Source of the DNA: Pohlia nutans
Lineage: Eukaryota > Streptophyta > Bryopsida > Bryales > Mniaceae
Reading direction: 5' to 3'
DNA: 64,000 nucleotides
NCBI GenBank assembly: GCA_022496805.1
Contig: CM040093.1
Coordinates: 4,590,501 to 4,654,500, forward strand
Shown: in pieces, positions 1 through 64,000 of the stretch
Numbering within the stretch: position 1 is the stretch's first letter
Layout of the letters: each line of letters opens with the position of its first letter
Translations under genes and position numbers: made by a program
The notes under the pieces: model-generated
Databases searched by the model: none
The model's input: the letters and a program-made list of their open reading frames with translations, nothing else
What the model was told of the DNA's origin: nothing

Positions 1-8
1 TTTTTTTT

Positions 9-47
<39 letters not shown>
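1..47. repeat. T18/G29 homopolymer block
   Basis: The window opens with 18 T followed by 29 G. No gene can be supported here. Such a junction may be a real simple repeat or an assembly artefact next to a gap. Confidence 0.9.
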
Positions 48-49
<2 letters not shown>

Positions 50-84
50 TGCTCCTATTGTTTACGGTTCAGCAGCCACAACTG

Positions 85-235
85 AAGAAAAAGTAGAAGA
101 AAAAAAAAAGGAAGACAAGAAGAAAGACAAAAATAAAGACAAAAAGAAAGACAAAAAGAAAGACAAGAAGAAAGACAACAGGGAGGCAAGAAAGAAAACA
201 AGAAAGAAATCAAGATAAAAAAGAAAAGATAAAGA
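85..235. repeat. purine-rich A/G/C minisatellite
   Basis: Imperfect tandem units built around AAAGACAAAAAG run through this stretch. The reverse strand reads as a Cys/Leu/Phe-rich open frame only because of the repeat, so I do not call a gene. The following 300 bases are plain AT-rich sequence. Confidence 0.7.
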
Positions 236-544
236 TAAGAATTAAAATTAATTAAAATAATTATTTGTTTACAATGTAAGGAATTGAAAAAAGACAATAA
301 TTGTCGTTTTAAAAAATATATATGTTAGACAAAAAAATTATGCACTTGGGGACCAAGTGCATGATTATATGGCCAAGTGCGTAAATAGCGAATTGTGTGT
401 TCACTTCTGAAGAATTATTTTGAGAAATTCAAATGTATAAATGGTAGTACTCAATTTTATACTACTATCTTCTTTTGCAATTCAAATTGCAAAAAAAACT
501 AAAAGTCATTTATAATTGTATGATTATTTATGCTCTTATTAATT

Positions 545-660
545 AATTAGGGACACTTCCCAATGGCCCTTTGTCCGGTGGACATAGTGGGTCATTAACA
601 TTACAAACAGACACTTTATTCACACCGTCCTTGAAAGAGGCCGGAGTTTCTATCTATCTA
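545..660 (+). repeat. Dispersed 110-bp repeat, copy 1
   Basis: This stretch matches 20071-20170 and 51645-51765 (both on the opposite strand). Shared blocks are CCCTTTGTCC, GGGTCATT, CACTTTATTCA and a terminal TTTCTATCTATCT. Similarity stops just after that tetranucleotide run in all three copies, as expected for the 3' end of a LINE or SINE. Copy 3 lies inside the 3' end of the large LINE, so copies 1 and 2 may be 5'-truncated relatives of it. Confidence 0.6.
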
Positions 661-925
661 GTGACACTTGACAACTTTCTATAGTTGTGAAAAGTTTCTA
701 AACATTTTTTATTATAAATTCCAATGACAACCTTATAAAATGGTTTAGAAAAAAATGATATTCATGACTATAGGTTCTACTTCTGGATTTTCAACGCTTA
801 TAGGGTATATGAGCGAGCCGACAAGCCAACGAGCCATCATTCGATAGTTTTAGGGTAGGATTTTTTATAATGTAATCTTTCTATGATGTAACCTAGTCTT
901 TCACATCCTTGGACGGTGCCAATGG

Positions 926-1338
926 CCCGGGGAGTGCACTAAAAGTTAGGATTAGGAATACACGTGAGTGCGTTTTAATAGCATACCCCCTACAATACTT
1001 GACTTTAAAATAGTTTTTAAATTAAGATTTTTTAGGTGCTAAATCATTACGTATACATCTATCATTTGGTGTAAATTTCAGGACCAAAAGTTTTTAAAAT
1101 TTTATTAAAAAAATTATAGAAGTTTGAACTAAAACGTGTTCTTTTTCGCTTCAAAAATCAATTTAAAAATATTTACAAGTGATTATTTTTTGAAATTTAT
1201 ACAACAAGAACTTTAGATTGTGTTTAACAACTTCATATTTTTTTAACAAATTTTAAATGATTTTTTAGTACATACATAGGGGGTCGAAAGTACGCACTCA
1301 CGTGATTCCTAGTCTTAGCTTTAAGTGCACTCCCCGAG
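926..1338. mobile_element. MITE with ~46-bp inverted ends and 8-bp target duplication
   Basis: Inverted terminal repeats of about 46 bp (926-972 and 1293-1338) begin CYCGGGGAGTGCACT and end in ACGTGAGTGCG. Both ends abut an 8-bp direct repeat, GCCAATGG (918-925 and 1339-1346). The interior is AT-rich and has no coding potential. A second copy of almost equal length lies inverted at 42537-42950. An 8-bp duplication points to hAT-like mobilisation; Mutator-like origin (9 bp) is the alternative. Confidence 0.85.
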
Positions 1339-1346
1339 GCCAATGG

Positions 1347-2230
1347 TCTTCCCATGATAGTTCCATTTCATCCTCAAAGACCATTATGTAAAGTAACTTA
1401 GCCTTTCACGTCTTTTTAATTTCATCGCCTTTCATGTGTGGAGAGAAACGAAGCGCTAATTTATAAAGTGGTAATGCACATATTTAATTAAAAATTTTAA
1501 TTATGATTTTTAATAACTATTAACACCATGTGTATAATGGATATTTCGTCAATAGTAGTGCGGAGAGAAGCAGAGCCCTAGTTTATTATATGGAATATAT
1601 ACTAAAATTAGTCAACCTGGCCCTTTCTTTAGTTTTGAAAATAAACCAAAAATAGCCTTTTGATTCTTTAAATAACATTCTAACTAGCATTTAAAATAGA
1701 ATTTTAGACAACCAATTTGAAAATAAATAAATAATCTTACAAGTCCTTATCTCAATTAAACAAACCTATCTGAACCAAACTTAACACTTCATTCTCCTAG
1801 TTGCTTACTTTCCACAGTAAGTTAGATCCATAAAAATTGCTATTTAGTCATCACGTTATCTAGTTGAATGAAACTTCCCTAGAACCTTCATTCAAATGCC
1901 AAAAAGACTCATTTAAAACCTTTGACCGAGACCTTTGAATTGCCTCTATATCCATAGAGTTGACGAACAATCGTCTCATTTGTCTTTGCGGCTGCTTAGA
2001 ATTGTTGAGAGGTTGGCAGCACTTCTCCCAACGTACTCTTCATTCACGCTCCACTTTGAGGCCATAGTTTCTCCATCTCTCTCACGTGCTTTTTAGGTAC
2101 AAACCCTAGATGTGAGAACAAATCTTCACAGTGCTTTTCGATTGCTTTTCCATATTTACTTGCTACTAACTTGTTTTTGTTTTCAATTCCACACAAGATT
2201 GAAATTTCATCGAGAGCACTATTTCGCAAG
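1347..2230 (+). promoter_or_regulatory. upstream region and 5' leader of the sugar transporter gene
   Basis: No other gene is visible here. The ATG at 2231 follows CGCAAG and is the first start in frame with the conserved STP N-terminus. No confident TATA box or transcription start can be chosen by eye. Confidence 0.4.
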
Positions 2231-4333
2231 ATGGCGCATGGAGCAGTAATGCCGGTCGGCGAGGTCAAGCACTACCCTGGCCGAATGACGTTTTTTGTAT
2301 GTTTGGTTTCCGTTTTAGCAGCTTCTGGAGATCTCATGTTCGGATACGATATTGGCATTTCAGGTACTTTGAAATATTACCAGGCTTATTGGCCATAATT
2401 TTTTTTTTGGCTTAAACATCGTTGTATAAAACTTAGAAGCATTCTTTCATGTATTTTAAAAGTTTGATTGATGTCTTTCAGAAATTGTTATAGATATAGA
2501 TTGCAATCTAAAAAGCTCAATCATTACCCATTAGATTGATATAAGTTTGTCTAACATTGTGATCTAAAAAGCTCAATTGGTGTGCTTTACATTACAAAAA
2601 ATGTTGTTCTTTGTGTTCCAAAAAGCTCACTCATTTGTCGTTGTATCTACAAAACGTTTTCCTTTCTGTGTTCCTTACCTTTACCTATACAGGTGGTGTG
2701 ACTTCCATGGACGAGTTTCTAGCAAAGTTCTTTCCTGCCGTGCTAGAAAAGAAACACCAACATGCAAGCACAGACAACGCTTATTGCAAATACAACGACC
2801 AAAAGCTCCAAGCGTTTACTTCATGCCTTTACATTGCGGCGCTTCTTTCGACTTTTGCCAGCTCATACACAACGCGCCATTATGGACGCAAGGCCACCAT
2901 GCTCATCTCTGGTTTTGCTTTTTGCCTTGGAGTTGTGTTTACGGCCGCCGCACAAAACCTTATCATGCTCGTCATCGGTAGAATTTGTCTTGGATGGGGC
3001 GTGGGATTTGCCAATCAAGCCGTTCCACTTTACCTTTATGAGATGGCGCCTCCGAAATGGCGTGGTGCGCTCAACATTATGTTTCAACTTGCGGTGACGA
3101 TTGGAATTCTATTTGCAAATCTTGTGAACTACGGCACCGAGAAGATGCGATCCAACGGATGGAGGATTTCCCTTGCAATTGCTGCAATCCCTGCATTCTT
3201 GATTACAATTGGCGGGATCATTTTACCTGACACGCCAAACTCATTGGTACAAAGAGGGAAGTTCGACAGTGGAAGGAAAGTCTTGCAACGCATTCGTGGT
3301 GTTGAAAATGTGGACGAAGAGTTTCAAGACATTTTGGCCGCAAGTACAGAAGCTGCAGCAATGGAACAAAGCCCATTCCGAAATGTGATTAAAAGGCGCA
3401 ACCGTCCACAACTCATCATTTCGATACTCTTGCAGGTCTTTCAACAATTCACGGGAATCAATGCCATCATGTTCTATGCACCAGTAATATTTCAAACGGT
3501 GGGATTTGAGAACTCGGCGTCGTTGTACTCCTCGGTGATCGTGGGCGGAGTGAATGTTTTGTCAACTCTAGTGGCTGTCTTCTTAGTGGACCGTTGGGGT
3601 CGTCGTTGGCTCCTCTTAGAAGCATGTGTACAAATGCTCATTGCTCAGGTATGAAACTAAACAAATTGTCTTTTGTCACGATTTTTCCAATTTTGCATAT
3701 AATCCTATTTAATCTCATTTATCATTGTGTGATTGAACTTATATTTTTGTGTTGCTAATGTAAATTTCTTTTAGATGACATGTTTATTTTAGTTATGAGG
3801 AAATGGTTGCTTATGCATCTCATTTTGTACATTCAAATGTGATTGTGTAGGTGGCAGTTGGTATCATTCTCGCCCTAGGATTGAAGGGTACCAACACCAT
3901 GACGTCATCCTTGGGGTGGATCACAATAGTGATGATTTGCGTCTACGTTTCTTCTTTTGCATGGTCGTGGGGTCCTATGGGATGGTTGATTCCAAGTGAG
4001 ATTTATACTTTGGATACGAGATCAACAGGCCAAGCAATCACAGTGTCGACCAACATGTTTTTTACATTTGTCATTGGACAAATATTCCTTTCATTGTTGT
4101 GCGCATTTAAGTGGGGCGTTTTCCTTTTCTTTGGTGGATGGGTGGTTGTGATGGGGGCATTCACGTATTGGTTCATCCCCGAGACAAAGGGCATCCCAAT
4201 TGAAGAGATGGATTTGGTGTGGACTAGACACTGGTTTTGGAAACGCTTCATTCCAGTGGCTCAAATTGTTGGGCCAATGAGCGGAATGAAGGCCAACAAT
4301 CAAGAAAAGGGTTTAAGCAACAACATTTACTAG
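2231..4333 (+). CDS. STP: Hexose/H+ symporter, sugar transport protein (STP) family
   Basis: Three exons: 2231-2363, 2693-3648 and 3851-4333, all with GT-AG introns. They give 523 residues, the usual length of plant STP monosaccharide transporters. These major-facilitator proteins sit in the plasma membrane and import hexoses with protons. Family signatures visible: FGYDIGISGG across the first splice junction, GRICLGWGVGFANQ, then VPLYLYEMAP, QQFTGINAIMFYAP, WGPMGWLIPSEIY and the C-terminal PETKG. Alternating hydrophobic segments fit 12 membrane helices. The first intron splits the GG codons of the motif; the second falls after MLIAQ in phase 0. An AATAAA lies near 4464. The substrate and exact paralogue cannot be set from sequence alone. 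No break is seen, so the gene is probably functional. Confidence 0.93.
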
Positions 4334-4936
4334 CTAGTGTTATTAGTCACGTCACACCATGTATTCCAAGAACTTGAATAGTTTTCTTATATGGAAAGAC
4401 TTATCCTAAAAGTTATTGGTTTTGTGATGTTGACTTTGGCATACTATTTGTCAAAGAAACCTAAATAAATTTTTCTATATGAAAAGACTTGATAATGCAA
4501 GCTTTTTCATTTTGTGATCTTGACTTGTTAATTGCAATTTGTCGTATACTCAAATGCATTCTAACTTTGTTATTTCTACAACAAAAAGGCCATATTCGTT
4601 ATAGTCAGACGTTTCGCAAATTTTGAGACAGAGTGCTAGTTATTTAAAAATTTATTTAAAAACTAGTAATGGAAACCAAAAAATAATAATGCTCAAATAG
4701 TGATTCTATAATGAAATTTTAAAAGTTGATGTTGTTTCCTATATATATAAAAATACTAGTAAAGAGATAAAACGGTTTATCTTCGAGTCGAAAATAAAAA
4801 TGAGACTGCCAAAAGTCGCAATATAACAAATATGGCCTTCAAACATATTGTTATTGTGTGTTGAACTTAAGTATCCCTATTCATCTCAACAACACCGCAA
4901 AAATATGATTTGCCAAGTTTGTGATGTAACAATTTT

Positions 4937-5143
4937 TTGATTAGCATAGGTACAGGTGGAGAAAACCACCTCCTGAGGATTTTTTCAAAACTCTATGTTG
5001 AGCTTATAGTTTTTGGAGTGTTATCTGTCTTCTATACGCTACTCATAGTTCCTGGAACTATTTTGGTGCCTTGTGATTTAAATCTTTTTATAACAAGCTT
5101 TGCAATTCTACTTGATGTTGTTACCCTAACTTCTCCATGTTAA
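4937..5143 (+). pseudogene. Short membrane-protein fragment, possibly MLO-like
   Basis: A 68-residue open frame reads LLRIFSKLYVELIVFGVLSV in its middle. This recalls the KIKEELMLLGFISLLLT stretch before the first membrane helix of MLO proteins, the plant seven-helix family. Only this exon-sized piece is present, with no neighbouring exons recognised. It could be a relic or a chance hydrophobic frame. Confidence 0.2.
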
Positions 5144-7199
5144 TGGATGATTGTTTTCCACCTTGGCTTGTGTTGGTATTCATGTGTTTTCACAACATTA
5201 GAGTTAACCGAAAAGTCAGCTCAAAGAGGAAAGTTTTAGCAAACTCCTCTTGAACTCATATGGAATTATAAATAGACCAAAAACTAGTTCACGATGAGTT
5301 GGGAGACAATTTAAAGCAAGCCACTGCCATTATTCTCCACACCTCGTAATGACTCCCACACCTCCTACCAAAGCTCCAAGCCCATGGTCCACAAGGGGAC
5401 AAGTTATGACACGACACTATTCAACCCAACTATAGCTCAAAAGAGAGGTTAGAAGGAGGGCAAAAAGGGAGGTTAGATGGGCTTCTTTTCGGTTAACTCT
5501 ATTGTTCTATAGTATAGTTCTCTAACACTGATTCTCATGTTTCCTTGAGTTGTCTTTGTTTTGATACTTGCTACAGTACCCTAGTACTTGCAAGCTACTG
5601 CAACTTTTGTAAGTGATTTTTCCTTCATTTAAAAATTTTGGAATGATTATTTCTCTATTTCTTCTAATCTTCTCCGATTAAAATTGCTCTGTAGTTTCTA
5701 TTGTTAATTTTGCACTCTGGTTTTCCAACAAATTTAGAAATTTAATTGATTTTCATGTTTATCTCAATGTTTATTCTTGAGATTGATAATGTTTGGGGGA
5801 TTAAGAATCTACTCTAATCTTGATTAGGGAAGTATCGATAAATCCATTGTTTCAAATAGAAAAGATAGATATACCCTACTTGTGTCGTATATGTGGTGTT
5901 TTATTTTAGCACTATAGGTGACGTGAATTATATCTTAGAAGTCCCAATTCTTCCCACATGTGAAAGCCCTCCATTGAATTAGAAGTATTTGGTTTAAAAT
6001 TCCTTGTGGATAACAAGTGGTCGGATTTTGGTTCATTGGGTGACGATCAGGGCATTTTTTTTTCATTTTTCATAAAGTGCCAAAGTGGGGATATAAAATG
6101 GTATAGTGGTGCTCCATATTTTAACCTTCATCCACATACTGGATAGAAAAATATCACATTAGAAGATATCACATATAAATTTGTATTATTTTCATTCACA
6201 ATCTAGCGATTTCATCCAAGATATTTTTTTAATTTGAAGTTTTTGGCAAAAACTTCATAGCTTTTGGCCCTTTTCTAACCAAATAATTTTTTTCCGGTGC
6301 AAATTGGCTATATTTCCCTCAAAAAAAAAAGCCATGGTGGTGATTGTTGAGGATACCTACATAACCAGAATTGGGAGTAGGTAGTTATGGGACATTCCAC
6401 CTCAAATTAGTAGTGTCAACGAGGGAGAGGGAGTAACAACTTAGAGTTAAAGTAACCACTTAGAGTTAGGGTAAGGTGGAAATTCCTACTTGCATGCAAG
6501 CTTCAAAGTTTCCTATCACCACTATGAACATTTCCAAAAGCAAATCTTTTTATTACTCTTGATGTACAAAATCTTGATGATTAGAAGCTAGAAATGGTCT
6601 TATTGGATTCGTCTCAAGAACATTCTTTGATTTAATATCCAATTCAAAACTAATGGTGTCAAGTTGTATAAGAAAATGCCAAAAATCAAATCACAATAAG
6701 ATTAGAACAATGGTGGGCTTTTCAAACGCTCATAACTTACAAACGGTTAAGAAATGAAAGACAAGCTTAGGCTTTTTAAAAGTCAAGACAATGTTTTAAA
6801 AGATTGAGTGAGAATTGAATAAAATATTGAAGGTTGAAATTGAGTCTTTTTCTCATTGTACTAGGAGAGGCCTATATAAAGGGATATGGCCAGGGAGCCT
6901 CATGTTGCAAGAGGAGCCCAATACCCGTAGGAGGAGGGACCCAAGCGGAGCAAAAAAGTTAGTTGGATGGGTCTTCTTTCGACGTAAAAAACATGTAGGG
7001 TTCATGACAATTATGGCAAATTTTTAACAATGATGGGATTCGAATGATAAATTAATCCTTTACATCCCATCTTCCTACTCAATCATGATGCAATTTTTGT
7101 AGTTGTGAAGAGGTTATTGTCAACCATAGGTTTTGTTTTTTTTTTTTCAAAATCCATCATTGATTCATTCAACAGTTGAAGGGGCTAAACTTTCGTTCT
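5144..7199. other. Intergenic, no gene recognised
   Basis: AT-rich sequence without a credible coding frame or clear repeat structure. A T-rich run ends near 7148, just before the GC-rich leader of the next gene. Confidence 0.6.
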
Positions 7200-7585
7200 A
7201 TCGAATCTACCCGCACACCCTCCACGCCCGCCATTTGTCACCACCCCCATAAAATCCCACGTCAGCAACAACCGCCAGCTGGCACACTATACGCGCGCCA
7301 CTTGTCAACCAACCCGTTCCCTGCCATTCCCGCCCTACAAGTGTCTTCTCCATCACCCTTCCCTTTCCCACACCATCGTCACAAATCTCCCGGGTCCCTT
7401 CGGCCCATCCCATTTGCTTCTCGCACAACGTCCTCCGAATCACAGAATCCAGAGCCTCTTGACCGATTTTTCGAATTTTTTTTTAGCAATTTCTATCGAT
7501 TTCTCGCGACTTTTGTCGATTTATTGTTTTTTTTCAGCAATTTTGGTGTTTTTGGTGTGTATTTTTGGTGAATTTGGGAGAGTTT
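7200..7585 (+). promoter_or_regulatory. GC/CT-rich promoter and 5' leader of the 7586 gene
   Basis: Composition changes abruptly at about 7200 from AT-rich to C- and CpG-rich, then to T-rich before the ATG at 7586. This is typical of a plant gene's core promoter and untranslated leader. Open frames here are low-complexity Pro/Ser/Phe strings and are not called as genes. Confidence 0.5.
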
Positions 7586-7999
7586 ATGGCGGCCACGCAA
7601 GTTGCGACGCAAGTGACGACGAAGCGGCTGTTCAACATCATGTCATCAGGGCAAGCGTTGATGAAGTCCGTGTACTACTCGCGTCAGACGTCGTCCAAGT
7701 TTCTGTGGCAGAAGCAGAAGGAGGTGTTCTCCATGATTGGGAGCGTGTCGCGCCGCTGGTCCAGCACCAGCACCAGTGTCTCGGAGAATAGCGTCTCTCC
7801 CTCGGAGGACACTTCTTCGTCTTCGGCTCCTCCGGCCGTGGATGCTGATCCCAAGAGCTATGGTGGAGTACAGGAAGATGCGCACCAGGTGGCCAGTAGT
7901 ACTCATGAGGAGCACGATAAGCAAGGGATCGATCAGGAGAGTTTACGTGACGTCGGGTATGATATGTCCAAGGTTAGCAAGCCTTCCGGCGGCGAGTGA
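7586..7999 (+). CDS. Unrecognised 137-residue protein, possible organelle presequence
   Basis: Single-exon frame of 137 residues. I chose the ATG at 7586 because it follows a leader-like region and is the first ATG of the frame. The N-terminal 60 residues are basic, Ser/Thr-rich and nearly free of acidic residues (MAATQVATQVTTKRL, then KSVYYSR and SMIGSVSRRWSST), like a mitochondrial or plastid presequence. The C-terminal half is acidic, hydrophilic and rich in Ser, Asp and Gln. No membrane helix and no known domain is seen. GC content is higher than the surroundings, as in real genes of this window. It may be a lineage-specific organelle protein; that is inference from the N-terminus only. 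Confidence 0.6.
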   Translation: MAATQVATQVTTKRLFNIMSSGQALMKSVYYSRQTSSKFLWQKQKEVFSMIGSVSRRWSSTSTSVSENSVSPSEDTSSSSAPPAVDADPKSYGGVQEDAHQVASSTHEEHDKQGIDQESLRDVGYDMSKVSKPSGGE

Positions 8000-9985
8000 A
8001 AGAGCACACCAAACCCTAAGGTAGGGTTTCATACGCATAGACAGCATCTTCATATGTTCTTGTCGGTGGATGAAAGAGGGTTCTTGTGTACACAAGAATG
8101 TGTTATTTGGATATGGTATGGCAAAGTTACAAAGATTCATGAAACTCTTACAATTGTACTTGCTTCTGCCAAAATATAGGCATTTTTATACTCATCAAGT
8201 TTTTTCATCTTAACTTTGGAAGGATTCAATGTACAGTATCTGGATGTTGTTTGCAAAAGTTACAATGAGTTCAAGTGTTCTAAATTTCTTCTTTGACAAC
8301 AGGTACATCTTGGAGACATGCTGAACATCTGATAAAATGGCGCTTTTGGTTCCCTGGTTTAAGTTTCAACACTGACGAGAATTGCAGCGTGCGGTATATA
8401 GAATGAAACACTACAAATTAATTAGGGTTAAGCACAGCCAACAATTGGTTACTGAGTAAGGATGTAGACAGCATGAGGAGGGGGGCAGAAATGAGAACTT
8501 TCCAGGCATGGCCATTCTAGTCCCAGTGGAGCCGTCCGGAATGGCTCTAAATTTTTTCCTGAGATATGATTTTCGGGATTTTTGTTGATGTAAGGAGCTT
8601 TTTGGCGATGAAAGTTCATTGTGAATAGAAGGTAATTCTCGATCATAAACATGGAGCCCTTTTTCTTTCCAGGAATATGTCTTGTATGTCAAATCATACC
8701 TTAAAGGTCCAAGTATTATACAGCAATATTCTATTGTGTTTGGTATGGTTCCACACCTCCTATGGGTTTAAAATTCATGTTGACATGGTTTTAATGAGCT
8801 ATTGGGGTCCCAATTTGGAACATTCTATTTACAACAAATGTCAAATATATGCCATTGTATATACTATTCTCATTAGCCTTGCTTTTAAAAGTTAAACTGC
8901 TCTTTGCCATTCTACCGTCACTAGGAACTTAAATCCAACCACTTGATTCTATGATTGACTAGCAGCTTGTGTTTTTGGGACGCCAACTCCAAAATGGCGC
9001 CCCCGAGTGTTTGCGGGGTCCTGCCACTTCAAGTTTGTATCCAACCCATCACTCCAAGACTCCTGCACTCCAAATTCAGGAGCTTTGGCGTCCCTACAAA
9101 CTCTTCCATGGTACCAGTAACACTGGCAAGAGATTGCTGCAATTGGTCTTCAAGTGGGTGGGTGATGGCCGAAGCATCAAGGCCAAGGCTAAGCGCGCGA
9201 ATCAGTGCCTCCCCTACCGTTTCGCTGGATAACTGGCACAATTTTAGTGGATAACTAGATCGTGATCGTAATTCCATCCTCTCGAAGAAATATGGTGTGG
9301 AATGCACTCATGTAGTACCTCCCGAGCATTCAAAAAGCAAAAAGCATGTATCTTCAACGGCAATAGGAAAAATAATTTTCAAAAACCTGTACCTTTTTTT
9401 CTGATACAAGGGACGCTTCCAAATCACGGAAACACTAAATTAGCTTAACAAGGAAAAGAAACAATGAAGTAGGGAGACATGATCGGGCTTTGATATTAGG
9501 CAGGCTAATAAGTAAGAGCCTGTACATACAGGAATCAAGTTCCAATGTGCAATGTGGAACAACAACCCAGTAGCTAAATATCAGCTTCCAACCTGGCTAG
9601 CAAGCAAACTGCACTGGTGATAACTTGGACCAGTGTCCAATACAAACACATTCCTCCAAGTTGCAGGTTGCTCAAGGATGATGTTTAGGGAGGGACAGTT
9701 CAGTAATTCCGCCCTTTGGAGGAATGCCAAATACAAGAGGGAGGAAACATACAAATGAATGTTTGTTTCTTGGTGTTCGTTGCTGTTTGAACCACATCAA
9801 TGTACCTCTGTTCGAAGAGAACAATCAGAATATAACTTATAAGAAAAATACACGACCTCAGATCAGATGATGTCCCCTTCCCTTTCTGGAAGAGCGTCGA
9901 GGGAATCCGTTGCATGTGAAGGGAGTGACCAAACTGTGCGTCAGTCTTCAGAAGAGTGATTTAAAGGCTCCAACAGCCAGCCAGC
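8000..9985. other. 3' flanks of two convergent genes
   Basis: This holds the 3' flank of the 7586 gene and the 3' flank of the CCR4 gene, which converge. No RNA gene or mobile element is recognised. One codon-biased frame on the minus strand is listed separately. Confidence 0.5.
9029..9235 (-). other. Open frame of unknown status, possible 3' exon
   Basis: On the minus strand a frame following a TGTGCCAG acceptor-like site reads LSSETVGEALIRALSLGLDA, continues through TMEEFVGTPKLLNLECRSLG and stops. It looks more protein-like than its surroundings but I recognise no family. It could be an alternative 3' exon of the upstream CCR4 transcript or part of a lost gene. Confidence 0.2.
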
Positions 9986-12900
9986 CTACCGACGGAGGCG
10001 AGGCTTATAGCGGAACTCGGCTAGCAAGGCAATGTGGTCGGATGACCATTCTGGAGAAGGTAGCCCAGTGTCCTTACGTAAACTATCCTCATCCAGCAGC
10101 TCCAAAAGTGATTCCACACTCAGAGAGTCGGCTGTACATTGTCACCATTCAAATATCATCAATACACGTACTGCAGTGTGATGAAAGAAGAGGCTTCACC
10201 ACTAGAATATCATAGATCTGCATGGCTTTGTTTTACCACATCCATAGTGGAATTTGAGCATTTGAAGCATCAACGTAACAGACTCAAAAGTAAGAGCATC
10301 TTATACACCCAAGAAAAAACACCATCTCAAGTGGCCAATATAATAATCCCGTCATGAAGAAAATAGTTCTTACCAGTATAGAAGATGTAATCAAGAGTCC
10401 CCAGAAAATCTCGGGTACAGTTTGTGAATTGCGGTTCACTGGTGGTTGGATCCATCCGTCGCCTCTGTTTCTCTACAGTAGGGCCGATCCCATTCATCCT
10501 CCCAAACGATGCATAAGCACTCACCTGTAAAAACACATTCCCAGACTTCAAAATCTCGTCGACCACAGCCGAACCCAATCTCTAACAGTGCAAACATTAG
10601 CTCAGCTTGGTTTATTCTGTGAGTATAACTAACTCAGATAACATAAAATGAAAATAACAGCAATAATCATACCACTAGAAGCACAATATGCATTGTGTTT
10701 CCTTAAAGGATAATGATCAGGTTGGCCACATCCCCTTCAAACTGATGGAAACACAATTTAAACAACATTGTCAATAAGATGCTCACCAATGGCAGTGAAT
10801 GACAAAGCTTGCTTGGAGGCCGCAGAATGTTCAGTGGATCGACTTGCAGATCCGGATGGGCAGCATCAACGCGGCCAGTTGACAACAGACAATGAGGTGC
10901 ACTGCAAAACGTTCCAATATGCCAAAACCATGTTGATCACTCAAGTACACAACGCACTACAGAATCACAGTAGCTCTTGATAATCACCAACCTGCCAGGA
11001 ACTGAGTTGAAATCGCCAGCCACCAACATAGGAATATCTGCGCTGGCTGCTATCTTCTCAAGTCCCTTCAGCAGAGTGTGTACCTGAACGCACAAGGCAC
11101 CCAAACACTTCATTACATTCGGACATACACCAATCCATGGAAGACAGAACAGATCAATCTTCACAGATGCTTTCTATTCCTAGTCTCAAACAATTTTGAG
11201 CTTCAACTTTGACTAGTGTCGAGAAGATATTTGTCCTGAAGAGCTGACCAACGTTCCTATCTATAAAAGAGAAAATTGAGGTAATCAAAGTCAAGTCTTT
11301 CCACACCTGCCAGAGCTTCACATCCTTGAGTTCCAGATTTGCATGAATGTGCGTGTTTGCCTACCCAAAAAGCACGCCAACCCAGGAAAGTGAGTCGGAT
11401 CCAGACAAATGTTACAATAACTAACAGAATCAGAATCAGTGAAGACTGCTGAACTATGGTGGAACTATGGTCTGAAGGTAGTCAAGTTTCAACAAATTCA
11501 AGAACTGTGGATGAGTAAATTTCTCATGAATCCATATCAGCTAGACTTGCTGTTCTCATGTAATACCAGTCAGTGAAAGAGATGGATATTTACCACACAG
11601 AGAAGCTGCCCACGCTTGCCAGAAGCTGCTTGAGCATCCATAAACCCACCAGTGTCCCGGGCTTCCAGTACGACAATTAAAGCCACATTGTCCTGCACGT
11701 AACAAAGGAAAGGGTAATTCACGTGTGAAATTTCTGCACACATCAATGATTAAAACATATTCATAGAGAAAATTTTGCAGAACAATTTCAATAGCAGCAG
11801 TTTATGCACTGTTTGGTTTGCATTCTTAAACCATATATATCAGAGATTATAGCTCCAAGCAATAATGTTAAGGAAAAAATGCACCAATATGGTGAAAAGG
11901 ACCTTTAAAAGCCGACTCAAAGCCGCTTTTTTGTTTGTTGGTCCGAAAGCTTCAGACAAAGACTGTGCAGCTTTATTGAACTCCACCTGCATATCCGATC
12001 ATAAATGAGAAAGGCACATCAAAATTATGCATATCGCATAGGACGTCACAGACATTTCATTAGCACTTGTAGCAAACACATACAACCAAATACTCACACA
12101 AAGTATCAAATATAAAAATACTAAATATACAAAGAGGAATAGTTATAGTCCAATATCCAGTATCCTACCTCATATTTCTTCACCAAAGAGAACCGATCAC
12201 GCCGGAAAAATGTAGCACAACCATCGATGACGTAAACAGAACCTGTATAAATCTGCGAAAGATTACCATAAAACTGGTCAGCCCTTGCGAATATTATACT
12301 CCGTTCAACCAGGTTACACAAGTCGAGACTTAATACACTGAAAATACGACCTCCCACAGCCAAGAAAGGAGCAAGCTTTACTCAATTCTGAAAAGTCCAG
12401 TAAGAAATCTTCAAGCAATATATCATTAAAATATAGAGATTCACATCCCAAACTACAACTTGGTGGAACTTGTCGAATCTACAACAGCAGATAACAATCG
12501 CTGCAAACAAACCGCACATAGGGCCTTACCTCGCCAGTTTTCTTCTTGTAGACACCCGTGTAACCATGCTTCTCTAACTCAGGCGAATAAAAATCCTCAT
12601 AATGATCACTTTGCACCTGCACATCCAAACCCCAGCATTCCATTCAAAACCCTGCACCACCCCAAAGTTGCTTACTCATTCCTGACAGTAATGATCCTAG
12701 CAATTGAACACATACAAGGGTGGTAAAACCAAAACCAACTTGGGCTCAAGGAAACTCATTCTCAGATTATCACTATAGTCTCTTCTTAAAACATGCATAA
12801 AACTAGGCCGATCACTACCAACTCTCGTTCAGAAGTGACCGTTACCTCCTGAAGACACAGAATATCTGCTCGGTACGCCACAATCTCTTGCAGCAAATTT

Positions 12901-14631
12901 TGCCTCCGGTAAGTCCATGCCAATGCCCACGGAGGACAGTAGCTGTACTGCTCACTCGTTGCATACAGATCTGACAGGACATTGTAAGACAGCACTGTGA
13001 ACGTCCCTGAAGATGCCGTTCGCCCGTCCGTCTCCCCCGGACCCATCCCCTCCATCGAATTCATAGAAATCAGCTGACGCGGGGTTGGAGACGGTGCAGG
13101 AATCACACGTGATGTTTGCCTCTGATGCGGGGTAGCCGCAGGCCGCCCTGTGCTTCCATCGATGGCCACACACTCTATCTTCAGCATGTGACCCACGTCC
13201 TCCATCGTCGGCGTGTAAGTCTTGCCCTGCCCGACCTCGCACCACACATCACCAGCTTCCTGGTTTTGGTTGTGGGATGTCATCCGAATTGGGCTGGAGA
13301 ATACGGACCCATTGCTGTGGTTAGCCGAAGTGTACGTTGCAGCACCACCTAGACTCCCATCCAGAGATCGCAGAGTCTTCGCTGGATTCGAGTTGAACGA
13401 GAACGGGGACTCTTCCTCTTCGATGCCATTTTCTCGCTTGTCCGCGGCCTCCTGGTGCATGATCAGGTGCTGTCGCCATGAATCCGTGAAACACTTCTGC
13501 GTGCAATGCAAGCTCTTCGACTGAGCAAGCTTGGCTTTCAAGCACTGGACACATTGCAACGTAGCAGCTTCCGATGGATGTACACTGCAGACTAGAACCT
13601 GCTGCTCACTCTGTAGTCGAAACCTATACATTGCACAAGTAGACAGCAAAACAGATCAAACTTCTTCACTGAGAGACTAAAGATGGAGGTCGTAGAAACA
13701 TTACCAACAAAGAGAACTATACTCAAGTCTCACGACGACCCCGTCTTAAACGGTGTCAAGTCATTATCAAACACCATCGTGGCAACCGTACACTCAGACC
13801 TCTTTAACATGGCCTTCTCTAAAATGACCTTCTAGAATATCCAACAGAATTGCCACACTGTAGCACAATTGTGACATTCAAATTATGTCATTTTTGGAGG
13901 ACCCCAGGCAAGGTATATCCAAGAAAAAGCCCGTCAAAAAAAGTGACCAAAAAAAATCCGCCAGTGTGTTCAATCGCAGATTTTTGCCATGTAATACTAT
14001 CAGAAGCATTGAGAACGTGACAACTAGCTCGACAGGACTTCATTCGCACACCGTAAAAAAAGAGACACAGCAATAACAGAAACCAAAAAAAATTGAAATC
14101 AAAACAGCATGTTCTTTAGTTCCTTGAAAAGTTTACAAGGCGCTGGTGTGTCCAATGCTTCAATACTTCACAGATTTCTACCATGTAATAATATCAGAAG
14201 CATTGAGAACGTGACAACCAGCTCAACAGGACTTCATTCGCACACCGAAAAAAAAGAGACACAGCACTAACAGAAACGAAAAAAATTAGAAATCAAAAAA
14301 GCATGTTCTTCAGTTCCTTGAAAAGTTTACATAATGTACGTCACCAAATCAGACAGATCGCAACCAAAGCATACCCTAATTCAGTAGAAAGACAAAACTC
14401 TGCCATCCCAGGATCGTTACATTGAGAGCCGAAGTCACGAGAAAGGACGAAGAATGTTAAACCCCATACATACCATCGGCACTGAAGGAAATAGCCGTCC
14501 GTGGACGACGCCTCGGTGACATCTTCAGGGGAAAGGCTGGAGTCGCCGCGACGCAGCAGTACATACGCCGACAACTCGCACCCTACGATCGGAATGTCGG
14601 TCGGGAGGTGCACCCGCACCACACTCAGCAT
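9986..14631 (-). CDS. CCR4: CCR4-type deadenylase (carbon catabolite repressor protein 4)
   Basis: Eleven exons: 14631-14474, 13623-12846, 12616-12530, 12252-12169, 11986-11903, 11692-11594, 11360-11307, 11083-10992, 10901-10787, 10524-10374 and 10131-9986. All borders are GT-AG, phases agree, and the total is 615 residues, close to Arabidopsis CCR4a/b. The product is the exonuclease subunit of CCR4-NOT that shortens mRNA poly(A) tails. The N-terminus opens MLSVVRVHLPTDIPIVGCEL. A Cys/His-rich MYND-like zinc region follows (CSVHPSEAATLQCVQC to QHLIMH), the region linked to CAF1 binding in plants. The C-terminal half is the exonuclease/endonuclease/phosphatase domain with SYNVLSD, LQEV (catalytic Glu), YTGSVYVIDGCATFFRRD, ANTHIHAN, AGDFNSVPGS and EWSSDHIALLAEF. 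All active-site motifs are intact, so I expect a working gene. Plants have several paralogues and I cannot say which this is. Confidence 0.93.
13977..14331. repeat. Two ~160-bp direct repeats in CCR4 intron 1
   Basis: Units 13977-14136 and 14171-14331 share long blocks such as ATCAGAAGCATTGAGAACGT and GACTTCATTCGCACACCG. They differ at scattered positions. The duplication lies wholly inside the first intron and does not affect the coding sequence. Confidence 0.8.
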
Positions 14632-15060
14632 GATGTTTCGCCCCCTCCCTTGTAAACTCTAGCTCCGCTGGAGTTTCTCACGCTCCTCGCAACAACAGTA
14701 ATTCTCCTGCCCCGCAACCCTTTCAATGCCACACCAACAATTGAAAAATGCGCGTGGGGCGGATCCGCCATCAGGTGTTCCCTGTGCGCGCCAGCGTTTC
14801 CTCTTCGACACCTCTCCCTTCACAAAAAAAATTCTCCTCCCCTTGCAAAACCTAAAAATCTCAGCTCCTCACTGCCATTTCATGAAACCCTAAATGTTCC
14901 TCCCCACGCAGCTTGTATTCTCCATTACACTCAAATGCGAGCTGTTTCCAATGCGAGCTGTTTTCAAAGCGACTGAATCGCTTTCCGTGCCTTGCGTGTG
15001 GAGGTGAAACCCTATTTATGGTGAAAGCGGAAAATAGTGGCGTGCAAGGGGTATAGGGCA
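14632..15060 (-). promoter_or_regulatory. 5' flank of CCR4 with telo-box
   Basis: GC-rich flank directly upstream of the CCR4 start. It contains AAACCCTAAA at 14885-14894, a telo-box seen in many plant promoters of translation- and RNA-related genes. The adjoining sequence at about 15163-15330 is repeated near 21.6 kb and 26.1 kb. Confidence 0.45.
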
Positions 15061-16381
15061 CGAGAGGAGATGATTCGGGTACCAAAATGAGCGGGAAGAG
15101 GAGACTGAGAAGCTGGTGCGATGCGTTTTGCGAGGGGAGGCGCCCAGACGGAGACGGATTGAGGGAAGAGGACGGGATATGGCGATGGCGGATGAAGGTC
15201 ACCGAGGGAGGGGCCGCAACAACAACAGAGCCTTCAGGCGCTTCCACTGAGCTCGGCCGCCCGGTCATGGGGCTGGGATTCCCCTGGTCATTCCCTTCGC
15301 CCCTATCACCGTGCCCCTTTGCAGCCCAACTAGATACTTTTGAACCTACGAATACAATGTTGTTTTTTCCCTATCCCCGTGATTTTCAGCTGAATATGTT
15401 TATAAATACAAGAAAATTTGAGAATCTTGTCCTTATTTTAAAAAGAGTTTAATGTAGTAAGATACATATAATTCTCTTTTCTCTCACTTCATCAAGAGTT
15501 TTAGTTCTGAAATGAAAATTGTGTATGTTTGTTTATTTGCACGTAACTTTATTTAGCAATTTTATGCAAAAACACCTTTCTTTTCTTGTCGTCTATCATC
15601 GATTAGTTGCATATTTTCCATTCAATCAAGAATCTTAGGTTTGAAATGAAAATTGTGTATGTATGTTTGTTTGTTTATTTGCATTTTAGCTTCATCTAGC
15701 GATTCCATGTGAAAACACCCTCCTCTTTCTTCTCATCTACCATCGATTTGCATACTTTCCATACAATCAAGAAGAAGACTTTTGTTGAAGTCTTAGTTGA
15801 TATTTTTGAACAAGAGTATGACTCATAGTTCACTAAAAGTAAGTTACCATTTCATTTAGAAACGTAATAACCTTTCACTTTAATTTTACATGAATCAAGT
15901 GTTTTTTTCCCCGGCCACGAGGTTTTAAGTTTAATACTAGGTTGGTATGTGCCAAAGTTTAGAATTCCGAGGTGGAACAGTTCTTCCTCACGTGCATGGT
16001 TTATGGTATATAATAGGTTGTATGAATAAGTTATGAAATTTTGAAATTTTGTTCTTTGTTTCTCCAAAAGTGAGGTGATTTTTTTAGGTGTGTTAATGTA
16101 AATGGTTTTGCCATTGGTAATAAGGGGCCTACACATTCAAGCACAAAACAAGGGCAATTTATATTGTGGAACCTTCATGCAATTGAAAAGTTGTAGATCT
16201 ATGTAGAACTCTTGTTCTCTCCAAAAGCATGAGTAAGTTATGACTCTTGTTAACTTCAAATGTACTTTTTTCCACTCCTTCGTATCTATTTTTTCTTAGT
16301 AATGTTTTTGGAACATTCAAGTTTTTAGAGAGACTACTTTAGGGATTGAAATATATATTGAATGCTTTTCATTTTGATCAA

Positions 16382-17197
16382 TTAACCCCTAAAGGTCCCT
16401 AGCTTTTTTGGGCTTAAAATCATCATCGCTTTTGATGTGTTATAGGTCTAAATGTAAGTGAGGTATAGAAATCTCAACCGTACAATCTTGTAACATACAT
16501 GTTGTAGATCATGTGGATCAATTTTAGGGTCATTTGGCCATATAGATTGCAAGATCATAGTGTTTTAGTGCTAAAAAAGGATGCTGAAATTTTCCTAGCA
16601 ACACAATTAGAGGTGAAATTCGTTTTCAAAATTACTCAAATGAAAAACGTTGAACTATAAAGTTGTTCAAAATCATCATATAAACACATTAGTACCAAAA
16701 AAAGCCTCATGAAAAAATTTAATGTGCCCTAAAATGGCCTTGCAATGTCAAAAAGTAGCCCGAAAAGTGACCCATTTGAACCAAAAAGCAAAAAGTGTTC
16801 AAACTAGACCCGTGCACTAAAATGACTCCCAAACATTCATAACAACATGGATTGACCTGAAAATTTGACCATGATAACTAGACTTCAAGGGGAATGCAGC
16901 CCAACAAGTTTTATTGAAAACGGACTTGGGATGAAGGAGATACAAGCCCCCGAAGTTGCTGCCATCAAAATTCACAGAACTGTCCAAAAAAAACATACCT
17001 ACTTTCAAATGATCACCAAAAACTCAATTCATCTCGGATTGATCTGAAATTTTTACCACGCATTCCATACATCATGCGGGGAGTTTTTTCAAAATTTCAG
17101 CAAAATCGGACACGTTTTGCAAAAGTTACAGCACTTCGAAGGTGACTGTACCCCCAAAAACGTCCAAAATATGGACGCCGGGACGCTTAGGGGTTAA
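16382..17197. mobile_element. TTAA-flanked MITE, element 1
   Basis: Ends are TTAACCCCTAAAGGTCCC and, inverted, TTAACCCCTAAGCGTCCC, giving about 14-bp terminal repeats bounded by TTAA. Copies B (near 23690) and C (near 38945) of the host repeat show the empty site, GATCAATCAATTGTA, against GATCAA-TTAA...TTAA-TTGTA here. The interior is noncoding. Confidence 0.85.
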
Positions 17198-17731
17198 TTG
17201 TACTCGCATGCAAATTTGAACTAGATTAATAGAATCCTAAATTATATTGTATGATTCTTTTTAAAGTTTCACTTCACATCACATAATTGGCCAATGTTGT
17301 TCCTCAAGAATGTTGAACAACTCAGTTTGTTGTCTTTCTTAACATTCTTGAGCATCTCCTGTTGCTTGGTGTGACTTACTTCTTTTTGACATTCTTGAGC
17401 ATCTCCTATTGTTTAGTGTGAGTGACCATTTTGCCCTTTTTTTGATGTGACTGCAAGTGATCTTTTATCATGGTATGAATGTTCTTTTTGTCCTCTTACG
17501 AATGATCATTTTCGTCCTTGTGTGATTGACCTTTTATGATATTCTTGAACAATTTTGTTTTACTCTTTTTGTCTACTGTATAAGAAATTAGCTAATAGTT
17601 GACATTTTGTTTCCAATAACATTCTTCATCAATTGCTCTCTTTGTTTATTGTAAAGAAACTTGATGGTTGACCTTTCTAATAATATTCTTGAGCAACTCA
17701 CTTTTTCTTTGATCATGTCTCACTTAACCCT

Positions 17732-19227
17732 TTAACCCCTAAATGCCCACAACCCTCTCCAGTGGGCAGTTTTGCAACGATGCATTATAAAATGGAACTA
17801 AGAGGGGTATTTTGAACTTGATGTATGAATAAAAGTTGTACATTATGAATTTTAGGTTCTATCCATGCGGTTAGATCTATGATTGCTATCACCAATATTT
17901 TTGCATAAATTTTGAAACCTAAAATTCAAAATTATTTTGTAATTCAATTACGAACAAGATATTGACAATTTGTAGATGAAATTTTTATGGTAGTTTGAAA
18001 TGTAATACTCTAAGTGTTGTGGTTTTTGGAGATTTTTTGGTTGCTTAACCCTTAAATTTTTGTGACCGTATTCTCACAAAAAACCATGAAAAACGCAGCA
18101 TTTGGAAGTTGCAGAAGAAATCATATGTTTTTTAGTTTTTTCATCATTCAACCGTAAGATCTAATACCCAACTTGGATTTTCACGTGAGCACAAAATTTG
18201 AGAGCAAAATGACCATTAGATTCTTAGATTATAAGGATCAAAGTTGCAAAAGAAGATTTTTTGGGGTTCAATCCGGTGACAAATTTGAACTTTAGAAATT
18301 AATATCTTTTTTTTAATGGGTTAGAAATTCAATGAATGGCAAGGCCATGTTAACAATTGAGTTAAGTCTTCAAATATAAAATCTTGTAAGAAAAAAGCTC
18401 ATATTAATTTTTTCATAAAACAATTACTAGAAGTGGGTACAAAGTGAAAGGAAAAAGAAAATCATTAATAAGTTTGACATGGAATTGTAAAATGTCAATC
18501 TTAACGGTGAGAATGTTGTACTTGGAAATCTTCACCCAGTGCCTTTTATTTCATTAAAAAATATTGAAAATTGAGTTTAGAAATGAGCTTCAAAGTTTTT
18601 TTTGTCCAAACTGCCCAAAAAACAGATCTCCTCATAACTTTTATCCCATTGCTCAAAATGGGTAGGTTTAAAGCTTCATTTGTAGATAAAGATCAACCAA
18701 TCATGAATCAAAAAAGAAATTTTGAAAAAGAGTAAAAAATAAAAAAATTCTTGCTGCCCGATCTCGCTTCAAAAACTTCAAATGCTTATAACTTTTGCAA
18801 TACTTATCGGAATGACATGAAACGAAGTGCGACATGTAGAGTGTAGTTTTTGGAAGCTACACTGAAATTTTCATTGAAAATTTTAAAAATTTGAGGTCCC
18901 TGGAGGCTGCCCAAAAAGTGGAACGACCAGAATATGGTCGCTCAAAAATTTAGGGGTTAATTCTATGAGTTGACTTTTTCAAGAGCACTTTTCAACTATT
19001 TTGAATTAAGATATTAGAAATTTTTGGTGAATCAATGCAACATGAAATGAGGCATAAAATTTTCACAAATCGTCCCCTTTCTAATGAGATAACACATGCA
19101 TGAAGCTAACTTCCCATAAAATCTATAGTAAAAAATGGACATTACAAAAAATGCATGACAAATGAAAAAAATTGGAAGAAATCTTTACATCGTCAAAAAA
19201 ATGGATGCCTGGGCAGTTAGGGGTTAA
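17732..19227. mobile_element. TTAA-flanked element 3, middle layer
   Basis: Ends are TTAACCCCTAAATGCCCA and, inverted, TTAACCCCTAACTGCCCA. Element 2 splits it; without that it would be about 580 bp, matching intact relatives at 21961-22535 and 47211-47784. Confidence 0.85.
18045..18960. mobile_element. TTAA-flanked element 2, inner layer
   Basis: Ends are TTAACCCTTAAATTTTTG and, inverted, TTAACCCCTAAATTTTTG. The empty site is preserved in the relative at 47211-47784: GGTTGC-TTAA-TTTTATGAG near 47525, against GGTTGC-TTAA...TTAA-TTCTATGAG here. This shows insertion into TTAA with duplication of exactly four bases. Confidence 0.9.
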
Positions 19228-20070
19228 TGTCCAAATTCACCACCAATTTCAAAGATGTGTTATAAAATGTTCGACGAATCACAAAATTGGAGTTGATATA
19301 TTAAGAAAAGTTATATATCTCAATGTGTAGATCATGTCTCTACACTTGAATTTATCAAAAAAGCCATTCATAGTTTTTAATTAATTTACAAGGTGTTAAT
19401 TTTAAATCCACTTTAAAATCCTAAATTAACAAATTTTTACTAAAAAAGTTATAACAAATTTGGAATAATAAGCACTATGAGATGGTATAATTTCCATTAT
19501 TTGATTCTACTTATTTTGGAAAATCATTGTTAAGATCTTACTTTTTGAACTAAAAATGAAACTTGACATAAACCAATTTTTTCATTTAAAAAATCACAAT
19601 ACCTTATTTTGAATAGCCCTACCATACAAATAGTAGTCAACTAGCACAAGAACCAAGGAAAATTTGGATGCATGAAAAATTGTACAAGATGTAGTCAAGA
19701 GAAGGCTTACAATCTGTTCATCGTCCATTGTATGGACACTTGCGCGTCAAAGGGTTAAAGAGCAAGCTCATTTAGCTATTATATCATTTTTGAAACTATT
19801 ATGTTTTTGCTACCTTTGTCTTGGCATAATGTAAAGGAACTACAATAGTTGACCTTTTGGAACATTTTCAAACATTTTTTTTTTCTATGAGTTGACTTTT
19901 TATAACAATTTTAAACACCGCAATTTACATCTATCAACTACACTAAATGGACTGCCGTATTTAGTGTCCTGTGAGAATTGATGTTTTTACCATACTTAGT
20001 TCAAAAGTAATGAGAAATAGTGTACCTATGTACACAATACAAGAGTTGGCCACTTGTCATTCTACTTTTA

Positions 20071-20170
20071 GATAGATAGAAATTCTGGACCTCTTTCAAG
20101 GTTGGCATGAATAAAGTGGTTGTTCGCAATAACAATGACCCAATATCCACTGGACAAAGAGCCATTGGTG
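20071..20170 (-). repeat. Dispersed 110-bp repeat, copy 2
   Basis: Reads on the minus strand with the same blocks as copies at 545-660 and 51645-51765, ending at TTTCTATCTATCT. It lies inside large repeat copy A. Confidence 0.6.
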
Positions 20171-21247
20171 CGATTCCTACTTTCATTGAGAGTACCATCA
20201 TATTCCTTCCAGGTGCTAAGAGTGACATGAGGTAGCATAAAGTTACTATGTTTAATCATAAAGTTGCCATATGTCATTGGAACACCACATCATTCTTTTT
20301 TTTACAAGGACACTAATGTACTCGGCCGTCAATGCCGATAAAAATAATCATAAAAAGAGATGCCCAAATTTTCAAGAAATTCCATCATTCTATATGATGA
20401 TTTGTCTTATTTATTACGGTATCCCCTTTGTTCCGAGATAAAAAGTCTGTGGGAACATTGCGTCCAATAGATTGTTCAGGAGTTTGTGATTGGCATAGTG
20501 GATACTAGGGTTGCAAAGATCATTGTTTGATACATACAGTTCGTGGAGTGGAAGATTCATGTTTTTTTTTTCATCATTTGGAAAGGAGTAATTTGTTCAT
20601 GGTCTTATTGAAGTTTGTGATCGTGCCCTAAATTTTGTATTGAATAATGTCATTTCTACAAAAATACTGTGGGTTGTATACTTTTCAGATATTCATGCAG
20701 AGCTTCAATGAGCATTCTGCTGGGATAGAAGATTTTTTTATATGTTTGTATAGAATTTTTGTCGTTAAAAATTGCCTAAGCTTATTCTCTTATTAGGTGT
20801 AGAAATAGGGTATTTGACTGCCACTTAGCACATCTTTCATCAACGGAATTGATTCAATTTTTAATGATCTGATTGTTTGAGGATAATATTCTTATCATAC
20901 CATCTGATTTGCTTCAACTTGCATGAGCATCTGAAAATGGGTCTGCATGTCTGTATCTGTACAGTCCATCTACTGTACCTTTTTTGTGAGAATCTCTGAG
21001 CAACAAGTGTGTCTACACAGCAGTTTTAGTGTGCAAATGAATAAAAAACCTAGTTTTAGTGTCTTTGTATGTTCTCTGGATTTGTCCCGAGTGTTGCAGA
21101 AAAGTCATCTCTGTATGATTTTATGATATCAATTTGTACAATGAATGTATGCCATCATGCTATATGTTTGTTGTCTCTGCCCCACCGAGGGAGGGACTAG
21201 GAAAATGCTTCATTTTCAAGGAGTTACATGGCTGAACAGTATGAACT

Positions 21248-21389
21248 AGTGTTGGTCTGGTATGGCATCAAGTTACAGTGAACTCCTAGATAGAAGCACA
21301 TTCTAGATATCCGTTTGAGGTCCTTGAGATGATCAAATGTACTCAGAGCATGGATTTTTTTGACATCCTTCCCATACCAGACCAACACT
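21248..21389. mobile_element. 142-bp hairpin MITE
   Basis: Perfect 18-bp inverted ends, AGTGTTGGTCTGGTATGG and its complement, are flanked by the direct repeat GTATGAACT (21239-21247 and 21391-21399, with one spare G). Copy C at about 25445 lacks the insertion and reads ATTATAAACTAAACTG. The size and 8-9-bp duplication suggest a hAT- or MULE-type MITE. Confidence 0.85.
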
Positions 21390-21711
21390 GGTATGAACTA
21401 AACTAAACTGTAAAAGTAAATTTAGAGTAAATACTAAGGCAGAGACAACGCGACTGGCCGCCTGGGAATGCATGCAGGAGGGTCAGCGCGCTTGTTGTTG
21501 AGGTGATTGCCTTCTTCACGATTCCTCGACGCCTCGACATCGACCTCCTGACCGAGTCAATCTCCATGCACAGGATTGAGGGAAGAGGACGGGAATTGCG
21601 ACCAGCAGAGCCTTCAGGGGCTTCCACTCACCTCGGCGGCCTAGTCCTGGGGCTGAGATTTCCCTCGCTCCTATCACCGTGCCCCTTTGCAGCCCAACTC
21701 ATTAACCCTTT

Positions 21712-23085
21712 AGTGCCCAGGGTGGTTATGGAGAAACCACAAAAAAATTGGTGTTTTAAGAAGAAAAAAAACTCTCTTTGTTGAAATTAGGGTTACTATT
21801 AATAATATCCAACCGTATAAATGTACGCATAGCTTAATAAAGCAAGTGCCGGTTAAACCTTGGTAAGATTGGACAGTTGGATTGGAAGATCATAGTATGT
21901 CTTTGAACCATATAATGCACAGTCAAAAATGAGGTCTTGGAGGGTCAATGACTTCAAAGTTAACCCCTAACCGCCCAACCATCCATATTTTGGATGGTGT
22001 ACGGATTTGTACTCGGATTTCTCATCGATCATGCACTTTTTGCAGTGTGAAATTTTTACTAAAACTTTTATGGGAAGTTAGCTTCTTGCAAATGTGATCC
22101 GATTAGAAAGGGTATGATTTGTGAAATTTTTATGCCACATTTCATGTTGTAGTGTTCCACCCCAAATTTGAAAGTTTTTGGTCTAAAAGTGCTCTTGAAA
22201 AAGTCAAGTACTACAAATATGCAACCAAACAATCTCCAAAAATCACTACACTTAGAGTATCACATTTCAACCCATCTCAAAAAAATTTAATATTAGATTG
22301 TCAATATCTTATTCGTAATCATATTACAAAAGAGCTCTAAATTTTAAGTTTTAAAATTTATACACAAATATTGGTGATAGCAATCGCAAATCTAATCGTA
22401 TGGATAGAATCTGAAATGCATAATGTACATCTTTTATTCATTCATCAAATTGAAAATACCCCTCTTAGTTGCATTTTATAATGCATTTTTGAAAAACTGC
22501 CAAATCTGAACAGGGTGAGGACGTTTAGGGGTTAAATAGAATTTGAGTTAAATGAAAATGAAGGCGAAGAGGTATTAGTAGTAACCTATGTCAACACCTC
22601 TCCATTACAATCTTTCATGTCAAGAACAGACTCACACATAATTATTGTGAATTCAATAAGTGCGAGTAACGTATTCATGAAAGGTTTAGGACAAAAAATT
22701 ATACGTTAAACTATGAAAGGAGTTGGTACATTGATCAAGATCGGAATACATACACTAATGGAACATGAACAAGAGAACATAATCCAAAAAATACAACAAG
22801 ATAACAAACTTCCAAACACAAGAAATACCGCATAGTGCAAATGTTGTATTTGTAAGTATTTATTGTATTTTCAAGTATTTGTAGTATTTTGCGTTTTATT
22901 CACTGGTATTTTGATAGTTGCACAACTCCAAATTGCAAATTTCTATTTCTAGAAGATGTGTATTATAAATTATCTCCAACTTTGAACCACACAATTCAAA
23001 ATCCAGTTCCTTATGGATTATCCATTATTTGCATTTTTAACACATCACTGATCAAAATGTGATCAGTTGGGCACTAAAGAGTTAA
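21712..23085. mobile_element. TTAA-flanked element 7
   Basis: Ends are TTAACCCTTTAGTGCCCA and, inverted, TTAACTCTTTAGTGCCCA, 17 of 18 matching. Element 5 is nested in it. A relative without that nested insertion is at 49114-49903. It sits in copy B after GCAGCCCAACT; copy A has no insertion there. Confidence 0.9.
21961..22535. mobile_element. TTAA-flanked element 5, nested in element 7
   Basis: Ends are TTAACCCCTAACCGCCCA and, inverted, TTAACCCCTAAACGTCC. The empty site is intact in the relative near 49350: GACTTCAAAG-TTAA-ATAGAATTTG, against the same flanks with TTAA on both sides here. The body is the element 3 family in inverse orientation. Confidence 0.92.
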
Positions 23086-24800
23086 TAGAATGGATACTTT
23101 TGAATCTAAAATACAACAAGATAGCTTCCCTATCTTCCCTATCCCCTGGTTTTAAGATCTTCTAAAGCATGTTTATTATTATTAAAAATACAAAAAAATA
23201 CTTGTGAATCTTGTTCTTATTTTAAAATGGATTTAATGTAATAAAACACATGTTATTTTAATACTAAGTGGAGTTTGGAATTCCGGTGGCGTAATAGTCC
23301 TTGCATGCGTGCATAGTATGTGGTATAGTTAGATTGTACGAATAAGTTGTAGTTTCTACAAATAGTTATAGGTTTTACAAGTAAGCTATGTTTTCTTGTA
23401 GCTTTTCTAAAATTGCGGTGATTTTTTACTCTATGTTAATTAATATAAATGGCATTGCTATTGGCAGTAAGGGGCCTACATATGTACAAAATAGGGGTAA
23501 GTTTACATCGTGGAACATACATGCACTTAAAAAGTGTCTACGTAGAACTCATATTCTCTACATAAGCGTGATTAAGTTGTGACTCTTGGTCAACTTCAAA
23601 TGTTTTTTTTTTCATCTATTTTTTTGTAGTGATGCTTTTGGAACATTCATACTTTTAGAGAACTACTTTAGAGGTTGATCTCTTGAATGTTTTTTAATAT
23701 GATCAATCAATTGTATTGTTTATTTAAAATCTTAAATTGTATTGTAGTATACTAGCAAATTCAACATAAAATGATTCTTTTGAAATGTACACTGATAGAG
23801 AATATGTAACCATGACAACAGAAATTGAACTGAAAAGTATTGACCGCGGTTGTTGATTTGGACGTGTTGTACCGGTCAAGAGCCAACATAGATTTGTTGA
23901 TGCACTGCTTAAGAAAAATTAGATCCACCAGAAAAACATCAAACCTACCTGAAAAAATTTATGGCTTGCACGGATGAATTTCTTGGCATGCCCAGAAAAA
24001 ACAGTCACTTCACATTACAAGATTGGCCAATGTTGTTCCTCAAGAATGTTCAGCAACTCAGTTTGTTGTCTTTCTTAACATTTTTGAGCATCTCCTATTG
24101 CTTGGTGTGACTGATATGTTTGCCCTTTCTTGGTGTGACTGCAAGTGATCCTTTTGTCACGATATGAATGATCTTTTTGTCCTCGTATGAGTAATCCTTT
24201 GTCCTTGTGTGGTTGACCTTTCATAATATTCTTGAACAATTTTGCTTTACACTTTTTGTCTAATGTATAAGAAATTGGCTAATTGACCTTTTGTTTTCAA
24301 TGACATTCTTCAATAGCTTCACTTTGCTCTTTGTATTTGTTGTAATTTTTTTTGATAGTTGACCTTTCTAATAACATTCTTGTAAGGCTCAATTTTCTTC
24401 TTTAATTGTGCCTCCTATAAAGAACAAGTTCATTGCTTAGTTTTTACATCATTCTTAAAACTATTAAACTACTAAGTATGTTTTGGATACCTTTGTCTTG
24501 GTGCAATATTAAAAATTTCGGAGTATTTGTTATCTACTATACTATACCCTAGGATCATGCTTGACGCCATTGTGCCAGATATTTAATTGATTTTAAAAAA
24601 TTTACCTGGTTTGACTCCAAGAAATATATATTCCAAAATTTGGCACTTGGATTCAACAACCAATGTGCTACGCCAATTCCCTACAAAACGAGTGGATAGA
24701 AGCATTCAAATGAGGGCAAGTAGGAGTGGAATACCATATGATTTGCTTCAAATTGCATGAGCATATGTAAACGGGTCTGCATGTGTGCTATGCCAAAAAT

Positions 24801-25419
24801 TTTGTAGGCAATTGGACAAGAAAATACCAAAATATCATGAATTTTGAAATATCATGAACAAACAATTTTCTGATTATGAAATTTGGTATGTAGGACTATT
24901 ACCATGTAACCAACATCTGAAACAAATTTCATGCAAGAATCATAGCTATATTTAGTAATACTCTAAACACCTTAGAGGAGTTGCAGGACATTATAGAGAG
25001 TAAATGGAGGATGCTTAGTAGTGATGCATTCCTTCATTTATGTTGCTCCATGCCTAGGAGGCTCCAGGATGTGATAGAGGCAAAGGATGGGCACACCAAA
25101 TGGTAGATTTCTATTATTTTTATTTTTAGCAATGTTTTGTTTATCAAATTTGGGACATGTACATTTCATTATAGAAGTTTGTAGTGCCCAAAATTTGGTA
25201 ATGAAAGACCCATTTTTGAATAGGTGGTTTCATGATGCAATTCTTAGATTTTAAGTCCGTCACTATGAAAATGGAACATTGAAAATTGAACTCATCCATG
25301 CCCAAAAACCGCAACTTTTTTGAGAAATCTTTCAAAAGGAAAGATGTGCGCATTGATATTTCCTAAAAATTCATGATTGTTTTTTTTCTAATTTTAAAAT
25401 CCGTCACCAATATTTTTTC
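24801..25419. other. Repeat-derived spacer, no gene
   Basis: AT-rich sequence between copies B and C of the large repeat. No coding frame, RNA gene or defined element is supported. Confidence 0.5.
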
Positions 25420-25607
25420 AAGGAGTTACATGGTTGAACATTATAAACTAAACTGTAAAAGAAAATTTAGGATAAATACTAAGGCAGAGACTACGCGACT
25501 AGCCGCTTGTTCATCACTTGTTTGTGCTTATTTGTGATCATCTGCATGAATGGATTTATACTTATTATCTGCCTGGGAATGCATGCAGTAGGGACAAGTG
25601 ACCCAGC

Positions 25608-25874
25608 TTGAGTGAGGTGAGCGGCGTGAGTGATGGAAAGCGTCGATCATTGATTGTCTGTGTTTTTTCGGGCATCCCAACCACCAGCAGGAGGATCAAC
25701 GCGCTTGTTGTTGAGGTGATCGCCTTCTTCACGATTCCTGGACGCCTCGACGTTGACCTCCTGACGGAGTCAATCTCCATGCTGGGGATTGATGGCCCAT
25801 TCACATACACCAATGCTCAAGCATGCATGCATCTGATAACTTTGAGGGAATCTGTTGTCAACCAAGAAATATAA
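25608..25874 (+). pseudogene. Gene-like fragment carried by the large repeat
   Basis: The plus strand reads RRINALVVEVIAFFTIP, then GRLDVDLLTESISMLGIDG, closely repeated at 21485-21580 (there FFTIPRRLDIDLLTESISM). GC content is higher than its surroundings. I recognise no family. It could be a captured host exon, or an antisense leader; the reverse strand is also open. Confidence 0.3.
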
Positions 25875-26499
25875 GCTATGCAATTCGAAATTACTCTAAT
25901 GCATGACAGAAAGGAACGCAAAAAAGGAACATGGCTCTGCTTGCGACAGTGTAATGCAGGTGCACAGTGCCTGAACAATAGTTGCAGCAAGAAATGACGA
26001 TGCTCTGAATATTTTTTGTTTCTCGGTTCTACCTTCCTCCATTTCGGAAATGCAGATGCAAGTGCGGCGGGGACTTGGTTTGAATGGGCCATGAGGGAAG
26101 TGAGGACGAGAATGGCGACAGAGGGAGGTGTCGCAACAATAGCAGAGCCTTTAGGGCTTCCACTGACTTCGGCCGCCCGGTCATGGGACTAGGATTCCCT
26201 TGGTCATTCTTCGCCCCTATCATAAGACTCACAACTTACTCATGTTTTTGGAGCTAGAACAAGAGTTCTACTTAGATATTTTTCAAGTGCATGTAGGTTC
26301 CACAATGTAAATTTGCCTCTATTTGTGCTTATGTAGCTCACTTATTGCCAATGGCACTGCCATTTATATTAACACATATAGAAAGTACAAATGTGGAAAT
26401 AACCACCTCAATTTTGGAGAAGCTATAAGAAATCATAACTTATTTGTAAAACTTATAACTATTCCACTACGCCAGATCGGTACTTTTATGACTAGGAGA

Positions 26500-27003
26500 A
26501 TGTGACTGGGGGTGACAGGCGACTGCCGGCAGTCACGTTCTGCGAGGGCAAAATTGTCGGCGGCGGCCAAATTTGACAATGTGATTGGCAGTCATATTCT
26601 GCAGTCATATTTGCCAGCTGTACCGTATAAAGTGGGTGGGAGGGTCGTATATCTTTGTAGGGAACGAATGGGAACGTTCATAGGGAACGCCCAGTCATAT
26701 TTGGCAGTCACATTTTTCTCCTAGTCATATTTTGCAGTCACATTTTCCCTACAGTCATATATATATAATTTTTTGGGCAGCCCAAGATTATAAACACTGC
26801 CCGAGACAGTTTATATGTAAGTGGGTGGGAGGGTCGTATATCTTCGTAGGGAACGAATGGGAACGTTCCTGGGGAACGCCCAGTCATATTTGGCAGTTAC
26901 ATTTTTCTCCTAGTCATATTTTGCAGTCACATTTTCCCTACAATCATATTTATTTATTTTGGGCAGCCCAAGATTATAAACACTGCCTGAGACAGTTTAC
27001 ATG
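26500..27003. repeat. Left subterminal repeats of the CACTA element, with a 190-bp tandem duplication
   Basis: Many AGTCATATT and AGTCACATT motifs. Units starting at 26629 and 26819 repeat about 190 bp almost exactly, including GGGTCGTATATCTT and AACGAATGGGAACGTTC. Confidence 0.85.
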
Positions 27004-27438
27004 TATTTTGGCCCTCTCAATCACTATATAGTATGAGGTTTAGGTTATGTATTTTATAGTGAGAATTTGTGTTCAAAATTGAGTAGTTTTTCATTTAGCT
27101 TACGGTAATTAGGATTTGGCCATGTATATTATTTTAATAATTGTGCAAATAAAATATTGATTTACTCGATTAAGTGAGGAAAGGGGGGGGGGGTACATTG
27201 GCAAGAAATGTGGGAAAGAGTTATTGCCGGTTTTATAATTGTGACCGTCCATGTAGTAGTAGTTTGCAACTGACGTGAGAAGTGTGCAAATTATCGGTTT
27301 AAGAGGTTGAAAGGAATGTGTGTTATGTGGCCAAGACATGAGGGTGCTAATTAAACATGTATGTGTGAATATATGTATATATAGATATATCCATCGAATG
27401 GAATGTTCACAACTGTATGTGATTGAACGGGGACTTGA

Positions 27439-28319
27439 TCAATCCTGCTCTGAGTCACAATACTCTAAATCATCTACGGATGTGTCCTCTTGTCTGAGGC
27501 GTTCTAATGCTTTAGCAACCCCCTCCGGGGCTACTTCCATTGCATCGCTCAAAATAGGTGTTTTCGGTATGAGATCCGAATCCAGGTCTGTGGCTTTGAG
27601 TCCGGGAAAATCACATGCTCTTCCCAATGATATGCATTGTACTTCATCCGTGAGTTGGTGTTTAGAGAATGACCGAACTCCTCGTAGTTCTCTACGCAAC
27701 ACAACTTCCCATCCACGCTTGGCCACATCCCGTGCAAAAAAAACCTGTTCGATGTGGAGCGGGAAAGCAAATGACTGTGCAGAGTATGGGATCAATCTCT
27801 CAAAATTCACGGTAGTGAAACCGTAATCATCGCGCTTCATGGTGGCGCCATCTCCTCTCATGTTTGCAACCACCCAATTGCAATAGAGGACCACCACCTC
27901 AAACTGTTCATAGTCCACTGAAAGGATTTCCTCCACCCACCCCACGTACTCCAACTCCGCAGCCCGAAGATTTGTATCCTTGGTACCCGCGCGACAAAGT
28001 TGTCGAAAGGTTGCGACTACCCCCGAGTCCGCGGTTGTCAATTGCGTCTCTGCACTCCGGACACAGAGGTGGTTTCCATATGCATACATAGATCGATACG
28101 ACTTGGCTACGTCCGATAGAGGTAGCATCAAGGCCCTCACGTCTTGGGGGACCTTTTCGTCCCCATCTTCTATAGCCCGTATCACAGCCTTTGGAAATCA
28201 GACGTGGAAATCTTCGTCGCACATCTCCGAAGGGTACACTACCCTAGCCTTCCGCTTCTTGCGCCTATACTCGTGACGCTCCGCTTCCCGACGTGCCATG
28301 TCATACTCGTGTCGCCTGT
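27439..28319 (-). pseudogene. CACTA transposase C-terminal exon (DUF4216 domain)
   Basis: The exon starts after an acceptor TCCTACAG at 28319 and reads RRHEYDMARREAERHEY, then a basic stretch. A single in-frame TGA follows at 28198-28200, and the frame then stays open to 27439. The region YVGWVEEILSVDYEQFEVVV with YCNWVVAN, DDYGFTTVNFERL and QVFFARDVAKRGWEVV matches the DUF4216 pattern found C-terminal in plant CACTA TNP2-type transposases. The tail is acidic. The rest of the transposase was not recognised between 28.3 and 30 kb, so this is a remnant. A frame at 28914-29060 (RMEEGEQERLKHLQLWQEEE) may be another exon piece. Confidence 0.8.
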
Positions 28320-28568
28320 AGGACAGAAGACTTAAATATGGTCACATACATCTTCGCAGAATCTTCAGGATTTAGAACGTAATATATAGCCCATTGTGGC
28401 TGCTCGTGGCAACCACTGCATCACTAGGTGCAGATCTAGTGGTCTCACTGGAGGCAGTCACTAACATCTCCGGGGCGCCCCAAGTGTCTCCATGTCGTTT
28501 AGTCTTGTCCACACATGGAGTGACTCATCGTAGACATGATACGCAACATATGACTGGCTGGACTTGTA

Positions 28569-28810
28569 TTACAGTGATAAGCAGTGACTGACTGTAGTCA
28601 TTTTGAACAAACGTGACTGACACTAGTCACATTACAGTGATAAGCACTGACTGTCTGTAGTCATCTTGGACAATAAGTATACGTTCATAATTCACATTAC
28701 AGTGATAAGCACTGATTGTATGTAGTCATTTTGGACAGTAAGTATATGTTCACAATTCACATTACAGTGATAAGTAGTGACTGTCTGTAGTCATTTTGGA
28801 GAAAATATGA
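28569..28810. repeat. ~65-bp tandem repeats
   Basis: About four units beginning ATTACAGTGATAAGCA and containing TGTAGTCATTTTGGA. They carry the same AGTCA core as the CACTA ends. Confidence 0.8.
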
Positions 28811-30962
28811 CTGATAATAGACATATTACAAAGACAGTCATTGACTATAGTCCTATCGTTTAGGCCGCAGCTAGTGTTTTATTGCTTTTAGTCAAATGTT
28901 TACCATACACTGCTCAGATTAAGAGGGTAATGCGCATAGACTTCTCCTCCATGCATGGGCATAGGTACTTTGTTAATCGCATGGAGTCCGCTTGAATCTC
29001 TTCCTCTTGCCATAATTGTAGATGCTTCAAGCGCTCCTGCTCCCCTTCTTCCATCCTATGGAAAGAACTCGAGCACACCTTTAGGGTGACATGGTGCTTT
29101 GAGGCATATACAATACTATTCTGATACACACTAAAGGGGGGTGCTATCAATATACTCATGCATACCACTGTGCGTAGGAAATATTACACAAGGGAGTCAT
29201 TCAAGACTACAGAGTCATATAAATGACTAGAGGGCATCATGTTGATGACCCTAAAGTGTTGTATAAGTCTTGAATGTCACATACATCACTCCACTTAGTC
29301 ATTTTAGGAAATTTTTTGTCTGCTTTATTCCTTGTTTTTATATAACAATGAATTGAAAAATATTGGTGATGGATTTTAAAAGTTGATTGTGCAAATATGA
29401 AGAAAACAGTAGTGGGCACCCCGAGTTACAATCACACATTAATATAGGGCTGCTCAATCCTTTAGAGGATGAAGTTCTATTTACAACCTTATTAAAAATT
29501 GTTAATCAAGTTTTTTTTTGCACAATGCATTTGATTGATTGTATCTCCATCGGATACGAATATTGTGAGCCACCGAGATGGCTCACACCCCAAGCTACTC
29601 CTTTTTATTATTAAATCGATCTTTTTAGTGTTTGCATTGAGCCTAAAAAGCATTGATTGTAGTATTTGGATGTGTTCATATATTTTATGATTGCTTTAGT
29701 ATTAAATTGAGTATTATTTAGTTAGTGCAAAATAAGGAGAAATCCCCATCAATTAGATTGTTAATTGATGTGAAATTATAGAAATTAGGGTAATTAGAGT
29801 GTTAGTTGTTGAATTAGTGTAGGCAATGCCCAATTAGTGTGGGCAGCGCGTAGATGAAGATGAAGATGAAGATTTTGGATGAAGGCCATGGTTGAGACTC
29901 CTAGGGGGTCATTCGAACCATGAGGGTAGAGTTTTTTTTGTGTGTGAGTTTCTCTCCCCGTTTTTTGGAGCTTAGAGTTAGGTGGAGATCATTTACTGAA
30001 TATCTGGGGGTAGGAAGAGAGTTAGGGGCTGAGATTTTGAGGGGTAGTAGATCTTCATGTAGGCTTTCCAAAGACCCAAGACTCGATCAAATTTAAGCAA
30101 GGACGAGGATGGGACGGCCGTTTTAGTGCGAGGATGTCAACTGCCGCTTCCGATTGAGACTGCCAACTTCAACGGACGAGATCAAGAAAATGGTGAAGCC
30201 AACGATGCTGAGATTTTTAAGATTGGTAGATCATCCTGTAGGCTTTCCAAAGACCTAAGACTCGATCAAATTGGAGCAAGGACAAGGATGGGACGGCCGT
30301 TTTAGTACGAGGATGTCTACTGCCTTGTTGGTGGGGAGGGATTGAAACCCTCATCAAGGTGTCCTCAACTTCATCTTGTTTGTATTCATTTTTTAGTGTG
30401 ATTTTGATTGCATAAAAGACTATCGCATTGTGGATTGGTGCTTGTTAGGAGAGTGTGATTTATATTGATCATTTGTGTGATTGAATGCTTAATTAATTGT
30501 TGCATGATCCTTTGTTTGCGTGCTCTTTTGTTATTGCAATTTCCGGTGGTTTTGGGGGTACGCGGAAGCGCTGCCCAAATTTTCCCAAAAAACCCTAATT
30601 TGTTTGGAATTGTGTTGTTTAAAGTGCAAAGGTTCTTTATAAGGTTTAGGGTGTTTTTGCTCCAAAGAACCTAGTTTACATCTTCATGGTACAAGTGAAT
30701 GCTATGCATAAAGAGGCAAAGATTTAGGGTCCAGTTTTACCATTTGTAACATCAACACAGGCTGAATTCCATCGCTTGCTTGACACCTTATTCGTCTCTT
30801 GTAGGGGGGGGGGCGTGATTCTTCTGATAAGCCTAGGTCGTGGGTGGGGGACCCTCCTCGAAGGAAGAGCAAAATGTCTTCACATGGATCAGTAACTTAC
30901 ACAGTGAGAATGTCACATGGTTCAATAATGTATGCAGTGAGAATGTCACAGGGATCAGTAAT
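28811..30962. other. CACTA interior without recognisable gene
   Basis: Contains two ~105-bp direct repeats, 30045-30150 and 30223-30325, sharing GTAGGCTTTCCAAAGACC and GATGGGACGGCCGTTTTAGT. Also contains a 32-bp tandem unit (CAGTGAGAATGTCACATGG) at 30898-30962 that resumes after the foldback at 31939. Confidence 0.6.
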
Positions 30963-30965
30963 GTA

Positions 30966-31934
30966 CAGTGGGGTACCAATCAAAATGTCGTCTTCGAATT
31001 CGCAGTGAGAAAATTTTCAGTACTGCCAACTTTGAAAGCCTCTCGAGAGCTCAAAAATTGGTATTTGACCACGAATTTTTTTCCAAAGAATAATCTTTAA
31101 GTTAGTTATATGTATGCCAAATTTCAAGGCCAAAAGATTCACCAAAACAAAGTTATTCAAAATCTACCAACATTGGTAAATTTCCACAGCTGCCAACTTT
31201 AACAGCCTCCCAAAGCTTGAATGTTTTTTTTTTTGCCATGAAATTCTTGGAACAAAAACCTATTTATGTTAATAACATATGCTAAAAATTTCAAGGCCAA
31301 AAGATCAATAAAAAAAGAGATTTCAATAATCTACCAACATGCGTAGTTGTGGGAAACAATGGGGGAAACTTTGCTGCCAACTTTGACACCCTCCCAACGG
31401 TTGAGAAATTGTCTATTTACCATGAATTTTTTGGCACATCATGCTCTTTATGATAAAAAAATTCATGCCAAATTTCAGGGTCAAAAAATTTATAGAAAAA
31501 ATAAAATTTACAATCTACCAATGTGTGTAGTTTTTCCCCGTTGTTTCCCACAACTACACATGTTGGTAGATTGTTGATATCTTTTTCTGTATTGATCTTT
31601 TGGCCTTGAAATTTTTAGCATATGTTACTAACATAAATAGGTTTTTGTTCCAAGAATTTCATGGCAAAAAAAAAAACATTCAAGCTTTAGGAGGCTGTTA
31701 AAGTTGGCAGCTGTGGAAATTTACCAATGTTGGTAGATTTTGAATAACTTTGTTTTGGTGAATCTTTTGGCCTTGAAATTTGGCATAAATATAACTAACT
31801 TAAAGATTATTCTTTGGAAAAAATTTCGTGGTCAAATACTAATTTTTGAGCTCTCGGGAGGCTTTCAAAGTTGGCAGTACTGAAAATTTTCTCACTGCGA
31901 ATTCGAAGACGACATTTTGATTGGTACCCCACTG
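30966..31934. mobile_element. Mariner-like foldback element with 1-2-3-2'-1' repeats
   Basis: Arms 30966-31368 and 31532-31934 are near-perfect inverted repeats of about 400 bp. Outer ends are CAGTGGGGTACCAAT and its complement, flanked by TA on both sides, as in Tc1/mariner insertions. Each arm holds two related ~180-bp units (CTGCCAACTTT...CTACCAAC). A third unit fills the centre, so the order is 1-2-3-2'-1'. It split a 32-bp tandem repeat. No transposase is encoded. Confidence 0.85.
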
Positions 31935-31994
31935 TACACAGTGAGAATGTCACATGGTTCAGTAATGTGTCCTGAGAAGATCACAGGGACTAGT

Positions 31995-32349
31995 TGTTAG
32001 ATTTAAGAAAGACAATGTGCACAGAAGGTAAACAATAAATAAAGTTTATTGATATGTGACTTGCCACCCAACCATAGAAGTGAGATCTTGTCCAATAGAC
32101 AATTGTATCTCCTTCACCCACCAAGCCACACTTATAGTCCTAGTACCGTCTATCTACAGACTTAGAATATGTACAGACTAACTAGACTATTACTTTGGTG
32201 TTCTAACTAACTTGGAGTCATAGACTCTTGGTCTATCAGTTCCCTCATAAGTAACTTAATTACCATATGAGTAACTTAGGCATAGACCCTTGGTCTATCA
32301 GTCCCCTCATGAGTAACTTAATTACCACATGAGTAACTTAATTCCAACA
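31995..32349 (-). repeat. Copia 3' LTR
   Basis: 355 bp, TG...CA ends, nearly identical to 36634-36988. Confidence 0.95.
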
Positions 32350-32358
32350 CTCCCCCAT
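32350..32358 (-). other. Copia polypurine tract
   Basis: On the minus strand ATGGGGGAG directly precedes the 3' LTR. It primes plus-strand DNA synthesis in this element class. Confidence 0.8.
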
Positions 32359-32418
32359 AGTTAGAACCACCTAAAGTAGATAATAATGCAGTGCCACATT
32401 ATTTACTATAACTTAGTA

Positions 32419-35400
32419 CTACTCTAAGTCCTCTAATTTCCTCTTGAGTGACTTGATAGGTAGAACTCCAAGTCTACTCTTACAATACTCAAATTTAGCC
32501 TTAGGTAGGCTTTTGGTGAATGTATCTGCCACCATTTGGTCTGTACCCAAATAAACAAACTCCACCTCATTAGATTTAACCTTGGATCTAATGAAATGAC
32601 ACCTACACTCAATGTGTTTAGTGCGTCCATGAAATTCGGGAATCTTAGTCATAGCTGTACAACTTTGACTATCACAGTAAATTACTGTAGGCCCTTTCTG
32701 AGGAAACCCCATTTCCTCTAGAATGTGTCTAATCCATATAGCTTCCTTGGTTGCTTCTCCTGTTGCGTAATATTCAGCTTCGGCACTTGATTGAGCAATA
32801 GCTTTCTGTTTGACACTGTTCCAAGAAATGGCTGCATTGGCTAACATAAAAACATAGCCAGTTCTTGATCTCCTTTCTTCCGGATCTCCAGCCCAATCAG
32901 AGTCACAATATCCAATCACTTGCAAATTGTCATCTCCTTTGTAGACCAAGCCCTCATTGCTTGTCCCATTGAGATATCTCCATATTCGTTTTACCGAAGA
33001 CCAATGCTTGAGTCTTGGATTAGAATTGTACCCAGCTACCATACTTACTCCTTGAGATAAATCTGGTCGAGTAGTTATAGCTAAATACATTTGGCATCCC
33101 ACTGCTGATTTGTAGGGAATTGCCTGCATTGCTTCCTCTTCTTCTAGTGTAATCTTGTTTACACACTGAAGATTGCAATTAGCCTCTAATGGAGTAGACA
33201 TAGGCTTAGCATGACTTAAGTTAAAGTCTTTAAGTTTTTGCTCAATGTACTTTGACTGGCTAACACACAAGATGCGTCTTTGTCTATCTCTAGTAACTTG
33301 AAGATTTAAACCGGAGTAAAGATCTCCCATGTCTGTCATTTAATATTTCTCTGACAAAGCCTTCTTGATTCTATTCGTTAATTTCAAATCATTGCTGAAA
33401 AGAAATGAATCGTCAATATATAAGGCTAACCAAAGAAAGACTTCACCTTCATGTAAAATGTAAAGGCCGTTGTCTTTGACGCTTCTTGTAAATCCAAGGC
33501 TGAGTAAAAACAAACTGATATGTTCGTTCCACATTCGCGGAGCTTGTTTCAAGCCGTAGATCGATTTCAGGAGCAAACAAACATAATCTTGTTCCCCCTT
33601 CTTGATGAAGCCTTCAGGTTGCTTCATACAAATTGTCTCGTTCAAATCTCCATTTAGGAATGCTGTCTTCACATCCATCTGCTGGATCTCACAGTCAAGA
33701 TTTGTAGCCATAGCAAGTAATAAGCGTATAGTGGTCATTCTTACCACCGGGGAGAAAGTCTCATTGAAGTCAAGACCTTCAATTTGATCATAGCCTTTTG
33801 CTACCAACCTTGCTTTGTATTTGTCCAAACTCCCATCGGCTCTTCGTTTGAGTTTAAAAACCCACTTGCAGCCCAGAGGCTTTCTATTTGGAAGTAATTG
33901 GACTAATTTCCAAGTTTGCTTCTCTATCAATGAATTGTACTCAGATAGAATTGCTTCCTTCCACTTCTCACCATCTTCTCTTGCTAATGCTTCAGTCAAA
34001 GTAGAGGGGTCATTCTCAACAACCAAATTAATGGACTCTAGTAATTTAAGAGAAGGTTTTCTTACTCTAGTTCCCCTTCTTACTTGAGGCTCATGAGGTA
34101 TTTGTGGTAAATCTCCTCTTTCTACCTCTATGTCTATTTGGTCACTATCCTCAACGTGATCTGACTCGTGATCTTTGTCTTGATCATCAACAAGATCTTG
34201 GGCATCATCTTTGTCATCACCTTTGACAAGATCTTTGATGCGATCTTGGTCACTATGAGAATCTAGATCTTTGGGAACTACTCTCTGGTGACTTTCAATG
34301 AAGTCTACATCACGGCTAAAGAACATTTTTCTTTTGATAGGATCAAACAATTTATAGCCTTTAGATTGATCACTATAACCAACAAAAATGCAATCTTTAG
34401 ACTTCATGTCTAATTTTTGCCTTTGCTCATCAGGAATTTTAGCAAATCCTTTACATCCAAAAACATGAAGATGAGCATAGATTGGTTTGGTGCCATACCA
34501 TAGTTCCCAACTCGTCTTGGATATGAGGGCCTTGATTGGTGTGATGTTCTGCAAGTAACACGCAGTAGACACTGCCTCAGCCCAAAATCTTCGTTCCAAA
34601 TTCGAGCTCTTCAACATGCATCTGGTTGCCTCCATCAAAGTACAATTCTTCCTCTCGGAAACACCATTTTGTTGAGGTGTGTACGAAATAGTGAGTTGGC
34701 GCGCAATCCCATTGTTCTTGCAAAATTCATTGAACTCCTTTGAAGTGTACTCTCCTCCATTATCACTCCTCAAAATCTTAATGGATTTTTGAGTGTGATT
34801 TTCAGCCCAGGCTTTAAAAACCTTATACTCATTGAATGCCTCCGATTTAGCTTTAAGAAAAGCTATGTATGTAAATCGAGAGAAATCATCAATAAAGGTG
34901 ATGAAATATCGTGAACCTCCAAGAGAAGAAGGGAGCGGCCCAACAATATCCGAATGGATAATCTCCAACAACTTAGTTGCACGAGTTGCCGTGTCGACAG
35001 GAAATTTCTTCCTACTTTGCTTGCCATACAAGCATGCTTTGCACGTAGGCCAATTCTTCAAGTCCCCTTCATTGAATTTGAGAGTGGGCTCCATTTCTTT
35101 AATCGCCGTCATCTTCTGCACACCAATGTGACCAAGTCGTTCGTGCCAGAGTTGAACATGATCTTCCTTGTTGGCTAAAAAGTAAGCCAAAGCTTTCTCT
35201 TTGGCTGGATTTCTCCCAATCTTGAATAGGCCATTGATTTCTTCAAGATGTGTAAGTCGAGCTCCATCCTTGTCAGCAACATAAATCTCTTCTGTCAGAT
35301 GAATGCCAAAGCCCGCCTTTCTAAATTCTTGAGCAGAGAGTAAATTCCTAGCCAAACTAGGAACATGCAAGACATTGGTAATCCTTTTCAATTTACCATT

Positions 35401-35820
35401 ATTCAACATGATTGGAATGGTACCTACTCCCTTGATTTCACACTCATTATCATTCCCTACAAAGACAGTTTTTCCTTTGGGTAACACTTTGTACTCTATA
35501 AACCAATCTTTGTGAGACGTGACATGGCGAGTAGCCCCAAAGTCAAGGTACCAAACATCATCATCCTCTCTTACAAGACATGTATCTATCATTAGTAAGG
35601 TAGGACTCTCTGATCTTCTCTCCGATCTTCTAGTCTTGTCAGGTACGACACTTTTACCCTCATGGTTACCCTCTTTGCCCTTCTTGCCTTTACCATGAGA
35701 TTTCGTCTTTTTCTTCTCTTTGCATTGGGAAGCTTTGTGGCCATGTTTACCACAATTGAAGCACTTACCCTTAAATACACCAAGGTGACCAGACTTCTTA
35801 AATTGACCATTTTTTCTCAC
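32419..35820 (-). pseudogene. Copia pol polyprotein with one in-frame stop
   Basis: Starts with a CCHC knuckle (CFNCGKHGHKASQC). The protease region is WYLDFGATRHVT, with F where DSGA is usual. Integrase follows with LWHERLGH...CKACLYGKQ, then IIHSDIVGPL and RSDNGGEY. Reverse transcriptase follows with WKLVQLLP, NGDLNETI and YIDDSFLFSN, and RNase H with GYCDSDWAGDPEERRSRTG. A TAA at 33340-33342 lies just before MTDMGDL and splits the frame inside the RT region; the frame is otherwise continuous. The altered protease motif and the stop suggest loss of function. Confidence 0.92.
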
Positions 35821-35835
35821 AGTTAGTAAGGCACT

Positions 35836-36514
35836 TCAGGTATCTTTAGTTTCACCAGAGAAAACAATCAATCTTTGTTCTTCCTGTAGAATCTTACCAA
35901 TAAGGTAGGATAGATTCTTCTCATTACTATGAATGTTAGTGAAACTTAACCACGAATCCGGTAACGAACTTAAAAGCACATTAATCTTATCTTCGTCAGT
36001 GCAAATGACTCCCACTCCTGCCAAACGATCAACCAATGATCTAAATTTGGCTATGGCACATGCCATACTCTCATACTCATTCACTTTGAAGGACCAAAAC
36101 TCCTTTTGGAGAAGCCTCTTTGAATGCATATCACTCATCTCATAAATGTGACAAAGCTCATCCCATGCTGCTTTAGCAGTGTTACAATGAGTGATCTGAT
36201 GGAGTGGCTCATCTAAGAGATAGAAGACAATAGTAGAGAGGGCTATTTGATCACGTTCTAACCACTTTGTCTTACTGTTATCACTAACAGTACCAACATT
36301 ATTGGCTCCCCCTTCTCCACTCTCTCCTTGGACATTTCCAATTGGTGTCACTTGCAGTGCGAGTTGGCATTGGTTCTTCACCACTTACCAACTTCCACAA
36401 CCCATCCCTCTTCAAGAGATAGATCATCCTCAATTTCCATGAATTGAATCCCTGACCACCAAACTTGTCCAAGAAACTAGTTCCACTGCTAGAACTAGCC
36501 ATGCTAACTTGCAC
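35836..36514 (-). pseudogene. Copia gag with a frameshift and terminal stop
   Basis: The start (MASSSSGTSFLDKFGGQGFN) runs in one frame to about 36350, then continues in another as QIALSTIVFYLLDEPLHQI and CHIYEMSDMHSKRLLQKEFW, typical UBN2-type Copia gag. The frames overlap near 36300-36384. A TGA at 35836-35838 then separates gag from the zinc knuckle, which is in the same frame. Confidence 0.85.
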
Positions 36515-36621
36515 TCGTCAATGCAGCCAACAACTTTGAGACTATGGGGCCAATCCCAGGTTTAACTATAAATCAAATCAAAACCCAAATCAACTCTCTA
36601 CTCTCTCCTTCAATCAACCTA

Positions 36622-36633
36622 GCTCTGATACCA
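36622..36633 (-). other. Copia primer-binding site (initiator Met tRNA)
   Basis: Minus strand TGGTATCAGAGC abuts the 5' LTR and is complementary to the 3' end of plant initiator tRNA-Met. Confidence 0.93.
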
Positions 36634-36988
36634 TGTTAGATTTAAGAAAGACAATGTGCACAGAAGGTAAACAATAAATAAAGTTTATTGATATGTGACT
36701 TGCCACCCAACCATAGAAGTGAGATCTTGTCCAATAGACAATTGTATCTCCTTCACCCACCAAGCCACACTTATAGTCCTAGTACCGTCTGTCTACATAC
36801 TTAGAATATGTACAGACTAACTAGACTATTACTTTGGTGTTCTAACTAACTTGGAGTTATAGACTCTTGGTCTATCAGTTCCCTCATAAGTAACTTAATT
36901 ACCATATGAGTAACTTAGGCATAGACCCTTGGTCTATCAGTCCCCTCATGAGTAACTTAATTACCACATGAGTAACTTAATTCCAACA
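36634..36988 (-). repeat. Copia 5' LTR
   Basis: 355 bp, TG...CA ends, target duplication CTAGT outside. Confidence 0.95.
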
Positions 36989-37559
36989 CTAGTCACAATC
37001 CAACTGAATATAACATATTATAGTCATGAATGCGTAGCATCTGTATTACAGGGTCTTGTAGCGAATTAATGAGGTTTGTGCAAAATAGTTGTGTAACCAG
37101 TGTGATTGAGGTGGTGCACACAGGATGACGAAGAGAACCACGAGGAGCCTGCAGCAAAGAGGAAGCGGGAAGACAAAGCTAATGGATGTTGGATGTATAT
37201 ATTGGTGAAGAATGAGACTGTTTAGCTAGATAGAAACTATGTTTAAGATTGAACGGTCTTTGGTTTTGTATGGAGAGTTTCACTACCAAATACAAATGAA
37301 CCTTGATGCATTTCTCTAATCCCACGTGTGTGTCTTCCATTGCCTCCCACGTATGTGTCCTCCATTGTATGATTATGATATATAGTACTAATGTGACTCT
37401 CAGTAAGCCAAAACATCACTCTACGCAGTCATAGGACCACATACATGGCAACAACATTGTCACTACTGCGAGTCATGTAATGTTCTCACTCCCTCCCATA
37501 CTGTGACTGAAACCAATCATCTACCCTTCGCACTCTTGTCGAACATTACTGGAGGTCTT

Positions 37560-38198
37560 GAATACACGATTGCTAGCAGTCACAGCGTTAGCTCAAATAC
37601 GACTATGCACAGTCATATTCCACGTCAGCCAAAAATGTAACTACTAGTCACATTCCACGTCAGCGACATTATGAGCCAAAATATGACTCCACATAGTCAC
37701 ATTTCACATCAGCCGAAAATATGACAGGCAGTCACATTCCACGTGGAGGTGCCACGTCAGCAAAAATATAACTCCACAGAGTCACATTCCACGTCAGCGG
37801 AAAAATATGACTCCACAGAGTCACATGCCACGTTGGATGCCACGTCAGCAGAAAAAATGACTCCACATAGTCACATGCCACGTCGGATGCCACGTCAGCA
37901 GAAAAATATGACTCGACATAGTCACATGCCACGTCGGATTTCGGCCTCGGCTGCCTGGGCAGTCCACGAAAAGTCAAGGACAAGGGGCCGGTCAAGTTGG
38001 CGGCTGGAGATGCTGATGTGGCACGTACATGGAGCCCAAGTATACGTTTTGAGTCGTATTTATTCATATGACTAGATGTCCGAAGCGACTCGTCGGTAAT
38101 GAGCCCGCCCTGTCACCGCGCGCGTCACATTCCACGTCAGCAGAAAATATAACGCGCAGTCATTCTCCCAGTCATAAAAGTACCCGTTTGACCTAGTG
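37560..38198. repeat. Right subterminal repeats of the CACTA element
   Basis: At least six near-tandem units of ATATGACTCCACAGAGTCAC followed by CCACGTCAGC. They mirror the AGTCA-rich left end and are likely transposase-binding sites. Confidence 0.85.
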
Positions 38199-38444
38199 TT
38201 CGTACAATCTATTATATACCATAGACCATGCGCACATGCAAGGACTATTACGCCACCGGAATTCCAAACTTCACTCAATATTAAAATAATATGTAAATTA
38301 TTACATCAATAATTTTAAATTAAGGACAAGATTCACAAATTTCCTTGTATTATTTTTAATAATAATAAACATATTCAACAGCTGAGAACCACGACGATAG
38401 GGAAACTCTATCTTGTATTCTTAGATTCAAAAGTATTTGTTCTA

Positions 38445-38814
38445 TTAACCCTTAATCGTCAAGGTAAGCCCCATGGGCTTATTTAAAAGAGAATAATCAA
38501 GAAAAAAGTAGATTTTCTCAACCAAATCAAGCGTGGATTGGTGCGTTGGAAAGCTACTGAAAAAGCGATCTAGATTGCAAATTTGCGCCTCATTTGAGAG
38601 ATTGTGGAATCGTTGGTAAGCAATCAAAGTTATGAAATTGAACAAGTTTTTGAGGTTGGGGCAGCTGAGATGCCGAAGTGCTACAGTGCTGGCCAGTAGT
38701 GTCCCGCAGAGCGGTTTTTGCTTCTTCTTTTTTTTTCTTTTTTTTTTTTTCCTCCGAAAATTTAGATGCCTTCCGGGCTACCCCGCCCAAGCCCTCTTTA
38801 CTTTTAAGGGTTAA
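38445..38814. mobile_element. TTAA-flanked element 8
   Basis: Ends are TTAACCCTTAATCG and, inverted, TTAACCCTTAAAAG. It occupies the same host position (after GCAGCCCAACT) as element 7 does in copy B, but its sequence differs, so the insertions look independent. Confidence 0.75.
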
Positions 38815-39353
38815 CAAGTTGGGCTGCAAAGAGGGGCACAGTAGTCAACTTCAAATGTATTTTTTTTCATCTGTTTTTTCCTAGTGATGCTTTGGAACAT
38901 TCACGTTTTTGGAGAAACAACTTTAGGGGTTGATCACTTGAATGTTCTTAAATGTGATCAATCAATTGTATTGCTTATTTAGAATTTTAGATTGTATTGT
39001 AGTATGCTAGCAAATTCAACATAAAATGTATTTATTTTTATTAAATTAAAAGTGCCACTTCTCATCATTGGCCACTGTTGTTCCTCAAGAGTGTTAAACA
39101 ACTCACTTTGTTGTTTTTCTTGGTGTGACTACCTCTTTTTTAATATTCTTGAGTATCTCCTATTGCTTGGTGTGACTGACTATTTCTTAACATTCTTGCA
39201 AATCTCTTATTGCTCGGCGTGACTGATCCTTTTTAACATTATTAAGCATCTCTTATTGTTTGGTGTGAGTGATTCATTGTCTTTTTGTGATTGACCTTAT
39301 ATATATAACCATTTAATAGTTGAATCTTTTAAAGGTCATATCTGCACATTCTT

Positions 39354-39355
<2 letters not shown>

Positions 39356-39422
<67 letters not shown>
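39356..39422. repeat. (AT)n microsatellite
   Basis: About 67 bp of uninterrupted TA dinucleotides. Confidence 0.98.
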
Positions 39423-39424
<2 letters not shown>

Positions 39425-42400
39425 GAAGGTCGTAAGCAATGTGAACAAGGTGGATGGAAGTTGACTCATTCTGACAACCATTGGTCTAACCTAAACACAT
39501 GCAAGGAGTTTGTTGAGAAGGTTTTACAACCTTATAGACTTCAACAAATTTCAACACATCAATTTCCAAGTGACACAAGATTTATATGGTTAATTGACTC
39601 ATGGAGCATACATAAATAGAACAACTTTCTCAAGTAGATATAAGACACTTGACTTCAAATCCTAGTCATATTTGTACCTACGAATTGTACAAGAATTTTT
39701 CAAAAGAGGTTATTCTACAACGGCCATTCAAACACGGTTTCCAATAACAATGTGATACATGGTCACTACAAACAAGCACAAGTCAACTAGACTATTGCAC
39801 TGCATCAAAGGGTTAGACTTGACCTATGCATTTATGTGTTAAAGCCAATGATCTGTGGATGACTATCAAGTGTGGCAACAAATTAGAAAACCTGAAATGA
39901 GAAAAAATAAAATAAAAAAAGTGGTTTAGGTGCAAGTTGCTCAAAGCATTTGAAGCTACATTTCAAGCCCAAGTAATGCAAGCCAACATGCAAAATATTT
40001 TTTTTACAAATAAATCAATACAAGAAGATTAACAAAGACCCAAATAGTACATCATGCAACCATACAAAGCATCATGGAAGATTCTATTGCACAAGTTGCA
40101 AATCTAGCCACAAGGGACACACTCGAATCTCTACATTAAAGACCTTCAGCTAAGGTAATTTTCAGTGCAATTGCACATCAAATTAAGCTCGCACTTTTCA
40201 CTTAAGTTCAAGTGTATATATAGAAAATTACGTTTCTTAGATAGAGAGCACTGTAGAAACAACCAATCCAATCGAACAAAGAATGAACTCACTGAACTTG
40301 TAATCTAAAGCTATGTCAACTCTAGAGAAGGCATTGCAAGCAGTCAAGTGGAAGGTAGACAAAATAGAGGTTTCAATCAAAAATAAGAGCCCAACTCAAA
40401 AGCCATTAAGGTAGAGGTCTAGCATCTTCGAAGTCTAGCATCTTCGAAGTCTAGAGGTCTCTCTCCATCACTTGTAGTCGGGCTTTTCATCTCTAATGTC
40501 AACATTGTTCTTAGTTGTGATAACATACTACACGGGGTGGCAGTGACTCTTCACATGTGTTACCAACTTTTTATTTAAGCATCAATCTCTTTTGTTCCAA
40601 TTTTAGTATGTGATAGTCTGGCTACTAGGTGGTGCAGATCATGTTGCTAGCATGATCGGATTGCATGTGTTGTAACCTCTATGTTTAGATTTTAGTGCAC
40701 ATCGCGACTCATTGTACTATGTCAAGTCAATCGAGTAGTTGGCAATAACATATGCTTAAATTTGAGTCTTTTTGACTCCTTGGAAGTTTGATAATTTTTT
40801 GTTTTTGGTTGTTCATTGTGCCATGTCACGTTGGTTGGCGGTAATATATGCTTCTTTTGAGTCTTTTTGACTCCTTAGAAGTTTAATCTTTCTTACTTTT
40901 GTTTGCTCAATTTAAAAAATTCTACTTATTTCCGCCTTACTTCAAAACATATATTAAACACAAAGCATGACCCTTAGTGAAGCTAAATATTGGAAGACAA
41001 GCAAATGCAATGAAGCCAAACTTATGAATTCAAGTACATTGGCAATCAACACGTACGTACCAGAAAGTAAAGCCACACTTGCAAACGCACTAACATCTTA
41101 AAACAACTACCACAATCAAAACCCAAAACCATATTTTCAACACAACTTTCCCTTCGAAACAAAATAATGTCAGTGTAAACAAACAATTCTACAACATCAA
41201 ATAAAGGCAATTATTGCAACTCTTCAACTTAGAAAAAACCGGATCAAGCATGGACAATGGTTTTTTAACAATTTAAACATGTACATACATTTTAAGGAAA
41301 TTTACAATTGTATATGGATTGGCTCATGAATTGAGAGAATTCCATGTTTCAAGTATGTGACACATCACTACAAAGAGGTAGGAAATTTGGCATCAGACAA
41401 TCATGAACCAAAGCGTTTTGGCGATTTTTAGATGAGAGCATCATGAATTGGTCGTGTGAGAGTTTTGAACCTTGGGCGCCATTTTGAGATGAGAGTGACA
41501 AACATATATACACAATTACACTTTTAGTAGTCATAAAGAAATAGAAGGTACTTCAATATTCTTCAAGAATCTCTTTTCCACCATACAAAATAGATATTTT
41601 TTGAAAAAAAAAAAAAACTCTTTTTTCCTAAAGATTAGGCATTATGTAATTTTTATTTATTTTTTATTTATTTTTTATTTTTTCTTCTTCTTTTTCTTTC
41701 TTCTTCTGACTACAACAGTAGTGTTGGTACATTGATGTTATCCTATGAGTAGATATGATTGTGTATATAACTTCATATATTAGGTACACAAATGAGAATG
41801 TCATACCACTGTTTGTGAGAGCCACCCACTGCAGTCTATTTTCATTCAAAGTACAATAAAAATTCTGGTGTAGGGTAGTTCAAGCTTTGCCAATCAGACA
41901 CTGTGCCCCCTGTCCACGATTGTAATTCGATTACAAGATATTGATAATTTGTGGATGAAATTTGTTATGATCGGTCGAAATGTAAAACTCCAAGTGTAGT
42001 GATTTTTGAAAAAAAATTGGTTGGTTATTTTATGAGTTGATTTTTCAAGTGACATTTGAACTAAGATCTTAGAAATTTTGGGTTAATCAATGCAACATGA
42101 AATGAGGCATACAAATTTCACAAATCATCAACTTTCTAACCGGATCACACATGCATGAAGCTAACTTCCCATAAAAAATTCAATAAAAAATCTCAAAAAG
42201 TGCTTGATGGATGAAAAAACAAATTTGAATTCTGTACATCGTCCCAAAATTGGATGCTTGGGAAGTTAGGGGTTAAAACATACTTTAGGGTACTTTTCTT
42301 GGCTTTAGGGTGCTTTCAGCCTACTGTTCATTCATCCAAGTAACAGACTCATTCATCGAAATAACAAACTCATTCATCCGAGTATGACGTGGCCTGCTCT

Positions 42401-42536
42401 GTGCGGCCTCAACACTGAATATATACCCTCATTGTTTATTATTTCAATCTCTCGGAAGTTTAAGTCGGTGAGTTGAGTATATGTCAACAAGTTTGCATAG
42501 GAACAACATCACTAATAGAAGAGGTGGCACTACTGA
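39423..42536. other. No gene; degenerate repeats
   Basis: AT-rich, with no supported gene. A truncated relative of the element 3 family occupies about 41920-42276 and keeps only its right end (GTTAGGGGTTAA). Confidence 0.55.
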
Positions 42537-42950
42537 CTCGGGTCGTGCACTTAAAGTTAAGACTAGGAATCACGTGAGTGCGTACTTTTGACCCCCCTAT
42601 GTATGTACTAAAAATTCATTTAAAATTTGTAAAAAATTATGAAGTTGTTAAACACAATCTAAAGTTCTTGTTGTGTAAATTTCAAAAAATAATCACTTGT
42701 AAATATTTTTAAATTGATTTTTGAAGCAAAACAACAACACATTTTAGTTCAAACTTCTATCATTTCTTTTATAAGATTTTAAAAACTTTTAGTCCTAAAA
42801 TTTATACCAAATGATAGATATATACATAATGATTTGGCACCTAAAAAATCTTAATTTAAAAACTATTTAAAGGCCAAATATTGTAGGGGGTATGCTATTA
42901 AAACGCACTCACGTGTATTCCTAATCTTAACTTTAAGTGCACTTCCCGGG
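42537..42950. mobile_element. MITE, second copy of the 926-1338 family
   Basis: 414 bp, inverted orientation relative to the first copy, same inverted ends (GTGCACTTAAAGTTAAGAC and complement) and same interior. No clean target duplication remains. Confidence 0.85.
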
Positions 42951-43898
42951 CATGTACCTTGCTCTATCCTACATGAAAGACAAGGATATCCAAAGCATCA
43001 TTCTTTTGTAACATAATTATACCATGGCTGTGTGGTGTCTAAATTTTACAACGCCGGCAATATAATTTTGATAAGTTTGAAATGAAAAGGTATTATCAAC
43101 GCATCAAACTATTTAAAAAAACATGTGCAAGATTAGAAAATGAAAGGTCAAATGGTTTATCAAATTACTCATTAGAAGTACAAAGATATAAGGAATCATC
43201 ACAATGTAAGGGACTAAGGTAAGAAAACAATGTATTAAATCTTCTTCATGTTTGTTTGAAAGACTAAAAACTAAAACATTGAACTAATGGAGATGAAGAG
43301 TTTCAATGTGCCCATTTTCAAAAGGTACAACTTTGGTTCCCAAAAACCTCTTGAAACAACAACCGTCTTCAAATCCTTAAAACAATGAATTCATGAACAA
43401 TTCAAGCTACCAGATGAAGTAATTAAATACATGAGGAAAGAAGGGTTATTAATAGATTTATGTTACAAATAATAATGATAAATGCCTTTTGGTATAGCCC
43501 TTGACTCACTTGCATCTTACAAAATACATTACCATTTCTTTTTATTAACTACAGAAAATATCAAAAACCACTATTTTAAGTAAGCCTAATAGTTTCCAAT
43601 CTCTTTCATGCTTTAATCCCTATTATCAAATTCATTACACCCAGTAGCGAAAGCTTCGACACAAAACACAACTTTCACAAACGTAGGTACAATGATTAGG
43701 GCTCAAATGGCAAATCAAGACGATTTTAAGGATTGTTTAAAAAACGTTTTTTTCAACACAAAGAAACTTGAAGGTCTTGTAGGTAACGAGACTAACTAAA
43801 GAGGTGCTCTTATTGATATAGGATTATGAGCTAGACATATGAACACACTACCCCTCAAATAATCATTGCTAAAGTTCTCCCAAGGTGTTTGGAAGGCA
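42951..43898. other. No gene recognised
   Basis: AT-rich spacer, no coding frame or clear repeat. Confidence 0.5.
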
Positions 43899-44925
43899 CT
43901 CTTGAAAGGCATACAACTCTAGTTGTCACGTTTGAGCATGTAGTAGGGTTATTCCAAGCGCTTGAGTAGTAGTTGAGGCTTTTAGTTTAGAGTGGAGTGG
44001 TCTTGGGATAAGGGTTTTGTGTTTTGTGTTTAGGTTGTTATATTGTGGATAGGCGCCTCTTGAGCCACCACACAATTTGTGATTTCGGAGGTTCTTCCTT
44101 GTAGGATAAGATTTAGTTGATCGTCCATCTTCTCTTCTCCCCGAACAAGTGGGAATTTTTGAGAGTAGAGTGTTCTTAGACATCTAGAGTGTTAAGTTTC
44201 TATCGGTTGAAAAGGTTGTTGATAAGAGTGACTCTTGAAAGCATACAACTATGATTATAGCATTTGAAAATATAGCGAGGTTATTCCAAGCAATTGAGTA
44301 GTAATTGAGGGTTTCGGTTCGGGGAGTGGAGCCAATTTGTGTTTAGGTCATTCAGTTGTGGATTTGTAGCTATGGCGCTTCTCCAACCATGACATAATTT
44401 TTGATTTCGGAGGTTCTCTATCGTAGGGTTGGATTTAGTTGACTTTCCATCTTCTTGTCATGCTAGTGAGGCTTCTTCCCTCTTTCAACTTGTGGCAAGT
44501 GTTGAGGGTAGAATGTTCTAAGACAACTAGATTGAGTGTTAAGTTTCCATCGGTTGAAAGCTTTTCTGATAAAAGTCACTCTTGAAAGACATACAACTCC
44601 AGTTGTAGTGTTAGAGCATATAGTGGAGTTATTCCAAGCATTTGAGTAGTAGTTAACGGTTTTGGTTTAGGGAGGTGGGTGGGTCTTGGTTTTAAGGTTT
44701 TCTTTTTAGGTTGTTCTATTATGGACTTGTGGCCATGTCGCTTCTCCTCCACCACATAATTTCTAATTTCGAAGGTTCTTCATTTTAGGATCAGATTTAG
44801 TTGATCGTCCATCTTCAAGTCACATTGGTGAAGCTTTTCACCTCCTTGAACTTGTGGTAACTATTGTGAAAAGAGTGTTCTAGGACATCTAGAGCGCTAA
44901 GTTTCCATCGATTGAAAGTATTGTT
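43899..44925. repeat. Three tandem units of ~340 bp
   Basis: Units start at 43899, 44231 and 44578 with ACTCTTGAAAG. Each contains GGTTATTCCAAGC or a variant, GATTTAGTTGA, and ends near CATCGGTTGAAA. The copies are clearly diverged. No coding role is visible. Confidence 0.8.
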
Positions 44926-45849
44926 CGGTATGGTGGTAAGTGTTTACTAGGTTTAGTGTAAGGCCTATAGCAAGATAGACGATGAAGAAATTAGCTCTTC
45001 ACTTCTAAGATGAATAGTCTTGTCAAATATCTTAGGCATTAAAAGGCCCTAGCTCTTATCCCTTGGCGTATGAAGTAGAGGAGAGTATTTCGTGAACAAA
45101 GAATCTCACGACAACATGAACGAGCGCTTGTACACAACCATTGGGTGTGTAGCTGATTAAGTTCAATAACATGTTGTGCAAGTGAAAAAGAAGCAAGTTT
45201 TCTTTTTTTCACTTGGTCATATTATCTTTTGGTCGATCAATGACTGACAATAAGAATATATGAATAAGCTTTTGTTCTTTTTGAAAATGAGAGATTTGAC
45301 TAGGATGCATTGGTCCGATTTTGCTAATTGGAGCATTGCTGAGAGCATGCATTAGTTGGTAATTGACAAGGCTAAGACTCTTGTTTCATTTATTAGGTTC
45401 CTTTCTCTTTCATGTGACAAAGTGACTACTTGTGATTTTAGTGCAAAAATGCAAAACGTACTGTATGATTCAGAACACTGGTTATCCCAGAGGATATGTT
45501 TGTGATCTAAAATCCAATTGGTGGTATATCAATTCACACATTGACTGTTTGTTGGGCTAACATTTCTAACAAGATTCAATGTCCCTTGTTGAGAATGTTA
45601 GCTTGACAATGGCCGATGTATGAATTGATCTACCACCAATTGCCGATTTCACATCATGTCGTCACAAGCATATCCTCTGGTATAACCAATGTTCTTAATC
45701 AGCATGAGGCCGTTTTTTGGATGCTACGTCTAAAAACAAAGAGCGATCCTTCAACACACATAATGGAGGTGATGATTACGAAAGAGATGCACTGCAATCC
45801 GAGACTGCAATAAAATGGATAGTATACATAGGACTATGGCAGTAATACC

Positions 45850-46045
45850 AAAAGTACAAAAAACGCAAACTTGGCCTCATGTTTCTTTTAGCAATTTTGA
45901 GTAGGTTTAATATAGAATTCCTTTTGTTCAAATTTATTTGATGATTCTTAATTGTGATAAAAAAATTGGTTCGATATGATATGTATTTTTTACAAAATAT
46001 TAATTAATTGAATTTTCATTTAATCCTAGGTCTTTTAAGGGTTAA
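45850..46045. mobile_element. Degraded copy of TTAA element 9
   Basis: Matches 48413-48646 (shared TTGGCCTCATGTTTCTTTTAG or close variants). The right end AAGGGTTAA is kept; the left TTAACCC end is mutated. The host flank CATAGGACTATGGCA is the same as at 48413. Confidence 0.6.
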
Positions 46046-46107
46046 CCTAAGTTTGTGAGAATTAACCCTCCTTACAAAACAGAGAATCAACAATACAATT
46101 ACTAAGG

Positions 46108-46375
46108 TACGTGCATTTATAATTAACACTTGTTATGAATCTACTTCTATAATTGACACTTTTTATGAATCTACGACAAACATTAGAAATCTACTTCTAT
46201 AACTAATACTTATTATGAATTCACTTCTATTATTACACTTTTATGAATTCACTTCTACAATTAACATTTCTTGTGAACTCATTTCTATAATTTACACTTA
46301 TTATGAATCCACTTTTATTATTGACGTGTATTATGAATCCACTTTTATAATTGACACTTATTATTAATTTTTTTA
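46108..46375. repeat. ~33-bp minisatellite
   Basis: About eight imperfect units built on TTATGAATCTACTTCTATAA. The reverse strand open frame (KSGFII repeats) is a by-product. Confidence 0.8.
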
Positions 46376-47039
46376 AATTGAGGAAATTTTGAAAAAAAGG
46401 AATGTTATGTCTTACTTTGCATATCAAAGAGGAGATCTCATTATATGAAATTAGAAATGCTCTCATTGGAGATGAGAGAAAATTAACGTTTTGAGTTGAA
46501 TTTGGTAAGGCACAAATATTTGGTATTCAGATAATTGTGCCATCTAACTAGGTCGTCGTCATATACTTTTCAGCCTATATTTGTACTCTAATTTGGATTG
46601 ACCCTACTATCACAAATGCTAATATTCGGGTAAAGGTAAAATTGGTTGTGTATACCTTATAGAAAGAGGGGACCTGCAATTGGGAACACGAGCCCAACAA
46701 ACGGCCAATGTTTGAATTGATCTGCCCCCAACTGGATTTCTCATCTTGTCATCACAACCATATCTAGTGAGATAACTACATAACATTCTTAAGCCCTAGA
46801 GTTTGTATCCCTACTAAAGTTTCCAAGCTTTTTCCGATGCTCTTGAATGCTCTTTGTTTTCACATCTTAAGTTTGTCTTACTTGCTTGACTCCTTCTAAA
46901 CTCCCTCGTATAATGGCAAGTGTCATTTTTCACTCCATGTTTCAAGGAAAGTTAGTCTACGAGTAGAAAGCCCACCAAACAGTAGGCAACGCAATACTCT
47001 ACTGCTTAAGAATGCTATGAGTGTTATGAATCATCTTGA

Positions 47040-47844
47040 GAGTTTAAAATTTTAAGTTAAAAATTTTATACACAAATATTGGTCATATCAATCGCAAATC
47101 AAACGGTCCAATCTTACCAAGGTTTAACCAACACTTGTTTGATTAAGCTATGCTTACATTTATACAGTTGAATACTATTAATAGTATTCACAATTTCAAC
47201 AAAGAGAGTTTTAACCCCTAAAAGCCTAGAGCCCTCTCCAAATTTGGCAGTTTTGCAAAAATGCATTATAAAATGCAACCTAGAGGGATATTTTGAACTT
47301 GATATATAAATAAAATTTTACATTATGAATTTTAGATTCTATCCATACAATTAGATCTATGATTGCTATTACCAATAATTTTGTATAAATTTTGAAACGT
47401 GAAATTCAAAATTATTTTGTAATTCAATTACGAATAAGATGTTGACAATCTATAGATGAAATTTGTTGCGATTGGTTGAAATGTAATATTCTAAGTGTAG
47501 TGATTTTTGGAGATTTTTTGGTTGCTTAATTTTATGAGTTGACTTTTTTTAGAGCACTTTTACACTGAAATCTTCAAAATTTTGGGTGAATTACTACAAC
47601 ATGAAATGAGGCATAAATTTTCACAAATCATCCCCTTTCTAATCAGATCACATATGCATGAAGCTAAATTCCCATAGAATCTACAGTAAAATTTCACACT
47701 ACAAAAAGTGCATGACGGATGAGAAATTATGGATGAAACTTGTACATCGTTCAAAAAATGGACGCTCAGGCAGTTAAGGGTTAAGAAAAAAATCACCAAA
47801 AAACTTTGGTTTTTTTGGAACCATGCTAGGCACTAAAGGGTTAA
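47040..47844. mobile_element. Inverted, truncated copy of the element 7 family
   Basis: The right end, inverted, reads TTAACCCTTTAGTGCC, as in element 7. The part beyond the nested element (CTCTCTTTGTTGAAATT on the minus strand) continues the element 7 left half. Element 6 is inserted at its TTAA. Confidence 0.65.
47211..47784. mobile_element. TTAA-flanked element 6, intact relative of element 3
   Basis: 574 bp with ends TTAACCCCTAAAAGCC and, inverted, TTAACCCTTAACTGCC. It lacks the inner insertion of element 3 and so documents the empty TTAA site near 47525. Confidence 0.88.
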
Positions 47845-48412
47845 GCAAAAAACCGAATGGAGTCGGTTTGGGTAAAAATGAAGTCAAATAGAACAAAGAG
47901 CTTGGATATACTTCATTGTAGCCCTTGGTCGGAGTTGGACAGCCCCTAATGTCAAAAGTGAATTTCCACATTATATTTTAAGAGGTCCATGTCACCCTAA
48001 ATCTAATTTCAAGATGACACTTTTGACAAAACTCATAATTAAATAATGTTGAAACTAACCTAGATTAGGATATGCCATGCTTAGAGCAATTTTTGTGAAG
48101 ATAGACACTACATCATGGTCAAATGGTCCCACCATAACATTCAATAGCATGCAGTGGCTTTGCCTTCGCTTTAGATTAGACGGTGTAGCATATTCCACAC
48201 CCAACATGACTTCATCAGTAGCTAATTGGACATGTGGAGTCCCAAGGTAATGTAAAAAATGGGATATCTAGTGAACATGTGAATCATCTCAAGGCCATCT
48301 TTTGGATCCTACGTCTAGAAGCAAAAATCGATCCTTCAGCAAAGATAATGGGTTGATGAGTATGTCCAAGATATAGTACAACAAAAGTGATAGTACTCAT
48401 AGGACTATGGCA
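47845..48412. other. No gene; host repeat of the ATGGCATTAA site
   Basis: The right part, from about 48305, is a dispersed sequence also seen at 45720-45845 and 63770-63867. Confidence 0.5.
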
Positions 48413-48646
48413 TTAACCCCTAAAGGATCAAAAAGCTCAAATTGGGCCTCATGTTTCTTTTAGTAGTTTTGGGTAGGTTTTATATAGACTTTTTTTTGTT
48501 CAAATTTATTTTTTCTTTGACCAACACAACAATGTTCTTCACTAATTCTGGTGATATAGAATTTGGTCCCATCTTAAATGTATTTTTCACAATATGATTG
48601 ATTGAATTTGTCAAGAGAGGGACCCCAAGGGCCTTTTGAGGGTTAA
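48413..48646. mobile_element. TTAA-flanked element 9
   Basis: 234 bp, ends TTAACCCCTAAAGG and, inverted, TTAACCCTCAAAAGG. It is inserted at ATGGCA-TTAA of a dispersed host sequence. Confidence 0.75.
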
Positions 48647-49113
48647 ACAAAAGAAGTCCTTGAAGCACAAAATGCTCCAACTCTCTTTGGTCATCTCAAA
48701 GAACTCTTCCACTTGGTTGGTACACTACTTTTTGCTTATAGTGCGTGTGGTACTAATTCCAAAGACCAAAATTTACAACCAATCATTTGCTTACACTAGG
48801 AACAAGAACCCATTGCCTAATGACACACAATTCAAGGTCCAACTATACAACGACACATTAGAGGACCCCACACTAAAAATCCACCTTGACTATTAAGAAC
48901 CCACCATGACTATTAGCAAAAAGTATTGCTGTGACTGTTTTGCATCTTGTATCTGGTGCTCCAAGTATCATTTTTAGATGTCCACTTTCAAATTCCATAA
49001 CGATGTCTCCCCACATGTTTTTCTCTTCAATCATTGATTAGAAAACCCCATTTGGCAAAGTAGGTTTCTTTAATCAACAATTGAACACAAACTTCTTTTC
49101 ATTTTATTAACCC

Positions 49114-49903
49114 TTAACCCTTGAACGCTTTGGGTACTGCACTGGGATTCTCCACTATGATTGATACTACCACAAATAGAATGAATTAAATTAGAAAGTA
49201 ATCGTACAATTTTATTCTCAACTAGAATGGAGACATTTTGCCAAAATCAGAGAATCATCCAATGGTGCAATTGGAAGATCATAGTATGTCTTTGAACCAT
49301 ATAATGCACACTTAAAAATGAGATTTTGAAGGGTGTGTGACTTCAAAGTTAAATAGAATTTGGATTAAATTTTCTAAAATGAAAGTAAAGATGTTCAGCA
49401 ATGACTTATGTCAACACCTCTCCATTGCAATCATTCATTTTAAGAACGGACTCACACATAATTATTGTGAATTCAATAAGTGACAGTCACTTATCCATGT
49501 ACGGGCAGGACAAAAATTTATACGTTCAAATATGCAAGGAGTTGGTACATGGATCAAGATCAGAATACATACACTAATGGAACACGAACAAGAGAACACA
49601 ATCCAAAAAAATAAAATAAGATAACAAACTTCCAAACACAAGAAATACCACATAGTAAATGTGTTGTATTTGTAAGTATTTATTGTAATTTCAAGTATTT
49701 ACAGTATCTTCGCGTTTTGTTCATAGGTATTTTGATAGTTGCACAACTTCAAATTGAAATTTTCTTTTTTTAGAAGATGTATATTATAACGCTCAAAATC
49801 AGAACTTCACCATTCAAAATCCAATTTTTCACAGATTTTCCGTTATTCACGTTTTCCAAACATCAGGGACCACAATGTGGTCACTTGGGCACTAAAGGGT
49901 TAA
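49114..49903. mobile_element. TTAA-flanked element 10 (element 7 family, without nested insertion)
   Basis: The right end, inverted, is TTAACCCTTTAGTGCCCA; the left end is TTAACCCTTGAACGC. It aligns with element 7 on both sides of nested element 5, giving the empty site at about 49350. Confidence 0.85.
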
Positions 49904-50630
49904 GCACTTGCGTCCACATAGTAAAACGCTGAACAGACTATGAACCACATTGTGAACAATGAGCCGTCACATTTTGCATCCATCCAAATTTCTCTTGGTT
50001 CTTGTGCTAGTTGACTACCATTTGTACAATATGGATCTTCAAAATAAAATATTGTGATTTTTTTTAAAGCAACAAAATTAGTTTATGTCAAGTTTCATTC
50101 TTAGTTCAAAAAGTGAACTCTTAAAAATGATTTGCCAAAATAAGTAGAATAAAATTATGGAAATTATACCATCTCAAAGTGCGTATTCTTCCAAATTTCT
50201 TACTAATTTTTTTATATATAAATATGTTAATTTGAAAACTTTAATCAAAATTTTCATCAAATTTTAATCAAAAGAGAACCTTCAAGATATAATAAAAAAA
50301 TACTAATAATAAATATGATAAATCCAACCGTACACAGATGTGATCTACACATTGGCATTTACAACTTCGCTTTGTACATCAACTCCATTTTTTTATGTTC
50401 ATCAAAGATTTTATAACCAATCTTTACGCTTAAGGCCAAACTGTTCTGAGAATAATGTAACTCAAAATACAAACAAACCACCAGTTAACTAAACATATCA
50501 CCAATAAGAAATAAAACACAAGCAAATTCCAGATAGAAACCAATGTCCAAAAGTAAAAGACAAAAATAAATGTTATAGAAACCCTACAGTTATAGGACCA
50601 GGGCTTAAAAGTTTGAACTGAAATTTAGAA
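49904..50630. other. Partial element 4 relative, then spacer
   Basis: 49904-50400 matches the right half of element 4 in inverse orientation (for example ATTGTGATTTTTTTTAAA and TTATGTCAAGTTTCATT). No gene is seen. Confidence 0.55.
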
Positions 50631-50690
50631 ACTTTTACTTTATCCCCAAAAGTAAAAGTTCACTTTACTTTTGGGGATAAAGTAAAAGTA
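50631..50690. repeat. 28-bp-arm palindrome
   Basis: ACTTTTACTTTATCCCCAAA and following bases are mirrored by TTTGGGGATAAAGTAAAAGT, with one base missing in the right arm. It lies about 170 bp upstream of the next coding frame. It could be a small foldback or a hairpin in the leader. Confidence 0.85.
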
Positions 50691-50859
50691 AAGTAAAAGT
50701 GTTTTACTTTCCTACAAATTCCTTTTCAATTGTCTACCCCATTCATTATTACTTCTTCCTTTCTCTAATTTCCTCTATCCTTTCATCTCTACTTCTTCCT
50801 TTCGCTTACTTTCCTTCGTGTATGTAAGTAAGCGTGTGACTGAGAGCTCTACATTATCT

Positions 50860-51291
50860 ATGGCTCCATTGTCTCCTACTTCTTGGCACTTGTTGCATAA
50901 TGGCACTAGATATCCTGATCCTCCTCGCACGAGGAAGATCGTTTTATTAAATGACGGGGCTCGATTATTGCCCAAAAAAGGGAAAATGAAGAAAAACCCA
51001 GAATTGAAGAAGCCTAAAAGTAAACTATTTCAAGCTCGATTTGAGGCCCAAAAGTCCAAGAAGATTAAATCATGTGAGGCTGACAAGCCCAAGACTGCCA
51101 AGCAAGCCGCCATTGAAGAGGCCAAGAAGAAATTCTTCATCATACCCAAGGCAAGGTGCTTGCAGCCTCAACTAAATGCCAAACCATTGGAGGACTGGGA
51201 GCCACCATTGGAACCAGAGAAAATGGTTGAGGAAGTAGAACTGCCCACAAAGCCTATTTGGAGCATCTGGGATCAGGCTACGGTTCTATAG
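50860..51291 (+). CDS. Unrecognised lysine-rich 143-residue protein
   Basis: A single frame of 143 residues from the ATG at 50860. No upstream ATG exists in this frame back to 50818. Residues 1-35 read SPTSWHLLHNGTRYPDPPRT, a tidy folded-looking start. The middle (about 45-95) is very Lys-rich (PKKGKMKKNPELKKPKSK), suggesting nucleic-acid binding or a nuclear signal. The tail is acidic with Trp-Glu-Pro-Pro and ends WSIWDQATVL. It is GC-richer than its flanks, and AATAAAAATG follows at about 51385. I recognise no family. It sits just outside the LINE target duplication, so it belongs to the pre-insertion locus. Confidence 0.45.
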   Translation: MAPLSPTSWHLLHNGTRYPDPPRTRKIVLLNDGARLLPKKGKMKKNPELKKPKSKLFQARFEAQKSKKIKSCEADKPKTAKQAAIEEAKKKFFIIPKARCLQPQLNAKPLEDWEPPLEPEKMVEEVELPTKPIWSIWDQATVL

Positions 51292-51566
51292 CCCTAGCAT
51301 AGAACTAGGCCAATAGAAGCAGTAGTAACACTCTTTTATGTACACAAAAAAAAAAATGTACAAGAGTTTGTAATAATTCTGTTAATAAAAATGTATTCTG
51401 TTTTCAAACATATCCACCTGGTTTCGCATTACTGCAACAATGAACTCAAACATATTCATAACAATGCAAACTCATACGTGAATGTCTGCAATCTCATGGG
51501 CCTGTACACACAAGAAACCACTTTCTAAGCATCCAGTACTCAAATGTTACTTCGGTAATCAAGCAG

Positions 51567-51581
51567 TTTGACGGAGTCCTG
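51567..51581. repeat. Target-site duplication, left, of the large LINE
   Basis: TTTGACGGAGTCCTG, repeated exactly at 63763-63777. Confidence 0.85.
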
Positions 51582-51602
51582 GCTACTTATAGATCTTGCA
51601 TT

Positions 51603-51621
51603 CCTCGTATTGAACACGAGG
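51603..51621 (-). other. Terminal stem-loop of the LINE 3' end
   Basis: CCTCGT and ACGAGG pair around a 7-base loop, 22 bp from the 3' terminus. LINE reverse transcriptases often recognise a 3' stem-loop. Confidence 0.45.
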
Positions 51622-51644
51622 TACAAAGATGTGCATTAAAGCAA

Positions 51645-51765
51645 AAAGACAGATAGATAGAAACACCAACCCAAAGAGATGGGCCGGCGTGAATAAAGTG
51701 TCCGTTCGTAATGTCAATGACCCGATGCCCAACGGACAAAGGGACATTGGAACAATACTACTCTC
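51645..51765 (-). repeat. Dispersed 110-bp repeat, copy 3, within the LINE 3' region
   Basis: Shares CCCTTTGTCC, GGGTCATT, CACTTTATTCA and TTTCTATCTATCT with the copies at 545-660 and 20071-20170. This places the repeat at the LINE's 3' end. Confidence 0.6.
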
Positions 51766-51900
51766 CCCTTTCGAGGATGGACACTATAGTAACCAAAACA
51801 AAGTAACAGTAACAGTAACAAAAAGAAGCGAAGTAGTGATGGGTAAGTGTTAGTTTGTATAAAGGTATGTTTAGTGTTTAAGTTTTATCACCAAGTCATG

Positions 51901-51965
51901 AGTTCTTTGGTTGGTTGGTGAAGAGCGTTGTATCACGCTTATGTGGTCCGGGTTCGAAACCAGTT
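51901..51965 (+). repeat. tRNA-like module antisense in the LINE 3' region
   Basis: The plus strand reads GGTTGGTGAAGAGCG (A-box-like), then 22 bases later GGGTTCGAAACC, a full match to the B-box GGTTCGANNCC. Spacing equals that of a tRNA, but the T-stem does not pair properly. So this is a tRNA-derived SINE head or pol III promoter relic rather than a tRNA gene. It lies opposite to the LINE's direction. Confidence 0.45.
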
Positions 51966-52132
51966 GGGCTCGTTGAGCAGTGGTGTGATACACATGGCTT
52001 GGTGCTGCTAGTGAGCTATCATGGCAGGGAAGTTGTACCAACCAACCGGCCCTTCCTATCCCCTGAGACAAGCTGAGCTAGTTGTTTTGAAAAGAGTGGC
52101 TAGCAGTGGTTTTCACCACTACCCCCTCTCTT

Positions 52133-55100
52133 TTAATGTACTACGTCTGTTGGTATTGTTTGATTATTTTCTATACGTCTTTTATGTAAAAGGATAGATC
52201 CGGCATACTGTATGGCAATGGTATTTATTGCTTTGAATGTGTGTTTTATGGAGGTTTCACAGATGTTGAATTTAGTTTCAAGTAGTTTCATTGAGGGGAC
52301 GTGTGTGGTTCCTCTAGCACCAGCTGTGATGACTATGATGGGATCCACTTTCCAGCCTTGTTGTGTGATATTGTTAATTAGAGGTTGGTATTTTAAAAGT
52401 TTTCTGCCAATTGTTTCTGGTGAAAATCTGTTATTTGTGTATGTAAATTCTATAAATTGTACGGTAAGGTTATCATCAGGGTTTAGAGGTGGCGGGATTT
52501 GGTACGGGAGACCTTTAATGCATAGGATATCTGGTTTGAATCTGGCATTACATTGACATCTTTGTTGATTACAAGTACATGGTAACAACCACGGAGGAAC
52601 TGTATTTTCTTGTGGATTATTGTTGAATGTTCCTGCATTCATGAGAGTGTAGCATCTTGATTTATTTGAGGATAGTATTAATTTTCTTAGTTCCCATACC
52701 GCTTTATTGTGTCTTTTGGTTCTTAGTGCGTGTATGTGGTGTTGTTTGCATATTAAAAGTATATGTAGCCATGTATCTGCATCTTGTGAATTACATATGG
52801 AACAAGTTTTTGAGGGGAATCTTTGTATGCCGAAAATCAATTGTTTTCTAGCATTACCCATGTATTGACCGGTTCTAAATTTTAGTATGCTTGTTTTTTG
52901 TGCGTCTGTTATTTCAGGGTTTTTCCAAAAGTCATTGGACATTTCGTTATCTATGATGGGGTTTGTTGTCCATTTGTTGATGTTTGGGAAGTGTTCTGCC
53001 AGTAGTTCGAGGTTGTGTTCACGGTCATGTTTCTTGATGTATTCTTCAAAACATCTAACTGGTCCTTTGTCTGGTCGTTTGATACGGCCGGGCCAGGTAT
53101 CTTTTTGGAAATAGTAAGGTGTGGTATGTGCAAATTCATGTGGGTTTGCTGCTGGTTGATAGCCTCTTTTCATGGTTCCTTCTTTTGCGAGTTGATCTGC
53201 GTGTTCATTTCCGTTGATTTTGGTGTGTGCTTTAACTTTGTAGATTGTGGTGGGTTGTGTACGTTTTTGTAGCATTTCAACCATTTCTTTTAATATGGTT
53301 TTATCTGCGTGGTTATTTTGTTGGGTAGGGTGTTTTAGTTGTGTGTTTAGAACATGTATACAATTGAGGCAATCAGTAAAAATATGTGCAGGTTCGTTCA
53401 TATATCGAGTGGTGATTAGTGAAAGTGTTTCGTGTATGGCCATTAATTCTGCTCTGAAGCATGTTTGTAGTCCAAGCAGTCTTTTTGATATTTGTACGTC
53501 TGGTTTTGTTGAGTTGTATATGCCATATCCAGCTTTTTCTTTTTTCCAATGGCCATCATCCGCTTCTTTAGGTGGTAAAAAGGATCCATCTGTGTAATAG
53601 CTATATTGTGTTAGAAATTTTAGTGTAGTACTTATTTCAAAGTTTGGAAGGGGATCGATCCACGCGTTTTGTAGATTGTTATAGGGTGGGTATAGAAGTT
53701 TGTTCCATTTTGTGCTTTTGTTAACTTTTGTGTTTAATGGTGTTGGTGGTGCTGTTTGTGTATGGTATTGTGTAATTTGTAGATTTTCGATTGCTGTGTT
53801 TTTGTCGTTTATTTGGTTTATTGTGCCAATGTTGTTGTTTTGATGATGAATACACCATATGTGTATTGCAAGTGGTTCGTTTCGGGTTTTGTTGGGTATT
53901 ATTGGGATTGTTGGTTCGTCATATGTAATGGTGTCCGCGGCAAAGTGTATAATGGCGTGCGTATCCGGGAAGGGTCCTTTGTATGGTGATAGGTTTTGGT
54001 ACCAATTGGTGTCCGGGATTGCTAAAATGGTGACGGTTTCTGGGTCTTGTTTTGCTGCTAGTCTTGCCCAGTGTATTGCTTGTTGTGCTGTTTCGGCATC
54101 ATTTGGGTGAGCATATCCAATACCTTTCCATTTGTATTGAAAGGCTGTTCCTAGTGAGCCAAAAATCATATCTCTAGCGAATGGGGAGAAGAATTGGGTA
54201 GATTTCATGGAACATGTAATTGGTGAGGAAAAGTATGAATGTGTTATATTAAATGTTGTTATTAGTGTGTTTAGAATGCTGGATGGAATGGTATGGTGTG
54301 GTGTTTTTATTGTGTTCTTTTTGTGGTTTTTGTGTTCGTATCTTTGGTATAACCAGACTACTTCCGTTTCAAATGGTTGTATAGCAGGTATTAGTCTGTG
54401 GTTGTTGTATTTATTGTTGTTATATTGTTGCCATAACCATTTTATTCTTGTAGTTGGGATGGTGGTGATATATTTACCGGTGTCATTATATATGTGGCCT
54501 TTATCATTTTGTGTTTGAATGGTGTATTTATTTGTGTCTATGTCTCTGTCTGGGTTGCATTCTATTGTGGATGTTTTGATGTAGGGAGTTATTGTTGGAG
54601 GTGGGATGTGTCTAGTGTCCTTGTTTTGTTCGAGTGTAAATTGTGTATTTATAATATTTTGATAGTGTTTGTTTTTAAGATCTGTGTAGTATTTTGTAAG
54701 TAGGTTTATATTATGATATATTACTGTTGGTAGATTTAGTGGGAATAGTTCGCGTTGTACTAACCATTTATTATATGTTATATGGTTTGAGTCTATCCAT
54801 TGACATAAATAGGTGTTGTATTTTTTTGATATTTTATATTTGTCTTTAGTTGTAATTGTTTTGTGGTTTAATATTGTGTGAATGGGGAATCTTATGGGGT
54901 CGTTTTTTATGTTTTGTGGTGGGGCTAGTTGTTGTGGAGGTTGAGGGTTTTGTACGGGGTTTGTTGGTGTTCTTGGTGTTATTCTATGGTTGTATATTTT
55001 GTATTTATTTTTTAGAGTACGGGGTGGTAAGTGAGTTTGACATGGGTTTGGGCAATCTTCGTCACATTTTGGTTCGCAGAAGAGTTGTTCTGCTATGTTT

Positions 55101-58100
55101 AGTGCACTTTTGTCTAGTTTAGTTGGATTTTGATAGTATATTTTAAATTCTTCTGGTTACATTAGTTTTGTGCCGTTGGGAAGGATGATTTGATTGATAT
55201 TGTAAATTTTGTGTGCCATTAATTTATATAATAATTTGATGGAGAGTTTCGGGTCTAATTGAGGTAGGTTATTTATGACTGCTGAGCGCCATTCTTTTTC
55301 TAGTTCAGTCATGTAAAGTTGAAAATTCTCTTCTGTGCTTTTAAGGTGTATACCAACTTCTGTTTTCAGAAGGAATAATGTTCGTGTTGTAGGTGATGTA
55401 ATGCAGTCTTGTCGTTTAATTCTTAGAATGGCATCTGCACCTTCGGCTTTGACAAGTATGTGTTGTATAAGGCCTTTATATATTATTCCTAGTCTTCCTC
55501 TGTCGTTAAGCGCATTACGAAGTTGTTCACCAATGCATCTGAGGTAGGCATTTTTTAGAGAGAAGGCTTCTAGTCCAAATAGATCATGAGGAAGTTGAGT
55601 TATTATGTTTGCGGTGCTTTTAGGTAGGCCGCATATTGTTTTTTGGATTGCAATAATTTTCTTGTCAAGTTTTTTAATGGTTGGTATCGAGTATGGGACT
55701 GCGTAGAAGCTGTAGGCTATGCCTGCTCTGATTACTGTGTCTACCATACTGATTCTTTGTTTGATGGTGGCAGGACATTTCGATAATTTTTTACATTGGT
55801 CTATTATTTTAGTAGTGGTGATGTGTGTTTGGAGTTTCCATTTCAGTGATGGAACTAATTGTATTCCTAAGTATACATATGGTTCATTCTGATGGAGTAC
55901 TGGTAATGTCTGGTCTCTGTAATTGATTTTTTGGTTTGTGACGTGGGTTTTAAATTTGTTTGGTGGCATTTTGGATTTATTTGGGCAACCGGTAACAGCG
56001 CATTTTGTGACTCCTAAGTCCATGCCCGCCCATTCACAGAATTTGTCGATTTTGTTTAGTTGTATTTGTAGTGATTTTGTATTGTTTGATATAGCTGCTA
56101 AATCGTCTGCGTATGCTGCAGAACTAATTTTGATTTTTGATGTACCAAATGTGTATCCATTTTCTCCTTTTTGTAGCCATCTCAATAGTGGTTCAAGGAA
56201 AATTATGAATAGATATGGACTAAGTGTATCTCCTTGTATGGTTCCTCTTTGAATCGCTATTGGTTTTGTTTTGCCAAAGTGTTCACCCGTAAAAATGGTG
56301 TTTGAGTGGGAGTATATGTTTCCCACTAGCATAATTGTATCTTCCGGGTATCCAAGGTCTTTCATTATAGTTAGGAGTCTTGGATGATCTAGTGAGCCAA
56401 ATGCATTTTTGAAGTCTATATAAAGTAGATATATGTCCTGGTTTGTAAATTTTGCATCTTCTAGTGCTGCTATGAGGAGTTGTAATTGTCTTGCTGTACT
56501 TCTTTCTGCTCTGAATCCTTCTTGGCTATCGTGTAGGATTTGGTATTTTTCACCGTATGCTGATAGTATGTATGTTAGTGTACTGGTAAAGAGTTTGTAT
56601 ATTGTGTTTGCAAGTGCTATTGGTCTGTGATTTGGGAGTTGTGCTGGATTTCCTTTTTTATAAAGTAGTATGGTTAAACTGATTTTCCATGAAGCTGGGA
56701 TTTGTTTTTCTTTGTAGCAATGAGTGAAAAATAAAAAGAGTAGTTTTTGGAAGTTTTCGGGCATGTTTTTTAGTATTGAGTTGGGAATTTTGTCTGGGCC
56801 TGGTGTTTTGTTGTTAGATAGGTTTTTAAGACACATTTCATATGTTTCCTTATCAAAGTGTTTATAGAGTGGTGTTTGTGGATGTCCTCTTTTTTCTATT
56901 ACAAAACCATCAAGGTCGTGCCATGGGTATTGTCTAACTCCGCAAGTACATTGTATTGCATGATCGGGTTGGTAATAGCATGTTGGTACTGTCGGTCTAT
57001 TCCTAACTGATTGTTGTATGTGGATTTCATTTGCTATGTCTTCTGGGTTGGTCAATATGTTGTTATTTCTATCTATAATGCAGTCCAGTGGTGGCGTTTC
57101 TTGATTTTTGAAAACTTTTTTGTTTATTTTCTTTGGGCTTTTGTCGTATAGTTGTCTATATTTTTGAATTGCCTTTTTTATACAACTTTGGGTATATTTT
57201 GTGGTGATTTTACGTGCTTGTATTTTAGCTGTTTTGGCTAGTTCTACTAATGATTGGATCCATTCTGTTTGGTCATATTCTTGGGTTGGAAGTGGTGGAA
57301 TGTTTACATTTGTATGGGCTTTTAATTCTTCAATTATAGGGTGTGTTTGCCAGTTTTGTGTGTTTTTTGTTATGTAAATTGTTTTTCTAATTAGATGGTA
57401 GGTGGATAGGTGTTTTTTCCATGGTTTTTGTAGTTTTCTTGGTAAGAAGCCTCCTTGTTGAGAAGTACGATTTGTTAGTGTTGGGAGCGGAGGTGCGCTA
57501 CAGGTTTCTTGAATTTTGTCTGATATTTTTTGTATCAAGTGATCTAGTTTTGAGCATGATGTTTGCCATTGGATGTCTGTTAGTTGATCATTTGATAATA
57601 TTGTGACGAGTTCATTTATTTGTAGAGCGTTTTCTTCAAAATATTCTATTTTGAATTTTTTCATATTTTCTTGAGGTATGGGGTTTAGAATTCTCGTTGA
57701 TTTATTTGTTATTGGAGTGGGTCTTGCTAATAAAGTGTTTGGTGGAATGTATAATGTTACTGGCGAGTGGTCAGAGTTAAGGTTGTGGTCATTGTCTGTA
57801 GTTGATGTGTACAGAGTATTATTTGGTGTTTTGATGTAGTATCCGTCTATTAGGCTAGTTTGGTTATAATTTTGTCCCCCTTGTCTAGAGTACGGACAAT
57901 TTGTTGATATATATTCTAATTGGAGATTATTTGTAAATGTTCTCCATTCTATATCTTCTGCTTGCGGTAAAGTTGTGTCTGTGTCATTTCGTCTTCCAAT
58001 AAGTGCTATGTCTCTATTAAAGTCACCACACAATATTTGTATGGTATTTGGATGTGCATTAATTTGTTGCGTTATATTTTGTTGGATCATTGGTATATAT

Positions 58101-59140
58101 TGTATGTCTTCTGCGTGTGATGGCATATACATGTGGATAATTAGCCAAGTTTGTAGTGGCTTGTTGTCTATTTTTATTATTTGTAGATATGGTGATATTT
58201 CCTTGGGAGTAGGGATTTTAGTAATGTTACCAGGATAGGCGTATTTTTGGTGTATTAGTGTGAGGAGACCACCTCTAGCGGGTATGTATTGCATTCGTTG
58301 TTGCATGCATCTTGTAAGGGCATGTGTGTTATTAAAAATTAATTTGTATTTTGGAAATAGGTTTTGTAAATATTTGGTGGATTTTGTAGCGGTTAGTTTA
58401 GTTTCTTGTATTGTGATGATAGCGGGTTCATCCGGTGTGTTGATTAGTTCATGTAAGTTTGGGAGGGCCGTATTTAGTGATGAGGCATTCCATGTAATAA
58501 ATGTGGTATTGTGACTTGTTGTATGTATTTCTTGTGGTTGTATTGTAGGTATGTTTGGGAATGGTGGAGGGTGCGTGTATTCGTGTAATGATTCGTGTAT
58601 TTTTAAGGTTTCTTCTAACATGTTGATGGGGAGAAATGGGAATTTGTCGGTCATGGTTTGAAGGGTTATTGGACCATTATGTTGGTGAATAAAGGTATAA
58701 ATTTCTTTGTGTATTGTGTTTGGTGGGTTTATTAGGTTTTGGTTATTGTTAGTAAATTCTATGTATGGGTGTATAGTTGAGATGTGTCTTTTGGGTGGGT
58801 TTTGTAGTAGGGACATTTTTTCTAGCAGTATTGTTGTCCAGTCTGGATTGGGGATTTGTGTTAAAATTTGATCACATGTTTCTCTTGATGGACTTATTGT
58901 AGTGATAAGTGCATATAATATTCTTGGTGATGGATGATGTTGATTTTGGTAGATATAGTTTGATATGTGGGGGTAGTCGTTTTTGGCTTCTGCATGGTTT
59001 GGGTGTGTTGTTTTTAGGATAGATGAGAATTGTTTTGCTAAATGCTGGTATTCTGGTTGTAATTTAATCGTGCTTGGTATAAAGTATGTTTTGGATCGTC
59101 TTTTGTGTGTTGGTGGATGCGTTTTTAGTAAGTCGGGCAT
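52133..59140 (-). CDS. LINE ORF2: APE endonuclease, RT, RNase H, CCHC, restriction-like endonuclease
   Basis: One reading frame of 2335 codons with a single TAA at 55157-55159 (after residue 1327); I read every codon across 54241-55160 and found no other stop. Residues 1-210 are unassigned. APE endonuclease is at about 213-465 (TFITWNASS, IQETK, GDFN, SDHSP). RT is at about 775-1060 (NKTPGPDKIP, SQEGFRAERS, YIDFKNAFGSLDH, GTIQGDTLSPYLF, YADD at 1010). Past the TAA comes a Cys cluster (LFCEPKCDEDCPNPC) and unassigned sequence. Numbered from the ATG at 54208, RNase H has YTDGS (D207), AELMAI (E254), FTDC (D279) and NEHADQLAKEG (D338). A CCHC motif follows (C469, C472, H482, C487), then KRHN at 498-501, FKPD at 557-560 and FIEFTY (E587) with K603/K606. 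This is the order of the R2-type endonuclease. The TAA may be one C-to-T change from CAA. Confidence 0.88.
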
Positions 59141-59164
59141 GGGCCCGGGGTTGGATTCGATGTC
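59141..59164 (-). other. 2A-like ribosome-skipping motif before ORF2
   Basis: In the ORF2 frame, immediately upstream of its first ATG, the codons read D-I-E-S-N-P-G-P, preceded by HQLLILCR. This fits the 2A consensus D(V/I)ExNPGP with the usual Leu-rich run in front. The frame stays open upstream to 59647 (about 169 codons, Asn/Thr/Lys-rich) but contains no ATG. Use of the motif would therefore need a non-AUG start, splicing or a frameshift from upstream. 2A-like sequences are known at the N-termini of LINE ORFs such as trypanosome L1Tc. Confidence 0.75.
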
Positions 59165-59257
59165 CCTGCATAATATTAATAATTGGTGTACGGAGTTTCT
59201 TTTTAGGTGAGATTTTTGGGCTATTTTTTCCTTTTTCTTTTTACTTTGTCTATTTTG

Positions 59258-59622
59258 GACGAGGCCGGTAGGCCGAGTCCATTGTTGGTGGTTTTTTATG
59301 ACGAGGCCGTTAGGCCGAGTCCAATTATTTTGTTTGTTGGTTTTTTGATTTTTGTTGGTTTTTATGTTTTTTCTTTTTGCTTTATGTATTATGTATTTAT
59401 TATTTGTTTTGTCGTGGTTGCTTGGTTTGTTTTTGTTGGTATAGATTTTGAAGTTGTTATTTGTATAGGTATTTGTATAGGTTTTTGTATGAATATTTGT
59501 ATGAATATTTGTATAAATATTTGTATTGGTATTTGTATTGGTATTTTTATTGGTATTTTTATTGGTATTTTTATTGGTTTTTGTATTTGTATTTGTATTT
59601 GTATTTGTACAAAGAGTATTAT
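59258..59622. repeat. Spacer repeats between ORF1 and ORF2
   Basis: GACGAGGCCGGTAGGCCGAG and a one-base variant occur at 59258 and 59300. Further right, 59461-59610 is a run of TTTGTAT / TTTTATTGGTA units. On the minus strand one frame gives Thr-Asn repeats, another Gln-Ile / Lys-Ile-Pro-Ile repeats. These are treated as composition effects. Confidence 0.75.
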
Positions 59623-59861
59623 ATAGTCGTATATGTATTTTTTTGTATTAGTATAAACCTTTTTATATATTGTGTATAGTATTACAGTATATGTATACCA
59701 AAAAGGTATGTATATGTCTTTGGTATTTCTATACTGTATAATACTGGACAATATACCGTATAAATACCGTATAAATATTGAATGGTAAATAGTACAGAGT
59801 AAGAAATTTCTAATACTATGAAGTATACAAAATACTATGTATTCTACTCTTTGGTTTTTTT

Positions 59862-61712
59862 TCAATCCACATTTTTTGAGTATTCTATGGCGGGGCGGGA
59901 AGTACTTCCCTTGATGTCTCCAAGTCCCTTGATTGCAAGCATGATATTCTTGTGGACGGCGTCGATCTTTGCTTGTAGTTCATTGTGCTTGGCGTCGTTG
60001 AGGAGTCTCTCTTCCTTCATCTTCTTCTCCATTGACCACTCTATATCAAATTTCATCTTCTTGTTCTCCTCCCTCATGGCTTTGTTGCTTTCTTGTATGA
60101 TCGAAACCACGTCTTCTTTGGTGATGGCGGGGGTAGTAGAGACTAGTGTTGTCACCGTGTTTATCAAGGCTTTGTTGATATCATTGAAACCCCATTTTTC
60201 AATCATTTCCTTGGTTGGTGGCAACTCACCATCCAAGCTTCTCCTATGGGGAGCAAAATCAACATAGTGCCCACCAATTATGTGGGTCTTATTGACAAAA
60301 GAACGGTAGACAATGGGGTTAGTACACTGGACATTGGCACTACCATTGTGCATAGTCCCAAGTTCCCTATGGTACCAAATGGAGGCAATGTTCTTGCTCT
60401 CCATTGTTTTGGTAATTGCCTCGGTTGTGTCCACAATAGATTTCAAGATAGGTAAATGAGACAATGTTAGTGTTAGAGCATCCTTCATGGCCCTAGCCTC
60501 GGGAGTGATACGGGGGGCAAAGTTGAATTTTTTTTGTGGCATACTTATCTCTTGGTTAGCGGCTACTTGATGTAGCCGTATTTTCTCCGCTTGCTTAGGA
60601 GTAGGAGCCATGATAAAAGCATAACCCTCATGGGTTTTCTTTTGAACATCTACTATCTCATAGTCATGCTTTTTGAGGAAGCTATTCCTCAAAATGTCAT
60701 GAAAAATGGTGCAAGCGGAGGTTCCAACAAGGTTATCACTATTAATTTTAACGGAAAGATTGGTGTTTCTAGAAACGTTGTGATAGCTCTTACAAACCTT
60801 GCCAAGGACAAGGTTAGAGCTATGCGAGTTCGAGTATCCTTCAACATCCTCAAAGTTAAGAACAAAAGGGCGGAGCCCTTTAAGCAAACCTATACCATCG
60901 GTCTCGGGGTGTAGAAGATGGAGTTTGACAACTCCATTCCACACTCCCCTTTGGCCTCCCCTTTTAGCGCTAAAACACAAAACCGCAATAGGATCTATAA
61001 TATCAATGCCAAGGGGTATTTCCATATCCACAAGCCTTTGCATGATCATAGATTTTGCAACATCATGAAGGATGGGGTAGTCAACATGTACCTCAAAATG
61101 GATTTCCACGTGGAAATCAAGGGCCAAACCGGTGGAAGGGTTTACCGGAATTTCAAATGGTATTTGAGTCAAGTTGTAGTGTTGCCCGATGATGCCGTCG
61201 TTTCTAACCATGGGATAGAGTATTTGTGGTGTTCGTGGGAATGCCACGGTTGCATTCCAAGCTTCATTAGCTTCTTTTTCGGAAATCCCTCTCGTGGTCA
61301 TGTCCACGATAGACTCATCCATGAAAATAACGTCCTCCTCACGTTCACGGCTTAGTCTTTCCATAACTTGGAAGCCTAGCCAAAAGATTGGGTTTCTGGG
61401 CCCAATGTTAATGGTCTGTGATGGAGAGCTGACAGGCTCTGTTTGGTCATGGTCTTCAAAGTTGAGGTCGTCGGATTGCTCAGAGAGTGCTGTCCCTTGG
61501 TTCTTCCTGTTGTTGTGTCGTCCTTGCTGCTGTCGGAGTCGTCTCCGTCTTGGGTGCTGCCTTTGTCCTTGGTCTTGTTGCTGCTGTTCCCGCCGTCCCC
61601 CACGTGTTTTCCTGCATTCAAATTCCTTCTGCCGTTGCTCCGATTGTCTTCTGCGCTGCGATGGTTCTCCCTCGCGATCCCTGCGTCTGCTGGCTGGTCT
61701 CTTAATTTGTGG
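59862..61712 (-). CDS. LINE ORF1, main segment
   Basis: The frame is open from 61712 to the TGA at 59862-59864; the first ATG is at 61364 (500 residues from there). Before that ATG the frame is Arg/Gln-rich (GGRREQQQQDQGQRQ), then acidic, ending NIGPRNPIFWLGFQV, so the true protein likely begins upstream in another frame or exon. The centre (IPFEIPVNPSTGLALDFHVE, KLHLLHPETDGIGLLKGLRP, YEIVDVQKKTHEGYAFIMAP) alternates strands and helices and could be an RRM-like fold; that is inference. The C-terminus (NKAMREENKKMKFDIEWSME and following) is a predicted coiled coil. I expect an RNA-binding ORF1 protein. No zinc knuckle is seen. Confidence 0.6.
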   Translation of the reverse strand, partial: PQIKRPASRRRDREGEPSQRRRQSEQRQKEFECRKTRGGRREQQQQDQGQRQHPRRRRLRQQQGRHNNRKNQGTALSEQSDDLNFEDHDQTEPVSSPSQTINIGPRNPIFWLGFQVMERLSREREEDVIFMDESIVDMTTRGISEKEANEAWNATVAFPRTPQILYPMVRNDGIIGQHYNLTQIPFEIPVNPSTGLALDFHVEIHFEVHVDYPILHDVAKSMIMQRLVDMEIPLGIDIIDPIAVLCFSAKRGGQRGVWNGVVKLHLLHPETDGIGLLKGLRPFVLNFEDVEGYSNSHSSNLVLGKVCKSYHNVSRNTNLSVKINSDNLVGTSACTIFHDILRNSFLKKHDYEIVDVQKKTHEGYAFIMAPTPKQAEKIRLHQVAANQEISMPQKKFNFAPRITPEARAMKDALTLTLSHLPILKSIVDTTEAITKTMESKNIASIWYHRELGTMHNGSANVQCTNPIVYRSFVNKTHIIGGHYVDFAPHRRSLDGELPPTKEMIEKWGFNDINKALINTVTTLVSTTPAITKEDVVSIIQESNKAMREENKKMKFDIEWSMEKKMKEERLLNDAKHNELQAKIDAVHKNIMLAIKGLGDIKGSTSRPAIEYSKNVD

Positions 61713-61905
61713 CTAGACCTGTCATTGGGTTCGGAGGTTTTTTTACCTTTTGTGGTACGTTTGTTGGGTTCCGTCGCGCCAGCCGTTTTGGACGCGGGTA
61801 CGCTGCCATCTTCGGGTTGTTGTTGATCTTGGCTCCTGCTTGTACGTCCTCATTCTCCAGCATTGCTGCTTCCTTGTTGTCTCTCGTTTCTGGTCCCGTC
61901 CTCTT
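61702..61905 (-). pseudogene. LINE ORF1 segment in a second frame
   Basis: This frame reads LENEDVQAGAKINNNPKMAA, a basic stretch (PRPKRLARRNP) and PMTGLATN before TAA. It bridges the first ORF1 segment and the main segment, each one frame step apart. Either two indels broke ORF1, or short introns are removed here. Confidence 0.45.
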
Positions 61906-62254
61906 GTCTGCTGCCTTGCCCTCTCGCGTTGCGTTGTTCGGTGATGCCTCCTGCGTCAGATTTCCGACTTCTCTCCTTTTGGCTGGCCGTTGCTTCTTTG
62001 CTAAGGGTCTGGTCTCCAATAGCGCGGCGAGCTCTGCGGTCGTTGTCTTCTGCTTCTTCCATTCTGCTGTCCAGGTGTGACTGATTGTCTTGCATTTCTT
62101 GCGAGTCGGTGTTGCTTGTGTTCTTCTTCTTGGAATTCCTAATGCCTTTAGCTTCAAGTAGCCTCTTTAGGCTGGCTGTGGGTGTTTCAGTGTCAATGTC
62201 CATGCTCTGGTTTTCTCCCAAGGGCCTGTTCCACGTAGACATGCGGGTCTCCAT
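61850..62254 (-). pseudogene. LINE ORF1 5' segment in a third frame
   Basis: Starts at an ATG with good context (CCCACCATGG) and reads METRMSTWNRPLGENQSMDI. It continues as a Ser/Asp/Arg/Glu-rich hydrophilic chain and stops at TGA 61850. Composition is that of a disordered LINE ORF1 N-terminus. Confidence 0.5.
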
Positions 62255-63762
62255 GGTGGGGATGTTGGGGCTGGGGTTAGGGTTACTAATGGGGGAATTG
62301 GTGCTACAGGGATTGTAGCTTCGGTTTGGAAACTTGGCATAAACACAGGAGTGAGTGTGGGATCGGTCTATCCTTTGAGCAGAGGTGCTATCGTTGTTGT
62401 GCTTGCTGTCGGGGGTAAGGGTTTCTATTGTGCTATGAACTCTGGGATTAGAGTACCAAATGGGATTATGCTTGCTAACGGGGTCAGTGCAGTGAAAACG
62501 ATTGCTATAGGTGTAAAAACATGTGTTGAACAAATGCAAGATAACAAGAGTACAATAGGAATAAAGGAAGGTGCTGTGATTAAAGCTGCAGTAGGAGTTA
62601 GTATACTTACCTGAATGCTGCTGATGGGGCAGATTTTTTGGTCTTGAAATTCTGCTGCAGTGAGGATGGTGAAGTTTTTTGTATGTTGTGCTCTTTCTAC
62701 GGTGCTGCAGATCTCTGCAGTGGATTGGGTGCGGCCTTTGCTGGTTGTGGGCTGTGGTTCCGGCTTGTGCTGGCCAATGTTGGTGTGGTAGATCGTTGAG
62801 ACTTGGTCTGATGGTGACAATGCTCTTTGGACTCTGGTCTGTGGGTCGGTTTCGGCACTGCTGGTCTTCTTTCGTATGCGGGCACTGATTGTGTTGGTCT
62901 GTTGCTGAGATTGTGTCTCCAATTCCTTTCAGCTCCTTGGGCGCATTGCGGAGTTGGTGTCGGATAGATCTGATGCTGCCAGGTTTGGTTACTGAGTCGA
63001 TTGGAAGGGTGGAGCAGGGGCTAACTGGATCTACACAAGTACGAGCGAAGTAGGCATACTTTGCCTTACAGTGAGGGTGAAGCTGACTATTATAATGAAT
63101 ACTATACTAGATCAGGAAGTGGAAAATGACGCATCGATCTGCAGAGGCTAAAGAAGGTTGAGAATCAGTAGATCTAGTACTAAGAGCATAATTTGGAGTA
63201 TACGAAAGTAAGAGTAGTGGTAAGAAGTTATCTGAAAATGCAGTTGTGATCATGCGCTTGTGGTGGAGATTGCAGTGTGAGGCAGTCGATCGGCTGTTGA
63301 ATGTGGAATGCTGAATCAGTACTTTCGGGCAGAGGGTGTGGCTGGCATGCTCCTTGCGGGAGGATACTCGCACACATTCTGTGGTTCAACAGGTTGCCGG
63401 CGTAGATCTGGATCTACTGCTTCTCCTGGGCAGGAAGACGGGCTCCGGTGGGGGCTTCACTCTTGGCGTTGCAGCGTCTGTGCCCTCAATGACAGCAGAT
63501 CAGATCTAGCTTGAACGCTCTCTCACCAAACTAACGGCGGTACAGAAATCACTCCTAACGCCGCATTTGTGTACACGATCTAGTACATCAGCTTGCACAA
63601 ACCACACAGATCGCTACCTCTCCTGCGCTCAGCTTCGCTCTTCAGACATTCCAGACCCCCTTGCACATCCACTCTCCTATTCGTACGTATGCACCAATGT
63701 ACGGGGAGTACTGAGGTTTGGTTATGAGTTAGCCCAACTTCAAGCAAAAAGACACAACTCAA
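62255..63762 (-). other. LINE 5' region with a possible spliced exon
   Basis: 62922-62611 holds a 104-codon open stretch from an ATG (METQSQQQTNTISARIRKK), ending at a perfect donor, CAG then GTAAGT, at 62611/62610. No acceptor was pinned. The remainder, including GC-rich 63400-63480, is a likely leader and internal promoter. It ends at the 15-bp target duplication. Confidence 0.5.
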
Positions 63763-63777
63763 TTTGACGGAGTCCTG
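63763..63777. repeat. Target-site duplication, right, of the large LINE
   Basis: TTTGACGGAGTCCTG, identical to 51567-51581. Confidence 0.85.
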
Positions 63778-63867
63778 CTTTACCAATCCTTCATCAAATA
63801 TAATGGGGGTGATGACTACGATAAAAATGCAGTGCAATAAAATGGATGTACTTTAAGGGTTATGGCA

Positions 63868-64000
63868 TTAACCCCTAACGTACCAGGGTGTCCTTGGAAT
63901 TGACAATTTGAGAAAAAACATCATAAACTACTATTTAGAAGAATATTTTGGAATTGATATACAAATGAAAGTTCTAGATTTTGAATTTTAGATTCTATCT
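63868..64000. mobile_element. Left part of a TTAA element (element 3 family), cut by window end
   Basis: Starts TTAACCCCTAACG at the same ATGGCATTAA host position as element 9, but the body matches the element 3/6 family (ATTTTGGAATTGATATA, TTTTAGATTCTATC). Confidence 0.7.

What the first reader, a model, noticed from the sequence alone, without database searches (positions are those of the whole stretch)
51582..63762. Full-length dual-endonuclease LINE in a plant-like genome
ORF2 combines an APE endonuclease at its front with RNase H, a CCHC motif (C-x2-C-x9-H-x4-C), KRHN and KPD...E signatures at its back. The last set is the arrangement of the R2-type restriction-like endonuclease. Having both nucleases in one LINE is the hallmark of Dualen/RandI, which I know only from green algae. 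This copy is 12.2 kb, bounded by an exact 15-bp target duplication, and almost intact. If confirmed in a land plant it would extend the range of this clade or define a new one.
Basis: partly seen in the sequence, partly recalled or inferred. Interest (0 to 1): 0.93.

Follow-up and report, generated by a model that had tools for sequence, protein, structure and literature searches.

The report
Dual-endonuclease Dualen LINE in a moss
A moss genome carries a multicopy 12-kb jumping gene that encodes two different DNA-cutting enzymes plus a domain shaped like a messenger-RNA cap methyltransferase; this type is known mainly from green algae, so the find extends it to a land plant and adds a fifth enzyme-like module to its design.

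Summary

Corrections: the element is 51652-63741. Its target duplication is 13 bp (AAGCAAAAAGACA); the 15-bp repeat lies outside it. This copy is broken in ORF1 and ORF2; other copies have uninterrupted ORF2 frames.

The parts
51639..51651 (.). target-site duplication, copy at the element's 3' end (AAGCAAAAAGACA)
51652..52132 (-). 3' UTR ending in a (TATC)n tail in sense orientation
   Evidence: 19 of 20 other copies fetched share it to position 518 or beyond of a 594-base query; 16 of 20 end in (TATC)n
52133..59140 (-). ORF2 from its first ATG; 2335 codons with one in-frame TAA
52136..52804 (-). CCHC zinc finger and R2-type restriction-like endonuclease (residues 2113-2335; D2204, E2231)
53177..53605 (-). 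RNase H domain (residues 1846-1988)
   Evidence: PF00075
53774..54532 (-). PCIF1-like methyltransferase-fold domain (about residues 1537-1789); the NPPF position reads HPND
55157..55159 (-). in-frame TAA that interrupts ORF2 of this copy
55859..56650 (-). reverse transcriptase core (residues 831-1094, YADD)
   Evidence: PF00078; R2 and L1 RT structures
57758..58498 (-). APE-type endonuclease (residues 215-461)
   Evidence: PF03372 and PF14529
59862..61364 (-). ORF1 conserved core, 500 aa, no Pfam match and no credible PDB match
59871..59877 (-). A AAA AAT heptamer at the ORF1 end in front of the ORF2 frame (possible -1 frameshift site)
   Evidence: pattern found in 4 of 12 stretches searched; no significant downstream fold in these 4
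61853..63106 (-). ORF1 N-terminal open frame, in another frame than the core in this copy
63742..63754 (.). target-site duplication, copy at the element's 5' end
51567..51581 (.). 15-bp repeat outside the element, left copy; not its target duplication
63763..63777 (.). 15-bp repeat outside the element, right copy

Best explanation
This is a copy of a multicopy, probably recently mobile Dualen/RandI-group non-LTR retrotransposon in a moss. ORF2 is a five-module protein: APE, RT, PCIF1-like domain, RNase H, CCHC-RLE. Proposed mechanism: the ORF1/ORF2 proteins bind the element RNA; a nuclease nicks the bottom strand at the complement of TTG|TGAA; the primer, ending in A-3'OH, pairs with the RNA's short-repeat tail; RT copies the RNA; RNase H removes it; the second strand is cut 10-13 nt away, giving the target duplication. 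I think it most likely that APE makes the loosely specific first nick, and that the CCHC-RLE melts the target as in R2 and makes, or helps place, the second cut. The PCIF1-like domain most likely binds the RNA, perhaps its capped 5' end, because the fold is kept while the catalytic motif is not. Shown: architecture, predicted folds, RT placement, target duplications, G|T preference, low pN/pS. Inferred: which nuclease makes which cut, the role of the PCIF1-like domain, present activity.
For: Domains. Folds: RLE; PCIF1. RT clade. Architecture APE-RT-PCIF1-RNH-RLE in 44 of 96 proteins, that is 44 of the 45 with both APE and RLE, this one included. 64 of 64 scored genome matches (the window's own and 63 others at 92-96% identity) cover at least 684 of 691 C-terminal residues; 39 of 64 have no stop there, by my count; 7 of 64 have a stop-free frame of at least 2351 aa (six of these seven seen). 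Target duplications resolved in 11 of 21 copies, 11 of 11 at G|T; chance 6.8e-08 given T and not C. pN/pS 0.12 CCHC-RLE, 0.19 RNase H (8 of 64 copies); 0.14 APE, 0.11 RT, 0.26 PCIF1-like part (9 sequences). Against P0002 the RLE is 64% and the RNase H 65% identical, the PCIF1-like core 55%, stretches between domains 37-50%. Short-repeat tails as in 8 of 8 algal RandI families (PMC3747384 Table 3, passage).
Against: No biochemistry. Copies used for pN/pS were the best protein matches or long frames, which biases pN down, and a stretch between domains (480-770) is as low (0.16), so the ratio does not single out the nucleases. The type Dualen, plant L1, RTE and I were not in the tree. The PCIF1 model is of middling confidence (pLDDT 65.6), and the moss stretch alone does not hit PCIF1 significantly by sequence (E 0.55). 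No cysteine protease, which I recall from the first Dualen description, was found. The roles of the two nucleases cannot be told from sequence.
Confidence: 0.86

Rival explanations
1. Only the APE works; the RLE is a non-cutting relic kept for DNA binding and strand melting.
For: Target duplications of 10-13 bp and a loose short target are usual for APE elements (recalled). In R2 the target is melted around the CCHC finger and the RLE (PMC10499050, passages).
Against: C, C, H, C, R-H, P-D and E are invariant in 13 of 13 aligned sequences; pN/pS of CCHC-RLE is 0.12.
Confidence: 0.3
2. The PCIF1-like domain is an active adenosine methyltransferase acting on the element's own RNA.
For: PCIF1 fold. 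NPEY in 12 and a canonical SPPF in one of 68 proteins read by a rough pattern. pN/pS 0.15 for the first 100 residues of the C-terminal frame and 0.26 for the part before.
Against: HPND at the NPPF position in this element, and mostly non-canonical letters elsewhere.
Confidence: 0.2
3. The element entered the moss lineage by horizontal transfer from an alga or protist rather than by descent from the green-plant ancestor.
For: No Dualen report from other land plants among the listed hits.
Against: In the careful tree the moss lineage is outside a 34-row clade that holds the named algal proteins (98/98), with no close algal relative; only P0002 (unnamed ENA contig, 56% identical over 1294 columns) is near.
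Confidence: 0.3
4. Algal contamination of the assembly.
For: The group is known mainly from algae.
Against: The element lies in a 23.7-Mb contig that also holds a moss-like gene in the same window, its target duplication is in that flank, and scored copies lie on 19 contigs.
Confidence: 0.01

Closest known systems
Dualen / RandI LINEs of green algae
   Same: APE and RLE in one ORF2 with RT and RNase H; RT clade with Haematococcus and Pleodorina proteins; non-A short-repeat 3' tails
   Different: Land-plant host; deep separate RT branch; no protease domain detected. The PCIF1-like domain described here is also present in Haematococcus relatives (P0069, P0070)
R2 elements (28S rDNA, animals)
   Different: R2 lacks APE and RNase H (recalled) and inserts at one 28S site; this element inserts at dispersed G|T sites and has an ORF1
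PCIF1 cap-specific adenosine methyltransferase
   Different: Embedded in a LINE protein; NPPF position reads HPND
Plant L1 LINEs
   Same: APE-RT-RNase H order (recalled; RNase H in plant L1 per PMC4640811 passage)
   Different: 224 of 233 flowering-plant L1 families end in (A)n (PMC3747384 Table 3, passage); no RLE or PCIF1-like domain known to me; here the tail is (TATC)n

Membership tests
Dualen/RandI | ORF2 with both APE and RLE (definition in PMC4640811, passages seen) | tested here: met
Dualen/RandI | RNase H (listed for Dualen/RandI in PMC4640811); here between RT and RLE | tested here: met
Dualen/RandI | RT groups with green-algal dual-endonuclease elements | tested here: met
   49-row clade 100/99 with Haematococcus P0069, P0070 (APE and RLE present) and Pleodorina P0083 (a 1799-aa protein, not among the 45 with both nucleases); type Chlamydomonas sequence not available
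Dualen/RandI | 3' short repeats other than poly(A) | tested here: met
   16 of 20 copies (TATC)n, 3 of 20 other short repeats, 1 of 20 lacks the end; algal RandI 8 of 8
Dualen/RandI | Cysteine protease domain (recalled from the first Dualen paper, which is not held; not part of the definition in PMC4640811) | tested here: inconclusive
   No Pfam match in ORF2 at E<=10 or in ORF1 of two other copies at E<=1; some relatives carry PF02902, PF02338 or PF02099 (I recall these as C48, OTU and Josephin)
R2 clade | RT inside the R2 branch | tested here: not met
   three R2 references form their own branch
R2 clade | insertion at one rDNA site | tested here: not met
   11 different target sequences
Plant L1 | poly(A) tail and APE as sole endonuclease | tested here: not met
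Plant L1 | RT inside plant L1 | not tested
   no plant L1 sequence obtained; the genome search gave no answer
PCIF1 methyltransferase | PCIF1 fold | tested here: met
PCIF1 methyltransferase | NPPF catalytic motif (PMC8868631, passage) | tested here: not met
   HPND in this element

The most novel reading that the evidence does not exclude
Dualen-group LINEs, now including a land-plant lineage, carry a PCIF1-derived cap-recognition module between RT and RNase H. It lets the dual-nuclease enzyme sense the capped 5' end of its own RNA, so that only full-length 10-12-kb templates are completed and second-strand cleavage by the RLE is triggered when reverse transcription reaches the cap.
Probability: 0.25. 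Interest if true: 0.93.

Novelty: new variant of a known kind. Interest (0 to 1): 0.82.

Why it matters
Dualen's position has been read as showing how APE replaced RLE in LINE evolution (PMC4640811, passage). A multicopy family with uninterrupted ORF2 frames in a land plant offers a system in which the division of labour between the two nucleases can be tested. The PCIF1-like domain, present in 44 of 45 dual-nuclease proteins examined, looks like a core Dualen feature, and no report of it appeared among the listed hits. It links retrotransposition to mRNA-cap recognition and gives a concrete hypothesis for template choice.

Tried and rejected
Rejected: the 15-bp repeat as target duplication; chance RLE motif; algal contamination; the element as R2 or plant L1. 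ORF1: no Pfam match and no credible PDB match (best E 0.24). A structured -1 frameshift stimulator after the A AAA AAT heptamer was not supported (z from +0.45 to -1.24 in the 4 stretches that have it; 8 of 12 stretches searched lack the pattern, among them C20_12646 and C15_2088, which do carry ORF1-like sequence). Sequence search of the RLE piece alone against the PDB gave nothing. Motif counts come from a rough pattern that reads the wrong place in some rows (P0001 and P0007, for example) and missed 7 of 75; use for single rows. Rows left out: 61 of 118 RT rows were not in the careful tree (57 rows), to thin the set and leave out long branches. In the larger FastTree run (116 rows) the moss pair joined P0028, P0011 and P0024 at support 91; the careful tree leaves this open. 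Of 20 fetched copies, 10 gave no clear duplication next to the tail; for nine of these only about 4 kb around the expected full-length 5' end was in hand, for C15_2088 15 kb. Weak matches (L016, L017, L018, L027) were not counted.

Papers: the first Dualen paper is not held and is recalled only. No land-plant Dualen among the listed hits (6 of 6; 40 of 8058; 1 of 1; 40 of 95; 6 of 6; 20 of 27); searches are swamped by a personal name and a German word. No PCIF1-retrotransposon report among those (14 of 14; 15 of 30; 10 of 1100); of these I saw passages of only a few. I recall a review of adenine methylases by Iyer and co-workers that might mention such a domain; I could not check it.
Full report
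What is there. The finding lies on the minus strand. ORF2 runs from its first ATG at 59140 to the stop at 52133, 2335 codons in one frame with a single TAA at 55157-55159. Pfam finds APE, RVT_1 and RNase H and, in the read-through protein, PF12237, the PCIF1 family, at 39.8 bits against a cut-off of 31.1. The C-terminal part has the CCHC finger (2113-2131) and RHN (from 2143), D2204 of KPD and E2231.

Relatives. One search with the C-terminal region found one protein, P0002, 62% identical there; one with the RT region found 114. Of P0001-P0096, 44 have the order APE-RT-PCIF1-RNH-RLE, one has APE-RT-RNH-RLE, and the other 51 lack one or more of these parts; whether they are fragments or truly lack them was not settled. 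The PCIF1-like domain is in 75 of 96. None of the 19 more distant proteins P0097-P0115 has it, and none of them has both APE and RLE. Named close members are Haematococcus lacustris and Pleodorina starrii, both green algae. In a 57-row IQ-TREE analysis the moss element and P0002 lie in a 49-row clade (100/99) with these, as a deep separate branch; a 34-row clade with the named algal proteins excludes it (98/98). [quoted passage not shown] It is reported from Chlamydomonas relatives (PMC8226300, passages) and, in a list of repeat classes, from cryptophytes (PMC12747079, passage); a 2015 survey lists it for green algae only (PMC4438587, passage).

Host. The window is G000:C9:4590501-4654500 of a 698-Mb genome in 332 contigs. 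A sugar-transporter stretch is 78% identical to Physcomitrium patens and Ceratodon purpureus, 69% to Sphagnum jensenii and 61-65% to nearly all listed vascular-plant proteins. The host is a moss; the species is unknown.

Boundaries and target. 19 of 20 other copies share the 3' UTR nearly to its end; 16 end in (TATC)n and three in other short repeats, comparable with the 8 of 8 algal RandI families that have non-A repeats (PMC3747384 Table 3, passage). Directly behind the tail the window copy has AAGCAAAAAGACA (given on the + strand), repeated at the 5' end (63742-63754). In 10 of the 20 other copies a 10-12-bp duplication was found at the same place. All 11 pre-insertion sites read G|T; given T and not C the chance is 6.8e-08; the commonest letters are TTG|TGAA. 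The 15-bp repeat lies outside the duplication; in the empty site its two copies frame 78 bp that hold the target, perhaps an older small insertion.

Copies and selection. The genome search scored 64 of 6235 first-look candidates, so the copy number is a lower bound: the window's own and 63 others at 92-96% identity over at least 684 of 691 residues, on 19 contigs; 39 of 64 have no stop there by my count, and seven of 64 have a stop-free frame of at least 2351 aa (six of the seven seen). Two copies have ORF1 frames of 1241 and 1306 aa that overlap the ORF2 frame by 40 nt. An A AAA AAT heptamer lies at the end of ORF1 in 4 of 12 stretches searched, and the first ORF2 ATG is 176-767 nt beyond the ORF1 stop in the three copies examined. 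This would fit a -1 frameshift, but no downstream structure was found, so it stays a guess. ORF1 and the 5' end vary more than ORF2: two copies keep only 70-72% identity in ORF1 (C20_12646, C15_2088), and most of the 20 fetched 5' regions show no match to the window's, as 5' truncation would also give. pN/pS is 0.11-0.26 over all stretches tested, parts between domains included, and the copies were chosen for good matches or frames.

Verdict. A Dualen-group LINE in a land plant, with both nuclease domains and a PCIF1-like module that most of the group's proteins examined here share. The mechanism in the best explanation is inferred from R2 and LINE biology plus the target-site data; activity of the two nucleases and the role of the PCIF1-like fold remain to be tested.

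Noticed in passing
51567-51581 and 63763-63777: 15-bp direct repeat outside the element; in the empty site its copies frame 78 bp containing a CCTCGT/ACGAGG hairpin, perhaps a small earlier insertion.
   Followed up: partly
31995-36979: Copia LTR retrotransposon (RVT_2, rve, Pol_BBD) with 300-bp LTR-like repeats 99% identical, 4639 bp apart; its polyprotein frame is split by a stop at 33340-33342.
   Followed up: partly
27442-28185: DUF4216 fragment, a domain I recall as typical of plant CACTA transposons.
   Followed up: no
12786-13649: Frame with zf-C6H2 and the start of Exo_endo_phos, which looks like an exon of a CCR4-like host gene (name recalled).
   Followed up: no
P0007, P0032, P0068-P0070, P0083: Relatives of the element carry different protease-type domains (PF02902, PF02338, PF02099), so the protease may be swapped between Dualen lineages.
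   Followed up: no
P0106: A more distant RT protein combines RT, an RLE-like region (42 bits) and an AlkB-type domain.
   Followed up: no
G000:C9:6403431 and G000:C9:6428945: Two ORF2 copies with identical scores 25.5 kb apart on one strand, perhaps a segmental duplication.
   Followed up: no
59389-59647: The start of the ORF2 frame runs through a simple-repeat tract that encodes low-complexity peptide.
   Followed up: partly
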